A DNA stretch of 64,000 nucleotides, taken from assembly GCF_000003195.3 (NCBI RefSeq), contig NC_012872.2, positions 56,897,695-56,961,694 of the forward strand. The letters run 5' to 3'. Each line of letters opens with the position of its first letter. Positions within the stretch are counted from its first letter, which is position 1. The position numbers and the translations under genes were made by a program. Shown here one piece after another: positions 1 through 64,000 of the stretch. Below the pieces are notes generated by a model. It worked only from the letters and a program-made list of their open reading frames with translations. It was not told where the DNA came from and did not search any database. The stretch comes from Sorghum bicolor (Eukaryota > Streptophyta > Magnoliopsida > Poales > Poaceae).

Positions 1-297
1 CTTTGGGTGAAGCAAACCCTCAAAGACTTCGGTTGTGAGCTAACCAAGATTCCCCTTTTGTGTGACAACGAGAGTGCCATTAAGTTGGCAAACAACCCTG
101 TAAACCACTCTCGAACAAAGCACATAGACATCCGGCATCACTTTTTGAGAGACCACGAAGCCAAAGGAGATATCGCTCTTCATCATGTGAGCACCGATAA
201 ACAACTAGCCGATATCTTCACAAAGCCCCTAGATGAGTCAAGATTTTGTGCTTTGAGGAGTGAGCTAAATATCATTGATTCTCGTAACCTAACTTGA
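1..297 (+). CDS. Ty1/copia polyprotein, C-terminal RNase H end (5' partial)
   Basis: This frame is open from the first base of the window and stops at 295-297. It encodes the end of a copia polyprotein: the RNase H segment with CDNESAIKLANNP, the histidine-rich TKHIDIRHHFLRD block and the closing ADIFTKPL motif. In the copia family this domain degrades the RNA strand of the RNA-DNA hybrid during reverse transcription. Gag, protease, integrase and reverse transcriptase must lie left of the window. The repeated purine tracts and the LTR that follow place it in the Sirevirus (Maximus/SIRE) lineage. The visible part has no stop or frameshift, so the element may be fairly young. Confidence 0.9.
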   Translation, partial: LWVKQTLKDFGCELTKIPLLCDNESAIKLANNPVNHSRTKHIDIRHHFLRDHEAKGDIALHHVSTDKQLADIFTKPLDESRFCALRSELNIIDSRNLT

Positions 298-1529
298 TGT
301 CTTGCACATAATTTGATTGATCTAGGTAGGAGAAAACTATTTGCAAAGTTTGTATGCCGACTTTCAAAATCTAATTTGATATAGGTTTCATGGATGATTA
401 TAGTTATGTAATGCTTGTTTGTCAGCTAGTCATCCTTGAAATCATTTGTGTCCATCATATTTATACCCCACATTGCACAGAGAGTTCAAATTCCGAAGTT
501 TTTGGGTCTCCCTGTGTCGGAAGTCCCGACGTGTGTCGGGAGTTCCGACGTGGTTGCGGGCTGAGCTCTCAGTCGGGAGTTCTGGTTGGCGTCGGGAGTC
601 CCGGCCAGCGTCGGAAGTTCCGACGTAAGCCGGAAGTCCCGACGCAGATCTGGCGCGCGCGCGGCAGACCTGTTTTGACTGGCTTGACCCCCCTTTTACC
701 CCGTGACCGCAGTCCTTTCACCCTCCTCCGTTTGTGCCTCCCCGTGATCCTCTTGCTCTTTATGATGAGGCTTGCCAAGCTTATCAGGATGAGGCCACTT
801 CTCGCCCTCATGGCAAAGGTGTGGCTGCCCCTGAGGATGAGGAGTACCATGAAGAAGAACAAGATGATGATGATGATGATGACGATGACGATGATGATGA
901 CGGTGACGATGAGGACTTTGACATTGAGTAGCTGTTTCTTCTCTAGCGCGGCCTACCCCTTTTGGCACTTGTTGACAAAGGGGGAGTGTTAGGCTTTGAT
1001 CTTTCATGTAATAAGCTAGATGTCGTGGTTAGTAGACTTAAAAACATCTTAGTTTGGATTATCTATGTCTCGTGGTGGCACTATGCGATGGACATCTTTA
1101 TATATGTTGTGTGAGTTGGATGTTTGTAGGGCAAGTTGTTAATCTTTTATCTATCTACTTTGTTTACTTGTCCTTGTCTCTTTTGTTTGTTTGTTGATTG
1201 AGTTTTTGTGATGGCCATGTACTTAAGGTCTATCTTGGTTTATTGGCCATCCTATTCTCTCCACTTTGTTGTGTGAATATAAATTGTCATATTGCATACT
1301 CTTTCACGGTTATACTCTTGTTCACACTTGTTGCACCCCACAGAGTGCAAAATTTAGGGGGAGCTTGTTCCTTGATGTATATTTCTTAAGTGATGACAAT
1401 CACCATTGAAATTCAAATTCATGCATACATCAAGGGGAAGCTCGCTGTAAATTTTGGACTTCAAAAGCTTTTTGACTTTCATTTGTAAGCCTAAACTTGG
1501 TTGTCATCAAGCACCAAAAAGGGGGAGAT
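298..1529 (+). mobile_element. Sirevirus-like 3' internal region between pol and the 3' LTR
   Basis: About 1.2 kb separates the end of pol from the LTR, as is usual for Sireviruses, which carry long 3' internal regions. It holds six or so copies of a 16-bp near-palindrome (GTCGGAAGTCCCGACG and variants) at about 517-650. A short open frame at 734-931 ends in a run of aspartates. Purine-rich, PPT-like blocks occur near 977-987, 1355 and 1431, before the true polypurine tract at 1516-1528 next to the LTR. Multiple PPT-like blocks are a described Sirevirus feature. The acidic frame has no start context that I trust, and I do not recognise its product. Confidence 0.75.
734..931 (+). CDS. Short Asp/Glu-rich frame inside the copia 3' region, function unknown
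   Basis: The frame reads PPRDPLALYDEACQAYQDEA, followed by a tail of 13 consecutive aspartates within a longer acidic stretch, and stops at 929-931. It is open a little further upstream (PQSFHPPPFV) to a TGA near 699, so the ATG at 734 may not be the true start. It could be a remnant of the extra ORF that some Sireviruses carry after pol, or a captured host fragment. The coding potential rests only on the non-random composition. The Asp run is a GAT/GAC simple repeat that may simply have expanded. Confidence 0.3.
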   Translation: MPPRDPLALYDEACQAYQDEATSRPHGKGVAAPEDEEYHEEEQDDDDDDDDDDDDDGDDEDFDIE

Positions 1530-3046
1530 TGAAAGTGCATTTGCCCCCTATGTGGGTTTTGGTGTATTGATGACATCCAATTTAGGGACTAATGCGTTGT
1601 ATTTGAGATTTGCTACAGCTACTAGTCTCATGAAAGATGCAAAGGTTCGACTTAAGATGAAATGGTATCCCCCAATCTTCGTTCGTGAGAAAGGCGTTGG
1701 ATTCAATCTAGAGCTTAATTGTTTTTTGTTTAACTTGGAGTTAGGTATGCCGTACTATCAAGAGGGATTCAAAAGTTGTTGGTTTGGGGAAGATAGAGTG
1801 CTCAAGTCTTTCAACTAAAACCTTTTTAGAAACACTCTAGCACCTCTCTTGCACTTAGATCTACCCTCTGTGACTTCTGGTGTCGGAAGTCCCGACGTGG
1901 GTCGGAACTCCCGACGTGCTGCGCGAAAACTGTGAACGTCGGAAGTCCCGACGTTGAGTTCTGCGTGCGCACGTGTCGGAAGTCCCGACGCAAGGACTGC
2001 CTCGCGCGAGTGCCAGTAGTTCCGGCCAGCGTCAGCAGTGCTGACCCGTCGGAAGTCCCGACGCATGTCGGAAGTTCCGACATTGACTTCCTGCGCTGAC
2101 CTCGGCTGCCTGCTAAACAGTGCTTCCTAGTAAGTGTCGGAAGTCCCGACACTATGTCGGAACTTCCGACGTAGATCTGAGCAGTCTTTTCTCCCAGTAG
2201 TATAAATAGCTCTCTCTGTGTTTCTAACCGTTACCCACTCATTTCATTGCGACCAACCCTCAGACAAAACAGCTCCCAAGCATTCAAGACTTCCCTCTCC
2301 TCCTCCTCTTTGCTCTCAACTTCGATTCACCTTAGATTTGGAGTGATTGGAGAGTGGTTAAGTGAGAGCAACGCCTTGAGAAGCTTGAGCACTTGATCTC
2401 TTCGTCAAGCCGGCAGGTTTTGAGTTTATTACTCTTGGGTTCTTGGAACCCTAGCCGGCTAGGCGTCGTCCAAGAGCTTCCATCTTGTGGAAGAGCCTTG
2501 GAAAGTTTGTATTACCCCATTTTTCTTAGTGGAAAGCTCAGGTGACCTTTGTGGTTACTTTGAGGGAGGCAAGGAGATGAAAGAGACTCCGACCTTGGTG
2601 GTCACCTCAACAACAAGGACGTAGGAACTCCTAAGTGGGGTTGCCGAACCTCGGGTTAAATCCTTGTGTCTCTTGTGGTTGCTTTTCTTAAGTTCTACTC
2701 GTATTACTTGTATTTGCTTGTGCCTCTACCTCCTTTTAGGGTTTGGTCTCGATCTACGGTTTGGGGGACTCTTGGTGTCAAGGAAGGCTCTCAACGTCCT
2801 CTTCTAACCACTAGAGAGTGGTGTTGCAAGTTGTGGATCTCACAAAGTTCATTTAAGCACTTGTAGTTCATTTCCCGTAGGTGTCGGAACTGTTGACAGT
2901 TTGCGTTGGAACTTCTGACAACGTCGGAAGTTCTGACCCAAACTATCAGGGCTTCCGACAGTTGCTGACAAGTGACTTTGAGTTTTGTGTAGAATTTTTT
3001 AGATACGCCTATTCACCCCCCTCTAGGCATTGTTTAGATCCTTTCA
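1530..3046 (+). mobile_element. 3' LTR of the Sirevirus-like copia element
   Basis: The LTR begins TGAAAGTGCATTTGCCCCC directly after the polypurine tract AAAAAGGGGGAGA (1516-1528). It ends after the motif CTATTCACCCCCCTCTAGGC at ATCCTTTCA (3046). Both ends are typical of grass Sireviruses. The length is about 1.52 kb. Eight near-palindromes of the GTCGGAAGTCCCGACG type lie at 1880-2170, with degenerate relatives at 2882-2965. A TATA-like stretch (TAGTATAAATAGC) lies near 2200 and probably marks the element's own promoter, with transcription starting about 30 bp downstream. The 5' LTR is outside the window, so target duplication and age could not be read. Confidence 0.85.
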
Positions 3047-3400
3047 GTAGCACTGTTGGAGTGGGAGGTAAAATATAGATAGTACAAAAATAGTCTATTT
3101 TAGGTAGTACTGCTGGAGATGCTCTAAGTGATAAACAAAATGCTGGGATAGAGTTGGATCTCTAAGTGATAAACAACATGCTGGGATAGAGTTGGATCTA
3201 GCTAAATGGTGGGGAAACGATGGTTCAATGGCTCCGGTTGTTTTATAGATAAAGAAAATTTTATTCTGGCCTCGGCAAGAGTTTTGCACTCAACCATTCA
3301 GTATTACAACGTTTCAACCACAATCTGATGTAGAAAAGCTAACAAAAGCCTCAAAAGTATGAGAGACTATAAATAGATTAAGCTCTAAGCCTATTAGACA
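3047..3400. other. Flanking DNA, no gene seen
   Basis: AT-rich sequence between the copia LTR and the LINE. It contains a short direct repeat of about 40 bp (AAGTGATAAACAA...GAGTTGGATCT at about 3127-3165 and 3164-3198). A weak inverted pair around 3050-3125 (GCACTGTTGGAGTGG and CTGCTGGAGATGCTC) could be a small degenerate MITE. Nothing coding is supported. Confidence 0.4.
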
Positions 3401-5790
3401 ACAACCATCTATTCTTAGCGAAAATTTTCATTGCTACGGTCTCCATCACTATGCATGTCTTTTTCAAATTTGGTTGGTTGGGCTTCTTTTAAAGTGTGGA
3501 CCAGAACTCCGTCCAGTGAGTCGTCTTGAAAATAACCTATAAATAAGAGTAAAATATTTTTTTGTCAAATATTACATCATTTCTGGTCAACCATATAGAC
3601 CAAAATATTGCGCAAATATTGCGCTTGCTCCTACTCGAATTTGAGATCGCAAATTTGATTCTACTTGTAGCCATATTTGGAAAAAAACTAGTTATATCTC
3701 TTGGAGGTTGTAAACCAAGGCTATGTGAGAAGTCCTCCAAATAAAGCGTGCTATGGCACTCAAAAAATAAATGTTAGGTGGTTTCTTTGTTGTTACAAAA
3801 CAACACTTTTCATCACCCTTTTAATTTCATTTTAAAAAATTGTATTTTGTTTAAATCACCCCTTTTATTAAGAACGAAACAAAAATTTTGACCTTTAGGG
3901 GTACCTTGAGCTTCCAAAGAGCTTTGTTTCGAGGCATAACTATTTGGTTTACTATTCTTTTATACATTGATTGAACAGTAAACACCCTTTTACTAGTAAG
4001 GGTTCGCTTAATAGAGCCTACTTGTTCATCGAGTTGCACAAAAGCTACTCTTGTGACCAATTCATTCCGTTTAAGTAGTTTATCTCCCACTAGTGTTATG
4101 CGAAAGGAAATGTTAAGAGGTGTGGTACTGAAGATATTAGCAATTGTTATATGTTTCTTTCTTGTAACGTTATATGAGGATGGGTATTGTGCTTTGAGGG
4201 TAAAATTTCCTAACCACTTGTCCTCCCAGAACCTAACTTGAGCATTACTATGAATGTTAAAGATGGATAACTCTAGAATTGGTCTTTGACCTTGATAAGG
4301 CCTGACCAAAAATGTGAATCTCTCTCTCTCTCTCTTGGCTTCCAGTATGTTTCACCCAAAATTTTATTTTTTAATTACTTCTTCCTAAGAAGTTCTTGCC
4401 AAACTCCATCTTCATTGATAAGTTTGTAAAGCCATTTACTAAGCAAGCATCGATTTTGTACCTCAAGATTTGTAAATTCTAAACCACCTTGTTCCTTTGG
4501 TAGACATAAAATCTCCCATTTTGCCAACCTATACTTTTTATTATGGCTGTCTCCTTGCCAAAAGAAAATAGACCTATAAAAGTCTAGCTTTTTAAATACC
4601 TTTGGGTACTTCAAAAAATGACATCATATACATAGCAAGGGTCAAACTGAGTTTATCAACACTAGATGACATCCATAAGATAGAAGTTTTTATTTCCAAC
4701 TGCACAATTTCTTTTGAAAGCGTTCTTCAACATCTTTCCAACCCTTGTTATTGAGTTTTCTATGATTCATTGGTATGCCTAGGTATTTGAAAGGATATTG
4801 ACCCATCCCACATCCAAATATCTGTGAGTAATGGTCAACAAAATCCTTTGCTTCCCCATAGCAAAAGAATTTCACTTTTATGAAAATTAATTTTCAATCA
4901 TGAAAGCTGTTCGAAGGCACACAAAAGAATTTTTTATATTTTTTGTTTCTTCGAAGTCATGTTCAATGAAAATAATTATATCATCAGCATATTGTAGAAT
5001 TGAGAGGCCATCATCTACTAGATGTGGAATCAGTCCCTTAAACTGGCCATCCTCCTTAGCTCTAGCAATGAATATGGCTAACATATCCACCACTAAATTG
5101 AAAAGCATGGTGACAGGGGATCACCTTGTCTGAGACCTTTCTTCGTTTGAAAATAATGTCCCACACCATTATTTACCTTTACTACAACACTACCCCAAAT
5201 AGAAATTGATGTATCCATTGGCACCACCAAGTTGAGAATCCTTTCATCCTAAGGGTTTGTTGAAGAAAAGGCCATTTAACCATGCCTTCTTAAAGTCCAC
5301 TTTAAGAGTAACTCTATTTAGCTTCTTCCTATGTAGCTCATGGATGGATTCATGGAGGATCGATACACCTTCTAAGATATATCGTCCTGGCAAAAGGCAG
5401 TCTGTGTTGGTCAAATGACCTTCTATGCCACTCTGTTAACTCTATTAGTTGTGACTTGTGACCTTAGTAAAAATCTTAAAGCTCACATTTAAAAGACATA
5501 TCAGTCTTGTTGGTTCCTAATAGCTTCTCCACATTTTGGTAAAAGTGTAATAATACCAAAGTTGAGGCTACGAAGAGGTCATTCTCCTTTGTGGAAGTCA
5601 TAAAATATAGCCATCAAATCAGCTTTTATGACTTGCCAAAACATTTGATAAAATTCAGCAGGAAAATCATTTAGTTATGTTCCATTTAGAAAATAGTCTT
5701 TTTAATCTCTTGTTCACTAAACATGGTCGCGAGGATATCATTTTTTCGTCTGTCACGTGTGGAATGTCATCCACTATATTTTCCATCATG
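3400..5790 (-). pseudogene. LINE (non-LTR retrotransposon) reverse transcriptase, decayed
   Basis: Read on the minus strand, broken frames follow the order of a plant LINE ORF2. Upstream come PLRSLNFGIITLLPK-like and KKGLRQGDPLSP segments (about 5600-5120). Next is the catalytic block ILQYADDIIIF (ORF 5108-4887, YADD motif), then FKYLGIPMNHRKLNNKGW (4875-4690), then FWQGDSHNKKYRLAKWEILC (4614-4375). Last are the RFWEDKWLG and PLKVKIF zinc-finger-RVT segments (4309-3851) and a tail at 3740-3537. Stops and frameshifts separate the pieces; one lies between DPLSP and LFNLVVDML near 5110. The endonuclease domain and poly(A) tail were not seen. It is a dead 5'-truncated copy. Confidence 0.85.
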
Positions 5791-5798
5791 AAAAATTA

Positions 5799-6326
5799 GA
5801 GCAACTCCAACCCACCTCCTAAACAAGTCCCTATTCTAAATCTAGGGACTTGATTCAAAAAAATCAACTCCAACCCACCTTCTATTTAGGCTCCTATTTT
5901 CCATACCCTCCTAAATTATACTTCCCTCTGTCCCTGAAAGCTTCAATTCCTAGAATCCGTGCCAGTCAAACTTGTTTAACTTTGACCAACTTTATAGAAA
6001 AGAGCATCAATATGTATAACATAAAATGAGTATCTTATGAAAATATATTCAATGATAAATCTAATGTATTAATTTGGTACTATAAATCTTAGTGTTTTTT
6101 CTATAAATTTGGTCAAAGTTTCAAAATTTTGACTTAGGACAACTCTAGAAATTGCAGCTTTCAGGGACGGAGAGAGTAGTTTCAACCCCTCACATCTAGA
6201 ACCCCCTATCCTACTAGTTTAGGAGGTGGGTTGGAGTTGGGTTTTAATTTGAGCTCCTACTTTTTTATCATAGCATGTAAATAAAAATTTAAGGGCTTAA
6301 TTTAGGGACTTGGGTTGGAGTTGCTC
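5799..6326. mobile_element. MITE with GAGCAACTCCAACCCA ends, carrying an internal insertion
   Basis: The left end GAGCAACTCCAACCCACCTCC (5799) is matched by the inverted right end TGGGTTGGAGTTGCTC (to 6326), and TA flanks both ends. Internal arms repeat the ACTCCAACCCACCT motif, so the whole can fold. The middle is occupied by a second MITE (5922-6176). With only TA or TTA-like flanks the superfamily is uncertain; PIF/Harbinger or Tc1/mariner are possible. Confidence 0.7.
5922..6176. mobile_element. Stowaway-like MITE nested in the MITE at 5799-6326
   Basis: The ends CTTCCCTCTGTCCCTGAAAG (5922) and CTTTCAGGGACGGAGAGAG (to 6176) are inverted copies flanked by TA dinucleotides (5920-5921, 6177-6178). 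This is the usual Stowaway (Tc1/mariner) arrangement in grasses. The internal arms carry the common GTTTGACCAACTTTATAGAAA block and its inverse, and the full 255 bp could form a hairpin. Confidence 0.8.
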
Positions 6327-6476
6327 TACGTCTATCTGTTCGCTGATCTGAAAAGTTAAAATTAAAATTATAGTTGATTGATTTATTATGAGAGAAAAAT
6401 ACTACTTGCTAGCAGAAAAAATACGGCTGAAAAGAGAACTGAACAGTTGTTATGCTCCTCTCGTGGTGATAACTAA

Positions 6477-6932
6477 GTTTTCAAGATTCTCCGTCACATC
6501 GAATCTTGCGGCACATGCATGAAGCATTAAATATAGACGAAAACAAAAACTAATTATACAGTTTGTTTGTAAATCGCGAGACGAATCTTTTGATCTTATT
6601 TGATCTTAGTTAGTTCATAATTGAATAATATTTGTCAAATAAAAACGAAAGTGCTACAGTAGCGAAATCCGAAATTTTTTCGGAACTAAGGCCTTGTTTA
6701 GTTTCCAAAAATTTTCAAGATTCCCCGTCACATCGAATCTTGCGGCACATGCATGAAGCATTAAATATAGACGAAAACAAAAACTAATTACGTAGTTTAT
6801 CTGTAAATCGCGAGACGAATCTTTTGAGCCTAGTTAGTCTATGATTGGATAATATTTGCCACAAACAAACGAAAGTGCTACAGTAGCAAAATCCAAAATT
6901 TTTCTCAAACTAAACAAGGCCTAAACAAGGCC
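6477..6932. mobile_element. Family-A MITE (GGCCTTGTTTAGTT type), interrupted by a second copy
   Basis: The left part (about 6477-6689) is a family-A copy lacking its first 15-20 bases. Its right end, ACAAGGCC, is separated from the body by a second complete family-A copy (6690-6921). The break falls in the TAA of the sequence AACTAA-ACAAGGCC, which is duplicated on both sides of the inner copy. This shows directly that the inner element jumped into the end of the outer one. Confidence 0.8.
6690..6921. mobile_element. Family-A MITE, complete, TSD TAA
   Basis: 232 bp with ends GGCCTTGTTTAGTTT and AACTAAACAAGGCC, flanked by TAA at 6687-6689 and 6922-6924. The internal signature blocks of the family are present: GATTCCCCGTCACATCGAATC, GCACATGCATGAAGCATTAAA, AAATCGCGAGACGAATCTTT and CAAACGAAAGTGCTACAGTA. 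Three-base TWA targets and the end sequence point to a PIF/Harbinger (Tourist-like) origin. Confidence 0.85.
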
Positions 6933-7326
6933 CAAACACAAGAAAGAACTCACGGCTGTCAGGCAGAATCCGATGATTGGTCGTCTCTCTCTCTAAAGAA
7001 TCGGCTGACATCCGCGATGGCGTCAGTGAGAATTCGCGGTGCCGCCGCCGCGGCGCCACCCGCGTCCGTAGAGCCCGAGCGGAGAGCCGGAGGCACACTA
7101 CCACTCCAACTTGCCCACCTCGACGGACGGTTCTACCACCAGTCCACCACCCTCACCCTGTGGTTCATTGAACCTGGCCCTTCAACACTCGCCAAGGCCA
7201 GCCAACCAACTAGCCAAAGCCGCCAGGGGGCGTCTGTGCTCTGCGCAGCAGCCCTTTCGTCCCGCCCTCCCTCCACCTCCACCCCTTCGCGGACAGAAAA
7301 AAGAAGTGTCAGTGTCAGCTGCCCCC

Positions 7327-7334
7327 GTATAAAG
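7327..7334 (+). promoter_or_regulatory. Probable TATA box of the methyltransferase gene
   Basis: GTATAAAGCG lies about 50 bp upstream of the start codon, in GC-rich sequence. If used, transcription would begin near 7358 and the leader would be only about 20-25 nt. The alternative is a start further upstream, in which case the ATG codons at 7017 and 7111 would be upstream ORFs overlapping the main frame. Confidence 0.45.
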
Positions 7335-7380
7335 CGCGCACCACCAGCGGCGGCCTGCCCGCCCGCCCGCCCGCATCGCC

Positions 7381-10178
7381 ATGGCTCTCGCCGTCCGCAC
7401 GCCCCGCTTCCAGCCTCGACGGACCTCCATTTCTGCGCCCGCACCACCCGCCTCGACATCCCTCGCCGCCGCGAACGCGAGGCCCCGCGCCTGCGCCGCC
7501 GCCGCCGTCCGCGCCTCGCCCTTCACCGAGGCCACCTCCTCCTCGCGCTACCGCCGCGACGCCTGGTCCTACGCCGCCGCCGATGGCTCCTCCAGCTCCG
7601 CATCCCCGTCCTCTTCCGATGCTGCCGCTGCCGCCGCCGCTGCGGCGGCGGCGGCGGGCCGCCGGGACGACGAGATCGCGCTGCAGCTGCCGGAGCTGCG
7701 GAGGCTCCTGGACGCGCTGAGGGCGTCCAGGGGGAAAGGCGCCGAGGGGGCAGACGGCGGCGGCGGGCCCGGGAGGGTGGCGCTGGTGGGGACAGGGCCC
7801 GGGGACCCCGAGCTGCTCACGCTCAAGGCGGTCCGGGCCATCGAAGCGGCGGACCTGGTGCTCTACGACAGGCTGGTGTCTAACGACGTGTTGGACTTGG
7901 TCGGGGAGGGCGCCAGGCTGCTCTACGTCGGCAAGACGGCGGGATACCACAGCCGCACCCAGGTGGGAACACTCTTCCTTGGTTTCGATTTGGATCAATT
8001 TGAGGTTTACACGCGACTGGAAATGCTAATTGGGAACACAGAATTGAGGCGACCTCAGCTTAGGACTTTGTACCTTTCCTTCCCCTTGTTTGTAATTTGT
8101 GTGTTCGATGGCTGATTGATGCAATGTAGGAGGAGATTCACGAGCTGCTGCTGAGCTTTGCCGAGGCTGGTGCCAATGTTGTCCGCTTGAAAGGTGGCGA
8201 TCCTCTGGTAATTTACTCTTGCTTGCAAATCTACTTAGCACCTGATGATTATTCTGGCACTTCCATTTGTTAACCAAGCTCAAACAACAAAATTGGTTTC
8301 ACAACTTTTGCTAGTGGTGGTGTCATCAAACATTGAGGACTAACTTTTTCAAATGATGATCCATTCTTGGTGTGGCTTAAGTCATTTTCAAGTGATGGAT
8401 TCATAGAACTGATTGTCTGATACTGATTAGTACTGTTATGACCAATATGTCATGGCTGTCACATCTGACTCATCAGAGTAGCAGGTCATAAAAGAATAAA
8501 AGTAAACCCTCAGGCTACTGTTTTCCTTTGGAAGGAGACAATATTGCTAGGATCGAAAAAGATCAATCATTTGTAAGCTGTTGTGTTTGCACAGCTGTGT
8601 AGATGATCAATCATGTCCTTATTTAATCTTTTCAGTTATCATTGCAGAAATACTTCTCAATTCTAAGTGTGGTAGCCTTGCATTAACCGAGACAAACAAT
8701 GCCACTTAATTATGCCCTGTACTTTGTTTTATCTGTATAGTAGCAATAGCAACTGATTCTAAATTTTTTCTATTTTTCATTCATTTTTCCTCAAAAAGGA
8801 TTCCCATTCTTATTGGTTATTTGGTTGTACCATCTCATGTAAATTCCATGTGGATGTATCATTTTAGAGATTCCAGAGCCATAATGGTGCAGTTGTTCCT
8901 TTTCTAATAAAAAATAGAGGCAGAGAAAAGTAGCAACAACATTGCAATTTTTATCACTTTGAGCATAGGCAGTGTTTCACTCCACATATAACTCTCTGGA
9001 ATTGCGCTTCTATCTGTGGGCATGGGGCAATAAATTTACTTGTGTTCCTTTCAGGTTTTTGGAAGGGGCGGAGAAGAGATGGATTTCTTACAGCAACAGG
9101 GAATCAAAGTCGAAGTTATCCCAGGTATGATAATCCTATTGCACTAGCTTGGATACTTTGCATTGTTTGGTTGGTAGCAGTTATGAAATACTTTGGATCT
9201 GAATTCCAAAACTCTGCAGGAATTACTTCTGCTTCAGGAATTGCAGCAGAACTAGGCATTCCGCTAACCCATAGAGGTGTTGCTACCAGGTATGATTAGC
9301 CTTTTGTAGTTCTACCTAACTTTTAACTACTATTGCACAAAAGGATTTCCCCTTTGTATGGAAATGTTTCTTCTAAATGACTTTTCAACAAGCTTCATCA
9401 TTTCCCATCAGTTTTTTGTTTAGGATTTGCAATACTCCCTCAATTAGCATGCCTAAATATGGATCTTTTGAGCATTACTTGCTGTAACTCTGAAATGGTT
9501 CCCGTTTTTCACCGTACATGTCTAATTGTGTAGTAAAAGTTCTCGGTATTATTTTCTGCTGTTCTGCTGTGCTATGGTTAATGGAATATCATTTTTTTAG
9601 TAAAAAACTCTCTTGAATTATTAATGAACAGAAAGGTGCTATTGTCTCTGACACTGTACTGTAGAGATAGAATATTTCTTAAGTGCTTATAGTAGGATAA
9701 ATTGTTGACATAATCTTCGCTGCAGTGTCAGATTTTTAACCGGACACTCCAGAAATGGTGGGACAGATCCACTACATGTAGCTGGAAGTGCAGCTGATCC
9801 AGACACTACTTTGGTTGTGTACATGGGTTTGTCAACACTTCCATCACTCGCTCCAAAGTTAATGAAGCACGGCCTGCCGCCAGATACCCCTGCTGTTGCA
9901 GTAGAGCGCGGGACTACACCTCAACAACGAACGGTAGCGACTCTTAGGCCCGCAAAAACTAAATTGTGTTTAACCTTACTCTGCCATCCTGAATGTTCCT
10001 CACACTGTAGGTGTTCTCCTTGTTAAAGGATCTTGTGGATGAAGTCAAGTCAGCTGATCTAGTTTCTCCAACTCTAATAATTATCGGGAAAGTGGTATCC
10101 TTGTCGCCCTTCTGGGTGGAGTCATCTGAACATTATGCACTGAAAATTGAGAGCTCTTATACAAATGAAACCAGATGA
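7381..10178 (+). CDS. UPM1: Uroporphyrinogen-III C-methyltransferase (SUMT), chloroplast, six exons
   Basis: Exons are 7381-7962, 8130-8207, 9055-9124, 9220-9289, 9726-9933 and 10011-10178. All introns are GT-AG and the joined frame encodes 391 residues. The enzyme uses S-adenosylmethionine to methylate uroporphyrinogen III at C2 and C7, giving precorrin-2, the first committed step to siroheme for nitrite and sulfite reductases. Family motifs are VALVGTGPGDPELLTLKA (about 133-150), LYDRLVS, VVRLKGGDP across exons 2-3 followed by VFGRGGEE, VIPGITSASGIAAELGIPLTHR, and LVVYMGL. The first 120 residues are a Ser/Arg/Ala-rich transit-like peptide with a 12-residue alanine run near 80-92. The start lies in good context (CGCCATGGCT). 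The protein is a methyltransferase only; no siroheme-synthase CysG dehydrogenase/ferrochelatase domain is fused. MITEs border the gene on both sides. Confidence 0.93.
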
Positions 10179-11432
10179 TAGCACGTTTTCCTGATTTTAG
10201 TGATTGGACAATACTTAAGTAATGAAATATCCCAGATACGAGCAGTTCCAATTGAGATCCATTTAGGAAATGCAAGCACAGGTTCGACCTGGTGTACACA
10301 AAACATTTCAGGAAGCATGGATTCTGAATGATGGATGGCTTAAGCCCATAACAGCATTGGGACAGAAGCGCACTTCTTCTGATCATGCTTTGACTCTTTG
10401 GCCTATCTACCTGAGATCCACAAATTTTTGATTTAGTTGTTCGACAATAATTGTGTGCTTCTGTATTGCTTTGGTGGGAATTGCTTTGATCCCCTTTCTT
10501 CTGTTGATGAAGAGGTCATGTCTGGAGGCTTGAGCTTCAGTATATAGACGCATTTCAATTCAGTGTGGTCTTTGTCAGAGAAGTCTCGGTAGATGTATGT
10601 TTTCATTCTGACTTGTGGCCCATTCGGAGCGCAGGATTTTACAGAATTCGACAATAAGTAGTTATATTTTTTGTGGAAAATAGGAAAATTCCTGCTCCCC
10701 AAATTCCTGACTGTAAGGATTTTTTGGTCATCTTTAAAATAAATATATTGTTTTTATGTGTTATGTTCCTCTTTCAAAACTCTTCGTAAAATAGAGCCTC
10801 AAGAACGAACCTTTAAGAAAGTAATTATAGTAAATGGTTGTACGTGGTCTTTCTGCAGAGTTGAATGAGAGGTGAGAGAAGCGCTACTTATAGCCACATT
10901 ATACATAAAAACCAAAAAAACTTGAGAGAAAAAAGTGAATCATAGGGGCCGACTACTATATGAGTGGGTTGATAGGTAGTTGATGTTACGGTTCTAAAGA
11001 AATTGTCATATCAAGCCATTGTACAACCTTTGTAACGGTTTCAATATAACTTTTGTACAACCTTTGTAACGGTCAGTTCAAGCCATTGTCATTTCTGAAA
11101 GGAGCATAAAGAAGGTTTTTTTTTATTACTCACGCCGTCCTATATTAGGTACTGTATTAAAGCCTCCATCCCCAAATTCTAGAAAATCTTAGAAAAAACA
11201 AACGGCGAGCCGTTAATTCCAGTAGACTCTAAGGCAGTTTCTATGAGAATTTCACGTCATTTTATTTCTATTTAATATGCTATACGGTTATGATAACATG
11301 GCAATGTTTTTAAATACGAGAGAAGTGAGTTTCATGTAACACGTATAATAGTAAATTTGTTCTGCAATTTGATATTTTAAACAAGTACAATCTAACTCAA
11401 ATTTGTGTTCTATACGAACCAAAAACATTTAA
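10179..11432. other. 3' flank of the methyltransferase gene, no gene seen
   Basis: The first ~500 bp after the stop probably contain the 3' untranslated region, with candidate AATAAA-like sites around 10739-10750 (AAATAAATATATTG). Short repeats near 10985-11090 (TTTGTAACGGTTTCAATATAAC and the inverse-free copy) and a CTCACGCCGTCCTATATTAGG Stowaway-like start at 11140 are the only structure seen. No coding signal. Confidence 0.4.
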
Positions 11433-11475
11433 GCCCTGTTTAGTTGAGTCTGTTAAACTTTACCGCCTATCATAT

Positions 11476-11534
<59 letters not shown>

Positions 11535-11688
11535 ATATAGACTATTTACTAAACTAAAAACATAGATAGAAAATAATTTACAAGACGAATTTTTAAGCTT
11601 AATTAGTTTATGATTAGACACTAATTGCTAAATAAAATAAAAAATGTTACAGTACATATTAAATTTTAACACCCAACTAAATACCTTC
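11433..11688. mobile_element. Family-B MITE (CCCTGTTTAGTTGAGTCTGTTAAACTTTACC start) with (AT)n tract
   Basis: The left end GCCCTGTTTAGTTGAG and right end CACCCAACTAAATACC are roughly inverted. The inner blocks GTTAAACTTTACC and TTAAATTTTAAC match those of the copies at 19876-20104 and 30682-30906. A pure (AT)n run of about 48 bp (11479-11526) interrupts the left arm. Confidence 0.65.
11479..11526. repeat. (AT)n microsatellite
   Basis: About 24 uninterrupted AT units inside a MITE arm. The length makes it likely to vary between individuals. Confidence 0.95.
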
Positions 11689-11814
11689 TTTTAGTGTGAA
11701 TTTTGTACCATGGAGCCTTGCCATGGGGTCCTCTATTCCTCTGCTCCGCCACTGCCATTGGTAGCGCTAGGGTATAGGGTTGGGGAAGAAACATGAGAGA
11801 AAATCAGTGCATGA

Positions 11815-12037
11815 GGCCATATTTAGTTCACTCTAAAATCCAAAATCCTTTTTTAAGATTTTCCGTCACATTGAATCTTACAGCACATATATGGAACATT
11901 AAATATAGATAAAAAATAATTAATTACGCAGTTTGCCTGTAATTTGCGAGATAAATCTTTTGAGCCTAGTTAGTCCATAGTTAGACAATAATTACCAAAT
12001 AAAAAAAGTGTTACAATATAAAAAAAAACTTTTCACG
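11815..12037. mobile_element. Family-A MITE, degenerate
   Basis: Starts GGCCATATTTAGTTCACTC and keeps the family blocks TTTTCCGTCACATTGAATCTTAC and TGAGCCTAGTTAGTCCATAG. The right terminus is eroded near 12030. Confidence 0.6.
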
Positions 12038-12139
12038 TCAGCGGGTGATGTGCTGACGTCTCTGACCTGCAGAGTTGTGCGCCTGTCTGTTGTGGAGAAG
12101 TTGGGCCACATGCCGTTAGGGCTCCCCCAACGCAACTTA

Positions 12140-12423
12140 GGCCTTGTTTAGTTCATGCAAAATTCAAAAACTTTTCAAGATTTTCCGTTACATTCAATCT
12201 TACAGCGTATACATGGAACACTAAATATAAATAAAAAATAATCAATTGCACATTTTAGCTATAATTTGTGAGATAAAAATAAAAACTAATTACACAGTTT
12301 CTCTGTAAATCACAAGATGAATCTTTTAAGTCTAGTTAGTCTATGATTGAACAATAATTACCAAATACAAACGAAAGTGTTATAGTACCCAAAAACTTTT
12401 CACGAAGGAAACTAAACAAGGCC
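12140..12423. mobile_element. Family-A MITE with an internal partial duplication
   Basis: Ends GGCCTTGTTTAGTTCATGC and GGAAACTAAACAAGGCC are intact, with TTA on the left and TCA on the right. At 284 bp it is about 50 bp longer than usual because the segment AATTGCACA...TAATTTGTGAGAT is followed by a second version of the same segment (AATTACACAG...AATCACAAGATG). That looks like a recombinant of two copies. Confidence 0.75.
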
Positions 12424-12559
12424 TCAATAGAGCTTGGACAGAATTTGGCTGGAACACTGTTCTCCCCTGAGCGTGCGGTGAGGACATCCTTGGAGATGGT
12501 CATTGCCGGCTGCAAGGAAACGATCAAGAAACCGTGTTGAAACAAAAGAGACTTTTTTT

Positions 12560-13204
12560 GAGCAACAAATAAGGAAAAAGACATTTTTTACGAAAGTCTG
12601 CTTTTCTTCCCTCAACTCCAAAATCGGGCAAACCATATCTCTCAATTTTTAAAACCGTGTATTTTACCTCCCTAGAACGGTTTCAAAGGCGGTTTTGATA
12701 CCGTGAATGGTGGTTTTGCTACAGTGGCACTGGTTTTGTTTTTTCTTTGAATCACAGAAAAATCATAAAATAGAAAATTTCATTTTGTTGGACTCCACAT
12801 AAGTAGATCTACACAATGAACATATAATATGGTATGCTTTAGTACAACATTTTTGTTACAAAGGTTTTGTCTTTTTCTTTTTTATTGATTTCAGCTAAAT
12901 ATTTGAAAAATCATAGTAAATTACAGAAAAATGATAAAATAGAAAATCCAATTTTGTTAGACTTCACATGAGTATATCTACACAGTAAATATATAATATG
13001 GAGTCCAACAAAATTGAATTTTCTATTTTATAATATGCAACAAAATTAGATTTTATATTTTATGTTTTTTCTATGATTTACTATGATTTTTCAAAATTCA
13101 GCCAAATAAATAAAAAAAAGAAAAGGACAAAAAGTTTATAGCAAAAACTTTGTGCTAAAGCATACCATATTATATGTTTACTGTGTAGATCTACTTATGT
13201 GGAG

Positions 13205-13272
<68 letters not shown>

Positions 13273-13540
13273 TATTTTATGATTTTTCTGTGGTTTACTA
13301 TGATTTTTTTTCAAATGTTCAGTTAAAATAATTAAAAAAAGAAAAAGACAAAACCACTGTCACGGTAGCAAAACCACCATTCACGGTAGCAAAACCGTCT
13401 TCGAAACCGCTCAAGAGAGGTAAAATGCATAGTTTGAAAAGTTGAGAGAGTTGGTTTGCCTAGGTTTGGAATTAAAGGAGAAAAAGCGAACTTTCGTGGA
13501 AGTTGAGAGAGACTTTTTCTAACAAACAAAAGGGATTCGA
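12560..13540. repeat. About 970-bp hairpin element (long inverted repeat)
   Basis: Left-arm blocks recur inverted in the right arm. GGTTTTGATACCGTGAATGGTGGTTTTGCTAC (12692-12722) pairs with the CACCATTCACGGTAGCAAAACCG block (13374-13398). The segment GGACTCCACATAAGTAGATCTACAC (about 12789) pairs with GTGTAGATCTACTTATGTGGAGTCC (13181-13208). TATGGTATGCTTTAG pairs with CTAAAGCATACCATA. The arms are several hundred bases and the transcript could form long double-stranded RNA. An (AT)n run interrupts the right arm. It resembles a large foldback MITE; superfamily unknown. Confidence 0.75.
13209..13271. repeat. (AT)n microsatellite
   Basis: About 31 AT units, inside the right arm of the hairpin element. 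Confidence 0.95.
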
Positions 13541-13749
13541 ATTAGACTTGGGAGAGGTGAGTTTGGGCTGAACATGGACTGGGCTTGGACGGACTTATCC
13601 CATGCTTGACCCAGGTGGAAAATAATTAGGAAAAATATCTAATTAGTTATTGCTTTGAGACTACTTTGTTACTTTTGTTTCTTTTAATAGTTATAAACAA
13701 AGACACGGATCCCTCACCTACTACTTGACATGACAATTGACAGAATTAA

Positions 13750-13991
13750 GGCTTTGTTTAGTTCCAAAAAAATTTGCAAAATTTTCCAGATTCCCCGTCA
13801 CATCGAATTTTTAGACACATGTATAAAGTATTAAATATAGACAAAAATAAAAACTAATTGCACAGTTTGGTCGGAATTGACGAGACAAATCTTTTAAGCC
13901 TAGTTAGTCCATAATTGAACAATATTTGTCAAATACAAACGAAAAAGCTACAGTGTCCATTTTGCAAAATATTTTGGAACTAAACAAGACC
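13750..13991. mobile_element. Family-A MITE, TSD TAA
   Basis: Ends GGCTTTGTTTAGTTCC and GGAACTAAACAAGACC, flanked by TAA at 13747-13749 and 13992-13994. This copy has the sub-family middle TTTGGTCGGAATTGACGAGAC shared with the copy at 15802-16043. Confidence 0.85.
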
Positions 13992-14164
13992 TAAGCAAAT
14001 TTGGTGCAGCTGAGAAGATGAGAAAGAGCACGACGTGCGGTGACCGGAGTAAATGAGGCTCTTCGGCGCCCGGTCGGCAAACAGTTCGACGCTGGGGATG
14101 GCGGACATGGATGGCCGGCTCGCGTTGGACAAATCGGTTGATAGATACTCATCCTCTATCCTAA

Positions 14165-14396
14165 GGCCTTGTTCAGTTCGCAAAAAATGGTGAAAAACGG
14201 CACTGTAGCACTTTCGTTTTTATTTGACAAACATTGTCCAATTGTAGAGTAACTAGACTCAAAAGATTCATCTCGCGGTTTACAGATGAACTGTGCAAAT
14301 AGTTTTTGTTTTCATCTATATTTAATGCTCCATGCATGTGCCGCAAGATTTGATGTGACGGGGAATCTTGAAAAATTTTGCGAACTAAACAAGGCC
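14165..14396. mobile_element. Family-A MITE, reverse orientation, TSD TAA
   Basis: Ends GGCCTTGTTCAGTTCGC and GCGAACTAAACAAGGCC with TAA on both sides (14162-14164, 14397-14399). The internal blocks are the reverse complement of those in the copy at 6690. Confidence 0.85.
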
Positions 14397-14401
14397 TAAA
14401 T

Positions 14402-14648
14402 TAAGTTATTCTAAAAATTTTAAAAAGTCAAAGCTCTTAAGTTTGACTAAAATTATAAAAAAAATATAAAATTTTATGGCATCAAATAGATATATTATAA
14501 AAATTATAATTAATGAAGAATCTAATGATACTTAGTTGATATCATAAATGTTATTATTCTACTATAAAAACTCAGTTAAATTTAAGATGTTTTGACTCTT
14601 CAAAATTCTTAGAATGACTTACGATATATTTAGAATGGAGAGAGTAGT
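14402..14648. mobile_element. Stowaway-type MITE, degenerate
   Basis: Left arm AAGTTATTCTAAAAATTTTAAAAAGTCAAAG and right arm CTTCAAAATTCTTAGAATGACTTACG are inverted. The right end AGAATGGAGAGAGTAG resembles the common GGACGGAGGGAGTA terminus. Confidence 0.55.
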
Positions 14649-14780
14649 TGAACTTCAACTTGCGTTCCCTCTCGGCTACGGCTTGTAGTCAATCGCTGAT
14701 CATGACACGCTAGCAGCACCTACTACTGAATAACTGTTTAGCTGAGAGCCTGAGAGTAAACACTCAGCAGACCACACTAC

Positions 14781-15008
14781 GGCTTTGTTTAGTTCACCTA
14801 AAAACTAAAAATTTTTCAATATTTTTCATCACATCGAATCTTACGGTATATGCATAGATTATTGAATATAGATAAAAATAAAAATTAGTTATACAGTTTT
14901 TCTGGGAATCACGAGACGAATTAAGCTCTATAATTGGACAATGTATATCAAATAAAAACGGAAATACTATAGTATCAAAATCTAAAACCTTTTTACCTAA
15001 ACAAGACC
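14781..15008. mobile_element. Family-A MITE, TSD TAC
   Basis: Ends GGCTTTGTTTAGTTCACC and ACCTAAACAAGACC, with TAC at 14778-14780 and 15009-15011. Internally diverged but with recognisable ATCGAATCTTACGG and AATCACGAGACGAATT blocks. Confidence 0.75.
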
Positions 15009-15801
15009 TACGTACGCATGCATACTACGCATGCATTTTCATGCCCGCTCGCGCTGCACTGTAGGCTGTAGCCCACTACTACATGTGTACGGTACGGTGT
15101 AGAGCCGAGATGTGTCATCGGCGGCGAGCAGAGTCCCGTCTCACGTCCGTAGTTGCTCGACGTACTACGTGGCGCCGTCGTCCACCAGGCACGCCCGCGG
15201 GCCACATTTTCGCCATCGGCCGGCTTTACGTTGCGTGCCGCGCCCCGCGACGCGCTGCAAATTGCGATTTGCCATCGGCGGGGCGGAAACGGAAATCAAT
15301 GCACGAAGCTTTTAAGTGCCCGGCCGGCAGCGGCCCCGCCCATGCTCGGGGAAACCGCAGATCGCTCTCGCTCCCGGGTTTTCCGGCCGGCCGATTGAAA
15401 AACCACAGGGCGATCGCCGATGATCCATCTCCCCCGCCATGCAATGCGCTGCGGGCGGGCGCCGTTTTGTCGTTGGGGGCCGCTCGACACACCACCACCG
15501 CTGATGTTCCAATTGATCGAGGCGCCGGGCTGGCAAAGCGTAGTACGCACGCGCGAGCGCGACCAACCGGCCGTGATCAGCTGGTCACTGGTGACCGGCG
15601 ACGAGGCGTACGTACCGCGCACCCGCGCCGCCCCGCATGTGCCCCGGGGTGGGTACGATCAGTTAATTCGACGCGTCCGCGCCTCGGCTTAGTCGGCACT
15701 CCTCCGCCAATTGATCTTAGATCGGGGCCAATGTTATGTCATGGCACAGTGTCACCGTACCGGCGGAATGGTCATTTCCGGCTATTATGCATTCATACTG
15801 G
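15009..15801. other. GC-rich island without a recognisable gene
   Basis: About 750 bp of CpG-rich sequence among AT-rich MITEs. Open frames occur on both strands, as expected from base composition, and none has motifs, splice structure or a family I recognise. It could be a gene or promoter remnant, a captured fragment or an unannotated transcript. Confidence 0.35.
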
Positions 15802-16043
15802 GGCCTTGTTTAGTTCCTAAAAAAATTTGCAAAATTTTTCAGATTCCCCGTCACATCGAATCTTTAGACGTATGCATGGAGTATTAAATATAGACGAAAA
15901 TAAAAATTAATTGCATAATTTGGTCGGAATTGACGAGACGAATCTTTTGAGCCTAGTTATTCCATGATTGAACAATATTTGTCAAATACAAACGAAAGTG
16001 CTACATGCCTGTTTTGCAAAATTTTTTGGAACTAAACAAGGCC
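15802..16043. mobile_element. Family-A MITE, TSD TGG
   Basis: Ends GGCCTTGTTTAGTTCC and GGAACTAAACAAGGCC, flanked by TGG at 15799-15801 and 16044-16046. The middle is close to that of the 13750 copy, indicating a shared sub-family. Confidence 0.8.
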
Positions 16044-16105
16044 TGGGGCCGATCGTGTAAGGGGCAGTCTCAATGGATATTATTTGTGGTTTCTATCTCT
16101 TTTAA

Positions 16106-16244
16106 GGTCTTGTTTGGATGTAATCGGATTCGCATCAATCCACATGGGTTGGGGTGGATTGGAGTGGAAGTTGAACTAAATTCCACCCAAATCCACTCCA
16201 ATACACGTGGATTGAGGTGAATCCGACAACATCTAAATAAGACC
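16106..16244. mobile_element. Small hairpin MITE, TSD TAA
   Basis: 139 bp from GGTCTTGTTTGGATG to CATCTAAATAAGACC, flanked by TAA (16103-16105, 16245-16247). The arms AATCCACATGGGTTGGGG... and CCACGTGGATTGAGGTG show it folds almost end to end. It sits inside the 16061-17775 element. Confidence 0.8.
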
Positions 16245-16783
16245 TAAATGAGATGTCACTTAAGCTAAAATGCTGACATGACACATCAATTAATAAAGAA
16301 AGAGAAGAAAAAAATCGTACAAATCGTTTCTTCACCCAGAAACGACGTCGACCCTCGCCCCAAGGCACAAAGAAAGAAACTGGTAGTTTCTTCGTCCATC
16401 TCGCTCGTGCCACTAGCGACGCGCGGCTTGTCCCGCTCACCTTCAGCGGCGGCACGCCCGCCCTGCTCGCGCCACCTGCCCGCGCTGCTGCGTGGGCTCG
16501 CATCGCGGGCCTCGCGCTCGCCCGCCGCTGTTGCGGCAGCGCGCCCACCCTTCTTGCGTCGTCGGTCCGTCTGCCCTCGACACCTCCGCCATGGGCGCTC
16601 GCTTGCTCCATCACCTAGTTTCTACGCTCAGCGGCCGCCACAGGCCCACAACGCTCGCCCACGCCGTTGGGAAAGCTCGCCGACAGCCACATCGTGCGCT
16701 CGGCTGTACCGCCACAACGCTCGGCCGCACCGTACTCATAGTGTGTCATGCGTCGTGTACTCGTGCTTGGTTGGCAGCGATTA

Positions 16784-17555
16784 GACTGTATCCAATAGAA
16801 GACGCATTCCACTGCCTATACGCAAAATGCTTGGTTTAGATGGAAAAATGGCCCTCCAACAGAGGAGGCAAACGGAGGAGGCATTTTGCATCGGTGGAGA
16901 GAGGAAACATAAATTTGCATCTTCGCTCTCCTCGACGCAAATCTCTGGTGCTCGGCCAGGGTGGGGCACGACCGGCTCCACTCGACGCGATGAGCCTCCT
17001 TGCTCTGGTGCTCGGCCTCCATCGTGAGCTGCTGCTGTAGAGATGGCTATGGATCCGGTGCCCCATCGTCGCTGGAGAGCGGCTGCATCGGCACCTGGGC
17101 ACTATTGGGGGCGAGGACAGTCATGGCGAGGAGTGGCCGAAGTGGCGCGGCGTGGGGACGTGCATTCAGGGCTGCCGCGAAAGAGTGGAGGTGCTGCTGC
17201 CGTGGACGAAGATGGAGACGGCTGCCTCAGCCCTCCGCTCCTCGGTCCTCAGCAAACGGCACTGGGTGGGGATAGCGAGCGGCAGGTCATGGGCTGCAGC
17301 GGTCGCCCTAGATGCTTGCTGCTTGCCCCTGGCGCGTGGTGGCTAGCTGGTGGCTGCCTGACTTGCGCTCGTGCGGTCCAGCCATCCGTCGTTGCCCTCT
17401 GGTTGCAGGTGATGGTAGAGCAACGCAGCGACAGGGGCTTCTCGTTTGCGTCGCCTGTTGGAAAGGAGAAATTTTGGGTTCCTAACCCTTTTATTGTACA
17501 GGACGCAAACCATCAAATGCATCTGGCTTTTAGGTCCAGACTGTTGGAGTCAGTC
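16784..17555. mobile_element. TIR element with GC-rich cargo, nested, TSD TTA
   Basis: Left end GACTGTATCCAATAG and right end CTGTTGGAGTCAGTC are inverted, and TTA flanks both (16781-16783, 17556-17558). The subterminal regions share words such as GACGCATT / GACGCAAACC and AAATGCATCTGGC. The core at about 16960-17420 is GC-rich, unlike the ends. It has open frames on both strands but no recognisable product; capture of a host gene fragment is possible. Confidence 0.65.
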
Positions 17556-17778
17556 TTAAGAGAACGAGAGTGCGCGGTTGGGAGAGATTCAGAAAGCAGG
17601 AGAGATTCAGAAAGCAGGAGAGAGAGAGTATTGGAGGAAGAAAAGATAAGGGAGAAAAAGTTTCGTATTTATTACGTGAAGAAATCTGCACTCGAGGAGA
17701 TAGTTTCTATACATAAAATTTTACTGAGGTGGTCATCTTGGATATTGCACATAGTTTCAACCATTGGGACTGCTCTAA

Positions 17779-17980
17779 GGGCACTCACAATACATACTCT
17801 ATCATAGATTCTAAAGTTATTTATTACCTCGAACAATGTGGACTTAGAGTCTGAATAAGACTTGGAGTCTTATTTTTTCTACCTCTTTTTTCAATAAATA
17901 TGATATCACATCAGCAAAATACCATAATATGTAATTAATTGTTTTGGACTCTATGATAAAGTCTTGCATTGTGAGTGCTC
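17779..17980. mobile_element. MITE with GGGCACTCACAAT ends, TSD TAA
   Basis: Left end GGGCACTCACAATACATACTC and right end GTCTTGCATTGTGAGTGCTC are inverted. TAA at 17776-17778 is shared with the preceding element and repeats at 17981-17983. The arms carry CTATCATAG / CTATGATAAAG. Confidence 0.8.
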
Positions 17981-18325
17981 TAATTTATCTTATAAATTAT
18001 AGATAAACTGTACAATTAGTTAATTTTTTATTTATATTTAATGTTTTATATATGTGTTCAAATATTTGATGTTACGAATCTTAAATTTTTTTTGAGAACT
18101 AAACAAAACCTTTACACGATCGGCCTACTCCTATATATATATATACGGATCATCAGTAAGTAGTGACCGATTGATGCGTACGTGAATAATCCGGCCGGCC
18201 GGGGCGGGTCATTGTTAGCTGACGAAACCAAGGTACGTGCGTACAGGTACCTAGCTAGCTGCAGTGTCACACGGAACTACGTAACACATTTTGGTTTCGA
18301 GAAGGGACCACACTAGTAGTAGAGT

Positions 18326-18600
18326 AGGCATAAAAACGGAATAGATATTTTTCGATTGTATCTAAGACCGAATTCGTTTATAGGGTTCAGATCTGTGTGT
18401 ATCCGAGTCTTAATATTCAATATCCGATAATGTATCCATATCTAAATATTTAAATCGTATATTTATGATGTCGACATCCAAATGTATCTTATCCGACATG
18501 ATTGATACTATCTATATTCGAATCCAAATCCAACTAGAAATATGAAAACAAATATGATATGAATGGTATATGTTCGTATCTAATTCGTTTTTATCCCTAG
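18326..18600. mobile_element. hAT-like (Ds-type) non-autonomous element
   Basis: The ends TAGGCATAAAAACGGAATAGATA and TATCTAATTCGTTTTTATCCCTA are inverted and close to the CAGGGATGAAA ends of the Ac/Ds group. The flanks TAGAGTAG and TAGCAGAG could be a decayed 8-bp duplication. The interior repeats TATCCGA-type words and has no coding capacity. Confidence 0.6.
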
Positions 18601-18809
18601 CAGAGTGGCTAAGCAAGCTAGCTACCAATTAAAACACTGTACAGCCTTCAATTAATTAACGTGCGTGCATCAACTTTTGGGCACATGATGATGCTATCTT
18701 TTACGTACTCGCCGGGACAAACCAGCGCGTACGTGCCCGCGGCCGTAGCCACATTTTTGCCTATATGAATTCGGTTTCGCCACTATGTGCTGTTCAACTG
18801 TACGTGGAA

Positions 18810-19034
18810 GGCCTTGTTTAGGTCAAAAACTTTTTAGATTTAGCATTTTTATTTATATTTAGAAATTATTATCTAATTATAAATTAAGTATGTTTAAAAA
18901 TTTATCTTATAAATTACAAATATAATTAATTATTTTTTTATCTATATTTAATTGTTCTATATATATGTCGAAAGATTTAATATGATAAAAAATCTTAAAA
19001 TATTTTTAGATTTTAGGTGTAACTAAATAAGGCA
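18810..19034. mobile_element. Family-A MITE, strongly diverged
   Basis: Starts GGCCTTGTTTAGGTC and ends GTAACTAAATAAGGC. The interior is heavily AT-biased, with most GC positions of the family lost, as expected of an old methylated copy. Confidence 0.65.
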
Positions 19035-19157
19035 TGATAAAAGCCTGTAAAGATGTTACGAAGTAGTATGAATTTTAGACAGCTACATGCTAGTCCGCGT
19101 GGCCATACCCGTCGATCGATCATGTACCTCTTGGGAACAATGTAGAGGTGAAAGTTT

Positions 19158-19400
19158 GGCCTTGTTTAGTTCCAAAAAATTTTTAGATTTCGGCATTGTA
19201 TCATTTTCGTTTTGATTTGACAAATATTATCCAATCATAGATTAACTAGGCTTAAAAGATTCATCTCGTGATTTACAGGTAAACTGTGCAATTAGTTTTT
19301 ATTTTCGTCTATATCTAATGCTTTATGTATGCGCTTTAAGATTTGATGTGACGGAGAATCTTGAAAATTTTTTGCTTTTCGAAGTGAACTAAACAAGGCT
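19158..19400. mobile_element. Family-A MITE, reverse orientation
   Basis: Ends GGCCTTGTTTAGTTCC and GTGAACTAAACAAGGCT, with well-preserved inner blocks (TTTCGTTTTGATTTGACAAA, TGATGTGACGGAGAATC). No clean target duplication (TTT left, TGT right). Confidence 0.8.
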
Positions 19401-19457
19401 TGTCAGCTGCACCTGCACCTACGGTTCCGTACTCCTGTATACTCTCAGCTAGTATAA

Positions 19458-19691
19458 GAGCAAGACTAATAATATAATTAGCTGCTGGCTATAAAGTTTT
19501 TTTATAACTTTCTTACAACTTACTCATATAATGGTTAGCTCATCACTACTAATATATGGTCTACTTGTCTCTCATAAACTTTCTTGGTTGAGCCAGCTGT
19601 AAACTTACGGTCCGCTTTTACTCTCTCTCATCTTCTCTCTTCTCCACCTCAACATTTAGCGGACTTACAATCTAATATAATACTTGCTTTA
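19458..19691. mobile_element. MITE with GAGCAAGACTAATA ends, TSD TAA
   Basis: The left end GAGCAAGACTAATAATAT and right end ATATAATACTTGCTT are inverted, with TAA on either side. It belongs to the common grass group with a CTGCTGGCTATAAAG block near the left end. Confidence 0.6.
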
Positions 19692-19732
19692 AGCATGTTC
19701 CTACTCGGTTCCATACACATCGGCTGATCCAT

Positions 19733-20182
19733 GGCCTTGTTCCTAAAATTCAAAAACTTTTATTTATCACATCAAATCTCGTGACACATACATGAAATAT
19801 TAAATGTAGACAAAAATAATAATTAATTGTATAGTTTGTCTCTAATTTACAAGACGAATCATTTTAGTCTAGTTAGGGCTTATTTTGGTTGCGGGTGGTA
19901 AAGTTTACCGTCCGTCACATCGAATGTTTGAACACATCTATGAAATACTAAATGTAGACTATTTACAAAACTAAAAACATAGCTAGAGAGTAATTTAGAA
20001 TACGAATATTTTGAGCCTACTTAATCCATAATTGAACAATAATTTGTCAAATAAAATAAAATGCTACAGTACCTGCTAAATTTTAACTCTAACCAAACAT
20101 CCTCTTAATCTATAATTAAACAATAATTATTAAATAAAAAAACGACAGTGTCAAAATCAAGTTTTTCGATCTAAATAAAGCC
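19733..20182. mobile_element. Family-A MITE split by a family-B MITE, TSD CAT
   Basis: The left part (19733-19875) and right part (20105-20182) join into one family-A copy. CAT flanks it at 19730-19732 and 20183-20185. The insert is the complete family-B element at 19876-20104. Confidence 0.75.
19876..20104. mobile_element. Family-B MITE, TSD TTA, nested
   Basis: 229 bp from GGGCTTATTTTGGTTG to AACCAAACATCCTC, with TTA at 19873-19875 and 20105-20107. Subterminal blocks GGTAAAGTTTACCG and GCTAAATTTTAAC define the family. Confidence 0.8.
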
Positions 20183-20652
20183 CATGACCCGGTGCAGAGC
20201 GGCTTTTTATTCGTCTTCCGTCCTTGAAAACTACTGCAACGAATCAGCAGGACGTACTGCATGAGGTCTCTCGTCGTGGTGGGCTGGTGGCTCTGGTCAA
20301 CAAAACCCTTAATTACCCAATTGAAGTAGGGCCGAGTGTTCGACGTGGGTTTGTCGGGGCTAACATCCGGTTGTTCCCCTATTAAATTTGTTAATAATTA
20401 AATTTTCACAGACTAAAAATAAGTAGTCCCATAGTCACCTAAGAAATAGCTAAAATAATTTTAACTAACTACAATTTAGCAAATAAAACTAAACAAACCA
20501 TTAGTTGAAGCGATAACTTGGAATCGAGCGGGGTATCACCGTGATGTTTAGAATATTCTGTTAGGGTACTTCCAATACAGAAATCATCATAGTTTTTATG
20601 AACATTAATTGTACTATTACCTAAACATTTTGTTGATGTGACAAGATAGTTA

Positions 20653-20892
20653 GGCCTTGTTTAGTTTCCACCAAAATCTAAAAGGTTTTCAAGATTCCCG
20701 TCATATCAAATCTTGTGGCACATGCATGAAGCACTAAATATAGACGAAAACAAAAACTAATTACACAGTTTGCCTGTAAATCACGAGACGAATATTTTGA
20801 TCCTAGTTAGTCCATAATTGGATAATATTTGCCACAAACAAATGAAAGTGCTACAGTAGCAAAATCAAAAAAAATCTCATCTAAACAAGACC
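20653..20892. mobile_element. Family-A MITE, TSD TTA
   Basis: Ends GGCCTTGTTTAGTTTCC and CATCTAAACAAGACC, flanked by TTA at 20650-20652 and 20893-20895. Inner blocks are well preserved. Confidence 0.85.
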
Positions 20893-20895
20893 TTA

Positions 20896-21559
20896 TTCAA
20901 GAGAGAGTAAAAATCATAAAACCGGAATTAAATTAGTCTACATGAGAACCAAGATACAAGGGGATGTGATTGGTAGAGAATAGAGATAGAATATGTGTGA
21001 CTAAATAAAAAAATATTCTATAGAAACTTTCCATTAGAATTATAGTTTTTATATGTAATGTCTATAGAAATTAATAGATATAGAACTATTTGTAGTTTTT
21101 AGTATTGGAATTGTTCTTGTCTTTAGTCCATAAAAAATTTGACATATAACTCGTGCTGGTCAACCTTTTTTTTAGATTGACTCAATTTGTATCCAAATTT
21201 ATGGTGGATATTGGTGTTGTGTTATGGATTTTATGAGCCTTATACTATGAATTAAAATTACTTATGCGTTGGCGGTGGCGCAATACCAAATGGGTTAAGT
21301 CAGTACGTGTAGTCACGTTTCTTGATTTTATGTGTCAATGTTTGAATTTTAATTTTTTCATATCCATACCATTAACAACATGTTTCTGTTTAAATTGGTC
21401 AGTTTTTTTCTACTTCATACTAAATTGGTCAGTTTTTTTCTATTCATACACAGTTTATCTGTAATTTGTTAGACGAATATTTTGAGTCTAATTAATCTAT
21501 AGTTGTCACCTAAACAAGGCAAGGGATCTACTGAAGGGCCAGAGCAAAGATCTTGTTTA
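20896..21559. other. AT-rich spacer, no gene seen
   Basis: Contains a tandem duplication of ACTAAATTGGTCAGTTTTTTTCTA (around 21390-21440) and a short stretch resembling the interior of a family-A MITE (CAGTTTATCTGTAATTTGTTAGACGAATATTTTGAG, about 21451-21490). No supported coding region. Confidence 0.4.
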
Positions 21560-21734
21560 GGCCTTGTTTAGATGCAAAATATTTTTCGATTTTGACACGG
21601 TAGCACTTTCGTTTGTATTTGACAAACATTGTCCAATCATAGACTAACTAGGTTTAAAAGATTCGTCTCGCGATTTACAGATAAATTGTGCAATTAGTTA
21701 TTTTTTATATATATTTAATGCTCCTTGCATGTAC
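21560..21734. mobile_element. Family-A MITE, left 175 bp only, cut by the gypsy LTR
   Basis: Starts GGCCTTGTTTAGATGC and follows the family to TTTAATGCTCCTTGCATGTAC. There it changes abruptly into the LTR start TGTAACACTC at 21735. The missing right part is not seen beyond the truncated gypsy element, so the right side of that insertion has been lost or moved. Confidence 0.75.
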
Positions 21735-24146
21735 TGTAACACTCTCGTGTTAAGCGAACTAAAACATGACATGTCATCATGAGCATTGCATCGTAAATTC
21801 GTTAAGCACACACTAATGCATTAACTTAAAATAAGTTTAAATTGGATGAATGTGTTTAGGAAGTAAAGTGTGTTTATTTTATGTATGGATGTTTGTTTTG
21901 GAATTTAAAAACCTTGGGTGAAAGTTTTTCCGAAAGGCTTAGGGGGGAAACCCTAGTTTTCAAAACCCTAGATTTGTCCCCTTTTGTGTAATTTAAAAAC
22001 TAAGCAAAATTTGAAGTTGAGTTCAAAAGCAAAGTTGTATATCTTGTCAAGATGTACAACTTTGGTGTTTTGAGTTTTTGAAGTTTCAGTACAAAATTCA
22101 AAGTAATTTTGAAAATACAGATTTCCGAAAAGTGTCCCCTTTTCAAACTTAAATCTCCAATTCAAAATCTGTTTGGAATTTTGAAAAGTGGTCAACATGA
22201 AAGTTGTAGAGCTTGAAAAGTTGAACAACTTTCATGTTGGGAGTTTTTCAAGTTGTTATGCAAAATCAAAAGTAATTTTGGAAACTCTGTTTTGCCCCAA
22301 TTCAAAGTTTGGGATTGAGATTGAATTTCAAAACTGTTTTGGCAAAATCACTAGTTTCCACTCAGAATCAGCTTGGGACACCTAAATATGTTTTGTAGCT
22401 CACAAAATTTTGCACAAGTTTATTTTTGGTGAAAATTTGGCTTCAGTTCATCTTTTGGTCGATTTTTGCAAAACCAGACAAAAAGGGGGGGATAAGCTTT
22501 GGCTCCTGTTCAAGGCGGTGGACACCCGAGTCTGGATCGGTGAATGCCAGCGCATGGTCACCGTTTTACCTCGTCCACGCGCGTGTTCACGTCCGTGACG
22601 ATGTGGAGCAGCTGCTGGCAACCAGAGGCGCGACGTGCCCTTCTCTGCTGCGCTCGTCGACTCCATTTACGCCACCGGGGCACCGAAGCGCAGTACCCCG
22701 TCCCCATCCATATTGGACGTGCTCGATCCTCCTCGTATCAAATTGAGCTGTCCTCTACGTCCGTCACCTCCTTGCGAATCCAGAACACCACCAAGCTCGC
22801 CCCATAACCCTCTCAATCGCCGGGACGTCGCCATCTTCTCCATCTCCGGCCAGAACTGCCGCCGTGGGGCTCTTACCGTGGCCACGGTGTTCTAGTCGGT
22901 ATCACGTTTCCCTGGCAGCTGTTTCGAGTTCCTCTTGTGTTCTAGTAGCTCATGCTCTCTCTCTTTTCCTTTGGGCGCGAACAGAATCGTCGGAACGAGC
23001 TCGCCGGAGCCGGAGCGCCCGCCCGATCGTGCTGTCTCCGTCGCCAGTGACATCCGCTGCTTCCCCGAGCCTTGCAGCGTGAGCACCACCCTTCCCAACC
23101 CCTGTGGAAGCTCGCTAGACCGTCGGTTTGCGCTCTATCGTATCCTGATGGCCGGACGATGGTCGGCCATGGAGGCCGTCCGCCGGTGACGTGGTTGCGA
23201 TAGACAGAGGACGGTAGAGCGCGAGTGAGGGGTAGAGATCGATCCGCGGAAGTGAGGCGGAGCCGATGCGCGCGCGCGCGGAGGCCGAGGACCTCGCTAT
23301 CGGCCGCCGGAGTCGCGGCCGAGCCGCCGCGCGTGTAGGGGATAGAACTGACAGGCGGGGTCTACCTGTCAGTGTCCCGCTGAGAGAGGGCGCGCGCGCA
23401 GAGCGGATGCGGGCCGGAAGTGCGGATGTGGGCCGGTCTGCGGGCCTTTTCACTGCGCTGTTTTCTTTTTCTTTTTCCTTTTTGTTCAAAAGTGATTGAT
23501 GTTTGATTTTATGTATTAAATCATGTGCTGATTCAAAAAATTGTGAAAATTTTTGTATAGATTCCATAAGATGAGTAGAACACATGAAAAATATTAGATT
23601 CCATTTTCTGGCAGTTTGCATATATATGAAAATTGTCCCTGTTTAATAATAAATAAATCTTCCATGATTTTTACTAAATTATGGGTATATCCAAAAATCA
23701 TGAAATTTAATATGTGAGCTTGTGTTAATGTTATTTAGCTTCATGATTAATTTCAGCTCTGTTTGATCAAGTATGCTCTGTTTCTTGATAAAGCTATTTA
23801 AAATGCTTATAAAAGAAATAGAAATAATTAATCTCTTTAGGCTTTGTGTGATATTTTGGATTGATTGGCAACCAGTGATTACTTAGCATAGTATGCTCCC
23901 TGGTTATGGTTTAATTCATGTACATGATACTTATGATATGATAGGTCCACAACATTACTTAATAAAGATAATAAAATTGATTTAGTAATAATCCATGCTT
24001 TGATAGCTAGATTAGTTTGTTTCTCTATCATGAAGGTAAATTGTACTTGAGATAGTCATGCTTATGGTTGTCATCCAAGAACATGTAACCTGTCTTTATC
24101 ATGCCATGAGTATATCATAATCATGCATATGCACTTTTACGTATAG

Positions 24147-24282
24147 AGTACGCTCCGGAAGAATCTGATCCCCAGTGGGTTTCTTCCGAGTTTGTGGATC
24201 CTTCGAGTGTTGTTGAGTTGCCGAACGTCCCCTCCGACCAAGGCAAGCCCCGGACATTAAACCCTATCCTTGTATTTTCATA
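24147..24282 (+). other. Coding-like open segment inside the gypsy LTR (possible exon)
   Basis: After a TATAG at 24142-24146, a frame without ATG reads EYAPEESDPQWVSSEFVDPS and continues through a Pro/Val-rich stretch to a stop near 24281. The hydrophilic, non-repetitive composition is unusual for LTR sequence. It could be an exon of a spliced leader transcript or chance. I do not recognise the peptide. Confidence 0.25.
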
Positions 24283-25222
24283 AAGTTATTTATATCACTT
24301 GAGTTAATATGATGCATTAGGTGAATAGGAGTTGAGTGAATCCTATTTGCTGCATTATCTACCTTGATGATTTCAATATTAACCTTGATACTTGTTTTAT
24401 GAAAATACTTAGTATGCTTAGCCTTGCTTATTAGATAGGTTTTCAAATGAGAAAGTTTGAGGGTTGTTGTGGAATACTTTTATGGTCAATAATGTTTCAA
24501 TTTGAGACCGGTCGGTGGACTTGCTTTAAGAATGGAGTCTTAAAGTAGTGTCTCCAACTGTGTCGATTAAGGACCGTACCGTTGTTGGCCTGTTGTGATT
24601 GAGACCTTTGAGTACAGCCCACATGCGGCGGTAAGCCTTACCTATAGCTATTCCGATACTTGAGAACGGCTAACCGCGTACTGGGAGTGGAAAGATGGCG
24701 AGAGTAGCGTGTACCCACCTTACGGATCTGAGATGACCGGGAAACATCTAGATTGGCTGTAGGATGGTGGTGTACTGTACTCTCGGGTGACGCTGGACCC
24801 GTTCTTGTATGGGAGGATCTATAGAAAAGGTTGACATATGCAAGATTAAGTTCTACATATGTCGTGTGGTACTGAATCCCCAGCTGGGTTTAATCGATTC
24901 GAATCGCCGTGTTTCCTCGGACATGGAACCTCAATCCTCACACCATCATCGTAGTAATAAGTGAATCTTTGGTATAAGAAAGAGGTGTTTTGCTTATGAA
25001 AGTTGGATAATGATACTGGCTAGTTATGAGTGATAATCTTGAGTTAAAACTTGAAATTAAGCTTTACTCGTAGTAAGCTTTTATGCAAAAGAAATACTTG
25101 ATCTTGTTAAAGCTTTACCTTGAATCCCCATAGCCTGCATAACTGAGTCTTCACCTCTTTTATAATCGGTTAAGTCTTGTTGAGTACTTTTGTACTCAGG
25201 GTTTTATTAACCCATGTTGCAG

Positions 25223-25305
25223 GTGAATCTCTTGATTATCCTTTTGATGGTCATGGGTATTTTACTCTTGTGGAGGAGAGTGATGATGATGAACCTGATG
25301 TGTGA
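25223..25305 (+). other. Second coding-like segment in the gypsy LTR, behind a TTGCAG acceptor-like site
   Basis: Directly after CCCATGTTGCAG the sequence reads GESLDYPFDGHGYFTLVEES followed by DDDEPDV and a stop (TGA, about 25303). A strong plant-type 3' splice site followed by an acidic C-terminus suggests a terminal exon. Start and partner exon were not identified with confidence. Confidence 0.3.
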
Positions 25306-25653
25306 CCTTGGGCAAAGTAAAAACTTGTTGTGTGATCTATGGTTTATGTAATATAAAGTTCCGAAGCTTTTATGTATCAAAAACTTATGGTTTGTAAACT
25401 ATGAACTTAAGTTTCAATCTATGTTATGTAACCTTTCCGCTTTTACTCTGACTTCTCTTATCTATGAAATGTTGTAATACTGTGATGCTTGATGAGGGAA
25501 TTCCTGAAAAGAATGTTACGTGGATGATTCGGGTTTCCCGAGGACACCCGACAGACTTCTTGAGTCATTTGGAACTCGTGCACAACGATCAGAAGTCTTT
25601 GGGACAATGATGTGTGCATGTGGGCCACTTAATTCAGGAGGTTCTGCCACAGC

Positions 25654-25668
25654 TGGTATCAGAGCAGG
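25654..25668 (+). other. Primer-binding site for initiator tRNA-Met
   Basis: TGGTATCAGAGCAGG follows the LTR end by two bases. It matches the complement of the 3' end of plant initiator tRNA-Met, the usual minus-strand primer of plant LTR retrotransposons. It fixes the direction of the element as plus strand. Confidence 0.92.
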
Positions 25669-26140
25669 TTTCCCTTAGAAAGTATAGCAGTATTCATTTG
25701 AAAATTTCAAAAGCTTTTGAGTCAAACCAATTTTCAAATTAGTTTGAGTCCAAATTGCTTCTAAGCTTGTCTTATGCTTCGAACTTGTCTCAGTTCATTC
25801 TTTAGACTTATCCTTCTATCTAAATGGATATGTTTTTAGTATAATTATGGTGATATTTATATACAAGGAACAATGCTTATAATGTTATAATATTGCCCTA
25901 TTTATGAAAAGAACGTTTATGCACTTTTATATCAAGTGCCTAACTTAAAGTTAATTATTTGTTTGATGTATGCTTGGTTCGTAAGTACGTTTCATGCATC
26001 ATTATGGATAACATGTAATTAACTTTCCTCCTTAAAGTTGTTAATAATTAGAGGTAATATGTCCATCTAATTGTAAAACTCTATCCTTTAACCTTGGAAC
26101 ATATATAGTTCTAATATTCAAAATAAAAATATTTTGGCAG
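25669..26140 (+). other. Untranslated leader of the gypsy element
   Basis: 470 bp between the primer-binding site and the first ORF, AT-rich, with many stops. It ends AAATATTTTGGCAG directly before the ATG at 26141, which looks like a plant 3' splice site. Confidence 0.5.
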
Positions 26141-26608
26141 ATGGCTCGTACCCGCCTAACCGCTCGCAAGTCCACCGGAGGTCGTGTCCCCAGGCACCAG
26201 TTGGCATCAAGGGATCCGCCACCCTCCGACAGCAGCGACAGCAGCACTGATAACTCCAGCGACGGAAACGGGAGTGACACCAGCGGAGGTCCTCCTTCGC
26301 CAAGGACCTACAGGCTTATGAAGAATGATCTGCGCCTGATGCTCACTGACAACATCAATATGGAAGTTCAGCTGTACCATATGGCTGGGTATGTGGTCAC
26401 TCTTGAGGCCTATGCCAACACCCTCCATGAGGAAGTGCACCAGCTGCAGGATGCCCTCAATCCACCCGAGGCTCCTGAAGCAGCAGAGGAAGGACCAGTT
26501 GTCATCCAAGTGGATAGTGATACTTCTGAGGATGAAGCAAAGGAACCAGGAACTCCCACTCCAGATGAGGGTGTTACCACCAGTGAGTCGGAGATGGATG
26601 ACGACTAG
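26141..26608 (+). CDS. Extra gypsy-element ORF with a histone H3 tail-like N-terminus
   Basis: 155 residues, ATG directly after a CAG. Residues 2-24 follow the histone H3 tail: 16 of 23 positions are identical, including ART at 1-3, TARKSTGG at 6-13, PR at 16-17 and QLA at 19-21 (H3 numbering). Lysines 4, 14 and 23 are Arg and lysine 18 is His, so only Lys9 remains. A Ser/Asp-rich linker (25-53) follows, then a predicted helix-rich middle (58-106, heptad-like LYHMAGYVVTLEAYANTLHE). Next comes VVIQV-DSDTSEDE (120-132), like a SUMO-interaction motif with CK2-type sites, and an acidic end. There is no histone fold. It lies between the primer-binding site and gag-pol of a Tekay/Del-like element. 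The function is unknown; binding or competing for H3K9 readers or writers is inference. Confidence 0.8.
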   Translation: MARTRLTARKSTGGRVPRHQLASRDPPPSDSSDSSTDNSSDGNGSDTSGGPPSPRTYRLMKNDLRLMLTDNINMEVQLYHMAGYVVTLEAYANTLHEEVHQLQDALNPPEAPEAAEEGPVVIQVDSDTSEDEAKEPGTPTPDEGVTTSESEMDDD

Positions 26609-26832
26609 GTGTTGAGAAGGCACGAAGTATGACCGAGTGTGATCTTCTGACTTTGTAACTTAGTTAGTCAGAAAAACCTCTAGTATGGGAAGTGTGTAAG
26701 ATAGTGGTTTCGGAAGTCCTGCCCAGGAGCGGACTTGTATGATAAATAAGATGAACTGTTTGTGCTATGTAAGCCATGATGTATGATGTTTAAGTAAGTA
26801 TGTTAATTAAAGTGTGATGTGTTTTTAAACAG
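26609..26832 (+). other. Spacer between the H3-like ORF and gag-pol
   Basis: 224 bp with stops in all forward frames. It ends GTGTTTTTAAACAG directly before the gag ATG at 26833, repeating the acceptor-like arrangement seen before the first ORF. Confidence 0.5.
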
Positions 26833-28950
26833 ATGTCTGCTAACAACCATGGAGCTAGTTCGTCCCAGGGTGGGGATGATTTTCCTAATGCACCACCCGT
26901 TCCACCCTCTTTGGCTGATGCAATTGCAGCATTGGTCAATGCAACAACTCTGTTAGCACAAAACCAGAATGTTGGTCAGCGTGGCCGTGGTCGCCATAAC
27001 CGAGAGGAAACCACATATGTTGACTTCACAGATACTCGTCCCCCAGTTTTCACAAAAGCTGATGAACCTCTTGAAGCTGAGGATTGGCTTCGCACTATGG
27101 AGCAAAAGTTCAGTCTCATCAACTGTACTGAAACCCAGAAGCCAGTTTTCGCCGCTCAGCAGCTGAGAGGAGCAGCAGGAGTTTGGTGGGAAAACTTACT
27201 GGCTGTTCAACCAGCCCGTCACCGAATCACTTGGGGAGAATTCAAGGAAGCCTTCAGGGCTCATTACATTCCCAAGGGAGTTATGAAAATGAAGCTCGAA
27301 GAGTTCTTAGCTCTCCGTCAGGGGGATGACTCAGTCATACAGTATATTGGAAAGTTTAATCATCTGTCCCAATATGCAATTGAGCAAGTCAACACTGATG
27401 AAAAGAAGAAGGATTGTTTCATGAGAGGCTTGAATACAAAGCTTCAACTGATGATGGCATCATGTGGCAATATATCTTATCATGAGGCAGTGAACATTGC
27501 TATCTCCAGTGAAGAAAAGAACCGCAAACATAAGGAGGCTAAGAAGAAGAAGGGGTTTGTCTCAGGGTCTGGGTCATCTGGCGGCAACAAGAAGCGCCAG
27601 AGGCTCATATATCATCCAGCTCAGCAATTCCGCCCATCTTATCGTCCTTCTTATCAACCGCCTCAGCAGCAGAATGTGCAGAGGAGTTTTGCAAGACCGA
27701 CAATGCCGTTCAATGTTCAACGTCAGCCGAATGTTCCTGCCATTCGTCCGCCAATGCCACAAGCTGCAAACAACCCTTGTTACAATTGTGGGAAGAGTGG
27801 ACATTTTTCTCGTGAATGTCCATATCCCAGGCAAAATGTTCCAAATGTCAACGCACCAAGGCCAGTTGGAAATCAACAAACAAATCAGAACAAAGGTCAT
27901 GCCCAGAATCCGCAGAAGGGTAAGGGTACTCAGAAAACAGAAAGGGTTTTCCATACTCAAGTTGAAGCTATACCTGAGGGAGAGCCAGTGATGCTTGGTA
28001 TGTTCCCTGTTGCCCAACACCCAGCACTTACACTTTTTGATTCTGGAGCATCACATACTTTCATAAATAGAACATTTGCGGAAAAGCATAATATACCTAT
28101 TGGTGCAACCAAAGATGAGTTCTTTATACAGTCACCTGGGGGTCGACTATGCACTAAGGAAATGGTACATCAGGTGCCAATAGACTTGGGTGGATATATA
28201 TTTCCAACATCCATGATAGTGTTAAAAGATCCAAGTATAGATGTGATCTTGGGTATGAACTGGATGAGCCAGAGAGGTGCAGTTATAGACACCTTAAATA
28301 GAACTATCAGGGTCAACTTACCTAATAGCAAGTCTCAACTTCTTATCCATCTTCCTACCCTTAAGAGAGCAGTTGAGCAAGTGTGTGCTATCTCTGTCAA
28401 GGAAATCAAGGATATTCCAGTGGTCTATGAGTTTCCTGATGTGTTTCCAGAAGATTTACCTGGTTTGCCACCGGATCGTGATGTGGAGTTTGAAATAGAG
28501 CTCAAGCCAGGGACAGCACCAATATCTAGAAGAGCTTATAGAATGCCACCAAAAGAATTAGCAGAATTGAAAACTCAGTTGCAAGAATTGATGGATAAAG
28601 GTTTTATTCGACCTAGTTCATCACCATGGGGTTGTCCGGCAATCTTTGTGAAGAAAAAGGACCATACCTTGAGGTTATGTGTGGACTATCGTCCTTTGAA
28701 TGAGGTAACAATCAAGAATAAGTATCCTTTGCCCCGTATTGATCTTCTCTTTGATCAACTAACTGGTGCTAAGGTATTTTCAAAGATAGACTTGAGATCT
28801 GGGTATCATCAAATCAAGATTAAACCAAAAGATGTTCCAAAAACGGCATTCACTACCAGATATGGCTTGTATGAATATCTGGTCATGTCTTTTGGTCTGA
28901 CAAATGCCCCAGCACATTTTATGTATCTGATGAATTCAGTGTTCATGCCC
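26833..28950 (+). pseudogene. Ty3/gypsy gag-pol, 3' truncated inside reverse transcriptase
   Basis: An uninterrupted frame of about 706 element-derived residues. The gag domain (about 85-205) includes [12 protein letters not shown] and the FRAHYIP motif. A basic, Gln/Pro-rich linker leads to a CCHC zinc knuckle ([14 protein letters not shown], from 316). The aspartic protease has DSGASHTF at 403. The reverse transcriptase contains [20 protein letters not shown] (about 615-634) and the first catalytic Asp in [15 protein letters not shown] (D653), but stops homology at MNSVFMP before the second catalytic block. RNase H, integrase, chromodomain and the 3' LTR are missing. The frame runs on to 29034 in unrelated GC-rich sequence. 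The lack of stops suggests recent truncation. Confidence 0.92.
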
Positions 28951-29105
28951 GGTGCACACGGCGCGGAGCGTGCGCCCCATTGTACGAGGCAAAGCGCTCC
29001 CGTAGGCGAGGCGTGCATGGTGGTGCCGTGGTGATAAATTCGAATCATCATCAATCCAATTAACCATTTGTTGCTTTTAATATACTCTTCATTAGATTTG
29101 GATAT
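28951..29105. other. Unrelated GC-rich join after the gypsy truncation
   Basis: Right after the reverse transcriptase homology ends, base composition changes sharply (GGTGCACACGGCGCGGAGCG). It then returns to AT-rich DNA by 29050. This marks a deletion or rearrangement breakpoint. Confidence 0.55.
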
Positions 29106-29107
29106 AT

Positions 29108-29356
29108 ACTCCTTCCGTACGAAGAAAAACATTTAGGGTAACGCTCTAAAGCCTAACTTTGACCCTTTATTTTTATAAAAATATTTATCAAAATATAGTA
29201 TACGTATATTTTTATAAAAATATTTTTTAAGATATATCTATTCATATGGTTTTCACAATTCCAAACTGAACAACTTAAAAGATATTCATGATTTATATTC
29301 TCATTGTTTGACACAAATCTTGTCTAAAATGACTTTTTTTATAGGTATGAAGGAAG
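29108..29356. mobile_element. Stowaway-like MITE
   Basis: Left end CTCCTTCCGTACGAAGAAAAAC and right end TTTTTTTATAGGTATGAAGGAAG are inverted and flanked by TA. Internal blocks AACTTTGACC and TTCTCATTGTTTGACAC match the Stowaway group. Confidence 0.7.
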
Positions 29357-30681
29357 TACTCTTTCCATCTCTTAGGTGGGGGCATTGGAAACAAATTGAT
29401 TGGTCAACCTTGTTCGTTTGGCTGATAAATCATGGCAGAAAGTATTGTTAACTGATTTATTGTAAAAAAAAATATTAATAAATAGCTGATAGACTCAACT
29501 ATAAGCCCAAGTTCCAGGACCAGAACGTTTCTCTCAGGGAATTTATATAGCAATTGAATGGCAAGAACGAATAGTGTCCTTGGGCTGATCCATGTAGAAG
29601 CTGCTGGGTGCGGCCGCACCCAGACCAAAATACGAAATACGCTATAGTATGTATGTTTCTACGGTATTCGCACCTCCTGAATTTAAACGTCTGCACCCAC
29701 AACTCTGTTGAGTCGACCGAAAGAGACCACAACAGCCCACAACTCCCCAACATATAGCTCAATATCAGCCAGGCCCCCGTCCGCATGGAATCATCGACAA
29801 CTCGGCTGTCACTTCGACTCACAGAAAACTGTCGGCGCATTGCCTCCCCTTAGCGACAGCGCGAACTCCGGTGGATGGTGACCTACTGCCACTGGTCGTC
29901 AACCATGGCCGATCAGCCATGGGCATTGTTGTGCGCGGGCCAAGCATGTAGCCTTAGGGTCAAGGGCACCAAGAGCACATCATAGTTCGCCCCGTTGCCC
30001 TGGCTGTGATCTTATCTATTATGTTCATCCTTCAAAAGTCAAAGTAAGCAACTTCCAAAGTTCTCTATTCTTCCAATTTCGGTTAGTATGAGCATCCAAG
30101 TTGTCTTCAATTTTGTGGTTCTTTCCTTCTTCCTAGTTTGTCCAGATTCTAGGATTGACTTTTTTCTTTCTCCGATGTTTGATAATTGGCATTTATGAAA
30201 ATGATGAAGCAAATAAATTGGTTTTGGTTGCTTGTTTGCTCAGCCCACTTTCCATCCAAAGACATCCATTTCGTGACTTTAATATGGGAAAACTGATAAA
30301 GCTAGAAAATGATGTAGAATTAATAAATAAAAAGTAATGCATATATTAGTTTGGACGAGGCACCGAAATTGGTACAAGCACCATCCCTAAAAGACCAGGA
30401 AGAAAAACTACAAGCATGACCGTAACTTCACATCTCCTTTATATATTAGGAGCCATTCATTCTAATGTATCAGATCACTGTATAAAAGAAAAAAAGGTTT
30501 TTTAGCAAACTCCTATTATGGTCTAAAAAACGTGTGATCGATGGCAAGTGTCAACACACCACGCCATAGAAAAATAAACATGTGATTGATGGCTAGGTGC
30601 ATTATTTGTGATCGCACCCCTCTCCAAATTTCTCTAGATCCGCCACTGCCCTCGTTTGAGAACAACCGAATGAGCGAATTA
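29357..30681. other. Spacer, no gene recognised
   Basis: Contains the left end of a common MITE (CCTTGTTCGTTTGGCTGATAA, 29409) without a clear right end, and a perfect 20-bp palindrome, CTGGGTGCGGCCGCACCCAG, at 29604-29623. It also holds GC-richer sequence at 29830-30010 with no convincing ORF. Confidence 0.4.
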
Positions 30682-30906
30682 GGCCTGGTTCTGGACGATA
30701 AATTTTATTATCTATCATATCGAATGTTTAGGACATGCATAAAGTATTAAATATAAACTATTTACGAAATTAAAAACATAGCTAGAGAATAATTTACGAG
30801 ACGAGTTTTTTGAGTCTAATTAGTCCATAATTGGACACCAGTTGTCAAGTAAAACAAGAATACTACCGTGCATGTTAAATTTTAACACCCCGAACCAAAC
30901 ACCCCC
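30682..30906. mobile_element. Family-B MITE, TSD TTA
   Basis: 225 bp from GGCCTGGTTCTGGACG to GAACCAAACACCCCC, flanked by TTA at 30679-30681 and 30907-30909. Same subterminal and internal blocks as the copies at 11433 and 19876 (TATCGAATGTTT, AAACTATTTACGAAATTAAAAACATAG). Confidence 0.8.
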
Positions 30907-31074
30907 TTAGAGAGGGTACATAGATTTGAGATTCTAAATGGACTGTCATTTGATTAAACTCAGCAGCTTGGCCCCCCGCAACATGCAAATGTCAAACAAG
31001 TCTTGCACTATACTACTACTATACTACTGCATGTGCGATGTGCGTGACGGCGTGACCTTCTCCTTTCACTTTCC

Positions 31075-31720
31075 CTCACCCACCTCCTTAAATTTCCTTG
31101 CAGACGGCCACCAGATCTGTCTACTCGTAAAGTAAATTTTGTCCCTAAGGGCACATGCCCTCACAATGTGAATCGTGTGGTCTATCTTGCGAGGGCATGT
31201 ACCCTTAGGGGTTATCTAGTACTACTCCTGTCCCGCTGCATATGCATTCGATCCGGCCTTGGTGGTACCACTATATATAAACACCCCCACCCACATGCCC
31301 TACAGCCTCCACTACAGATTGCACTACACGGCCCTTAGCACTGCTAGCTTCGTTTGGTCGCTCGCTCCCCCCCCCACCCACCTCCTTAAATTTCCCTACG
31401 GACGGCCACTAGACCTCTCTACTCGGTAAAGTAAAATTTGCCTCTGAGGGCACATGCCCTCGCAATATGTACAACAAAATTTGCTCTGAGATTTGTGCCT
31501 CTCTCCTTCTAGGCACGGATCTCAGTGCAAATGTTGTGGTCCACATTGCGAGGGCATGTGCCCTTAGGGGTCGTCTAGTACCACTCCCGTCCCGCTGCAT
31601 ACACATCTGATCCGGCCTTGGCGGTGCCGCTATATATAAACACCCCACCCACCATACCCTCCAGCCTCCATTGCATATTGCACCACACGGCCCTTGGCAC
31701 TGCCAGCTTCATTTCGTCGC
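31075..31720 (+). repeat. Tandem duplication of the GPAT promoter in front of the pseudogene
   Basis: Two units share CACCCACCTCCTTAAATTTCC, ACGGCCACNAGA, TCTACTCGGTAAAGTAAA, then a hairpin, then a GATCCGGCCTTGG block, then a TATATATAAACACC box (31271 and 31631). They end with a GCACTGCNAGCTTCNTTT block. The second unit resembles the promoter of the intact gene at 48185-48250. Unit spacing is about 300-360 bp, the difference being a longer hairpin loop in the second unit. Confidence 0.75.
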
Positions 31721-31912
31721 CCGCACCCCCCACCCACCCATACACACAGTCTCTTCATTTGCAGCGAGAAAAATTCCTGCTGACCTAGAGCAATAACCAC
31801 CATCTCCACAAACAGGCCAGCACACAACAGGTAGCTATATGCCGGAATTAACCTAAACGATCAGAGCAGCAAGGTGTTACTACTGTATAATTCGAAAAAG
31901 AGGATTGGATAT

Positions 31913-32635
31913 GGTGTTTCCTGCCATCCTCCCCAAGGTAGCTCCACGATGGCTCTTCACGTTCTACCGCGCCGCCAGGAAGCTCAGGCACCATGCCTTC
32001 TAGCTCTACTACCGTAACACCGCCGTCATCGCCAAGCCGCCACCGCCGCCGTCTCACAGCAGCAGGCTGCCGCCATCGCTGCCACCGCCTTCAATACCGA
32101 TGCCGGCTCCGCCATCCCTAACGCTACTAGGCGGACAGTCGTGCCCAACATGCACAACGCCCTTTTGTGCTCCATCATGCTCTTCCCCTACTTCATGCTC
32201 GTGGTGTGCAAAGGCGGCAGCCTTCTCTGTGCCATACTGCAGCACTGCATGTTCCCTCTTGTTTGGGCACTCGGGGAGCAGTGTCGCGGTGCCAGCGCTG
32301 GCGCCGACATCTGGGTGATGGCGTTCGTCACCTTCACGGGGCTCACACCCAAGGACATGGACCTCGTTGTCCGTGTCGTGCTGCCCAAGCACTACATGAA
32401 GCAACTCAACACTGTGGTGTACGACAGCCTGTGACTCCCGGCTGGAAGGAAGGTGGCGGTGACCAGCGTGCCGCGGTGATGTCCGAGTGGTTCCTCAATA
32501 GGAGTACATCGCCGCTGGCGTGGTGGTCAGCCTGGAGCTGTAGCACATCACGATCGGCCGATTGCAGTACTTCACGGGGTTGTTGTCGGGTCCTGCGACC
32601 ACGGGGCCGCCAGAGCTGAGGTAGAAGGTGTTCAA
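31913..32635 (+). pseudogene. GPAT exon-1 copy, left part, inactivated
   Basis: Nucleotide match to exon 1 of the intact gene (48462-49283), from the start codon to about codon 245. It is dead. CAG-to-TAG changes lie at 32001-32003, 32541-32543 and 32623-32625, TGG-to-TGA at 32432-32434, a net 10-bp deletion near 32055, and a 2-bp gain near 32495. The match ends near 32635 and resumes at 44350, with a CACTA transposon and other DNA between. No exon 2 accompanies this copy, so it arose as a partial duplication. Confidence 0.9.
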
Positions 32636-33273
32636 GAGTTTGCTAAAAACACTTGCTATCCTTGTTTGTTTTTGCAAAACATGAAAAATCATGGTCCAAC
32701 ACTTTATTAACTGGCTTGGTATACTTTGAGAAGTTGGTATTCTTGAGCTAAATCCTCGCATATTTGCGCGTGTGTTTAGCTTGCCATCCTGCATAGGACC
32801 GCCACCTGCTCATCTTCGGCGCCAATTAAATACATCTGTTCATAACCGGCTATGCCTAGCGGCGAGGAGACGCCCTGCACTGCATCATTTTGGCCGACAC
32901 GTGATCCCATCAAAATGTATCAAATTGTTTGTCACATCAACTCTGATGGCCGGTAAAGGCCGGCAAGGAATGTCACATGTCCTCATTGCGCATAGGACAT
33001 GTTTGATTACACTCAAAAATTCTAAAGTTTACAAAATTATTTGTCACATCAAGTCTTGCAACACATGCATTTAAATATAGATAAAAAATAACTAATTGCA
33101 CAGTTTACCTATAAATCACGAGATAAAATTTTTAAGCCTAGTTACTCTATAATTAGACAATATTTGTCAAATACAAATGAAAAAACTATAGTGTCAAAAT
33201 CCAAACAAAATTTGCATCTAAACAGGGCCATAGATTGAAAGTTCCCGAGCAAAAGCAGCTTTGCATACACTAT
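32636..33273. other. Inserted DNA between the GPAT pseudogene and the CACTA element, with a family-A MITE
   Basis: Not part of GPAT and not part of the CACTA element. It includes a diverged family-A MITE (about 32994-33229, GGACATGTTTGATTACAC to CATCTAAACAGGGCC). The rest has no recognisable identity. Confidence 0.5.
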
Positions 33274-33299
33274 CACTAGTACAGGGAAGGGCTTTAGCC

Positions 33300-33520
33300 C
33301 TGGGCCGTAAGCGCCTTTAGTCCCGGCTACGGAACCGGGGCTAAGGTTTCAGGACTAAATGTTCCACCTTTAATCCCGGTTCCGTGGACCGGGACTAAAG
33401 GTCCACCTTTAGTCCCGGTTGGTAACATCAACCGGGACTAAAAGGTGCGTCAGGGTGTGCCACCTGGCCTCCACTTTTAGTCCCGGTTGTTGCTACCAAC
33501 CGGGACTAAAGACTTTTTTT
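33300..33520. repeat. Left subterminal repeat array of the CACTA element
   Basis: At least six copies of the CTTTAGTCCCGG core in both orientations, several in inverted pairs such as TAGTCCCGGTTGGTAACATC / AACCGGGACTAAA. In CACTA elements such arrays bind the element-encoded transposition proteins. Confidence 0.85.
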
Positions 33521-34028
33521 TCTTTTTCTTTTCATTTGGTTTTCCATTTATGGTTTACAATTATGTTATTGTTATTTTCGAATGTGTATTGTTTGCTGTT
33601 AGTTTATGGAACGCGCACCTATAATTTATATCATTTAAAGGATTACATATAAATATACTATAAAACACTATATATATATATATATAATATGTATCCAGCG
33701 ACGAAGCCAGCAGGGGGGCTAGGGGGCTCCAACCCCCCTACCGCTGCTGGTCCAGTGAAATTTGTAGTGGTCTCTTTCTAATTTTAGAAACAAATTTATA
33801 AGGTAGGGTAGGCTGAACACTTTATTTTTTAGATATATTTTGTGAACTTCATCATTAATCTATATTTATGAGGAGTAATAGTAGAACTAAATTGATGTAG
33901 AAATTTTGTTCAGCCCCTCCTAAATTTTTTTCTGGCTTCGTCCCTGTATGTATCTATAGGTCCATAATATAATATTTACACATATGCTTCACGGACAAAG
34001 TATTTACAACACAATTTATCTCTGCCAC

Positions 34029-36140
34029 TCAAGCATCGTACAAATGATCATCGTTATTTGGTTTCATCTGCTCCTGAGGGTTGAAGTAGCACTCGCCGCC
34101 GGGATCCAGGACTTGGTCGTTAAGAAATCCTGCGATTGTCTCCTGAATTCCTTTTAGGCGCACCGCATCCAACACCTGCTCCTTCAGCCACATCTCCTTT
34201 AATAGACATTAAAGAAAAAAGTTAGAGGTATGAATAGGATTTATTAAATAGCAACAAATAAATGAAATAAACTTATTATATATACATGCTACATACTTTT
34301 AGGTGCTCAAGATTAGTTCTTTTGGCATACACCGTCATAAACTCGCACACATAGTAGCCACACAAATTGTTGCCCGGTGTCTGCCGTAGAACCCACTAAA
34401 GTAATATGGGCTTTGAAAGTGCTGCATTCAACTCTGGACGGTGTTTCTGCACAAACCGAGCCCAAACCCTAGCAATAAAATGATCATTATTAATTATCCA
34501 TTACTAAGTTAAAAGAGCAGAATTTAATATATAGAGATCGGAGTTACCCGTGGATAATATCTATCATTTTTTGGTAATCGTCCTGTGGTTTTTTCAATGA
34601 GTCATAGATTACCAATTGACATTGCCAGAGATCAATGACAATTAGTATCCAATGAAAGCTGCATTTGTGTGCATATGTAGGCAAAATTAGTATATATCTT
34701 CATATTGATCTGATTAATTAGTTAAATAGAATGTACACACGATAACGACACTTACTTAAAGTTGTAGGGAAAGTGTATATATCTTTTATCTTTTGGTTGA
34801 TCAAGAACCTCCGTAGATTTCTCTCTGTTTGAGTTCTTCATAAGACATACGGGGTCTTGTGGTCTTTGAATACAATATTTGGATCCACAAATCCAATCTC
34901 CTTGTCATTTCTAACTCTGAGGTCCCTCATCATGTTTCTGCATATGCATAGCGGGTTTCTGTAATTAGTTATATATATACATGATAAGTTACAGAGACAT
35001 TATTGAAAGGAAGAATCACTTACGGACAGAAGCAACTCATTAGAGATTTGTCAAGATCGTCCATCTGGCATAGTTGGTGTAGCTCATTAAATTCAACATA
35101 AATAATATCATCACCACGGAAATAATGATAGTTTCTAATTCGGACACAAATATAGTCATCTGCTTTTGTGACACACGCTTCCATGTACCATTTGTTTAGC
35201 ATGTACATTTGCGTTCCAAGCTTGCTGAGGGCCGCAGGGTTGTATAAACCCTTGCCATATGTATATTCCTTCTGCCAATGATCAATTTGTGGAGCACTTT
35301 CAATTGGTGCCCCCGCTATCATTTGGGCTAAGCTAAGACCAGTTTCCGCAAAAAAAATTTAAGCTCATCAAATTTTAAATCTGCCGGTATCTGCTGGTCT
35401 AGCACGTCAATGTTTCAACCATATTCATTTCCAATGACTAACGGGGGCACTGATTGCTTTGATTGTTCCCCGAGCTGTGCTACACCTTTGCGTGCTCTTT
35501 TCTCTTTCTTCTTCTCTTCTTCTATGGATTTCCTTAAAGTGCGATCATAATCCGATAAAGATGATGATTCTTTCTGAGCTTCACGCGTCTTTTTTTTTCA
35601 GCCTCAACCTTCTCCTTCAAAGCTTCATCCTGTGTATCGAGCGTGAAATGTTGAAGGATATCTTGCCAAATCAATTCCTTGTCACGATCTGAGACAAAAC
35701 TAATATTAGGGTTATCTTTCCGTTGCCTCCATTCACGAGCACTGACCGGGAGCCTGTCCCTTACAAGGTAGTCACAGTGCGCAACAAATTTTTTAGAACT
35801 AGCCCCCCAAGTACTTGTCCTATACCCTCATCGAATTCCGACAGAATGTACCGACCCTCCAACGGCTTCTTCGGGCCGCGCACTTTTCTACTCTTCTCAG
35901 AAGTTGTCGCCGATTTAGAGGGCTACACAAAAAAGTATAAATATATTAGTATAAATGTTATTTATTTTAATTTCATATATATACTAGATTGTAGATAGAC
36001 CTAATCAGGATTGTCTCCCACAAGTTCTTCATAATCAGCAAAGTACTGACTCCCATCATCTTCGCCTTGGGGATCTGGATGGCGCCGCTGTTGATTAGGT
36101 CCATCATTGTGTCATCCATGTTGTCATTCGGATTGGCCAT
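34029..36140 (-). pseudogene. Ulp1-like C48 protease gene carried by the CACTA element
   Basis: Read leftwards from ATG at 36140 (MANPNDNMDDTMMDLINSGA). A middle section includes GRYILSEFDEGIGQV, REWRQRKDNPNISFVSDRDK and a basic KKEKRARKG region. Next comes NKWYMEACVTKADDYICVRI (35322-35020), and then the catalytic segments: FHWILIVIDLWQCQLVIYDS (His codon 34652-34654, Asp codon 34601-34603) and NNLCGYYVCEFM (Cys codon 34360-34362). It ends at 34029-34031. AT-rich introns separate the parts. Ulp1/SENP enzymes cut SUMO or similar proteins; many plant CACTA and Mutator elements carry such genes. Several reading-frame breaks (35335, 35400, 35640) suggest decay, although some may be introns. Confidence 0.75.
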
Positions 36141-37349
36141 TTCTGCAAATTTAATCAAGTGTTAAAAGTTATTTGTCAAATCTCGTACTAGACAATATTT
36201 GGATACAATATTTGTCCACACATTTTGGGATTTTTATCATAAAGATAAATATAGCTTTTGAGTGGTTTTAAGAGGATTTTTATCATAAAATATTTGTCTA
36301 CACTTTATCTAATGAATATTTTAATACATATAAATATTTATCAACAAGTAAATCTAGATGTGTAACTTTTTTATAAATATTAAAAAAGAAAGAACTTCTA
36401 TTTTTTGTCCATTAACTCTTGCATAGATAGATAAAAATGTATGGATAAATAAAAACGCCACTGCAGGATGTAATTAATTTGCGAGACAAATTTTTTGCAA
36501 GTAAACAAGGCCCTCCATATGTATGTTTACAACATGTAATTAATTTGCGAGAAAAATTTGTGAGACAAATTTTTTGCAAGCAAACAAAGCCCTTCATATA
36601 TATGTTTACAACATGTAATTAATTTACGAGAAAAATTTGCGAGACAAATATGATAAACAAAACACTTCCATATATATGTATACATGCCTTAGCTAAAAAT
36701 TAGATAAAATTAGTTCATAGGGACACCGCGAGACAAAAAATTAGATAAAATTAGTTCATAGATATACATGCCTAGATAAAATTAATATTAAATATAGAGA
36801 AAAAATAACTAATTACACAGTTCATAGGGACACCGCGAGACAAACCTTTTAAACTTAATTAGTTTATGTTAGCCATAATTGTTATAATAACACAAATATG
36901 CTAATAACTGATTAGTTAGATATAATAAATTTGTCTCACATTTTTAGAGAAATTATGTAATTAATTTTTTAATTAATATCCAAACTGCTCTATTCCATAA
37001 AATATTCGAAACAACAACTAAAGACTTGTTTAGTTTTGAATTTTTTTGGTTTTTGGTACTGTAACACTTTTGTTTTTATTGACAAATATATCATATAAAT
37101 TACACTGTAGTTATGGCTAACATAAACTAATTAAGCTTCTACACAAGATAAATAACAATAACTAATTACAACTAAGGCCTTAGAAACATACTGTAAAAAT
37201 AAACTACAAATTTCAAGTTTTTACACAGGATACGTTATATAATATAAATTATATCATACAAAGGATAAATTATAAAATATAAATTATATCATCTCATCTC
37301 AATATATATACAACAGAGCGCTCAACATAGTTTCTAAAAATTCATTACA

Positions 37350-37760
37350 AGTGCCGACCAAGAATTATACTATACGTAGTACGGTGGCGGCCGAGATCAA
37401 GCTCGCAGCGGCGGCCGAGAGAAGAAGCTTGCAGCAGCGCCGGAGAAGAAGCTCGCGCAGCGGCGCCGGAGATCGAAGACGCTCGCAGCGGTCACCGGAG
37501 ATCGAAGAAGCTCGCAGCGGTCGTCGGAGAAGAAAGCGGGGCCGGTAGTACGGTGGCGGCGCTCCTCGACTCGTCCCGAGGATGAGGGGTGGCTGCGGCG
37601 GCGGCGGCGGCGGCGCTCCTAGCCGGGCTCGAGACGACGGCGCTTGGCTGGGGACGAGGGCGTGAGGCGATGGCGGGGAGCGGCGCGCGACGGAGGAAGA
37701 AATTAGGGCAACGTCGAACTGGATCGAGGAGGAAGACAACTGTTCGGTTAAATACCCGCG
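37350..37760. repeat. GC-rich purine-biased repeat block inside the CACTA element
   Basis: Imperfect repeats of GCGGCGGCCGAGA / GAAGAAGCTCGCAGCGG units (37385-37530) followed by a GGC-rich run. Open frames here come from the repeat composition; no protein family is recognised. It probably corresponds to the 5' or 3' untranslated part of a second transcription unit or an inserted gene scrap. Confidence 0.5.
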
Positions 37761-37764
37761 GAGA

Positions 37765-37930
37765 CCTTTAGTCCCGGTGCGTATCACCAACCGAGACTAA
37801 AAGGTCTTTAGTCCCGGTTAGTGATACGCACCGGGACTAAAGGTCCGCCCTTTAGTCCCGGTTCCTGGCTAGAACCGGGACTAAAGGCCACCTTTAGTCT
37901 CGGTTTTAGCCAGGAACCGGGACTAAATAT
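37765..37930. repeat. Internal cluster of CACTA subterminal-type repeats
   Basis: Six or more TTTAGTCCCGGT-type units, mostly as inverted pairs (for example GGTGCGTATCACCAACC and GGTTAGTGATACGCACC). They lie in the middle of the element, more than 4 kb from either end. Such arrays normally lie only near termini, so this may mark the end of a second CACTA element fused or nested here. Confidence 0.75.
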
Positions 37931-38293
37931 ATTTTTCAGTTTCTTATTTATTTATGCATACAATAATTAGATTAATGTTGTTAATTGCATAGTAAATAGA
38001 ATAATAGGTTTTAATTTGTTAAAAAATAATAGTTCCATTTCTTTTTGTCTAATTGGTTACATAATCAATTTGGAAACATAAAATCTTTTCATCACTTATA
38101 TTAACAAACTTAAATATGAAAAATAATTAGTATTTTGTTAATGCAAAAATATATTATTTAATTTTAATATCTTAAAGCAGATGTTTTTGATAGAATAATT
38201 TGTTTGTGCAATATTTAAACGTAAATTTTGTTTATTTACCATCATTTATCTCCAAAATCATGATATATGTGATATTCACCATTACATCGGATT

Positions 38294-39620
38294 ATCTCTA
38301 ACAACTTTGTATTCAAATTTTTTTCATTTCAAGTCATCAAATGGGTCATTTGACCAAGTTTGACCAAAGTCAAAGCATTGGTTTTTAGAAACACACACTT
38401 TGACCGAACCCTATATGGTCCCAAATGGAAAAGTAATGAATACAAAGTTTGTTGCACTCATCAAGTTCTAGATTTTTTCTAATGGTCAACTTTTCTTTTG
38501 GAAAAGTTTGAACCACTCAATTTTGAATTTTGATAGAATTCATAGCCACGCATCGGTTTTCAGAACCCTAGATGGTCTCGAACGGAAAAGTCATGAATAC
38601 CAATATTGTTCCACTCATCAAAATCTACATTTAATATATAGACCATTTTTGTATTTGACAAAGTGTTGCGAAGGTGTAGTTCAAAATCCACAATTGACAC
38701 ATGTAGTTTCATATAGTTTGTGTGAGATTCAAGAATTGGTGGGTATTGTGGACTTAAACTTTCTCAAATGGAAAAATTGTCTATATAAAAAGTTTAGATC
38801 TTAATGATATCTAACAACTTGGTATTCAAAATTTTTTTCATTTTAAGTAATTTAGTATGTCATTTGACTAAGTTTGACCAATACCCGTCTTGGATTTTGA
38901 ACAAATGTGCTTAGGATTGGCTCAAATTTATTCAAATGGAAAAATGGACAATATATCAAATGTAGATCTTGATGATCTCTAACAACTTTGTATTCAAATT
39001 TTTTTCATTTCAAGTCATCAAATGGGTCATTTGACCAAGTTTGACCAAAGTCAAAGCATTGGTTTTTAGAAACACACACTTTGACGGAACCCTATATGGT
39101 CCCAAATAAAAAGGTAATGAATACAAAGTTTGTTACACTCATCAAGTTCTAGATTTTGTCTAATGGTCAACTTTTCTTTTGGAAAAGTTTGAACCACTCA
39201 ATTTTGAATTTTGATAGAATTCATAGCCACGCATCGGTTTTCAGAACCCTAGATGGTCTCGAACGGAAAAGTCATGAATACCAATATTGTTCCACTCATC
39301 AAAATCTACATTTAATATATAGACCATTTTTGCATTTGACAAAGTGTTGCGAAGGTGTAGTTCAAAATCCACAATTAACACATGTAATTTCATATAGTTT
39401 GTGTGAGATTCAAGAATTGGTGGGTATTGTGAACTTAAACTTTCTCAAATAGAAAAATTGTCTATATAAAAAGTTTATATCTTGATGATATCTAACAACT
39501 TGGTATTCAAAATTTTTTCATTTTAAGTAATTTAGTTTGTCATTTGACCAAGTTTGACCAAGTTTGACTATTTTTACATTTGACAAATAATTGACACATC
39601 TCTTATAATAGCAAACTTAA
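38294..39620. repeat. Tandem direct repeat, two units of about 681 bp
   Basis: Unit 1 starts at about 38294 and unit 2 at about 38975. They share TAACAACTTTGTATTCAAAT, TTGACCAAGTTTGACCAAAG, CACGCATCGGTTTTCAGAAC and AAAGTGTTGCGAAGGTGTAG with few differences. The match fades near 39580. The block lies between the internal repeat cluster and the end of the transposase gene. A 98-residue frame is repeated in both units but shows no domain. Confidence 0.9.
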
Positions 39621-39720
39621 ATGTCATTTCATTATTTAAAATGATATAAAATAAGAAAAACTAATATAAACATCTTAAGTTACAATTGTCACATACACAT
39701 ACTATATTGCAATCTATTTA

Positions 39721-42700
39721 TTAGGCGGGCACAATAGTGATCTTCTTTTTGACGTATGTTCCTTGGTCATGATCTTGACGTAACCATGGAGTGTCCTCAG
39801 CATTTATCAGTATGCTCGGATCTTTGGTCACATTGAAAGGCGTGATTCGGTCATCCCTTTCATAATCTTCTGAAATATCTGACTTGTCCTCAATTCCCAC
39901 AATGTTTCTTTTCCCTGAGAGAACTATATGGCGTTTTGGCTCGTTTGTTGATTTGTTGTCATTTTTCCCTCTCTTCTGTTTTGTAGACATGTCTTTCACA
40001 TAGAACACCTGATTCACATCAGCAGCAAGGACGAATGGTTCATCTTTGTAACCAACATTGTTGAGGTCCACTGTTGTCATTCCATAGTCTTTGTCAACTG
40101 TCACCCCGCCTCCAGTAACCTTCACCCATTGGCACCGGAACAAAGGGATTTTAAAATTAGGTGCATAGTCTAGTTCCCAAATCTTCTCTATACGGCCATA
40201 ATATGTTTGTCTGTTTCCATTCGGGTCTATGGCGTCTACGCGAACTCCACTATTTTGGTCCGTGCTTCTTTTATCTTGGCCTAGGGTGTAAAATGTATTT
40301 CCATTTATCTCGTACCCTTTGTACGTGAGGATGCGCCATGATGGTTGCCTAGCCAACAAATACAGTTGCTCATCAATCTGCTCATTACCCTGACATTCTT
40401 TTCGTAACCAATCACTGAAAGTGTCTATGTGCTGACGCATAAACCAAGCTTCATTCTTCTTTGCGAATTGCGATCGTAGGAAGTCCTTGTGTTTCGTGAC
40501 ATACGGCTCCACCACGGATGAGCTTTGAAGAACTGTGTAGTGTGCTTTATTGAAAAAATCGTCCTCCGTACCGATGTATGTTTTCTTTCCTAGTGTCCCC
40601 TTTCCACTCAGTCTCCCCTCGTGGCGCGATTCAGGAACACCAATTGGGTCAAGTTCAGGAATGAATTCAACACAGAACTCAATGATCTCCTCTGTCCCAT
40701 AGCCCTCGGCGATGCTTCCTTCTGGCCGAGCACGTTGGTGAACATATTTCTTCAGAACTCCTATAAACCTCTCAAAGGGAAACATATTATGTAGGAACAC
40801 AGGACCCAGATGAACTAGGAGGTGTGTCATGATATCAAAGAAGGATGGAGGGAACACTAACTCAAAGCTGACAAGACATTGAACCACATCATTCTATAGA
40901 GCAGCTAGTTCCAGTGGATTGATTGCCTTCTGAGAAATTGCATTGAGGAATGCACATAGCTTTACGGTGGCCAGACGTACATGTGGAGGTAGAATTCCTC
41001 TTAATGCAACTGGAAGCAATTACGTCATAAGCACATGGCAGTCATGCGACTTTAAGTTCAGAAATTTCTTCTCAGGCACATTAATTATACCTTTTATATT
41101 AGAGGAGAATCCAGATGGGACCTTGATGCTGCTTAAGCATTCAAACATGATTTCTTTCTCTTCATTGCTAAGAGTGTAGCTAGCAGGTCTTAAATATTGG
41201 CGTCCATCATCTGTCTTCTCTGGATACAGGTTGTCTCGTTCTTCCATGCGTTGCAAGTCTTGTCGTGCTTCAAGTGAATCCTTAGGCTTACCATATACAC
41301 TCATGAATCCTAGAAGGTTCACACAAAGATTCTTTGTTAGGTGCATGACGTCGATCGCATTCCGGACCTCTAGGACTTGCCAATAGGGTAGCTCCTAAAA
41401 TATTGACTTCTTCTTCCACATGGGTGCATGACCCGCTGCATCTTTTGGAACTGGTTGGCTGCCTTGTCCCTTACCAAAAACTACTTTCACATCCTTAACC
41501 ATCTCAAATACATCTTCTCCAGTTCTGTTGCGAGGCTTGCATCGGTGGTCTGCCTTACCTTTAAAATGCTTTCCTTTCTTTCTAACTAGGTGATTCATAG
41601 AAAGAAATCGACGATACCCAAGGTACATGACCTTTCTGTATTTTTTTCAAATATATACTATCAAGGTCATCAAAACAATGTGTGCATGCATTATATCCCT
41701 TGTTTGTCTACCCTGAAAGATTACTTAGAGCAGGCCAATCATTGATTGTCACAAACAACAGTGCTCGTAGGTCGAAGTGTTCCTGTTTGTACTCATCCCA
41801 CACACGAACACCTGTTTCACTCCATAAAAGGAGTTCTTCAATTAATGGCCTTAGATAGACATCAATGTCATTGCCCGGTTGCTTCAGGCCTTGGATGAGC
41901 ACAGGCATCATAATGAACTTTTGCTTCATGCATAACCATGGAGGAAGGTTGTAGATACACAGTGTAACAGGCCAAGTGCTATGAGTACTGCTTTGCTCAC
42001 CAAAAGGATTCATACTGTCCGTACTTAAAGCGAACCTTAAGTTTCTTGCGTCTTTTGCAAACTCTAGAAATTCCCTGTCTATTGCTCTCCACTGGGACCC
42101 ATCAGCATACCACATAACCTTTGCAAGATTTTTTTCTGGGACGTTCTTCCCCCCTCAACATCGCTAGGGTCATCTCGCCTGATCTTATACCGTGATGCTT
42201 TACATACGGGGCATTCATCTAAATTCTCGTAGTCCTTGCCACGGTATAGGATACAGTCGTTAGGACATGCATGTATCTTCTTGATTTCTAATCCCAAAGG
42301 ACAGACGATCTGTTTTGCTTCGTACGTAGTAGTGGACAATTCATTAGGCTTCGGCAGCATTTTTTTGGATCTTCAGTAATTGCCCAAATGCCTTATCGGA
42401 TACACCATTCTGTGCCTTCCATTTTAACAATTCTAGTGTTGTACCCAGTTTTTTTTGCCCATCCTGGGCAGATGGGTATAGTAATTTCTTGTGATCTTCT
42501 AACATGTGGTCAAACTTTGTCTTCTCTTTTTCACTTTCGCAATCTTTTTGTGCATCATGAATGACATCACCAAGAGCATCATCTTCAACAGGTGCGCCTT
42601 CTGCACCTGCCTCATCTTCAGCTTCTCCCATTGCTGTATCACCGAAGTCACCGTATTGAGCAATAATGTCGTCAGGCTCCAACTGTTCTTCTTCACCTTC

Positions 42701-42957
42701 TTCCATCATTATCCCATTTTCTCCATGCGTGGTCCAACAAATATAGTTTGGCATAAAACCCGACTTCAACTAATATGAGTGAATATTTCTAGAGCTAGAA
42801 TATTCCTTCAAATTCTGACACAAGGCACATGGGCAACATATGAATCCATCCCGCTTGTTTTCCTCGGCCACTCTTAAGAAATAATGCACACCATCAATGA
42901 ATTCTTTGGAGCGGCGATCGGCATTGTACATCCAATGACGTGTCATTGTCTGCATTG
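39721..42957 (-). pseudogene. TNP2-type CACTA transposase, inactivated
   Basis: Read leftwards from about 42957. The transposase-associated N-terminal domain comes first (DRRSKEFIDGVHYFLRVAEE, CPCALCQNLKEYSS), then an acidic linker. The TNP2 core follows (IKKIHACPNDCILYRGKDYE, FALSTDSMNPFGEQSSTHST, YNLPPWLCMKQKFIMMPVLI, KGKADHRCKPRNR), then HLTKNLCVNLLGF and YTLSNEEKEIMFECL. Last come DUF4218/4216-like parts (HLLVHLGPVFLHNMFPFERF, GYKDEPFVLAADVNQVFYV). The protein catalyses excision and insertion in CACTA elements. It is dead: in-frame stops at about 42770, 41708, 41395, 41020 and 40894, and frameshifts in an A run near 42360, a G run near 42155 and near 41635. Confidence 0.92.
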
Positions 42958-42964
42958 CAACGTA

Positions 42965-43560
42965 AAATATTATAAGTTTCTAATTTTTATAAAGAAATTA
43001 AAGTAACAAATAACCTAAAATTCTCTATTTCTGGTTTTTCTAAACCAACAAAATTAAAAGGACATAAAAGTTCTCTATTTTCTAACTAATCATGAAATGT
43101 GGCATGCATACCAGTTATAATTAACTAATTAACCATGTCATAAAGTGAAAATTAAAGAAATATAAGTTTCTAATTTTTAATAGAGAAATTAAAGTAACAA
43201 AAACCTAAAAATTTCTATTTCTAATTTTTCTAAACAACCAAAATTAAAAAAACACAAAAGTTATCTATATTTCTAACTAATCATGAAATGTGGTATGCAT
43301 ACTAGTTATAATTAACTAATTAACCTTGTCATAAATTGCAAATTAAAGTATTATAAGTTTCTAATTTTAATAGAGAAATTAAAGTAACAAAAAACCTAAA
43401 ATTCTCTATTTCTAATTTTTCTAAACAAGCAAAATTAAAAAAGCAAAAAAATTCTCTATTTTCCTAAATAATCATGAAATGTGGTATGCGTACTAGTTAT
43501 AATTAACTAACTAAATCGGTCAAAAATTGCAAATTAAAGTATTATATGTTTTTAATTTTT
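42965..43560. repeat. AT-rich tandem repeat, period about 191 bp
   Basis: The word ATCATGAAATGTGG recurs at 43089, 43280 and 43471. Between occurrences the order TATAATTAACTAA, AAATTGCAAATTAAAG, TAAGTTTCTAATTTT, AGAGAAATTAAAGTAAC is kept. Three to four imperfect units lie directly upstream of the transposase reading frame, in its probable leader or first intron. Confidence 0.85.
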
Positions 43561-43889
43561 TTCTAAACTAATTAAAATAAAAAACATATTACCACTATTT
43601 CTCTAAAAAAACGTGTCGCTTTTGAAATGGCGATGAAGCTAATAACCTCTTAAAAACCATAAAATAAAAAACAATATACATAACACTTGGAAATGACATA
43701 TGCCGCTTCTAAATGTTGAGAAGATGAAGCTAGTGACCTCTTAACAAGTCGATGACGGTGTAGAAACGATGAAATGAATCAATAGCCGGAGATGAGAGCA
43801 AGAACAAGCAACTCCAAATGAAGAACACAGCAAAAGAGTGAAGATGGATGGGCTCGGCCACGGGAAGAAGAGTTCAAATATGGGGAGGG

Positions 43890-44165
43890 ACATTTAGTCC
43901 TGGTTCCTTTTAAAAACCGGGTCTAAATTCCAACACCAGTCCCGGCCGGTGGGACGGACCGGGACAACAGCTTTTAATCCCGGTTGGTGGTACCAACCGG
44001 GTCTAAAGGCTAGGCTTTTGTCCCGGTTGGCGAGACCAACCGGGACTAAAGGTCCCCTCTGCCGATGTCCGACACAATAGCCGTTGGGAAGGGGACTTTT
44101 AGTCCCGGTTGGTCTCACAATGTTTTTGTCCCGGACGATGTTTTGGCCGAGATTATTGTTCATTT
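43890..44165. repeat. Right subterminal repeat array of the CACTA element
   Basis: About eight copies of the TAGTCCCGGT / ACCGGGACTAAA core, in both orientations, ending about 40 bp before the right terminus. Mirrors the left array. Confidence 0.85.
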
Positions 44166-44203
44166 TGGGCAAGTGACCAAAGGCCTGTTCTGTAGTAGTG
44201 TAT

Positions 44204-44349
44204 GATAAGGTGAGACAATGGTAAAAATTAGTTCATCTAATTTGGAAGTGGGCCTAGTTTTTTAATTTTACCAAGCCGAGATGACTAATTATTGGAAATA
44301 CAATCTTTTTTCATTTACTATATAGTTTAGCACTTGTCAAATCATGCTC
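44204..44349. other. Foreign DNA between the CACTA end and the GPAT pseudogene remnant
   Basis: AT-rich, with no counterpart in the intact GPAT copy and no recognised identity. It was presumably continuous with 32636-33273 before the CACTA element arrived. Confidence 0.5.
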
Positions 44350-44438
44350 CTAGGCGCCGTGGAGACTCCATGGCCGACGTGGGCATCATCGGCCACTCCA
44401 CCAGCCCGCTAGACCAGCTCTTCGTCCCCTACTGCAAG
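44350..44438 (+). pseudogene. GPAT exon-1 copy, right remnant with splice donor
   Basis: TAGGCGCCG and ATGGCCGACGTGGGCATC through CTGCAAG-GTTCGTG match the end of exon 1 of the intact gene, including the donor at 44439. A small deletion follows the first words. The intron sequence after it keeps matching 49284 onwards, with insertions, to about 46750. Confidence 0.9.
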
Positions 44439-44700
44439 GTTCGTGTGTAGCATATTTTTCTTAACTTATCATAGAGATAGAGTAATTGACCATATAATAC
44501 GGGAACCTATTTTCAAGGTATTAATTTGTAGTAACACCGTTAACGTCTCAAGGATAACCACCAACTACAAAAGCATAATCGGAGTAGGAGGATTGTTGGG
44601 CAAAAACGCAGCGGACAAAGACATATACTGGTCGAATGTCAAAGTAACAACAACATAGTATACCGTCAAAGTACTGTAGCAATGGGACTTCCTAGAATTA

Positions 44701-44937
44701 GGGCTTGTTTAGTTCGCAAAAATTTTCAAGATTCCCCGTCACATCGAATCTTTGGTCGTATGCATGGAGTATTAAATATAGACGAAAATAAAAACTAATT
44801 GTACAGTTTATCTGTAATTTGTGAGATGAATCTTTTGAGCCTAGTTACTCCGTGATTGGACAATGCTTGTCAAATAAAAACGTGAAACTAAGGCCTTGTT
44901 TAGTTCTTAAAAAAAATTTTGCCAACTAAACAAGGCC
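44701..44937. mobile_element. Family-A MITE, TSD TTA proven by an empty site
   Basis: Starts GGGCTTGTTTAGTTCGC and ends GCCAACTAAACAAGGCC, flanked by TTA (44698-44700, 44938-44940). The GPAT intron copy at 49538-49550 has the uninterrupted sequence AGAATTAGATGCGTGAA. The right third contains about 40 bp copied from the flanking DNA at 44943-44985. Confidence 0.85.
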
Positions 44938-44955
44938 TTAGATGCGTGAAACTAA

Positions 44956-45387
44956 GGCCTTGTTTAGTTCTTAAAAAAATATATAATTTTTTTTCAGATT
45001 TTTCGTCACATCGAATTTTATGACACACGCATGGAACATTAAATATAAATAAAAAATAATTAATTGCATAGCTTGCCTGTAATTTGCGAGACGAATCTTT
45101 TGAGCCTAGTTAGTTTATGATTAGACAATATTTGTCAATACGAACGGAAGTGCTACAGTCTTTATTTTGCAAAAAAAAATGGAACTAAGGTCTTGTTTAG
45201 TTGGAGAAAACTTTTGACTTTGGCTACTATAACATTTTTGTTTGTATTAAGTAATTATTATCCAATCATAGATTAACTAATGTCAAAAAATTCGTCTCGA
45301 AAATTACTTCGTACATATGTCCAATGGTTTAATGTGACGGAGAATTTTTTTAAAAAAATGGAAACTAAACAAGGCTTAAACAAGGCC
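44956..45387. mobile_element. Family-A MITE interrupted by another family-A copy, TSD TAA
   Basis: The outer copy runs 44956-45188 and resumes as ACAAGGCC at 45380-45387. TAA flanks it at 44953-44955 and 45388-45390. The insert is the copy at 45189-45376, placed in the TAA of the outer right end. Confidence 0.8.
45189..45376. mobile_element. Family-A MITE, short variant, nested, TSD TAA
   Basis: Starts GGTCTTGTTTAGTTGG, ends GAAACTAAACAAGGCT, with TAA at 45186-45188 and 45377-45379. At 188 bp it has lost part of the middle. Confidence 0.8.
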
Positions 45388-45571
45388 TAAGATCACAAAC
45401 GGGTGTGTCTGTGAATTGATAGCGCATAGAGCAGCATAAATATCCTTTGACCTGAAGGCTCTAGTTAACCGGAATCTGAATGGTGCATCTATCGATCGCA
45501 TCCAGGTGGACCTGATGAGCAGGCTCTCACCTGTTAGCAATAAACGAAGGCGATACATGTGAATTGACTGA

Positions 45572-45803
45572 GGCCTTGTTTAGTTCGCAAAAATTTTCAA
45601 GATTTTCCGTCACATCGAATCTTTGGTCGCATGCATGGAACTTTAAATATAGACGAAAATAAAAACTAATTTCACAGTTTATCTGTAATTTGTGAGATAA
45701 ATCTTTTGAACCTAGTTACTCTATGATTGGATAATGTTTGTCGAATAAAAACGAAAGTGCTACAGTAGCCAAAACCCCAAATTTTTGCCAACTAAACAAG
45801 GCC
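45572..45803. mobile_element. Family-A MITE, TSD TGA proven by an empty site
   Basis: 232 bp, ends GGCCTTGTTTAGTTCGC and GCCAACTAAACAAGGCC. TGA occurs at 45569-45571 and 45804-45806. The duplicated intron at about 50510-50540 reads GAATTGACTGAAGGATCTCA without the element and with a single TGA. Confidence 0.95.
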
Positions 45804-45867
45804 TGAAGGATCTCATTCCCATTTAACCACCGTCTACAGTAGTATTCTCTTGAACATCACTAAGTGT

Positions 45868-46411
45868 TGAAATATAAGCACCTTTCTCGCTTAAGTTTTT
45901 GGGTTGAACTGGTCGGTGCATGTAACTCAAAATATGATATTAGAGTCAGAGGTCTCGAGTTTGAATCCTGATTAGCACAATTAATAAATAAAATAATTGT
46001 TGTTTGCTCTTATTCCACGTCTGAGGCTTAAGGAAGCCTCCACGTGAGGGGGAGTGTTGAAATATAAGTGAATTGGCCCAGTGGCGGACCCAGAAACAGA
46101 CCAAGAGAGAAGCTAAATAACATAGCTAATTTTTTTCTCGCTCAATCCAGTATATTAATAGATATAGTTAAGATTGATAATTTAATATTGATTCAAAATG
46201 CTCAAATGCAAAAATTCATAGAATAAACATAGGAAAATACCAAATATATAGAATCTTTTGCTAAAAAGAAAACTATTAAAAAAATTTGATCCCAAGAGGG
46301 GGTTGCAGCCACCCGAGCCCCCATGTGCGTCCGTCAATGAATTGTCCACCTCTTCTGATCAACTTAAGATTTTGAGTTGAACTAGTCGGTATATGCAACT
46401 CAATACTAAGC
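45868..46411 (+). mobile_element. TRIM-like miniature LTR element, interrupted
   Basis: A terminal sequence of about 70-80 bp, TGTTGAAATATAAG through GGTTGAACTGGTCGGTGCATG and AACTCAA (45868-45936), recurs at the right. There TGTTGAAATATAAG is at about 46055 and the rest, GAGTTGAACTAGTCGGTATATG, at 46373-46402, separated by inserted DNA. A degenerate Met-type primer site (TGATATTAGAGTC) follows the left repeat and a purine tract (GAGGGGGAG) precedes the right one. ACTAAG flanks both outer ends. Non-coding. Confidence 0.6.
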
Positions 46412-47122
46412 ACATACAAAATCAATCGACAAAAATAAGTCCATGAAACCCGTTCTCCTTCTATACTTTTTTTCGCATATTTCATAAACTGGTCGGTACA
46501 TGCAACTTAATAAACATGCAAAATCAATCGGCAAAAATAAGTCCATGAAACCCGTTCTCCTTATGTACTTTTTTTTTCATATTTCACATTCCGAGGAGTT
46601 TATTAATTTCAAAGTTGAATAGATATGTACTTCAATGCTCCATATTTATGATATCAAATAAATTTCAATATTAATCATGCTAATATATTTTTAGTACATA
46701 ATGTTTGATACTATTTCCTACTGCCTTTGTTCCTGGATGAATCGATTTTTTTTTTCACGAAGCTAGATACTCACAGTAGATCCACTGCCGCACTGTGGAT
46801 CTTCAGAGTTCGCACTGACGACTGTAGCCTGTGCAGCCGACGTTACAGAGCAGGAATCGGCGGCCCCGCATGGACGATTGGACATACTCGCTCCACTATA
46901 AATAAATATACACATCTCTTCTTGACAAGTAGAAAAATTTTAAATTAAACTAAAAAAATATTAAATAATATCAATATTTATATTTGTGAATAAGTATATT
47001 ATGAAAGTATATTTTATATTCAATTGATACATATTACATATGTTAAATATTAATATATTTTTATATATATTTAGTTAAACTTAAAAATGTTTAACTTCTC
47101 GAAAGATGAGATATGCATTTAC

Positions 47123-47335
47123 TCCCTCAGTCTCAAAAATTTTAGATATCTTGTTTGACCATCTGTTTTATTATAATTTTTTTATAAATATAATCTATTT
47201 TGATATGACTTATTTGATTATTAGAGGTACTTTAATAATGATTTATTTATTTTAGAATTTATATAAAAATTTTGAATAAGATAAACGGTCATTGGTTGAA
47301 GTAAAAAATGACAGTCTTTTTAAGACCGAGGGAGT
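47123..47335. mobile_element. Stowaway-like MITE
   Basis: CTCCCTCAGTCTCAAAAATT at the left and TTTTTAAGACCGAGGGAG at the right are inverted and flanked by TA. Internal GACTTATTTGATTATTAGAGG-type arms are typical of the group. Confidence 0.75.
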
Positions 47336-47400
47336 ATTTGTGGATGGGGAGTACACTTACCACGTTCTCGATCGCGGCAGGCTGGCAGCCCTTATATAAT

Positions 47401-47600
47401 GGCCTTTAGTTCTAAAATTTTTTAGGAAATCGATACTGTAACATTTTCGTTTGTATTTAACAAATATTGTCCGATCATGGACTAACTAGGCTCAAAAGAT
47501 TTGTCTCGTCAATTCCGACTAAACTGTACAATTAGTTTTTATTTTCGTCTAAATTTAATACTCTATACATACGTTTAAAGATTCGATGTGACAGAGGCCA
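47401..47600. mobile_element. Family-A MITE, partial, reverse orientation
   Basis: Starts GGCCTTTAGTTCTAAAATT and keeps TTTCGTTTGTATTTAACAAA and GATTCGATGTGACAGAGGCC. Short deletions affect both ends. Confidence 0.65.
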
Positions 47601-47670
47601 GTATATACGTAAAAGGTAAAAACTCATGGATTCTGGACCAGTACACTGCTATGCTAGTACCGGAGTACTA

Positions 47671-47913
47671 GGCCTTGTTTAGTTCACCCTGAAAACCAAA
47701 AAGTTTTCAAGATTCCCCGTCACATCGAATCTTGTCGCACTTGCATGAAACATTAAATGTAGACGAAAACAAAAACTAATTACACAGTTTAGCTGTAAAT
47801 CACAAAACGAATCTTTTGATCCTAGTTAGTCTATGATTGGATAATATTTGTCACAAACAAACGAAAGTGCTACAGTACCGAAAGGTTTTCACTTTTAAGA
47901 ACTAAACAAGGCC
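47671..47913. mobile_element. Family-A MITE, TSD CTA, just upstream of the GPAT gene
   Basis: Ends GGCCTTGTTTAGTTCACC and AAGAACTAAACAAGGCC, with CTA at 47668-47670 and 47914-47916. It lies about 280 bp before the probable TATA box of the intact GPAT gene and may affect its regulation. Confidence 0.85.
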
Positions 47914-48038
47914 CTAGTACTAGCATGCACATCCAGGCATTCCAGCCTCGGGCGCCGGAAGGACACAAACACCGCATGCAGGGGCAGCACCAGGGGGGAG
48001 GGAACATTGCATTGCGCACGCCATTGAAGCGCATTTAC

Positions 48039-48172
48039 GGTGCGTTTGGTGGCATTTAAGCCTGCGTGTGTGCTGTTGTTGTTGTTTTCTCCCTTGCCGG
48101 TCCGGCCCGGCGTGGCTGTGCCGTGCGCACCTGGCCACGAGCGTGGCAATGATCAGCGGCGACAGACGAGGC
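48039..48172 (+). repeat. GPAT promoter segment also present in intron 1
   Basis: GGTGCGTTTGGTGGCATTTA through GACAGACGAGG (about 135 bp) is repeated with few changes at 51843-51980 inside the gene's own first intron. Shared landmarks include CCCGGCGTGGCTGTGCCGTG and CACCTGGCCACGAGCGTGGC. Confidence 0.85.
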
Positions 48173-48189
48173 TGCTCCTGCTCATGGCT

Positions 48190-48196
48190 TATATAA
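48190..48196 (+). promoter_or_regulatory. TATA box of the GPAT gene
   Basis: TATATAAACACCCCCACC, in the same position as the TATATATAAACACC boxes in front of the pseudogene copy (31271, 31631). Transcription would start near 48220, giving a leader of about 240 nt. Confidence 0.65.
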
Positions 48197-48461
48197 ACAC
48201 CCCCACCCTCCACACGTCTCTGGCACTGCCAGCTTCGTTTCGTCGCCCACACCCCTCCTCCCCCACCCACACACGTACAACAGTCTCTTCATTTGCCGCA
48301 ACAAAATACAACAGTCTCTTCATTTGCCGCAACAAAAATAGAAACCCACAAAAGCTCCGGTGACCTAGATCAATAACCACCATCTCCACAAACAGGCCAG
48401 CACGCAGTAGGTAGCTATATGTCGTAGACGATCGGAGATACCTTGAAAAAGAGGACCAGAG

Positions 48462-51400
48462 ATGGTGTTTCCTGTCATCCTCCCCAAGGTGGCCGCACGA
48501 TGGCTCTTCACATTCTACCGTGCCGCCAAGAAGCTCAGGCGCCACGCCTTCCAGCTCTACTACCGCAACACTGCCGCCATCGCCAAGCCGCCGCCGCCGT
48601 CGTCCTCTGCCGTCTCGCAGCAGCAGGCTGGCGTCGCCGCTGTCGCCGCCTTCAATCCCGACGCCGGCTCCGCCATCCCTAACGCCGCCGGTCGGACCAT
48701 CGTGTGCGACATGCACGGCGCCCTGCTGCGCTCCACCGCGCTCTTCCCCTACTTCATGCTCGTGGCGTGCGAGGGCGGCAGCCTTCTGCGCGCCATGCTG
48801 CTGCTCTGCGCCTTCCCTCTCGTCTGGGCGCTCGGGGAGCAGCGCCGCGGCGGCGCCGGCGTCCGGGTGATGGCGTTCGTCACCTTCGCGGGGCTCACGC
48901 CCAGGGACGTCGACCTCGTGGCCCGCGCCGTGTTGCCCAAGCACTACATGGAGCAGCTCAACGCGGTGGTGTACGGCAGCCTGTGGCTCCCGGCCAGGAG
49001 AAACGTGGCGGTGACCAGCGCGCCGCGGGTGATGTCCGAGTGGTTCCTCAAGGAGTACATGGCCGCCGACGCGGTGGTCGGCCTCGAGCTGCAGCACGTC
49101 ATGATCGGCCGACGACGGTACTTCACGGGGTTGCTATCGGGTCCTGCGACGACGGGGCCGTCGGAGCTGAGGCAGAAGGCGCTCAGAGAGGCGTTAGGCG
49201 CCGAGGACGACCTCATGGCCGACGTGGGCATCATCGGCCACTCCACCAGCCCGCTCGACCAGCTCTTCGTCCCCTACTGCAAGGTTCGTGCATACTACAT
49301 GAGATAGAGTGATTGACCATATAATACGGGGACCTGTTTTCAAGGCATTAATGTGGAGTAACACCGGTTAACGTCTCAAGCATAGTAATAACCACCAACT
49401 ACAAAAGCATCATTAATCGGAGTAGGATGATTGTTGGGCAAAACGCAGAGGCAAAAGACGTACTGGTAATGTCAAAGTAACAACGACATATACCGTCAAA
49501 TTAAAACAAATACTGTAACAATGGGACGTCCTCAGAATTAGATGCGTGAAATTAAGGCCAGTCTCAATGAAGTTTTATTAGGCAAGTCTAGAGCGCCATG
49601 TCAACAAAACTGCACTTTTTACATGAAACGAAGAGGAGAGAGAAGGAAGTAGTTTTACTATGATGAAACCCCGCGGGCGTTGTTTCTCACGCGGCGAAAC
49701 GGGATGAAATCTCCACTGAGGGCTAAATCGTTTCACCATCTTGCATGTGATCCAATTATTTTGCAGTAATTAAATGCTTTGACCAGCTTAGGAAACGTTA
49801 AGGTGAAACTCATGTATTGTGGAGATTGTTTTATTATTCGTTTCATTGATGCCCTGTCAGCGGATTTGTTTTGGAAACAGTGCATTGAAACGAGCCACTG
49901 AGACTGGTCTTAGAGTTCCGTAGATACTAAATATTGATGATGTGACACCATATTAATGAAGAGAGATATGATAAAAATTCCATAAGAGTAGAGAAAGTTT
50001 TATAGGGATGAAACTCTTCTTTATTGTTTCTAAAATATTCGTTTGTTGGAAATTGAGTGATGGAACTCCCACTGAAGATGTCTTAGGCTGTCTCCAATAG
50101 GAGACCTATTTGGGAACGTAGGTTTCCAACACAATACCTATAGCCTCCAACAGACTACCCATACAGAAGACCCATTTTGGATATCAGGAGAGGCATAACC
50201 CAAATTTGGGTATTCTCTCTCCTCGAGACCCATTTACAGAGAGTGTTGTCTTTTAGATCTTGTTGTTGGAGAAGACTAAAAATAGGTATGGAACCTTTTA
50301 CATGTAGCGTTACCTAAAGAACAAATAGGTCTTGTATTTTGGTGACGATTTATCTTAAGACGAAGGGGTGTGTCTGAGAATTGATAGCGCATAGACCAGC
50401 ATAAATATCCTTTGATCTGAAAGCTCTAGTTAACTAGAATCTGTGTGGTGCATCTACCGCATGAAGGTGGACCTGATGAGCAGGCTCTCACGTGTTAAAC
50501 GAAGGCGATACATGTGAATTGACTGAAGGATCTCATTCCCAATTAACCACCGTCTACAGTAGTATTCCCTTGAACATCACTAAAAGCAAATTTAATAATA
50601 CAGCTCGCTTGTTGGCTCTAAGATTACTTGCAGCCTTCTTACAGTCTATCCAACAATAGTTAGCTATTCACTATTAGTACATGACTGACTCAGTTATCTT
50701 TCTCATAAAGTTTCTTGGTTTCTGTGCCTTATTTAGTTCACCCCAAAAATCAAAAAGTTTTCAAAATTCTCCGTCACATAGAATCTTGCGACACATGCAT
50801 GAAGCATTAAATATAGACGAAACCAAAAACTAATTACACAGTTTGCCTGTAAATTACGAGACGAATCTTTTTATCCTAGTTAGTCTATGATTAGATATTA
50901 TTTGCTACAAACAAACGAAAGTGCTACAGTAGCGAAATCCAAAAAGTTTTCACATCTAAATAAGATCTTACAACCTGCTTCTCCTCTCTCTTCTTTCTTT
51001 TCTTCTCCATCTCAACATTTAACCGGTTTTAAGCACATGCAAAATCAATGGGCATATTTCACATTCCGAGGAGTTAATTACTTCTAAAGTTGACTAGATA
51101 TGTACTCCCTCCGTCCCCAAATACTGCTATTTCTAGCAGATTTTAGACAGATTAGTGTGGCAAACAAAAGACTATCTACTCTCAATTAATTTGGATTCCA
51201 CCATTTAATCATGCACGTTAAACCATGGTTCTCTGGTTCCAACGAGCTGCATTTAATGTCAACTAAACAGACTTTAACAATTACCATGCACCAAAGTACT
51301 ACTCCCTAGAAGAAATTAAATGGGCTGGTGGACCATGAAAGTTCCGAGGAGAAATTAATGGGCTGGTGGACCGAGTATGCTAGTAGAAATAGCAGTACAT

Positions 51401-54400
51401 GTGGACAAAATTTTCTCCTAAAAATAGCAGTATTCAGGGACGGAGGGAGTACTACACCAACACTCCATATTTATGGTACCAAATAATATCAATATTAATC
51501 ACGCTATACTATATTTTTATAGTAAACTTATTTGGATGTACAAATGTTTGATACTATTTCCTACTGCCTTTGTTCCTGATTGAATCAATTTTTTTTGACC
51601 ATTCACCCGTATTTTGTTAAGAGAAGAAAAGGTCAAAACCAAAGGAATTGAAGGTCGATTGCGAGGAGACATCAACCTTGAACACCAGCCACACACCTAG
51701 CTATTGGTTACACTTCTTTTTCTATAAATTTAGCCAGCCATAAAAAGTTTAACTAAAAAGATACCTATATAAATGGATTCATTGAGATGAAGGGAGCATA
51801 AATCTAGTTAAATGAAAATTAGTTTTGAAAGACGAGATTTAGGGTGCGTTTGGTGGCATTTAAGCCTCTCTCTCTGTGTGTGCCGTTGTTGTTGTGTTTC
51901 TCCCTGCCCGGCCCGGCGTGGCTGTGCCGTGTGCGCACCTGGCCACGAGCGTGGCAATGATTGGCGGCGACAGACGAGGCCACTACTCTTGGTATTCCTA
52001 TGTACTGTACTACTCCGGCCGGTTCTCTCCCCAAGTAGTAACTGCGGACATGCGGTGTCGTCCCTTCCAAGTGCCTGCCCATCCGGCCATCCCCATCGGC
52101 GTACAGCACCTGCATTTGCAATTTGCATTTGTTGAGTGATGAGTAGGAAAGCTGCAGGCCAGCGTACACGTACAGCGTACCCCATGTTTCATCCATGTTG
52201 CTACTAGAGTAGTATGCCGTTGTAAAACAGTAGTAGTAACAATTAGCATGGGTATGGTAGATCCATGTAAACCACCTACTTTCCAAAAAATTTTACAAAA
52301 TTTTTCAGATTCCCATCTTACGACATACATAATATAGATTAAAAAAATAATTAAATGCATAATTTATCTATAATTTACGAGATGAATCTTTTGAGTCTAA
52401 TTAATATATGATTGGACAATATTTATTAAATACAAACGAAAGTGCTACATATAGTATATTTTATAAAAAAAATCAACTAAACAAGACATAAATGTTCGAA
52501 CCTAGCTACCAGCGGCGGCAGCGGGGGCACTGGACTGGAGCAGTATTTTCCTCTGCTTACCATAACCGAGAGACCATCGGGCACGATGGATTGGCTCCCA
52601 AAGGAGGCCAAAGCCCGTCCGACACGGGCTATTATTGATGTCATGTGTTTCCAAGCACCGATAGGCTGGGTTTTCAAAAGTTACAGGTTCGGTCGCTCGG
52701 AGTTTAAGACGTACGTACGGGACAGAAAAAAGGCACCACCCGGGTGCAATTCATGCATGCATTCATGGAAATTTCGAGACCTGGTAGGTACCCCTGCCCC
52801 TCCTCAAAATTAGCTGTACAACAAGGTGATCATGATCATCGACAGTGCACACAGCCGTGTGGTGTTGGACGTATCCACAGTGCACAGCACTATCACTAAA
52901 TCAAATATGGTCAGAGTTGTGTCCCCTGTGATCCATATTAAAAACCCATACTAAAGTCTGAAAAAGAAACTTTTAAGCTATTGGTCTCTGTATTTAATGC
53001 TGCTGATGATTCAATCAACATATAGGACTCAACAGTGTCTTAATGTTGTACTCCTACACATGTTGGCATGATTGGTCTTGATTTCTCACTACTCTATGTT
53101 TTTTGTAATATATAATTGGGCATAGTATTCAATTGGACCCCTAGCTAGGGTGCATAGTGTTTGTTTATTTTTAGTTAAAGGATTAGTTTGCCACTGTTCT
53201 GAAAAATGGGTTACTACTCATTCATGGATTCATAGGGGACCACACTGAAATCTTTAAACAACAAATAATTGGTCCTTTTCGCACATAATTGGAGTATATG
53301 TATATGCAGTAGTCGGCAAAAAAACATTTATGAATAGCTTGACCCTCTTTGAAATGCATAAATGTGATATCTAGTCGGAAGAGTCATTCATGAACAGTTG
53401 ACGGATGATCTCGTTAACCAATTTTAGACTCTATTACGGCCTTTCCGAATACCAAAATTTAAAAGAGAGTTGCGCCGCTGTTCAAGGACGAAATTCAACA
53501 ATACTAAATAGTGTTGAGTAGGTGTTTAGAACCAGTTACTATTTTTCTTTTGTTTCTTTTTTTAGTAGTCTTTTGGTTTATGGCATGTGTGTCATAGTGG
53601 TTTCAAGTCAAGTTGCTATGTAATTAAGTTCTTATAAATCTATTTTGCTTCTTTTTTTCTTGTCTAATAAAAATATGACAAAACTTTTGGGGCGTTTCAA
53701 AAAAGAATACCAAAATTTCACAGGAATCCGTTCATTTAGAATAACGCACGGAAAGTCATATTGTTTGTCGTCGGATTAGTTCGGTGCACCGCATATTACT
53801 GATCTTATCCATTTTTATGAATATAATCATCATCTCATCGATTCGACATGTAGTAAGTCTTGTCTGGATGAACTCACTGACCACCAGTACGATTGGATCT
53901 TCTCGCAGGAAGTTTATGTGGTGAGCAGAGAGAGCACAAAGAACGACAAGCTACCGCGGGACAAATACCCGAAGCCGCTCATCTTCCACGACGGGCGCCT
54001 CGCCTTCCTCCCCACCCCGGCCGCCATGCTCGCCTTCTTCCTCTTCCTTCCGCTCGGCGTCATCCTCTCCGTCATCCGCATCAACATCGGCATCGTCCTC
54101 CCTTACAAGATCAACTTCGCGGTCGGCGCGGTCTTCGGCGTCCGCTTCCGCGTCTCCGGCCTCCGCGCCGCTCCGCGGGCGCCGGCGGACGACGACGACG
54201 GCGAGCCGCAGCTGCAGCAGCAGCGCAGGGGCGTCCTGTACGTGTGCACGCACCGGACGCTGGTCGACCCTATCATGCTCTCCACGGCGCTGCAGAAGCC
54301 CGTGCCGGCGCTGACGTACAGCCTCAGCCGGCTGTCGGAGCTGATCGCGCCCATCAGGACGGTGCGGCTGACGCGCGACCGCGCGCGGGACGCCGAGACC

Positions 54401-54805
54401 ATGTCCAGGCTGCTCAAGCAGGGGGACCTCGCGGTGTGCCCCGAGGGCACCACCTGCCGGGAGCCCTACCTGCTGCGGTTCAGCCCGCTGTTCGCGGAGC
54501 TTGCCGACGACATGGAGCCCGTGGCGCTGGACGCGCAGGTGACCACGCTCTACGGCACCACGGCGAGCGGCCACAAGTGGCTGGACCCCGTGGCGTTCTT
54601 CGCCAACCCGGTGCCCTCGTACCGGGTGGAGTTCCTGGGCGCCGTGCCGCGGGAGTGGACGCGCGCCGGCGGCAGGACGGGCGTCGAGGTGGCCAACTGG
54701 GTGCAGCGCCGGCTCGGCGAGGCTCTGGAGTTCGAGTGCACCGGACTGACTCGCCGCGACAAGTACATGATGCTGGCCGGCAACGACGGCGTGGTCGCCA
54801 AGTAG
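48462..54805 (+). CDS. sn-Glycerol-3-phosphate acyltransferase (GPAT1/3-like), two exons
   Basis: Exon 1 is 48462-49283 and exon 2 is 53909-54805, with a phase-0 GT-AG intron of 4.6 kb; 572 residues. It transfers an acyl group from acyl-CoA to glycerol-3-phosphate. The plant family makes precursors of cutin, suberin or anther lipids and sits in ER or mitochondrial membranes. The N-terminal HAD-like domain has DMHGALL at 83-89, where phosphatase-active members have DXDX(T/V), so phosphatase activity is unlikely. FPYFMLVACEGG and a hydrophobic segment (100-125) follow. Exon 2 has KYPKPLIFHDGRLAFLPTP, a hydrophobic span (AAMLAFFLFLPLGVILSVI), then the acyltransferase block HRTLVD (389-394) and EGTT (453-456). 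GPAT3 of rice acts in anthers, but I cannot assign orthology. The intron holds MITEs and a repeat of the promoter. Confidence 0.9.
49556..49909. mobile_element. MITE with GGCCAGTCTCAATG ends
   Basis: Left GGCCAGTCTCAATGAAGTTT and right AAACGAGCCACTGAGACTGGTC are inverted, and TTA/TAA flanks suggest a three-base target. The ends resemble those of the larger element at 16061-17775. It occupies the same TAA of the duplicated intron that in the other copy (44953) received a family-A MITE. Confidence 0.75.
50087..50277. mobile_element. MITE with GGCTGTCTCCAATAGG end
   Basis: Left end GGCTGTCTCCAATAGGAGACC and right end TTGTTGGAGAAGAC are roughly inverted, with TTA/TAA flanks. The AGACCCATTT and AACCCAAATTTGGG words recur in opposite arms. 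Right boundary uncertain. Confidence 0.5.
50725..50968. mobile_element. Family-A MITE in GPAT intron 1
   Basis: Starts GTGCCTTATTTAGTTCACC and ends CATCTAAATAAGATC. Inner blocks TCCGTCACATAGAATCTTGCG and AAACGAAAGTGCTACAGTAG are clear. It is missing from the corresponding place of the pseudogene copy. Confidence 0.75.
51105..51449. mobile_element. Stowaway-like MITE in GPAT intron 1, empty site known
   Basis: 345 bp from CTCCCTCCGTCCCCAAATAC to GTATTCAGGGACGGAGGGAG, flanked by TA. The other duplicate reads GATATGTACTTCAATGCTCC at 46621-46640, with no insertion. The arms carry TGCTATTTCTAGCAG and its inverse. Confidence 0.9.
51843..51980 (+). repeat. Second copy of the GPAT promoter segment, inside intron 1
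   Basis: Matches 48039-48172 in the same orientation. It lies just after the point where the duplicated intron homology ends, consistent with the left edge of a third, otherwise missing tandem unit. Confidence 0.8.
52281..52492. mobile_element. Family-A MITE, degenerate
   Basis: Contains AAAATTTTTCAGATTCCCATC, GATGAATCTTTTGAGTCTAATTAATATATGATTGGAC and ends AATCAACTAAACAAGAC. The left terminus is lost. Confidence 0.65.
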
Positions 54806-55269
54806 AGAGCGCTGCAACAGCTAGCTGGGTGTGTTTTTATTATGCATACTTACATGCATGCTGGGTAAATTATTGTTAAAAAAGCTAGTTACTGTAATTT
54901 GCATGGCATCAGTAATGGATCTTTTGGTTCCGTTGTGTAAAGGAAATTTGATTAGCTGCAAAACTAATCAAATACTACTATAGATGCTTGGATTTAAATT
55001 CAAATCAAATTAGTATATATTTCGTCTGATCGTTTTGCTGAATCATTTGCAACCCTCGTCAAATTATTTACAGTATCAACCCCTTCCAGCTAATTGTACA
55101 ACGGGTACAGGAAACCTTCAAACAAATTGTTTAGGGAGTATAATATATAATAAGACGTAGATAAAACTAACCAAAATTTGAGGCAATTCCACCCCCTTAA
55201 CAGAGCCCACCACTCCAAGAGAGATAAAAGATTATACCGAATCTAAACTCTCTCTCACTCACTCACTTA
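54806..55269. other. 3' flank of the GPAT gene
   Basis: Probable 3' untranslated region and spacer, AT-rich, no coding signal. Possible polyadenylation signals are weak (AATGGATC, AATTATTG). Confidence 0.4.
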
Positions 55270-55510
55270 GGCCTTGTTTAGTTCCAAAAATTTTTGGGTG
55301 GGTACACTGTAGCACATTCATTTTTATTTGATAAACATTGTCTACTCATGGAGTAACTAGGCTCAAAAGATTCTTCTCGTGATTTACAGGCAAACTGTGT
55401 AATTAGTTTTTGTTTTTATCTATATTTAATACTCTATATATGTGCCGCAAGATTTGATATAACGTGGAATCTTGAAAAGTTTTTAGTTTTTGGGTGAACT
55501 AAACAAAGCC
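55270..55510. mobile_element. Family-A MITE, reverse orientation, TSD TTA
   Basis: Ends GGCCTTGTTTAGTTCC and GTGAACTAAACAAAGCC, with TTA at 55267-55269 and 55511-55513. Confidence 0.85.
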
Positions 55511-55601
55511 TTACTCACTAATGATTTTGTAACCAACTAGGTGATGAGCAAGTGAGAGCGTGATAAGACTACTATATTTAAGTATTCGGAAATACTAAGA
55601 C

Positions 55602-56060
55602 CTTGTTTAGTTCCATTTTTTTTGGTTTTGGGGAGTGTAGCAATTTTGTTTTTATTTGGTAATTATTGTCTAATTATGGACTAACTAGGCTCAAAAGATT
55701 TATCTCGCGATTTACAGGCAAATTGTGTAATTAGTTTTTGTTTTCGTCTATATTTAACGCTTCATGCATGTGCCATAAGATTCGATGTGATGGAGAATCT
55801 TGAAAAGTTTTTGGTTTTTGGGTGAACTTCACCTAAAAATCAAAAACTTTTCAAGATTCCCCGTCACATCGAATCTTGCGGCACATGCATGGAGTATTAA
55901 TTAAATATAGATAAAAATAAAAACTAATTGTACTGTTTAACTGTAAATCATGAGAAGAATCTTTTAAGCCTATTTACTCAATGATTGAAAAATATTTGTC
56001 AAATAAAAACGAAAGTACTACAGCGTCGAAATCCAAAAACTTTTTGAATGTAAACAAGGC
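55602..56060. repeat. Two family-A MITEs joined head to head as a palindrome
   Basis: The first copy (GACCTTGTTTAGTTCC at 55602) runs in reverse orientation to TTTTTGGGTGAAC. It is followed at once by TTCACCTAAAAATCAAAAAC, the start of a second copy in the opposite orientation that ends GTAAACAAGGCC (56060). Both have lost the terminal bases at the junction near 55829. The two 230-bp arms are inverted copies and could fold. A further scrap CCCTAAACAAGGCC follows. Confidence 0.75.
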
Positions 56061-56274
56061 CAAGCCCTAAACAAGGCCTAAATGAAATGAAAACGAGCAG
56101 GATGGAAGGCTTCAGCCTACACACTCTGACGCCCCGCTGCCCACACAACCCACCCCTCGATGCTCGCTGCCCGCACACACACACTCTCTCTCTCTCTCTA
56201 GCGAGCACTTCCCTGGCGCCCAGACACGTCCACATGCCCACGCTTGTGCCCCACCGCCTCTCTCGCGCGCGGCC

Positions 56275-56376
56275 ATGGCGAATCTGGCAGTGGCAGCGCT
56301 AGGTAGGCCTCCTTCTTCTCTCTCCTCTAGGGTTCTAGTAAGCTCCCCCTTCTCCTCCAACTCTACTGGGCTATAG
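56275..56376 (+). CDS. Small ORF resembling a transit peptide, possible gene fragment
   Basis: 33 residues, MANLAVAALGRPPSSLSSRV and a Ser-rich end, then TAG. The composition looks like a chloroplast transit peptide, the start context is good (GGCCATGGCG), and a GTAGG-type donor follows codon 9. GC-rich DNA surrounds it (56100-56690). No downstream exons of a known protein were found, so it may be a remnant or a chance frame. Confidence 0.2.
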   Translation: MANLAVAALGRPPSSLSSRVLVSSPFSSNSTGL

Positions 56377-58681
56377 AATGGCTGAACGGGGAGGAAGGTA
56401 GCCCAAGCGATGGGGACGGTCGATAGGCGGCTTAGGGGAACTAGGAGTCAGGCCAGGTTCGGGGAGGGGGGGGGTCTCCGGCTATGGTGACGACGGTGAC
56501 GGGGAAGGGGGGAGGAAGGTGGCGCCATGGGCGAGTTAGGGGTTCAATGGAGCTCCGTGGCGGTGGCAAGGGCGAGGGTGCCGAATTCAGGGAAGAATAC
56601 CTGCTTAGTTTTTTTGCAACTGAAAATATAGGCGGGAAGGTGCGTGCGCTAGAAGCCAAAATCCTACGCGTGCAGGCCGTAGTAAAGTCCATATGTATTT
56701 GCTTATTGTGTGCCGATTCCTTCTAGAAAATCATGGTTTGTTTAATAAACAAACAAGCATCCCACTTGTGCCATCTCTAATCCCATCCCTATTTTTTTAG
56801 CACTACTAATCCCATCCTGTGTGACTGTGTGAGCCCCTAACCTACTAGGCTACTACTACTACCACTAGGAGTATTAGATCAGGCCCAATAGAGTGGGGAC
56901 GATTGAGGCCCACAAAAAGGCTCAAGCATTGTGGGGAGGAATCAGAGGACATGACAAGCCCAAATTGGCGGGGATCCGTTAGAACCAATTGTGGAAACAG
57001 CCCAGCAAGCTTCCGCATTAAACTTTTGTCCATTTGCTATCAACTCAAGCATCAGAAAGGCCCACAAAACATTCCAAGCTACTACTATGCCCCAGTCCAC
57101 CATTGTTAGTGGCCACTGATTGGCGCTTCACTGAGGCTCGTAGCCTGGACGGATCACACAAAAGGCAAATCTCTGGACGCTTTGGCCACCATCATATCTG
57201 CACATCGAAAAGGGCGCAAAAGGAGACAATCGGCATCGCCGTCTTTGGAGAAGTAGCGATCAAGTTTGAGTGAGGAGCGCCGAAATCAGGGGAGTCAGTC
57301 CAGTCAGGTGGACCTTTTCCTCGTGCAGTAGCTGTTATGTTATCCCATGGTTAACACCAGTCGCTACAGTGAAAGCCCGGAGCTTCTGCCGGGGAGGAGG
57401 AGGCTTGCAAGGCCTGCTGCTGCGTCTCTGCTCCAAGCACCGCCACCGTCGGTCCGTCCGTCGCTAGTCGTCGGTGCTCCGGCGGCAACCTTCTGCTGGT
57501 GGATGGCTAGCGATGATGATCTCGCAAGTAGGGGGGAAAAATGATGATCACAAGTAAAAGTTATGGTAGAGACGACATGATGATAACAGACAACGAATCC
57601 ATCCACGACGGACGCTAGTTTGTGAGAGGCAGAGAAACGCTAGTTTTCTCGTTCTCTGTTGAAATGGAACAGTCTCTAGAAAGGGATGTCTGTCAGAGAA
57701 GCAGTAGTACTTATATATCCATCTGTTTTTTTCAGTACCGTGATGATTTTTCTTGTGCTCCACTTTGTTTCAGTTTCTTTATGATGAATCGTGGATGGGG
57801 AGGACGGTCCTTGTGCTGCGCCAGAAGGTGATTGGTTAACACCTTCAGAAGCAAAGTATATTAGTTGAAGTCATAAGATACTCGTTTGCACCGATTCCTG
57901 ATGATTCCTCCACATAATGAAGTTGAAAGAACAAAATGGAAGAATGATTATAGTCGACAGAACCAAAGTACCTTATGGGTCATGGGACAGTTTCACACTA
58001 ATATTATAAAAAATCAAAGTAGGATCGACCAGACCATACAATTTGCCATTTTCATCATCTAACTAAACTCGACTACAATCATCATTACATGATTAATACG
58101 TGTTTTATTCTTTTTTTAGGGCAATGTGCTTTTTCCTGCTAACAAATCCCCCAATCTATCTAATCTTACGTTACTACTAACTTCTAAACCGGAAATGTAA
58201 AATCCTACCGGCAATTTTCTCATGCCTCCACACAGACACATGGGGGAAGGGAAATCTACATACTACAAAAACAAACAACCTCGTACGGGGCCGGGAGGGG
58301 CTGTGCAGATATTAAACCGCAACAGAAAGCCAAACATTCTCCGCGATCCCGATGGTCCTCGATCCGATCGACGAGCCGACATGAAGAATTCTTTCACCTC
58401 CAAAGTAAACTACTGGCCCGGGCAGCTTTCCTTTCCTCCCTCCGGCGGCACCCTGCGCTGCTAGATCTTCTTCACCCCCCCTGATGATCCACCACCGCCT
58501 TTCGCTTTGCCCGTGCATTTCTTTGCCATATGTTAACGCAGCTGTTGGCAGTTGCGTGCTCCAACCCCGCAAAGCTCCAATCCTCCCCTCCCAAGTTTCC
58601 TCTTATTCCTTGTCGCCTCTCTCTCTCTCTCCCCTGCCGCCGAAGGAACCTGTGATTCGACGGACGTGCCTGCTGGCGTCA
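56377..58681. other. Spacer between the MITE cluster and the X8 gene, no gene recognised
   Basis: Mixed composition with GC-richer patches at 56380-56660 and 57350-57540. Open frames occur on both strands without splice structure or motifs I recognise. Nothing is called. Confidence 0.35.
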
Positions 58682-58693
58682 TGTTTATATATA
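58682..58693 (+). promoter_or_regulatory. Probable TATA box of the X8 gene
   Basis: GTTTATATATACGCC, about 150 bp before the start codon and followed by the CT-rich, low-purine sequence common near plant transcription starts. A start near 58720 would give a 120-nt leader. Confidence 0.5.
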
Positions 58694-58839
58694 CGCCATG
58701 GACGAAGAGAAAGCTCGGCCCCTACTTTACACCGCTTCTTCGTGCAGTAGCTGTCCATCGCGCGCGCGCCCGCTGCTGGGCTTTGTTTGCATTCGGATTT
58801 GTTTTGGAGGAGGGTCAAGGTTAGAGATCAGGAGACGAA

Positions 58840-60143
58840 ATGGGTCATCATAGGCTGTTCAATCCCTTGGGCTTCCTTCTTGCCATCGTCGTCTTCTACG
58901 GTGGTGAGCTGCTGATTCATTCCTCGCATTCTTTTTGCATGAATGAAACAAGATAGTAGATGAAAAAGTATATCATCAGCATCATCATCAAGAAATGACT
59001 AGATCGGTGCAAATAATCAGAGCCTTCCATCTGATCACAAACAGGAACAGAGCAGCGGAGAGCAGAGGCAGCAGCAGGCGGAGCGAGCCCGCACAGGCTG
59101 CTCACCACCATCTCGGTGTCCAAGCCGTCCTACCCCACGGTCACCACGCCCATGTCGGCCTACGCCGACCCGGTCTCCACGCCAGGCACCCCGTACTCCA
59201 CGTTCCCGTCGCTGGCGACTGGGACCGGTGGTGCCGGTGCCGGTGCCGGTACTGGTGGCGGTGGCGGTGGTGGTGGTGGTGTTGGTGCCGGTACCGGTGG
59301 TGGCGGTGGTGGTGCTGGTGCAGGTGGAGGCGGTGGCGGCGGCGGCGGCGGCGGGACGTGGTGCGTGGCGAGCCAGAGCGCGAGCCCGACGGCGCTGCAG
59401 GTCGCGCTGGACTACGCGTGCGGCTACGGCGCGGACTGCTCCCCGATCCAGCAGGGCGGGAGCTGCTTCAACCCCGACACAGTCCACGACCACGCGTCCT
59501 ACGCCTTCAACAGCTACTACCAGAAGAACCCCGCCCCGACCAGCTGCGACTTCGGCGGCACCGCCACCATCACCAACACTGATCCCAGTAAGCAAACAAA
59601 ACTCAGCAAAGCCTCTATTCTATTCGCAACCAACCATGATGCGTTTCTTGGCGAACTTTTTCGTATCTCGCTCTCAAGTCTCAAGCAATTTTCTTCCATG
59701 TTGCAGGTTCAGGGTCGTGCCAGTACCCATCATCAAGGTAAGCGTTCTGCGCTCATGGGAATATACATCGAAGCAAAGAACTAAAACAAAACATAGCTGT
59801 TCTTTGAAACAGTGGCTAAAGTTTTTTTGATGTGCTGTGAAATGGCAGCGGCGGCGGACAGAACATGATGCCCCCGCCATCCCCGACGACCATGCCGCCG
59901 ACAGTCCCCACCACCCCGATGACCCCGATGACGCCGACAACGCCGGACACCACCCCGGTCTACGGATTGTCCCCACCGGACTACGGCTCAATGTCCCCTC
60001 CCGGTCCCGGCTACGGATCAACGTCTCCGCCGGACTACAACGACGTCGGCGCCGCCGCGACGATGGGGCAGCAGGGCAGTGCGGCGGCGCTGGCGCTTCT
60101 GTGCGTCCTCATCGCGGCAGTGTCGCTGCACGTCTCCAAATGA
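58840..60143 (+). CDS. X8/CBM43 GPI-anchored callose-binding (PDCB-like) protein, four exons
   Basis: Exons are 58840-58903, 59045-59587, 59707-59737 and 59849-60143. All introns are GT-AG; 310 residues. The signal peptide is FNPLGFLLAIVVFYGG. A Ser/Thr/Pro region (46-80) follows, then a Gly-rich linker (81-125, GGT-type repeats). The X8 domain starts TWCVASQSASPTALQ (126) and has six cysteines (TWC, YAC, ADC, GSC, TSC, GSC-QY across exon 3). A Pro/Thr-rich spacer (PPPSPTTMPPTVPTTP) leads to a hydrophobic end (GSAAALALLCVLIAAVSLHV), a typical GPI-attachment signal. In the family this domain binds callose (beta-1,3-glucan) at plasmodesmata or the cell wall. No glucanase domain is present, so it binds rather than cleaves. 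Confidence 0.92.
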
Positions 60144-63100
60144 GAGCGCTGCACAGGGCAGTTTCAGTTTCAGTTGAGACGTTACACGGCGGCGCGCCCC
60201 GTACGTGGTGGCTGAAAAGACGCAAAGGTGCATCACCGAGGACCGACCTCCGGTGGTGTGCTAGCTGCCCGGCGCCGGGGAGAGCAGAGTCGTCGCTAAG
60301 TCTGCTTAGTGTTGTACTATAAGAAATGTGGCGAGCTTCTAGCGGCGCCCCAGTTCTAGAAGAAGCACCAGATGTTTATACATATATATTGGCCATTCCG
60401 CTATTGTACTTAGGAGTATATCAGAAAATTTGTTTACCTGCCCTCTCCATTTGTTCATGCTGAATAATATTGCTACCAACGATATACCGACAGTTTCAGA
60501 TTTAGCTTCTGCAGTTGGTACAATTATGATTAAAGGGGCATCTGTCGACCAATAAATCCTTATTCAACGCACGTATGCCAATAATTTTATCAACGCACGT
60601 AGTCTTTGTGCAGCCTCTAGGTTAGGGGAGGGCGGTGGGCGCACGGGACGGGTGAGAGACAGGTGGAGTGACGTGGTGACGTCCTCGCCACTAGCCACAA
60701 GCGGCGGTGCTAGGGTTAGGTTTTGAGCTTTAGAGCTCTCCAGTGTCCTCTAGGCTTTGAGGGATGGCTTGGGGCGGCAGCCGGCCCAGCGGTGGAGGCA
60801 GTTCGTGGGCAAGAGGCAAAGGCAGATGTTGCGCCACTGGCCTGAAAATGGAGGACATCCGATGGGCTGGGTCGACTATGAGGGTGAGGGACAACAATGT
60901 TAGGAAGATCGGGGTAGAAACAGTGGGGTGGTTGGTGGACGGCATGGGTGGTTGTGAGTACGCCGCTGGCAAGGGCAGCAGCGGTGGCAGGAGAGTACGA
61001 CTGACGAGAAAGAAGATTGCAAAAAGAAGATGAACACTGTGCGCTCATATCTGTTCGGTAAAGAGGATCAATTTATCCAACTTGTGTCATTGTTTTTCCA
61101 CCAGTAGGCTAACAAACTGCCATGCAACCCCTTCATCGTGCATGCCATCTTCTTTCGTTGCCACCACGGTGCACCACGAGAGCTCGGGTTAGAGGGTATA
61201 TTTAATCTACATGGCCATAGTGATGCGACCATGTTATCACTCATCAGTGTGACTGGCATATTTGATTTTTGGGTCTATAAGTATTTTTACACTACAACAC
61301 ATGGGCTTTCTAAACTATGCAATGATAATAGAGATATTGGTCAATTAAATTTATAATGTTTTTTTGGAGCCGATTCAACTTATAATAAAGAAAATGTTTC
61401 GTTTGTCAATGATACCAACCCAAATTGTCATAGCCTACTTTGATGTCATATTGATGACTAGTTTTATAACAACATTTATCTATCATAAACAACTAGAAAT
61501 AGTCATAGAAATATTCATTACACGATGGTTAGAGAATAAGTAAAAAAAAATGTACAGATTTTTGTTCCATATTTGTAACAATCCAAAAAAAACTCATATA
61601 GAAGAGAGTCGTCGTTTTGTTTTATGCAATTTACAAAATATAGTTAGAGAGGGGCCAACACGACTAATGAGCTACGAGGGGCCTTGATATGTGTTATCGA
61701 AAACTTTACCTATAGTTTGGATGGTGATGTAACTTTGACCCTACCGTTCGAAGGCAGATGAAATACATCGTCATGCGGGACAAAAGAATGCAGCAACAAG
61801 GGTGACACAGTCCAGTGGACCATTATCCTATGGTGATTGCTGAATTTTCCGTGAAGTGTGGACCAAGTTTGAACGAAATTCGACTGTTGGAGCTTGATTT
61901 GAATTTCTGGAAAATAAAGCCAATGTTCAGCGTTCTCTTCTTACCCTAACTTGTTCAGGGCTAAATCTTCTAAGCCCATCCTTTTTTTGAGCCTAAGTCA
62001 GGCCTGGTACCTCTCCAGCTTCCTTTCTAGACTGTGGCCCACCTTGGCCCAGGTTGGACCCTCCTATTCCCTCATACAGAGTAGCAGATCCCAAGACCAA
62101 GTTCATATCGCCTCTCCTGCACGCGGCAGCGGCATGCCACCTTCCCTCTTTCTCGCCTTGCCATCACCATTACTCGTCCGCGGAGCTCGATAGCGCCGGA
62201 CACGGGAGAAGTGAGGGAGTGGAGGGAGGCTGTGGGGGGACTCACGAATGGAATAGAACTTACGAGGTGTTAAGATGCAGAGATCAAAGTTTAGAAAGTG
62301 TCACATCGAATATTATATAGAGGGTATGGATACTAAAAATAAAATAAATTATAGGAATTGTCAGTAATCTGTAAGACGAGTTCTATCGTTAGGATATGTT
62401 TACTATACCACCACATTATCAAATCATGGACTGAGTAGAATCCATCATGCAAAACAGTCTCAATTTGAAATAGCAAATTGATCCTATACGTTTTCAGTAT
62501 AGATTAGAAATAGAGTTCATGTACACTCCATACACGTACAAAGTAATAGGGCAAACAAGTGAAGGAAGTAGAATCCAACAAGTCAAATAAAAAAAGAGTT
62601 ACAAATCGAATCCAAATCGAATTTTCCTTTGGATTTACCTTTGTTTCTTATATAATAGCAAGTCCTCTCTGCTTAGAGATCCCGTAATCAGCCCCCGAAT
62701 CAATCCCATAATCAAATCCATCAGCGCAAAAATCAAAACAAATAAAGCTACTGATTCCCTTGACGAGGATGAAGCTGGAGAGGACCCAAGGACACTGCTG
62801 GTTGTCGGCGCGGAGGATCTGCCGGCGTGGCGTAAGAGCACGGTCATGGGCGCCTCACCCAACAGCTCGGTGAGCGGGCTTGCACCGGTGCCGCCTCCAT
62901 CAGGTGCGCCCGCACCGGCAGCCAGTCTCCGGTGTGCCTCCGCTCACCCTAGCCAGGCCTGTTCCGCCCATCCATGGAGGAGAGGAGCAGGGATGGTACT
63001 AGCCAGCGATGGAGAGGAATGCACACAGGTGGAGGAGAAGACGAAACAAGTGCGTGCATACTAGATGCGGCGGCGACTGATGAGGAAATATTACACCTAG

Positions 63101-64000
63101 GGTTTTATTTTTTTTGGATGAAGCATTATATATCAGTGGGACAGTGGGTTGCAGTTGGGCTGGGCCGGGCCAACACAGACATTTTTGTACCGCCCAAGTT
63201 GCCCAGGCTATTGGCCAGATTCACTCCCACGTCACACCACATGTTGTATTTCAAATACATGCTTAATAGAGTATTTTTCATATTATTTTTTAAGCTAAAA
63301 TTATGGGAAGATCCATTTCATTTTATATTTTTTAGAAATTAAGAATAGGTTCAAAGTTTTTAGACCTAGGTATAGTATTCTCATATTATTGCCACGTTAA
63401 CTTATATTATGAATGATATTGTTATTATAAAATAAGTTATAGCTTTTAAATGTTAACGAAATTGTACAACATAAATGAATATGTATCACGTTGTTGTTTT
63501 TCATTAATCTTTTGTCGTACTTCCTGTTGCAACGCATGGGCAGCGGGCGCGTGTCCTCTTCGTGGCGTGCTTGGCGATGGCGATGATGACCGGGGATAGG
63601 GGTGAGGTTGGATGCGGGGTTGGGAAGCCTGAAGCGAGTCTGCACGAGCAGCGAGCTGGGCATTGGTAGGTGGTGCTGCCGCACTAGGCACAACGCTCAC
63701 ACGACGGTGGTTGCGGGAGAGGTGGCCGAATGGGGATCTTGTAAATTAGGGTTAGGAATTTCAATATATACTCTACACGCTGATGGGCTAAGATGGGCCG
63801 ACTTGGGCTAATTTCTGGTCTGCCACAGCTTGTATTCCTTAGCGGGGCGGGGATGCAGGGAAAGGTACGGGGGACACAGAAACATCTCTGTCCCCGCCAG
63901 ACTCGAGGCAGATTGATTTCTCCCTGTTTCCTTCCGTGTGGGGGCTAAAATCTTCCCATTTTCATCCACTAATAGAGAAATTCTCCATGGGAAATCGGGG
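60144..64000. other. Right end of the window, no gene recognised
   Basis: The first 300 bp are the probable 3' untranslated region of the X8 gene. GC-rich patches at 60600-61030, 62130-62260, 62760-63060 and 63540-63720 hold open frames on both strands with no recognised family. At 63838-64000 a G-rich stretch (GCGGGGCGGGGATGCAGGG...) may be the start of another transposon running off the window. Confidence 0.35.

Follow-up and report, generated by a model that had tools for sequence, protein, structure and literature searches.

The window analysed here, a stretch of 64,000 nucleotides of the Sorghum bicolor genome, contains the 5' part of an LTR retrotransposon in which a short additional ORF (ORF0) precedes gag and begins with a segment resembling the N-terminal tail of histone H3. 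The features of the element are as follows.

21735..25651, plus strand: 5' LTR of about 3.9 kb (TG...CA), both ends inferred, the start from the match of the window to the sister copy L099 and the end from the adjoining primer binding site
25654..25665, plus strand: primer binding site TGGTATCAGAGC, an exact match
25981..26140, plus strand: possible leader intron of 160 nt, 73% A+T, from a GTAAGT donor to a CAG/ATG acceptor
26141..26608, plus strand: ORF0 (5' additional ORF), 155 aa
26141..26212, plus strand: H3-like tail, ATG and 23 codons, delimited by phmmer, a tail profile, residue comparison and the extent of the H3 exon
26168..26170, plus strand: codon of the H3 Lys9 equivalent, AAG in the window and Lys in all 70 sampled genomic tails
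26300..26458, plus strand: predicted single long helix, residues 54-106, with a conserved LHEEVH block at residues 95-100 (alignments and structure model)
26833..29034, plus strand: ORF1, encoding gag, zinc knuckle, protease and the start of reverse transcriptase (RT), truncated in RT (Pfam Retrotrans_gag, zf-CCHC, RVP_2, RVT_1)

The start of the LTR was set at the point from which the window aligns with the stretch of L099 lying 3' of the polypurine tract (88% over 1350 columns), and the primer binding site is presumably of the initiator tRNA-Met type. The RVT_1 profile was matched only over positions 1-140 of 205 in ORF1, and no 3' LTR was found within the window; thus, the window copy looks like a truncated remnant. 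As in elements with a Tekay-type ORF0, the extra ORF lies between the primer binding site and gag on the plus strand, and the LTR, with its inferred ends, exceeds 3 kb. An earlier note on this DNA had called the reading frame a retrotransposon ORF, which agrees with the position of ORF0 upstream of a Tekay-type gag. The chromodomain is missing from the window copy, which is truncated, and the sister copy L099 on C10 encodes an integrase end with SH3_Tf2-1 and a Chromo (PF00385) domain, the latter above its cut-off. Compared by eye, the frame of this chromodomain fits one Tekay motif in the available part of PMC3350952 and differs at one place from the other motif.

On the basis of layout, LTR and sister-copy chromodomain, the element fits the Tekay lineage with ORF0 as described in the accessible portions of Gao et al. 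2012 (PMC3485330) and Neumann et al. 2019 (PMC6317226). The ORF0 or 5' aORF of the grass elements Retrosat2, RIRE3, RIRE8 and FRetro3 likewise lies between the primer binding site and gag in elements with long LTRs and a two-ORF layout, and encodes a fast-evolving protein, often with a long helix (PMC3485330, PMC11728184, both seen in part). The published accounts differ, ORF0 being regarded as divergent and possibly enzymatic (PMC3485330) or as DRBM-like (PMC11728184); an H3-like tail is not mentioned in the excerpts of either, and the main texts of PMC3485330, PMC7264820 and PMC11728184 do not contain the word "histone" at all. Among the titles and opening lines of abstracts listed in literature searches, no plant retrotransposon ORF was described as having an H3-like tail.

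Identity and origin of the H3-like tail

The ORF0 protein begins with MARTRLTARKSTGGRVPRHQLASR. Its first residues are identical to H3 residues 1-23 at 16 of 23 positions and are co-linear with them from the initiator Met, as the earlier note had claimed; the next best 23-residue word in the six frames of the window has 9 H3 matches. In a phmmer search of ORF0 against PDB sequences, histone H3 was on top (E 5.1e-5), and the best 60 of the 131 PDB matches were histone H3, H3-based chimeras, an H3-like peptide and a chain named Cse4. A tail profile built from 13 hand-chosen representative tails, that of the window among them, matched full-length H3 with 1.8e-10. A chance match was rejected in view of these E-values and the gap between 16 and 9 matches. 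The differences from H3 include K4R, K14R, K18H and K23R, while K9, S10, T11 and the following GG are retained, exactly as first described. The absence of a histone fold after the tail was also correctly anticipated: no histone domain was found among Pfam matches to ORF0 at E<=10, and the predicted model consists of a disordered tail, one helix (residues 54-106) and a disordered acidic end. Residues 1-40 have pLDDT block means of 51-68 and no secondary structure in the model, which predicts an exposed, disordered tail.

The host genome (709,120,108 bases, 846 contigs; host loci are numbered L###) contains eight H3 genes without an intron across the 80 residues searched and three intron-bearing H3 genes with a complete tail exon, L091, L092 and L094. 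In these three, the first coding exon is exactly ATG and 23 codons, followed by AAG/GT, and this is also the extent of the ORF0 tail. A fourth intron-bearing H3 gene, on C4, has GT at the same place, but carries a stop and an aberrant start. The H3-like genes L086/L088 and L090 have no GT directly after codon 24. The tail of L086/L088 (C1:57740634-57740962) reads MARTKSTARNSTGGKAPRKQLVKK and has Asn in place of Lys9, opposite to what ORF0 shows. Because plant H3.1 genes are not known to contain introns, L091, L092 and L094 are called H3.3-type here.

The window copy shares identical codons with L094 at 12 of the 16 shared residues, compared with 8 for each of L091 and L092 and 3-6 of 16 for the eight others, making L094 the intron-bearing gene closest in codons. 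Random synonymous codons for the window tail would give a mean of 4.1-4.7 matches (P 4e-5 with uniform usage and 1e-4 with element usage, before correction for 11 genes). The copies L014 and L009 share 10 of 17 and 10 of 16 codons with L094, respectively. The signal is weaker in a second ORF0 subfamily, where L055 shares 8-9 of 18 codons with intron-bearing H3 genes versus 4-7 with others. The dS of the window tail is 0.61 to L094 versus 1.34-1.88 to the second subfamily, and a faster clock in transposon lineages, or separate captures, would explain this difference. The sequence atgcag/ATG is present at the start of L094, while CAG/ATG is not found in L091 or L092 and occurs also in L075, one of the eight intron-less genes. 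CAG stands directly 5' of the tail ATG in 62 of the 70 sampled genomic copies of ORF0, and all 5 of the GG-type proteins that extend further upstream have Gln before the tail Met. In the DNA 5' of the ATG, ORF0 and the H3 genes showed no similarity to each other.

The same exon extent in three H3 genes, together with the codon closeness and the CAG/ATG of L094, argues for exon capture rather than convergence. These sequence comparisons suggest that the ORF0 tail is very probably the captured first coding exon of an H3.3-type gene. This likely origin is a point absent from the earlier note.

Conservation of the tail and of Lys9

At least 99 long ORF0 matches were found in the host genome; of these 99, counted by eye, 96 span residues 1-155 and 4 have one internal stop. 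There are further tail-only matches, those inspected belonging to the second subfamily. All these counts are lower bounds. The tails were compared at 70 distinct places, comprising 48 long matches (the window's own included) and 22 tail matches. The choice followed similarity and was not random: it took in the 8 best matches, 40 lower-ranking ones and the 22 tail matches. Three rows repeating a place were dropped from the original 73. In L017, which is among the 70, the match begins only at residue 5, and the first codons were counted as they stand. Position 9 is Lys in all 70 tails, and it is the sole tail lysine in 69. R4, R14, H18 and R23 are nearly fixed (67, 68, 70 and 67 of 70), so the conservation of the K9 pattern proposed as a check is seen in the host genome. 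Among the 73 rows, three repeats included, T6 and A7 do not vary, and 72 have R8. Some H3 residues lost in the window are kept in other genomic copies, namely Q5 in 6, A15 in 17 and T22 in 2 of 70.

Relatives of ORF0 were also common among proteins. The first search with ORF0 gave 66 proteins, a profile search gave 3094 clusters at E<=0.01 among 7995 scored, of which the 120 best were listed, and a search with a second-subfamily member gave 62 proteins. As scored by the tail profile, the tail is present in 185 of 228 sequences (227 proteins and that of the window), and the tail-less sequences inspected are gene predictions whose start lies further downstream. The aligned relatives (sets of 18 and 38, some of them partial) share a layout in which the H3-like tail is followed by a variable middle, then by a helix containing LHEEVH or LHEEIH and, in most of them, by an acidic end; a frequent homologue type carries a GPxG insertion. 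DNA of ORF0 relatives was not found in viral contig, genome contig or plasmid collections. Proteins of the family in metagenome collections bear bacterial-style names, such as "chromosome segregation ATPase" and "glutamine synthetase type III".

The second subfamily (L102:22-1065; L101:17-820; P0175, P0178, P0214) has a conserved extra domain between the H3-like tail and the coiled coil, with the motif GMPTLLWRVL..REPRYYW..VGIEAVVP..WVYESRG..ASRAAFAVLRD, and the genomic copy L102 shows its complete layout upstream of gag. In a low-confidence model, the added domain is predicted to have a helix-strand-strand-helix order reminiscent of a dsRNA-binding domain. No such domain was found among the Pfam matches or the best 60 of 131 PDB matches, all of which are H3 via the tail, and two members have a weak Pfam match to PAF ("histone like domain") with a best E of 0.2, far below cut-off. 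According to the available text of PMC11728184, 5' aORFs of maize and sorghum Tekay elements resemble a DRBM protein in structure (TM 0.35-0.37). This is in keeping with the added domain of the second subfamily, although our own model of that domain is poor.

The tail peptide is under purifying selection. Between the window copy and 7 of the 22 second-subfamily tails, dS was 1.34-1.88 and dN 0.064-0.088, with 13-14 synonymous differences at about 20 sites and 3-4 nonsynonymous differences at about 48; omega was 0.03-0.07 in 7 of 7 pairs, which are not independent because each contains the window copy. This indicates that the peptide is conserved, and not the DNA as such. The earlier note had asked for dN/dS below 1, as found here. 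The contrary patterns that it named, a tail missing from all related elements or neutral variation of its lysine changes, were looked for and not found, the tail being present in most relatives and the peptide under purifying selection.

Among 10 divergent representatives, mean identity is 73% in the tail, 58% in the LHEEVH block and 22% in the remainder without the block, and the tail exceeds the remainder in 45 of 45 pairs. The tail and the C-terminal LHEEVH block are the slowest-evolving parts of ORF0. Site rates estimated on a tree of 23 representatives, a thinned subset of 159, have a median of 0.38 within the tail and 1.11 outside it (Mann-Whitney P 2.5e-11, sites treated as independent). 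Within the first subfamily, the window copy was compared with 10 of the 47 other copies. The omega values of tail and rest, respectively, were 0.09 and 0.49 for L014, 0.13 and 0.42 for L015, 0.26 and 0.58 for L011, 0.50 and 0.56 for L010, 0 and 0.51 for L016, 0.20 and 0.47 for L018, 0.20 and 0.29 for L022, 0 and 0.48 for L026, and 0 and 0.27 for L030. The tail value is thus the lower one in 9 of 9 pairs, with few changes in each; for the tenth copy, L009, the tail omega is 0.21 and the rest was left out owing to an in-frame length difference. Fisher tests of tail against rest in two of these pairs gave P 0.067 (L014) and P 0.019 (L016). In one second-subfamily pair the tail was not slower, with pN/pS of 0.062/0.097 in the tail (3 nonsynonymous and 2 synonymous changes) versus 0.035/0.268 in the rest (17 and 37).

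Lys9 is kept in 23 of the 23 thinned representatives and in 181 of 185 homologous sequences, and it is the only H3 lysine kept throughout; in the sampled host copies it is nearly the sole tail lysine. The statement that only Lys9 survives thus holds for 69 of the 70 host-genome tails but is not general. Among the 185 homologous sequences, K4 occurs in 12, K23 in 5 and a Lys at position 5 in 141, and a strict rule of Lys9 alone for the whole family was rejected because of these relatives. Special protection of Lys9 over Lys5 was not seen within a clade of 146, where 6 losses of Lys5 stand beside 4 of Lys9. In most of the 185 sequences, the residue at position 14 carries no charge. The replacements fall preferentially on lysines: 4 of the 7 differences from H3 in the window tail are at lysines (P 0.017), as are 4 of 5 in the tail of L055, which keeps 18 of 23 H3 residues (P 0.0027).

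Conservation is not confined to Lys9. In the thinned set, P16 and H18 are also present in 23 of 23, with T6 in 21, A7 in 18 and R8 in 20; in the wider set of 185, A7 is found in 145 and R8 in 168. T6, A7 and R8 are invariant only among the hand-chosen tails and nearly so in the host genome. P16, H18, Q19, L20 and A21, well away from Lys9, show about equal conservation. Since H18 and P16 are as conserved as Lys9, the constraint reaches beyond the Lys9 site.

Possible roles of the tail

Residues 6-9 of H3 are held by chromodomain readers, and replacement of lysine by arginine keeps the charge and blocks lysine modification. The reading we prefer, with little more than even confidence, is that ORF0 is a mimic of the H3 tail centred on Lys9 that would use a captured H3.3-type exon to engage host H3K9 writers or readers. 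The start of ORF0 may go back to an ancestor of these Tekay-type elements that acquired the initial coding exon of an H3.3-type gene with introns. After the capture, four of the five tail lysines would have been replaced in the host-genome lineages, three by Arg and one by His, while Lys9 and its neighbours stayed. The remainder of ORF0 may present the disordered tail on a long helix, possibly as an oligomer, with an added domain in one subfamily. Lys9 would then be essentially the one position of the tail open to methylation or reading. During expression of the element it might engage H3K9 writers or readers, possibly of the SUVH/KYP or CMT type, which would be either diverted from the element or brought to it. 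Counting against a Lys9 mimic, the change from Lys to Arg by one transition is easy and keeps the charge.

In the strongest alternative, the captured tail would provide ORF0 and its cargo with a nuclear import signal, a histone-chaperone or importin signal, or a basic peptide for binding nucleic acids, the chemistry of Lys9 being irrelevant. H3 tails bind importins, the three Arg replacements preserve charge, and residues 16 and 18-21, far from Lys9, are conserved about equally; a predicted NLS in the 5' aORF protein of sunflower Tekay is described in the available part of PMC11728184. A plain charge signal, however, leaves unexplained the change of K18 to His in all 70 genomic tails and the mostly uncharged position 14 in the 185 sequences, and in the genomic sample Lys9 alone among the tail lysines is never replaced. 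We regard this alternative as possible but doubtful.

The tail might also be a ligand for the element's own integrase chromodomain, tying ORF0 to the integration complex. The earlier note had raised this idea, and the part concerning the domain stands, as the integrase end of the sister copy has SH3_Tf2-1 together with a Chromo domain that exceeds its cut-off. Tekay chromodomains are, however, of type II and lack most residues of the methyl-lysine cage (PMC6317226 and PMC3350952, as far as available), so that binding of ORF0 to the integrase of its own element is not implied. In the accessible parts of PMC6317226 and PMC12786077, type II chromodomains have no known partner, although they target a fused fluorescent protein to heterochromatin; the ORF0 tail would thus be a candidate partner. 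Against this, non-grass Tekay-related elements have no ORF0 or an ORF0 of no amino-acid similarity, yet the chromodomains of sunflower Tekay are of type II (PMC3485330, PMC11728184, sections seen). Such a ligand role appears improbable.

Viral H3 mimicry is usually short and convergent, and convergence or chance instead of descent from H3 has to be weighed for ORF0 as well. The similarity of viral proteins to the tail is at the level of a motif in the portion of PMC10208167 available, synonymous sites of the ORF0 tail are near saturation against most H3 genes, and CAG/ATG is shared with an intron-less H3 gene. The comparison with the host H3 genes makes this explanation very improbable: the co-linear match runs over 23 residues from the initiator Met and ends at the exon end of three H3 genes, CAG/ATG precedes most sampled tails, and three quarters of the shared codons are identical to those of one H3 gene. 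A recent, functionless histone fragment carried along is hardly credible, although transposons often capture gene fragments and the window copy is truncated in RT, since the tail is conserved far beyond the rest of ORF0 and shows high dS with low dN between subfamilies, unless the exon was captured separately by each.

Returning to the mimic of a Lys9-centred H3 tail, the known histone mimics are mostly short motifs of viral proteins. Influenza NS1 and the ARKS motif of SARS-CoV-2 ORF8 resemble ORF0 in having an H3-tail-like sequence in an accessory protein (PMC10208167, PMC10833455, in the parts available). Unlike them, the tail of ORF0 is 24 codons long, apparently captured from an H3 gene, located at the extreme N-terminus, and conserved across subfamilies. 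The claim of mimicry by ORF8 is disputed according to the excerpt of PMC10833455, so motif arguments alone are insufficient. The H3-like motifs of G9a/GLP also place an H3-like Lys motif outside H3, and theirs is methylated and bound by HP1 proteins; in contrast to ORF0, these are host enzymes and the motif is not the N-terminal tail of a transposon protein (PMC9768651, available sections). A further plant LTR retrotransposon in which host-like coding sequence became established, possibly to counter host control, is the Ty3/Gypsy type of orchids that captured an AlkB-type m6A demethylase, although this is an enzyme domain and not a histone tail (PMC9289625, PMC12786077, both partly available).

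If a retrotransposon has, as it appears, captured a histone exon in which most other tail lysines were replaced while Lys9, the lysine marking silenced transposons, was kept under selection, this would be evolutionary evidence for H3K9 recognition as a contact point between transposon and host. The element would then copy a chromatin signal that serves to silence it. ORF0, for which PMC3485330 found no obvious function, would also gain a testable role. In a wider and rather unlikely form of the idea, the ORF0 of grass Tekay elements might be a composite anti-silencing protein, with the Lys9-reduced H3 tail acting against the H3K9/CMT-SUVH loop and the DRBM-like domain of one subfamily against the small-RNA arm. 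If so, both arms of plant transposon silencing would be addressed by one ORF0.

Other repeats in the window

Several other repeats were observed in the window. A repeat of about 240 bp, probably a MITE family, occurs in many copies in both orientations that are about 70-90% alike, in the following regions.

6475-6925, 13743-14399, 15797-16045, 19155-19399 and 20648-20895: regions of the repeat of about 240 bp
44694-45807, 47399-47929, 50726-50970 and 55265-56063: further regions of the same repeat

A dispersed direct repeat of about 0.9 kb with 79% identity lies at 31740-32638 and 48306-49190, and a local duplication of 592 bp with 97% identity lies at 38290-38881 and 38971-39561.
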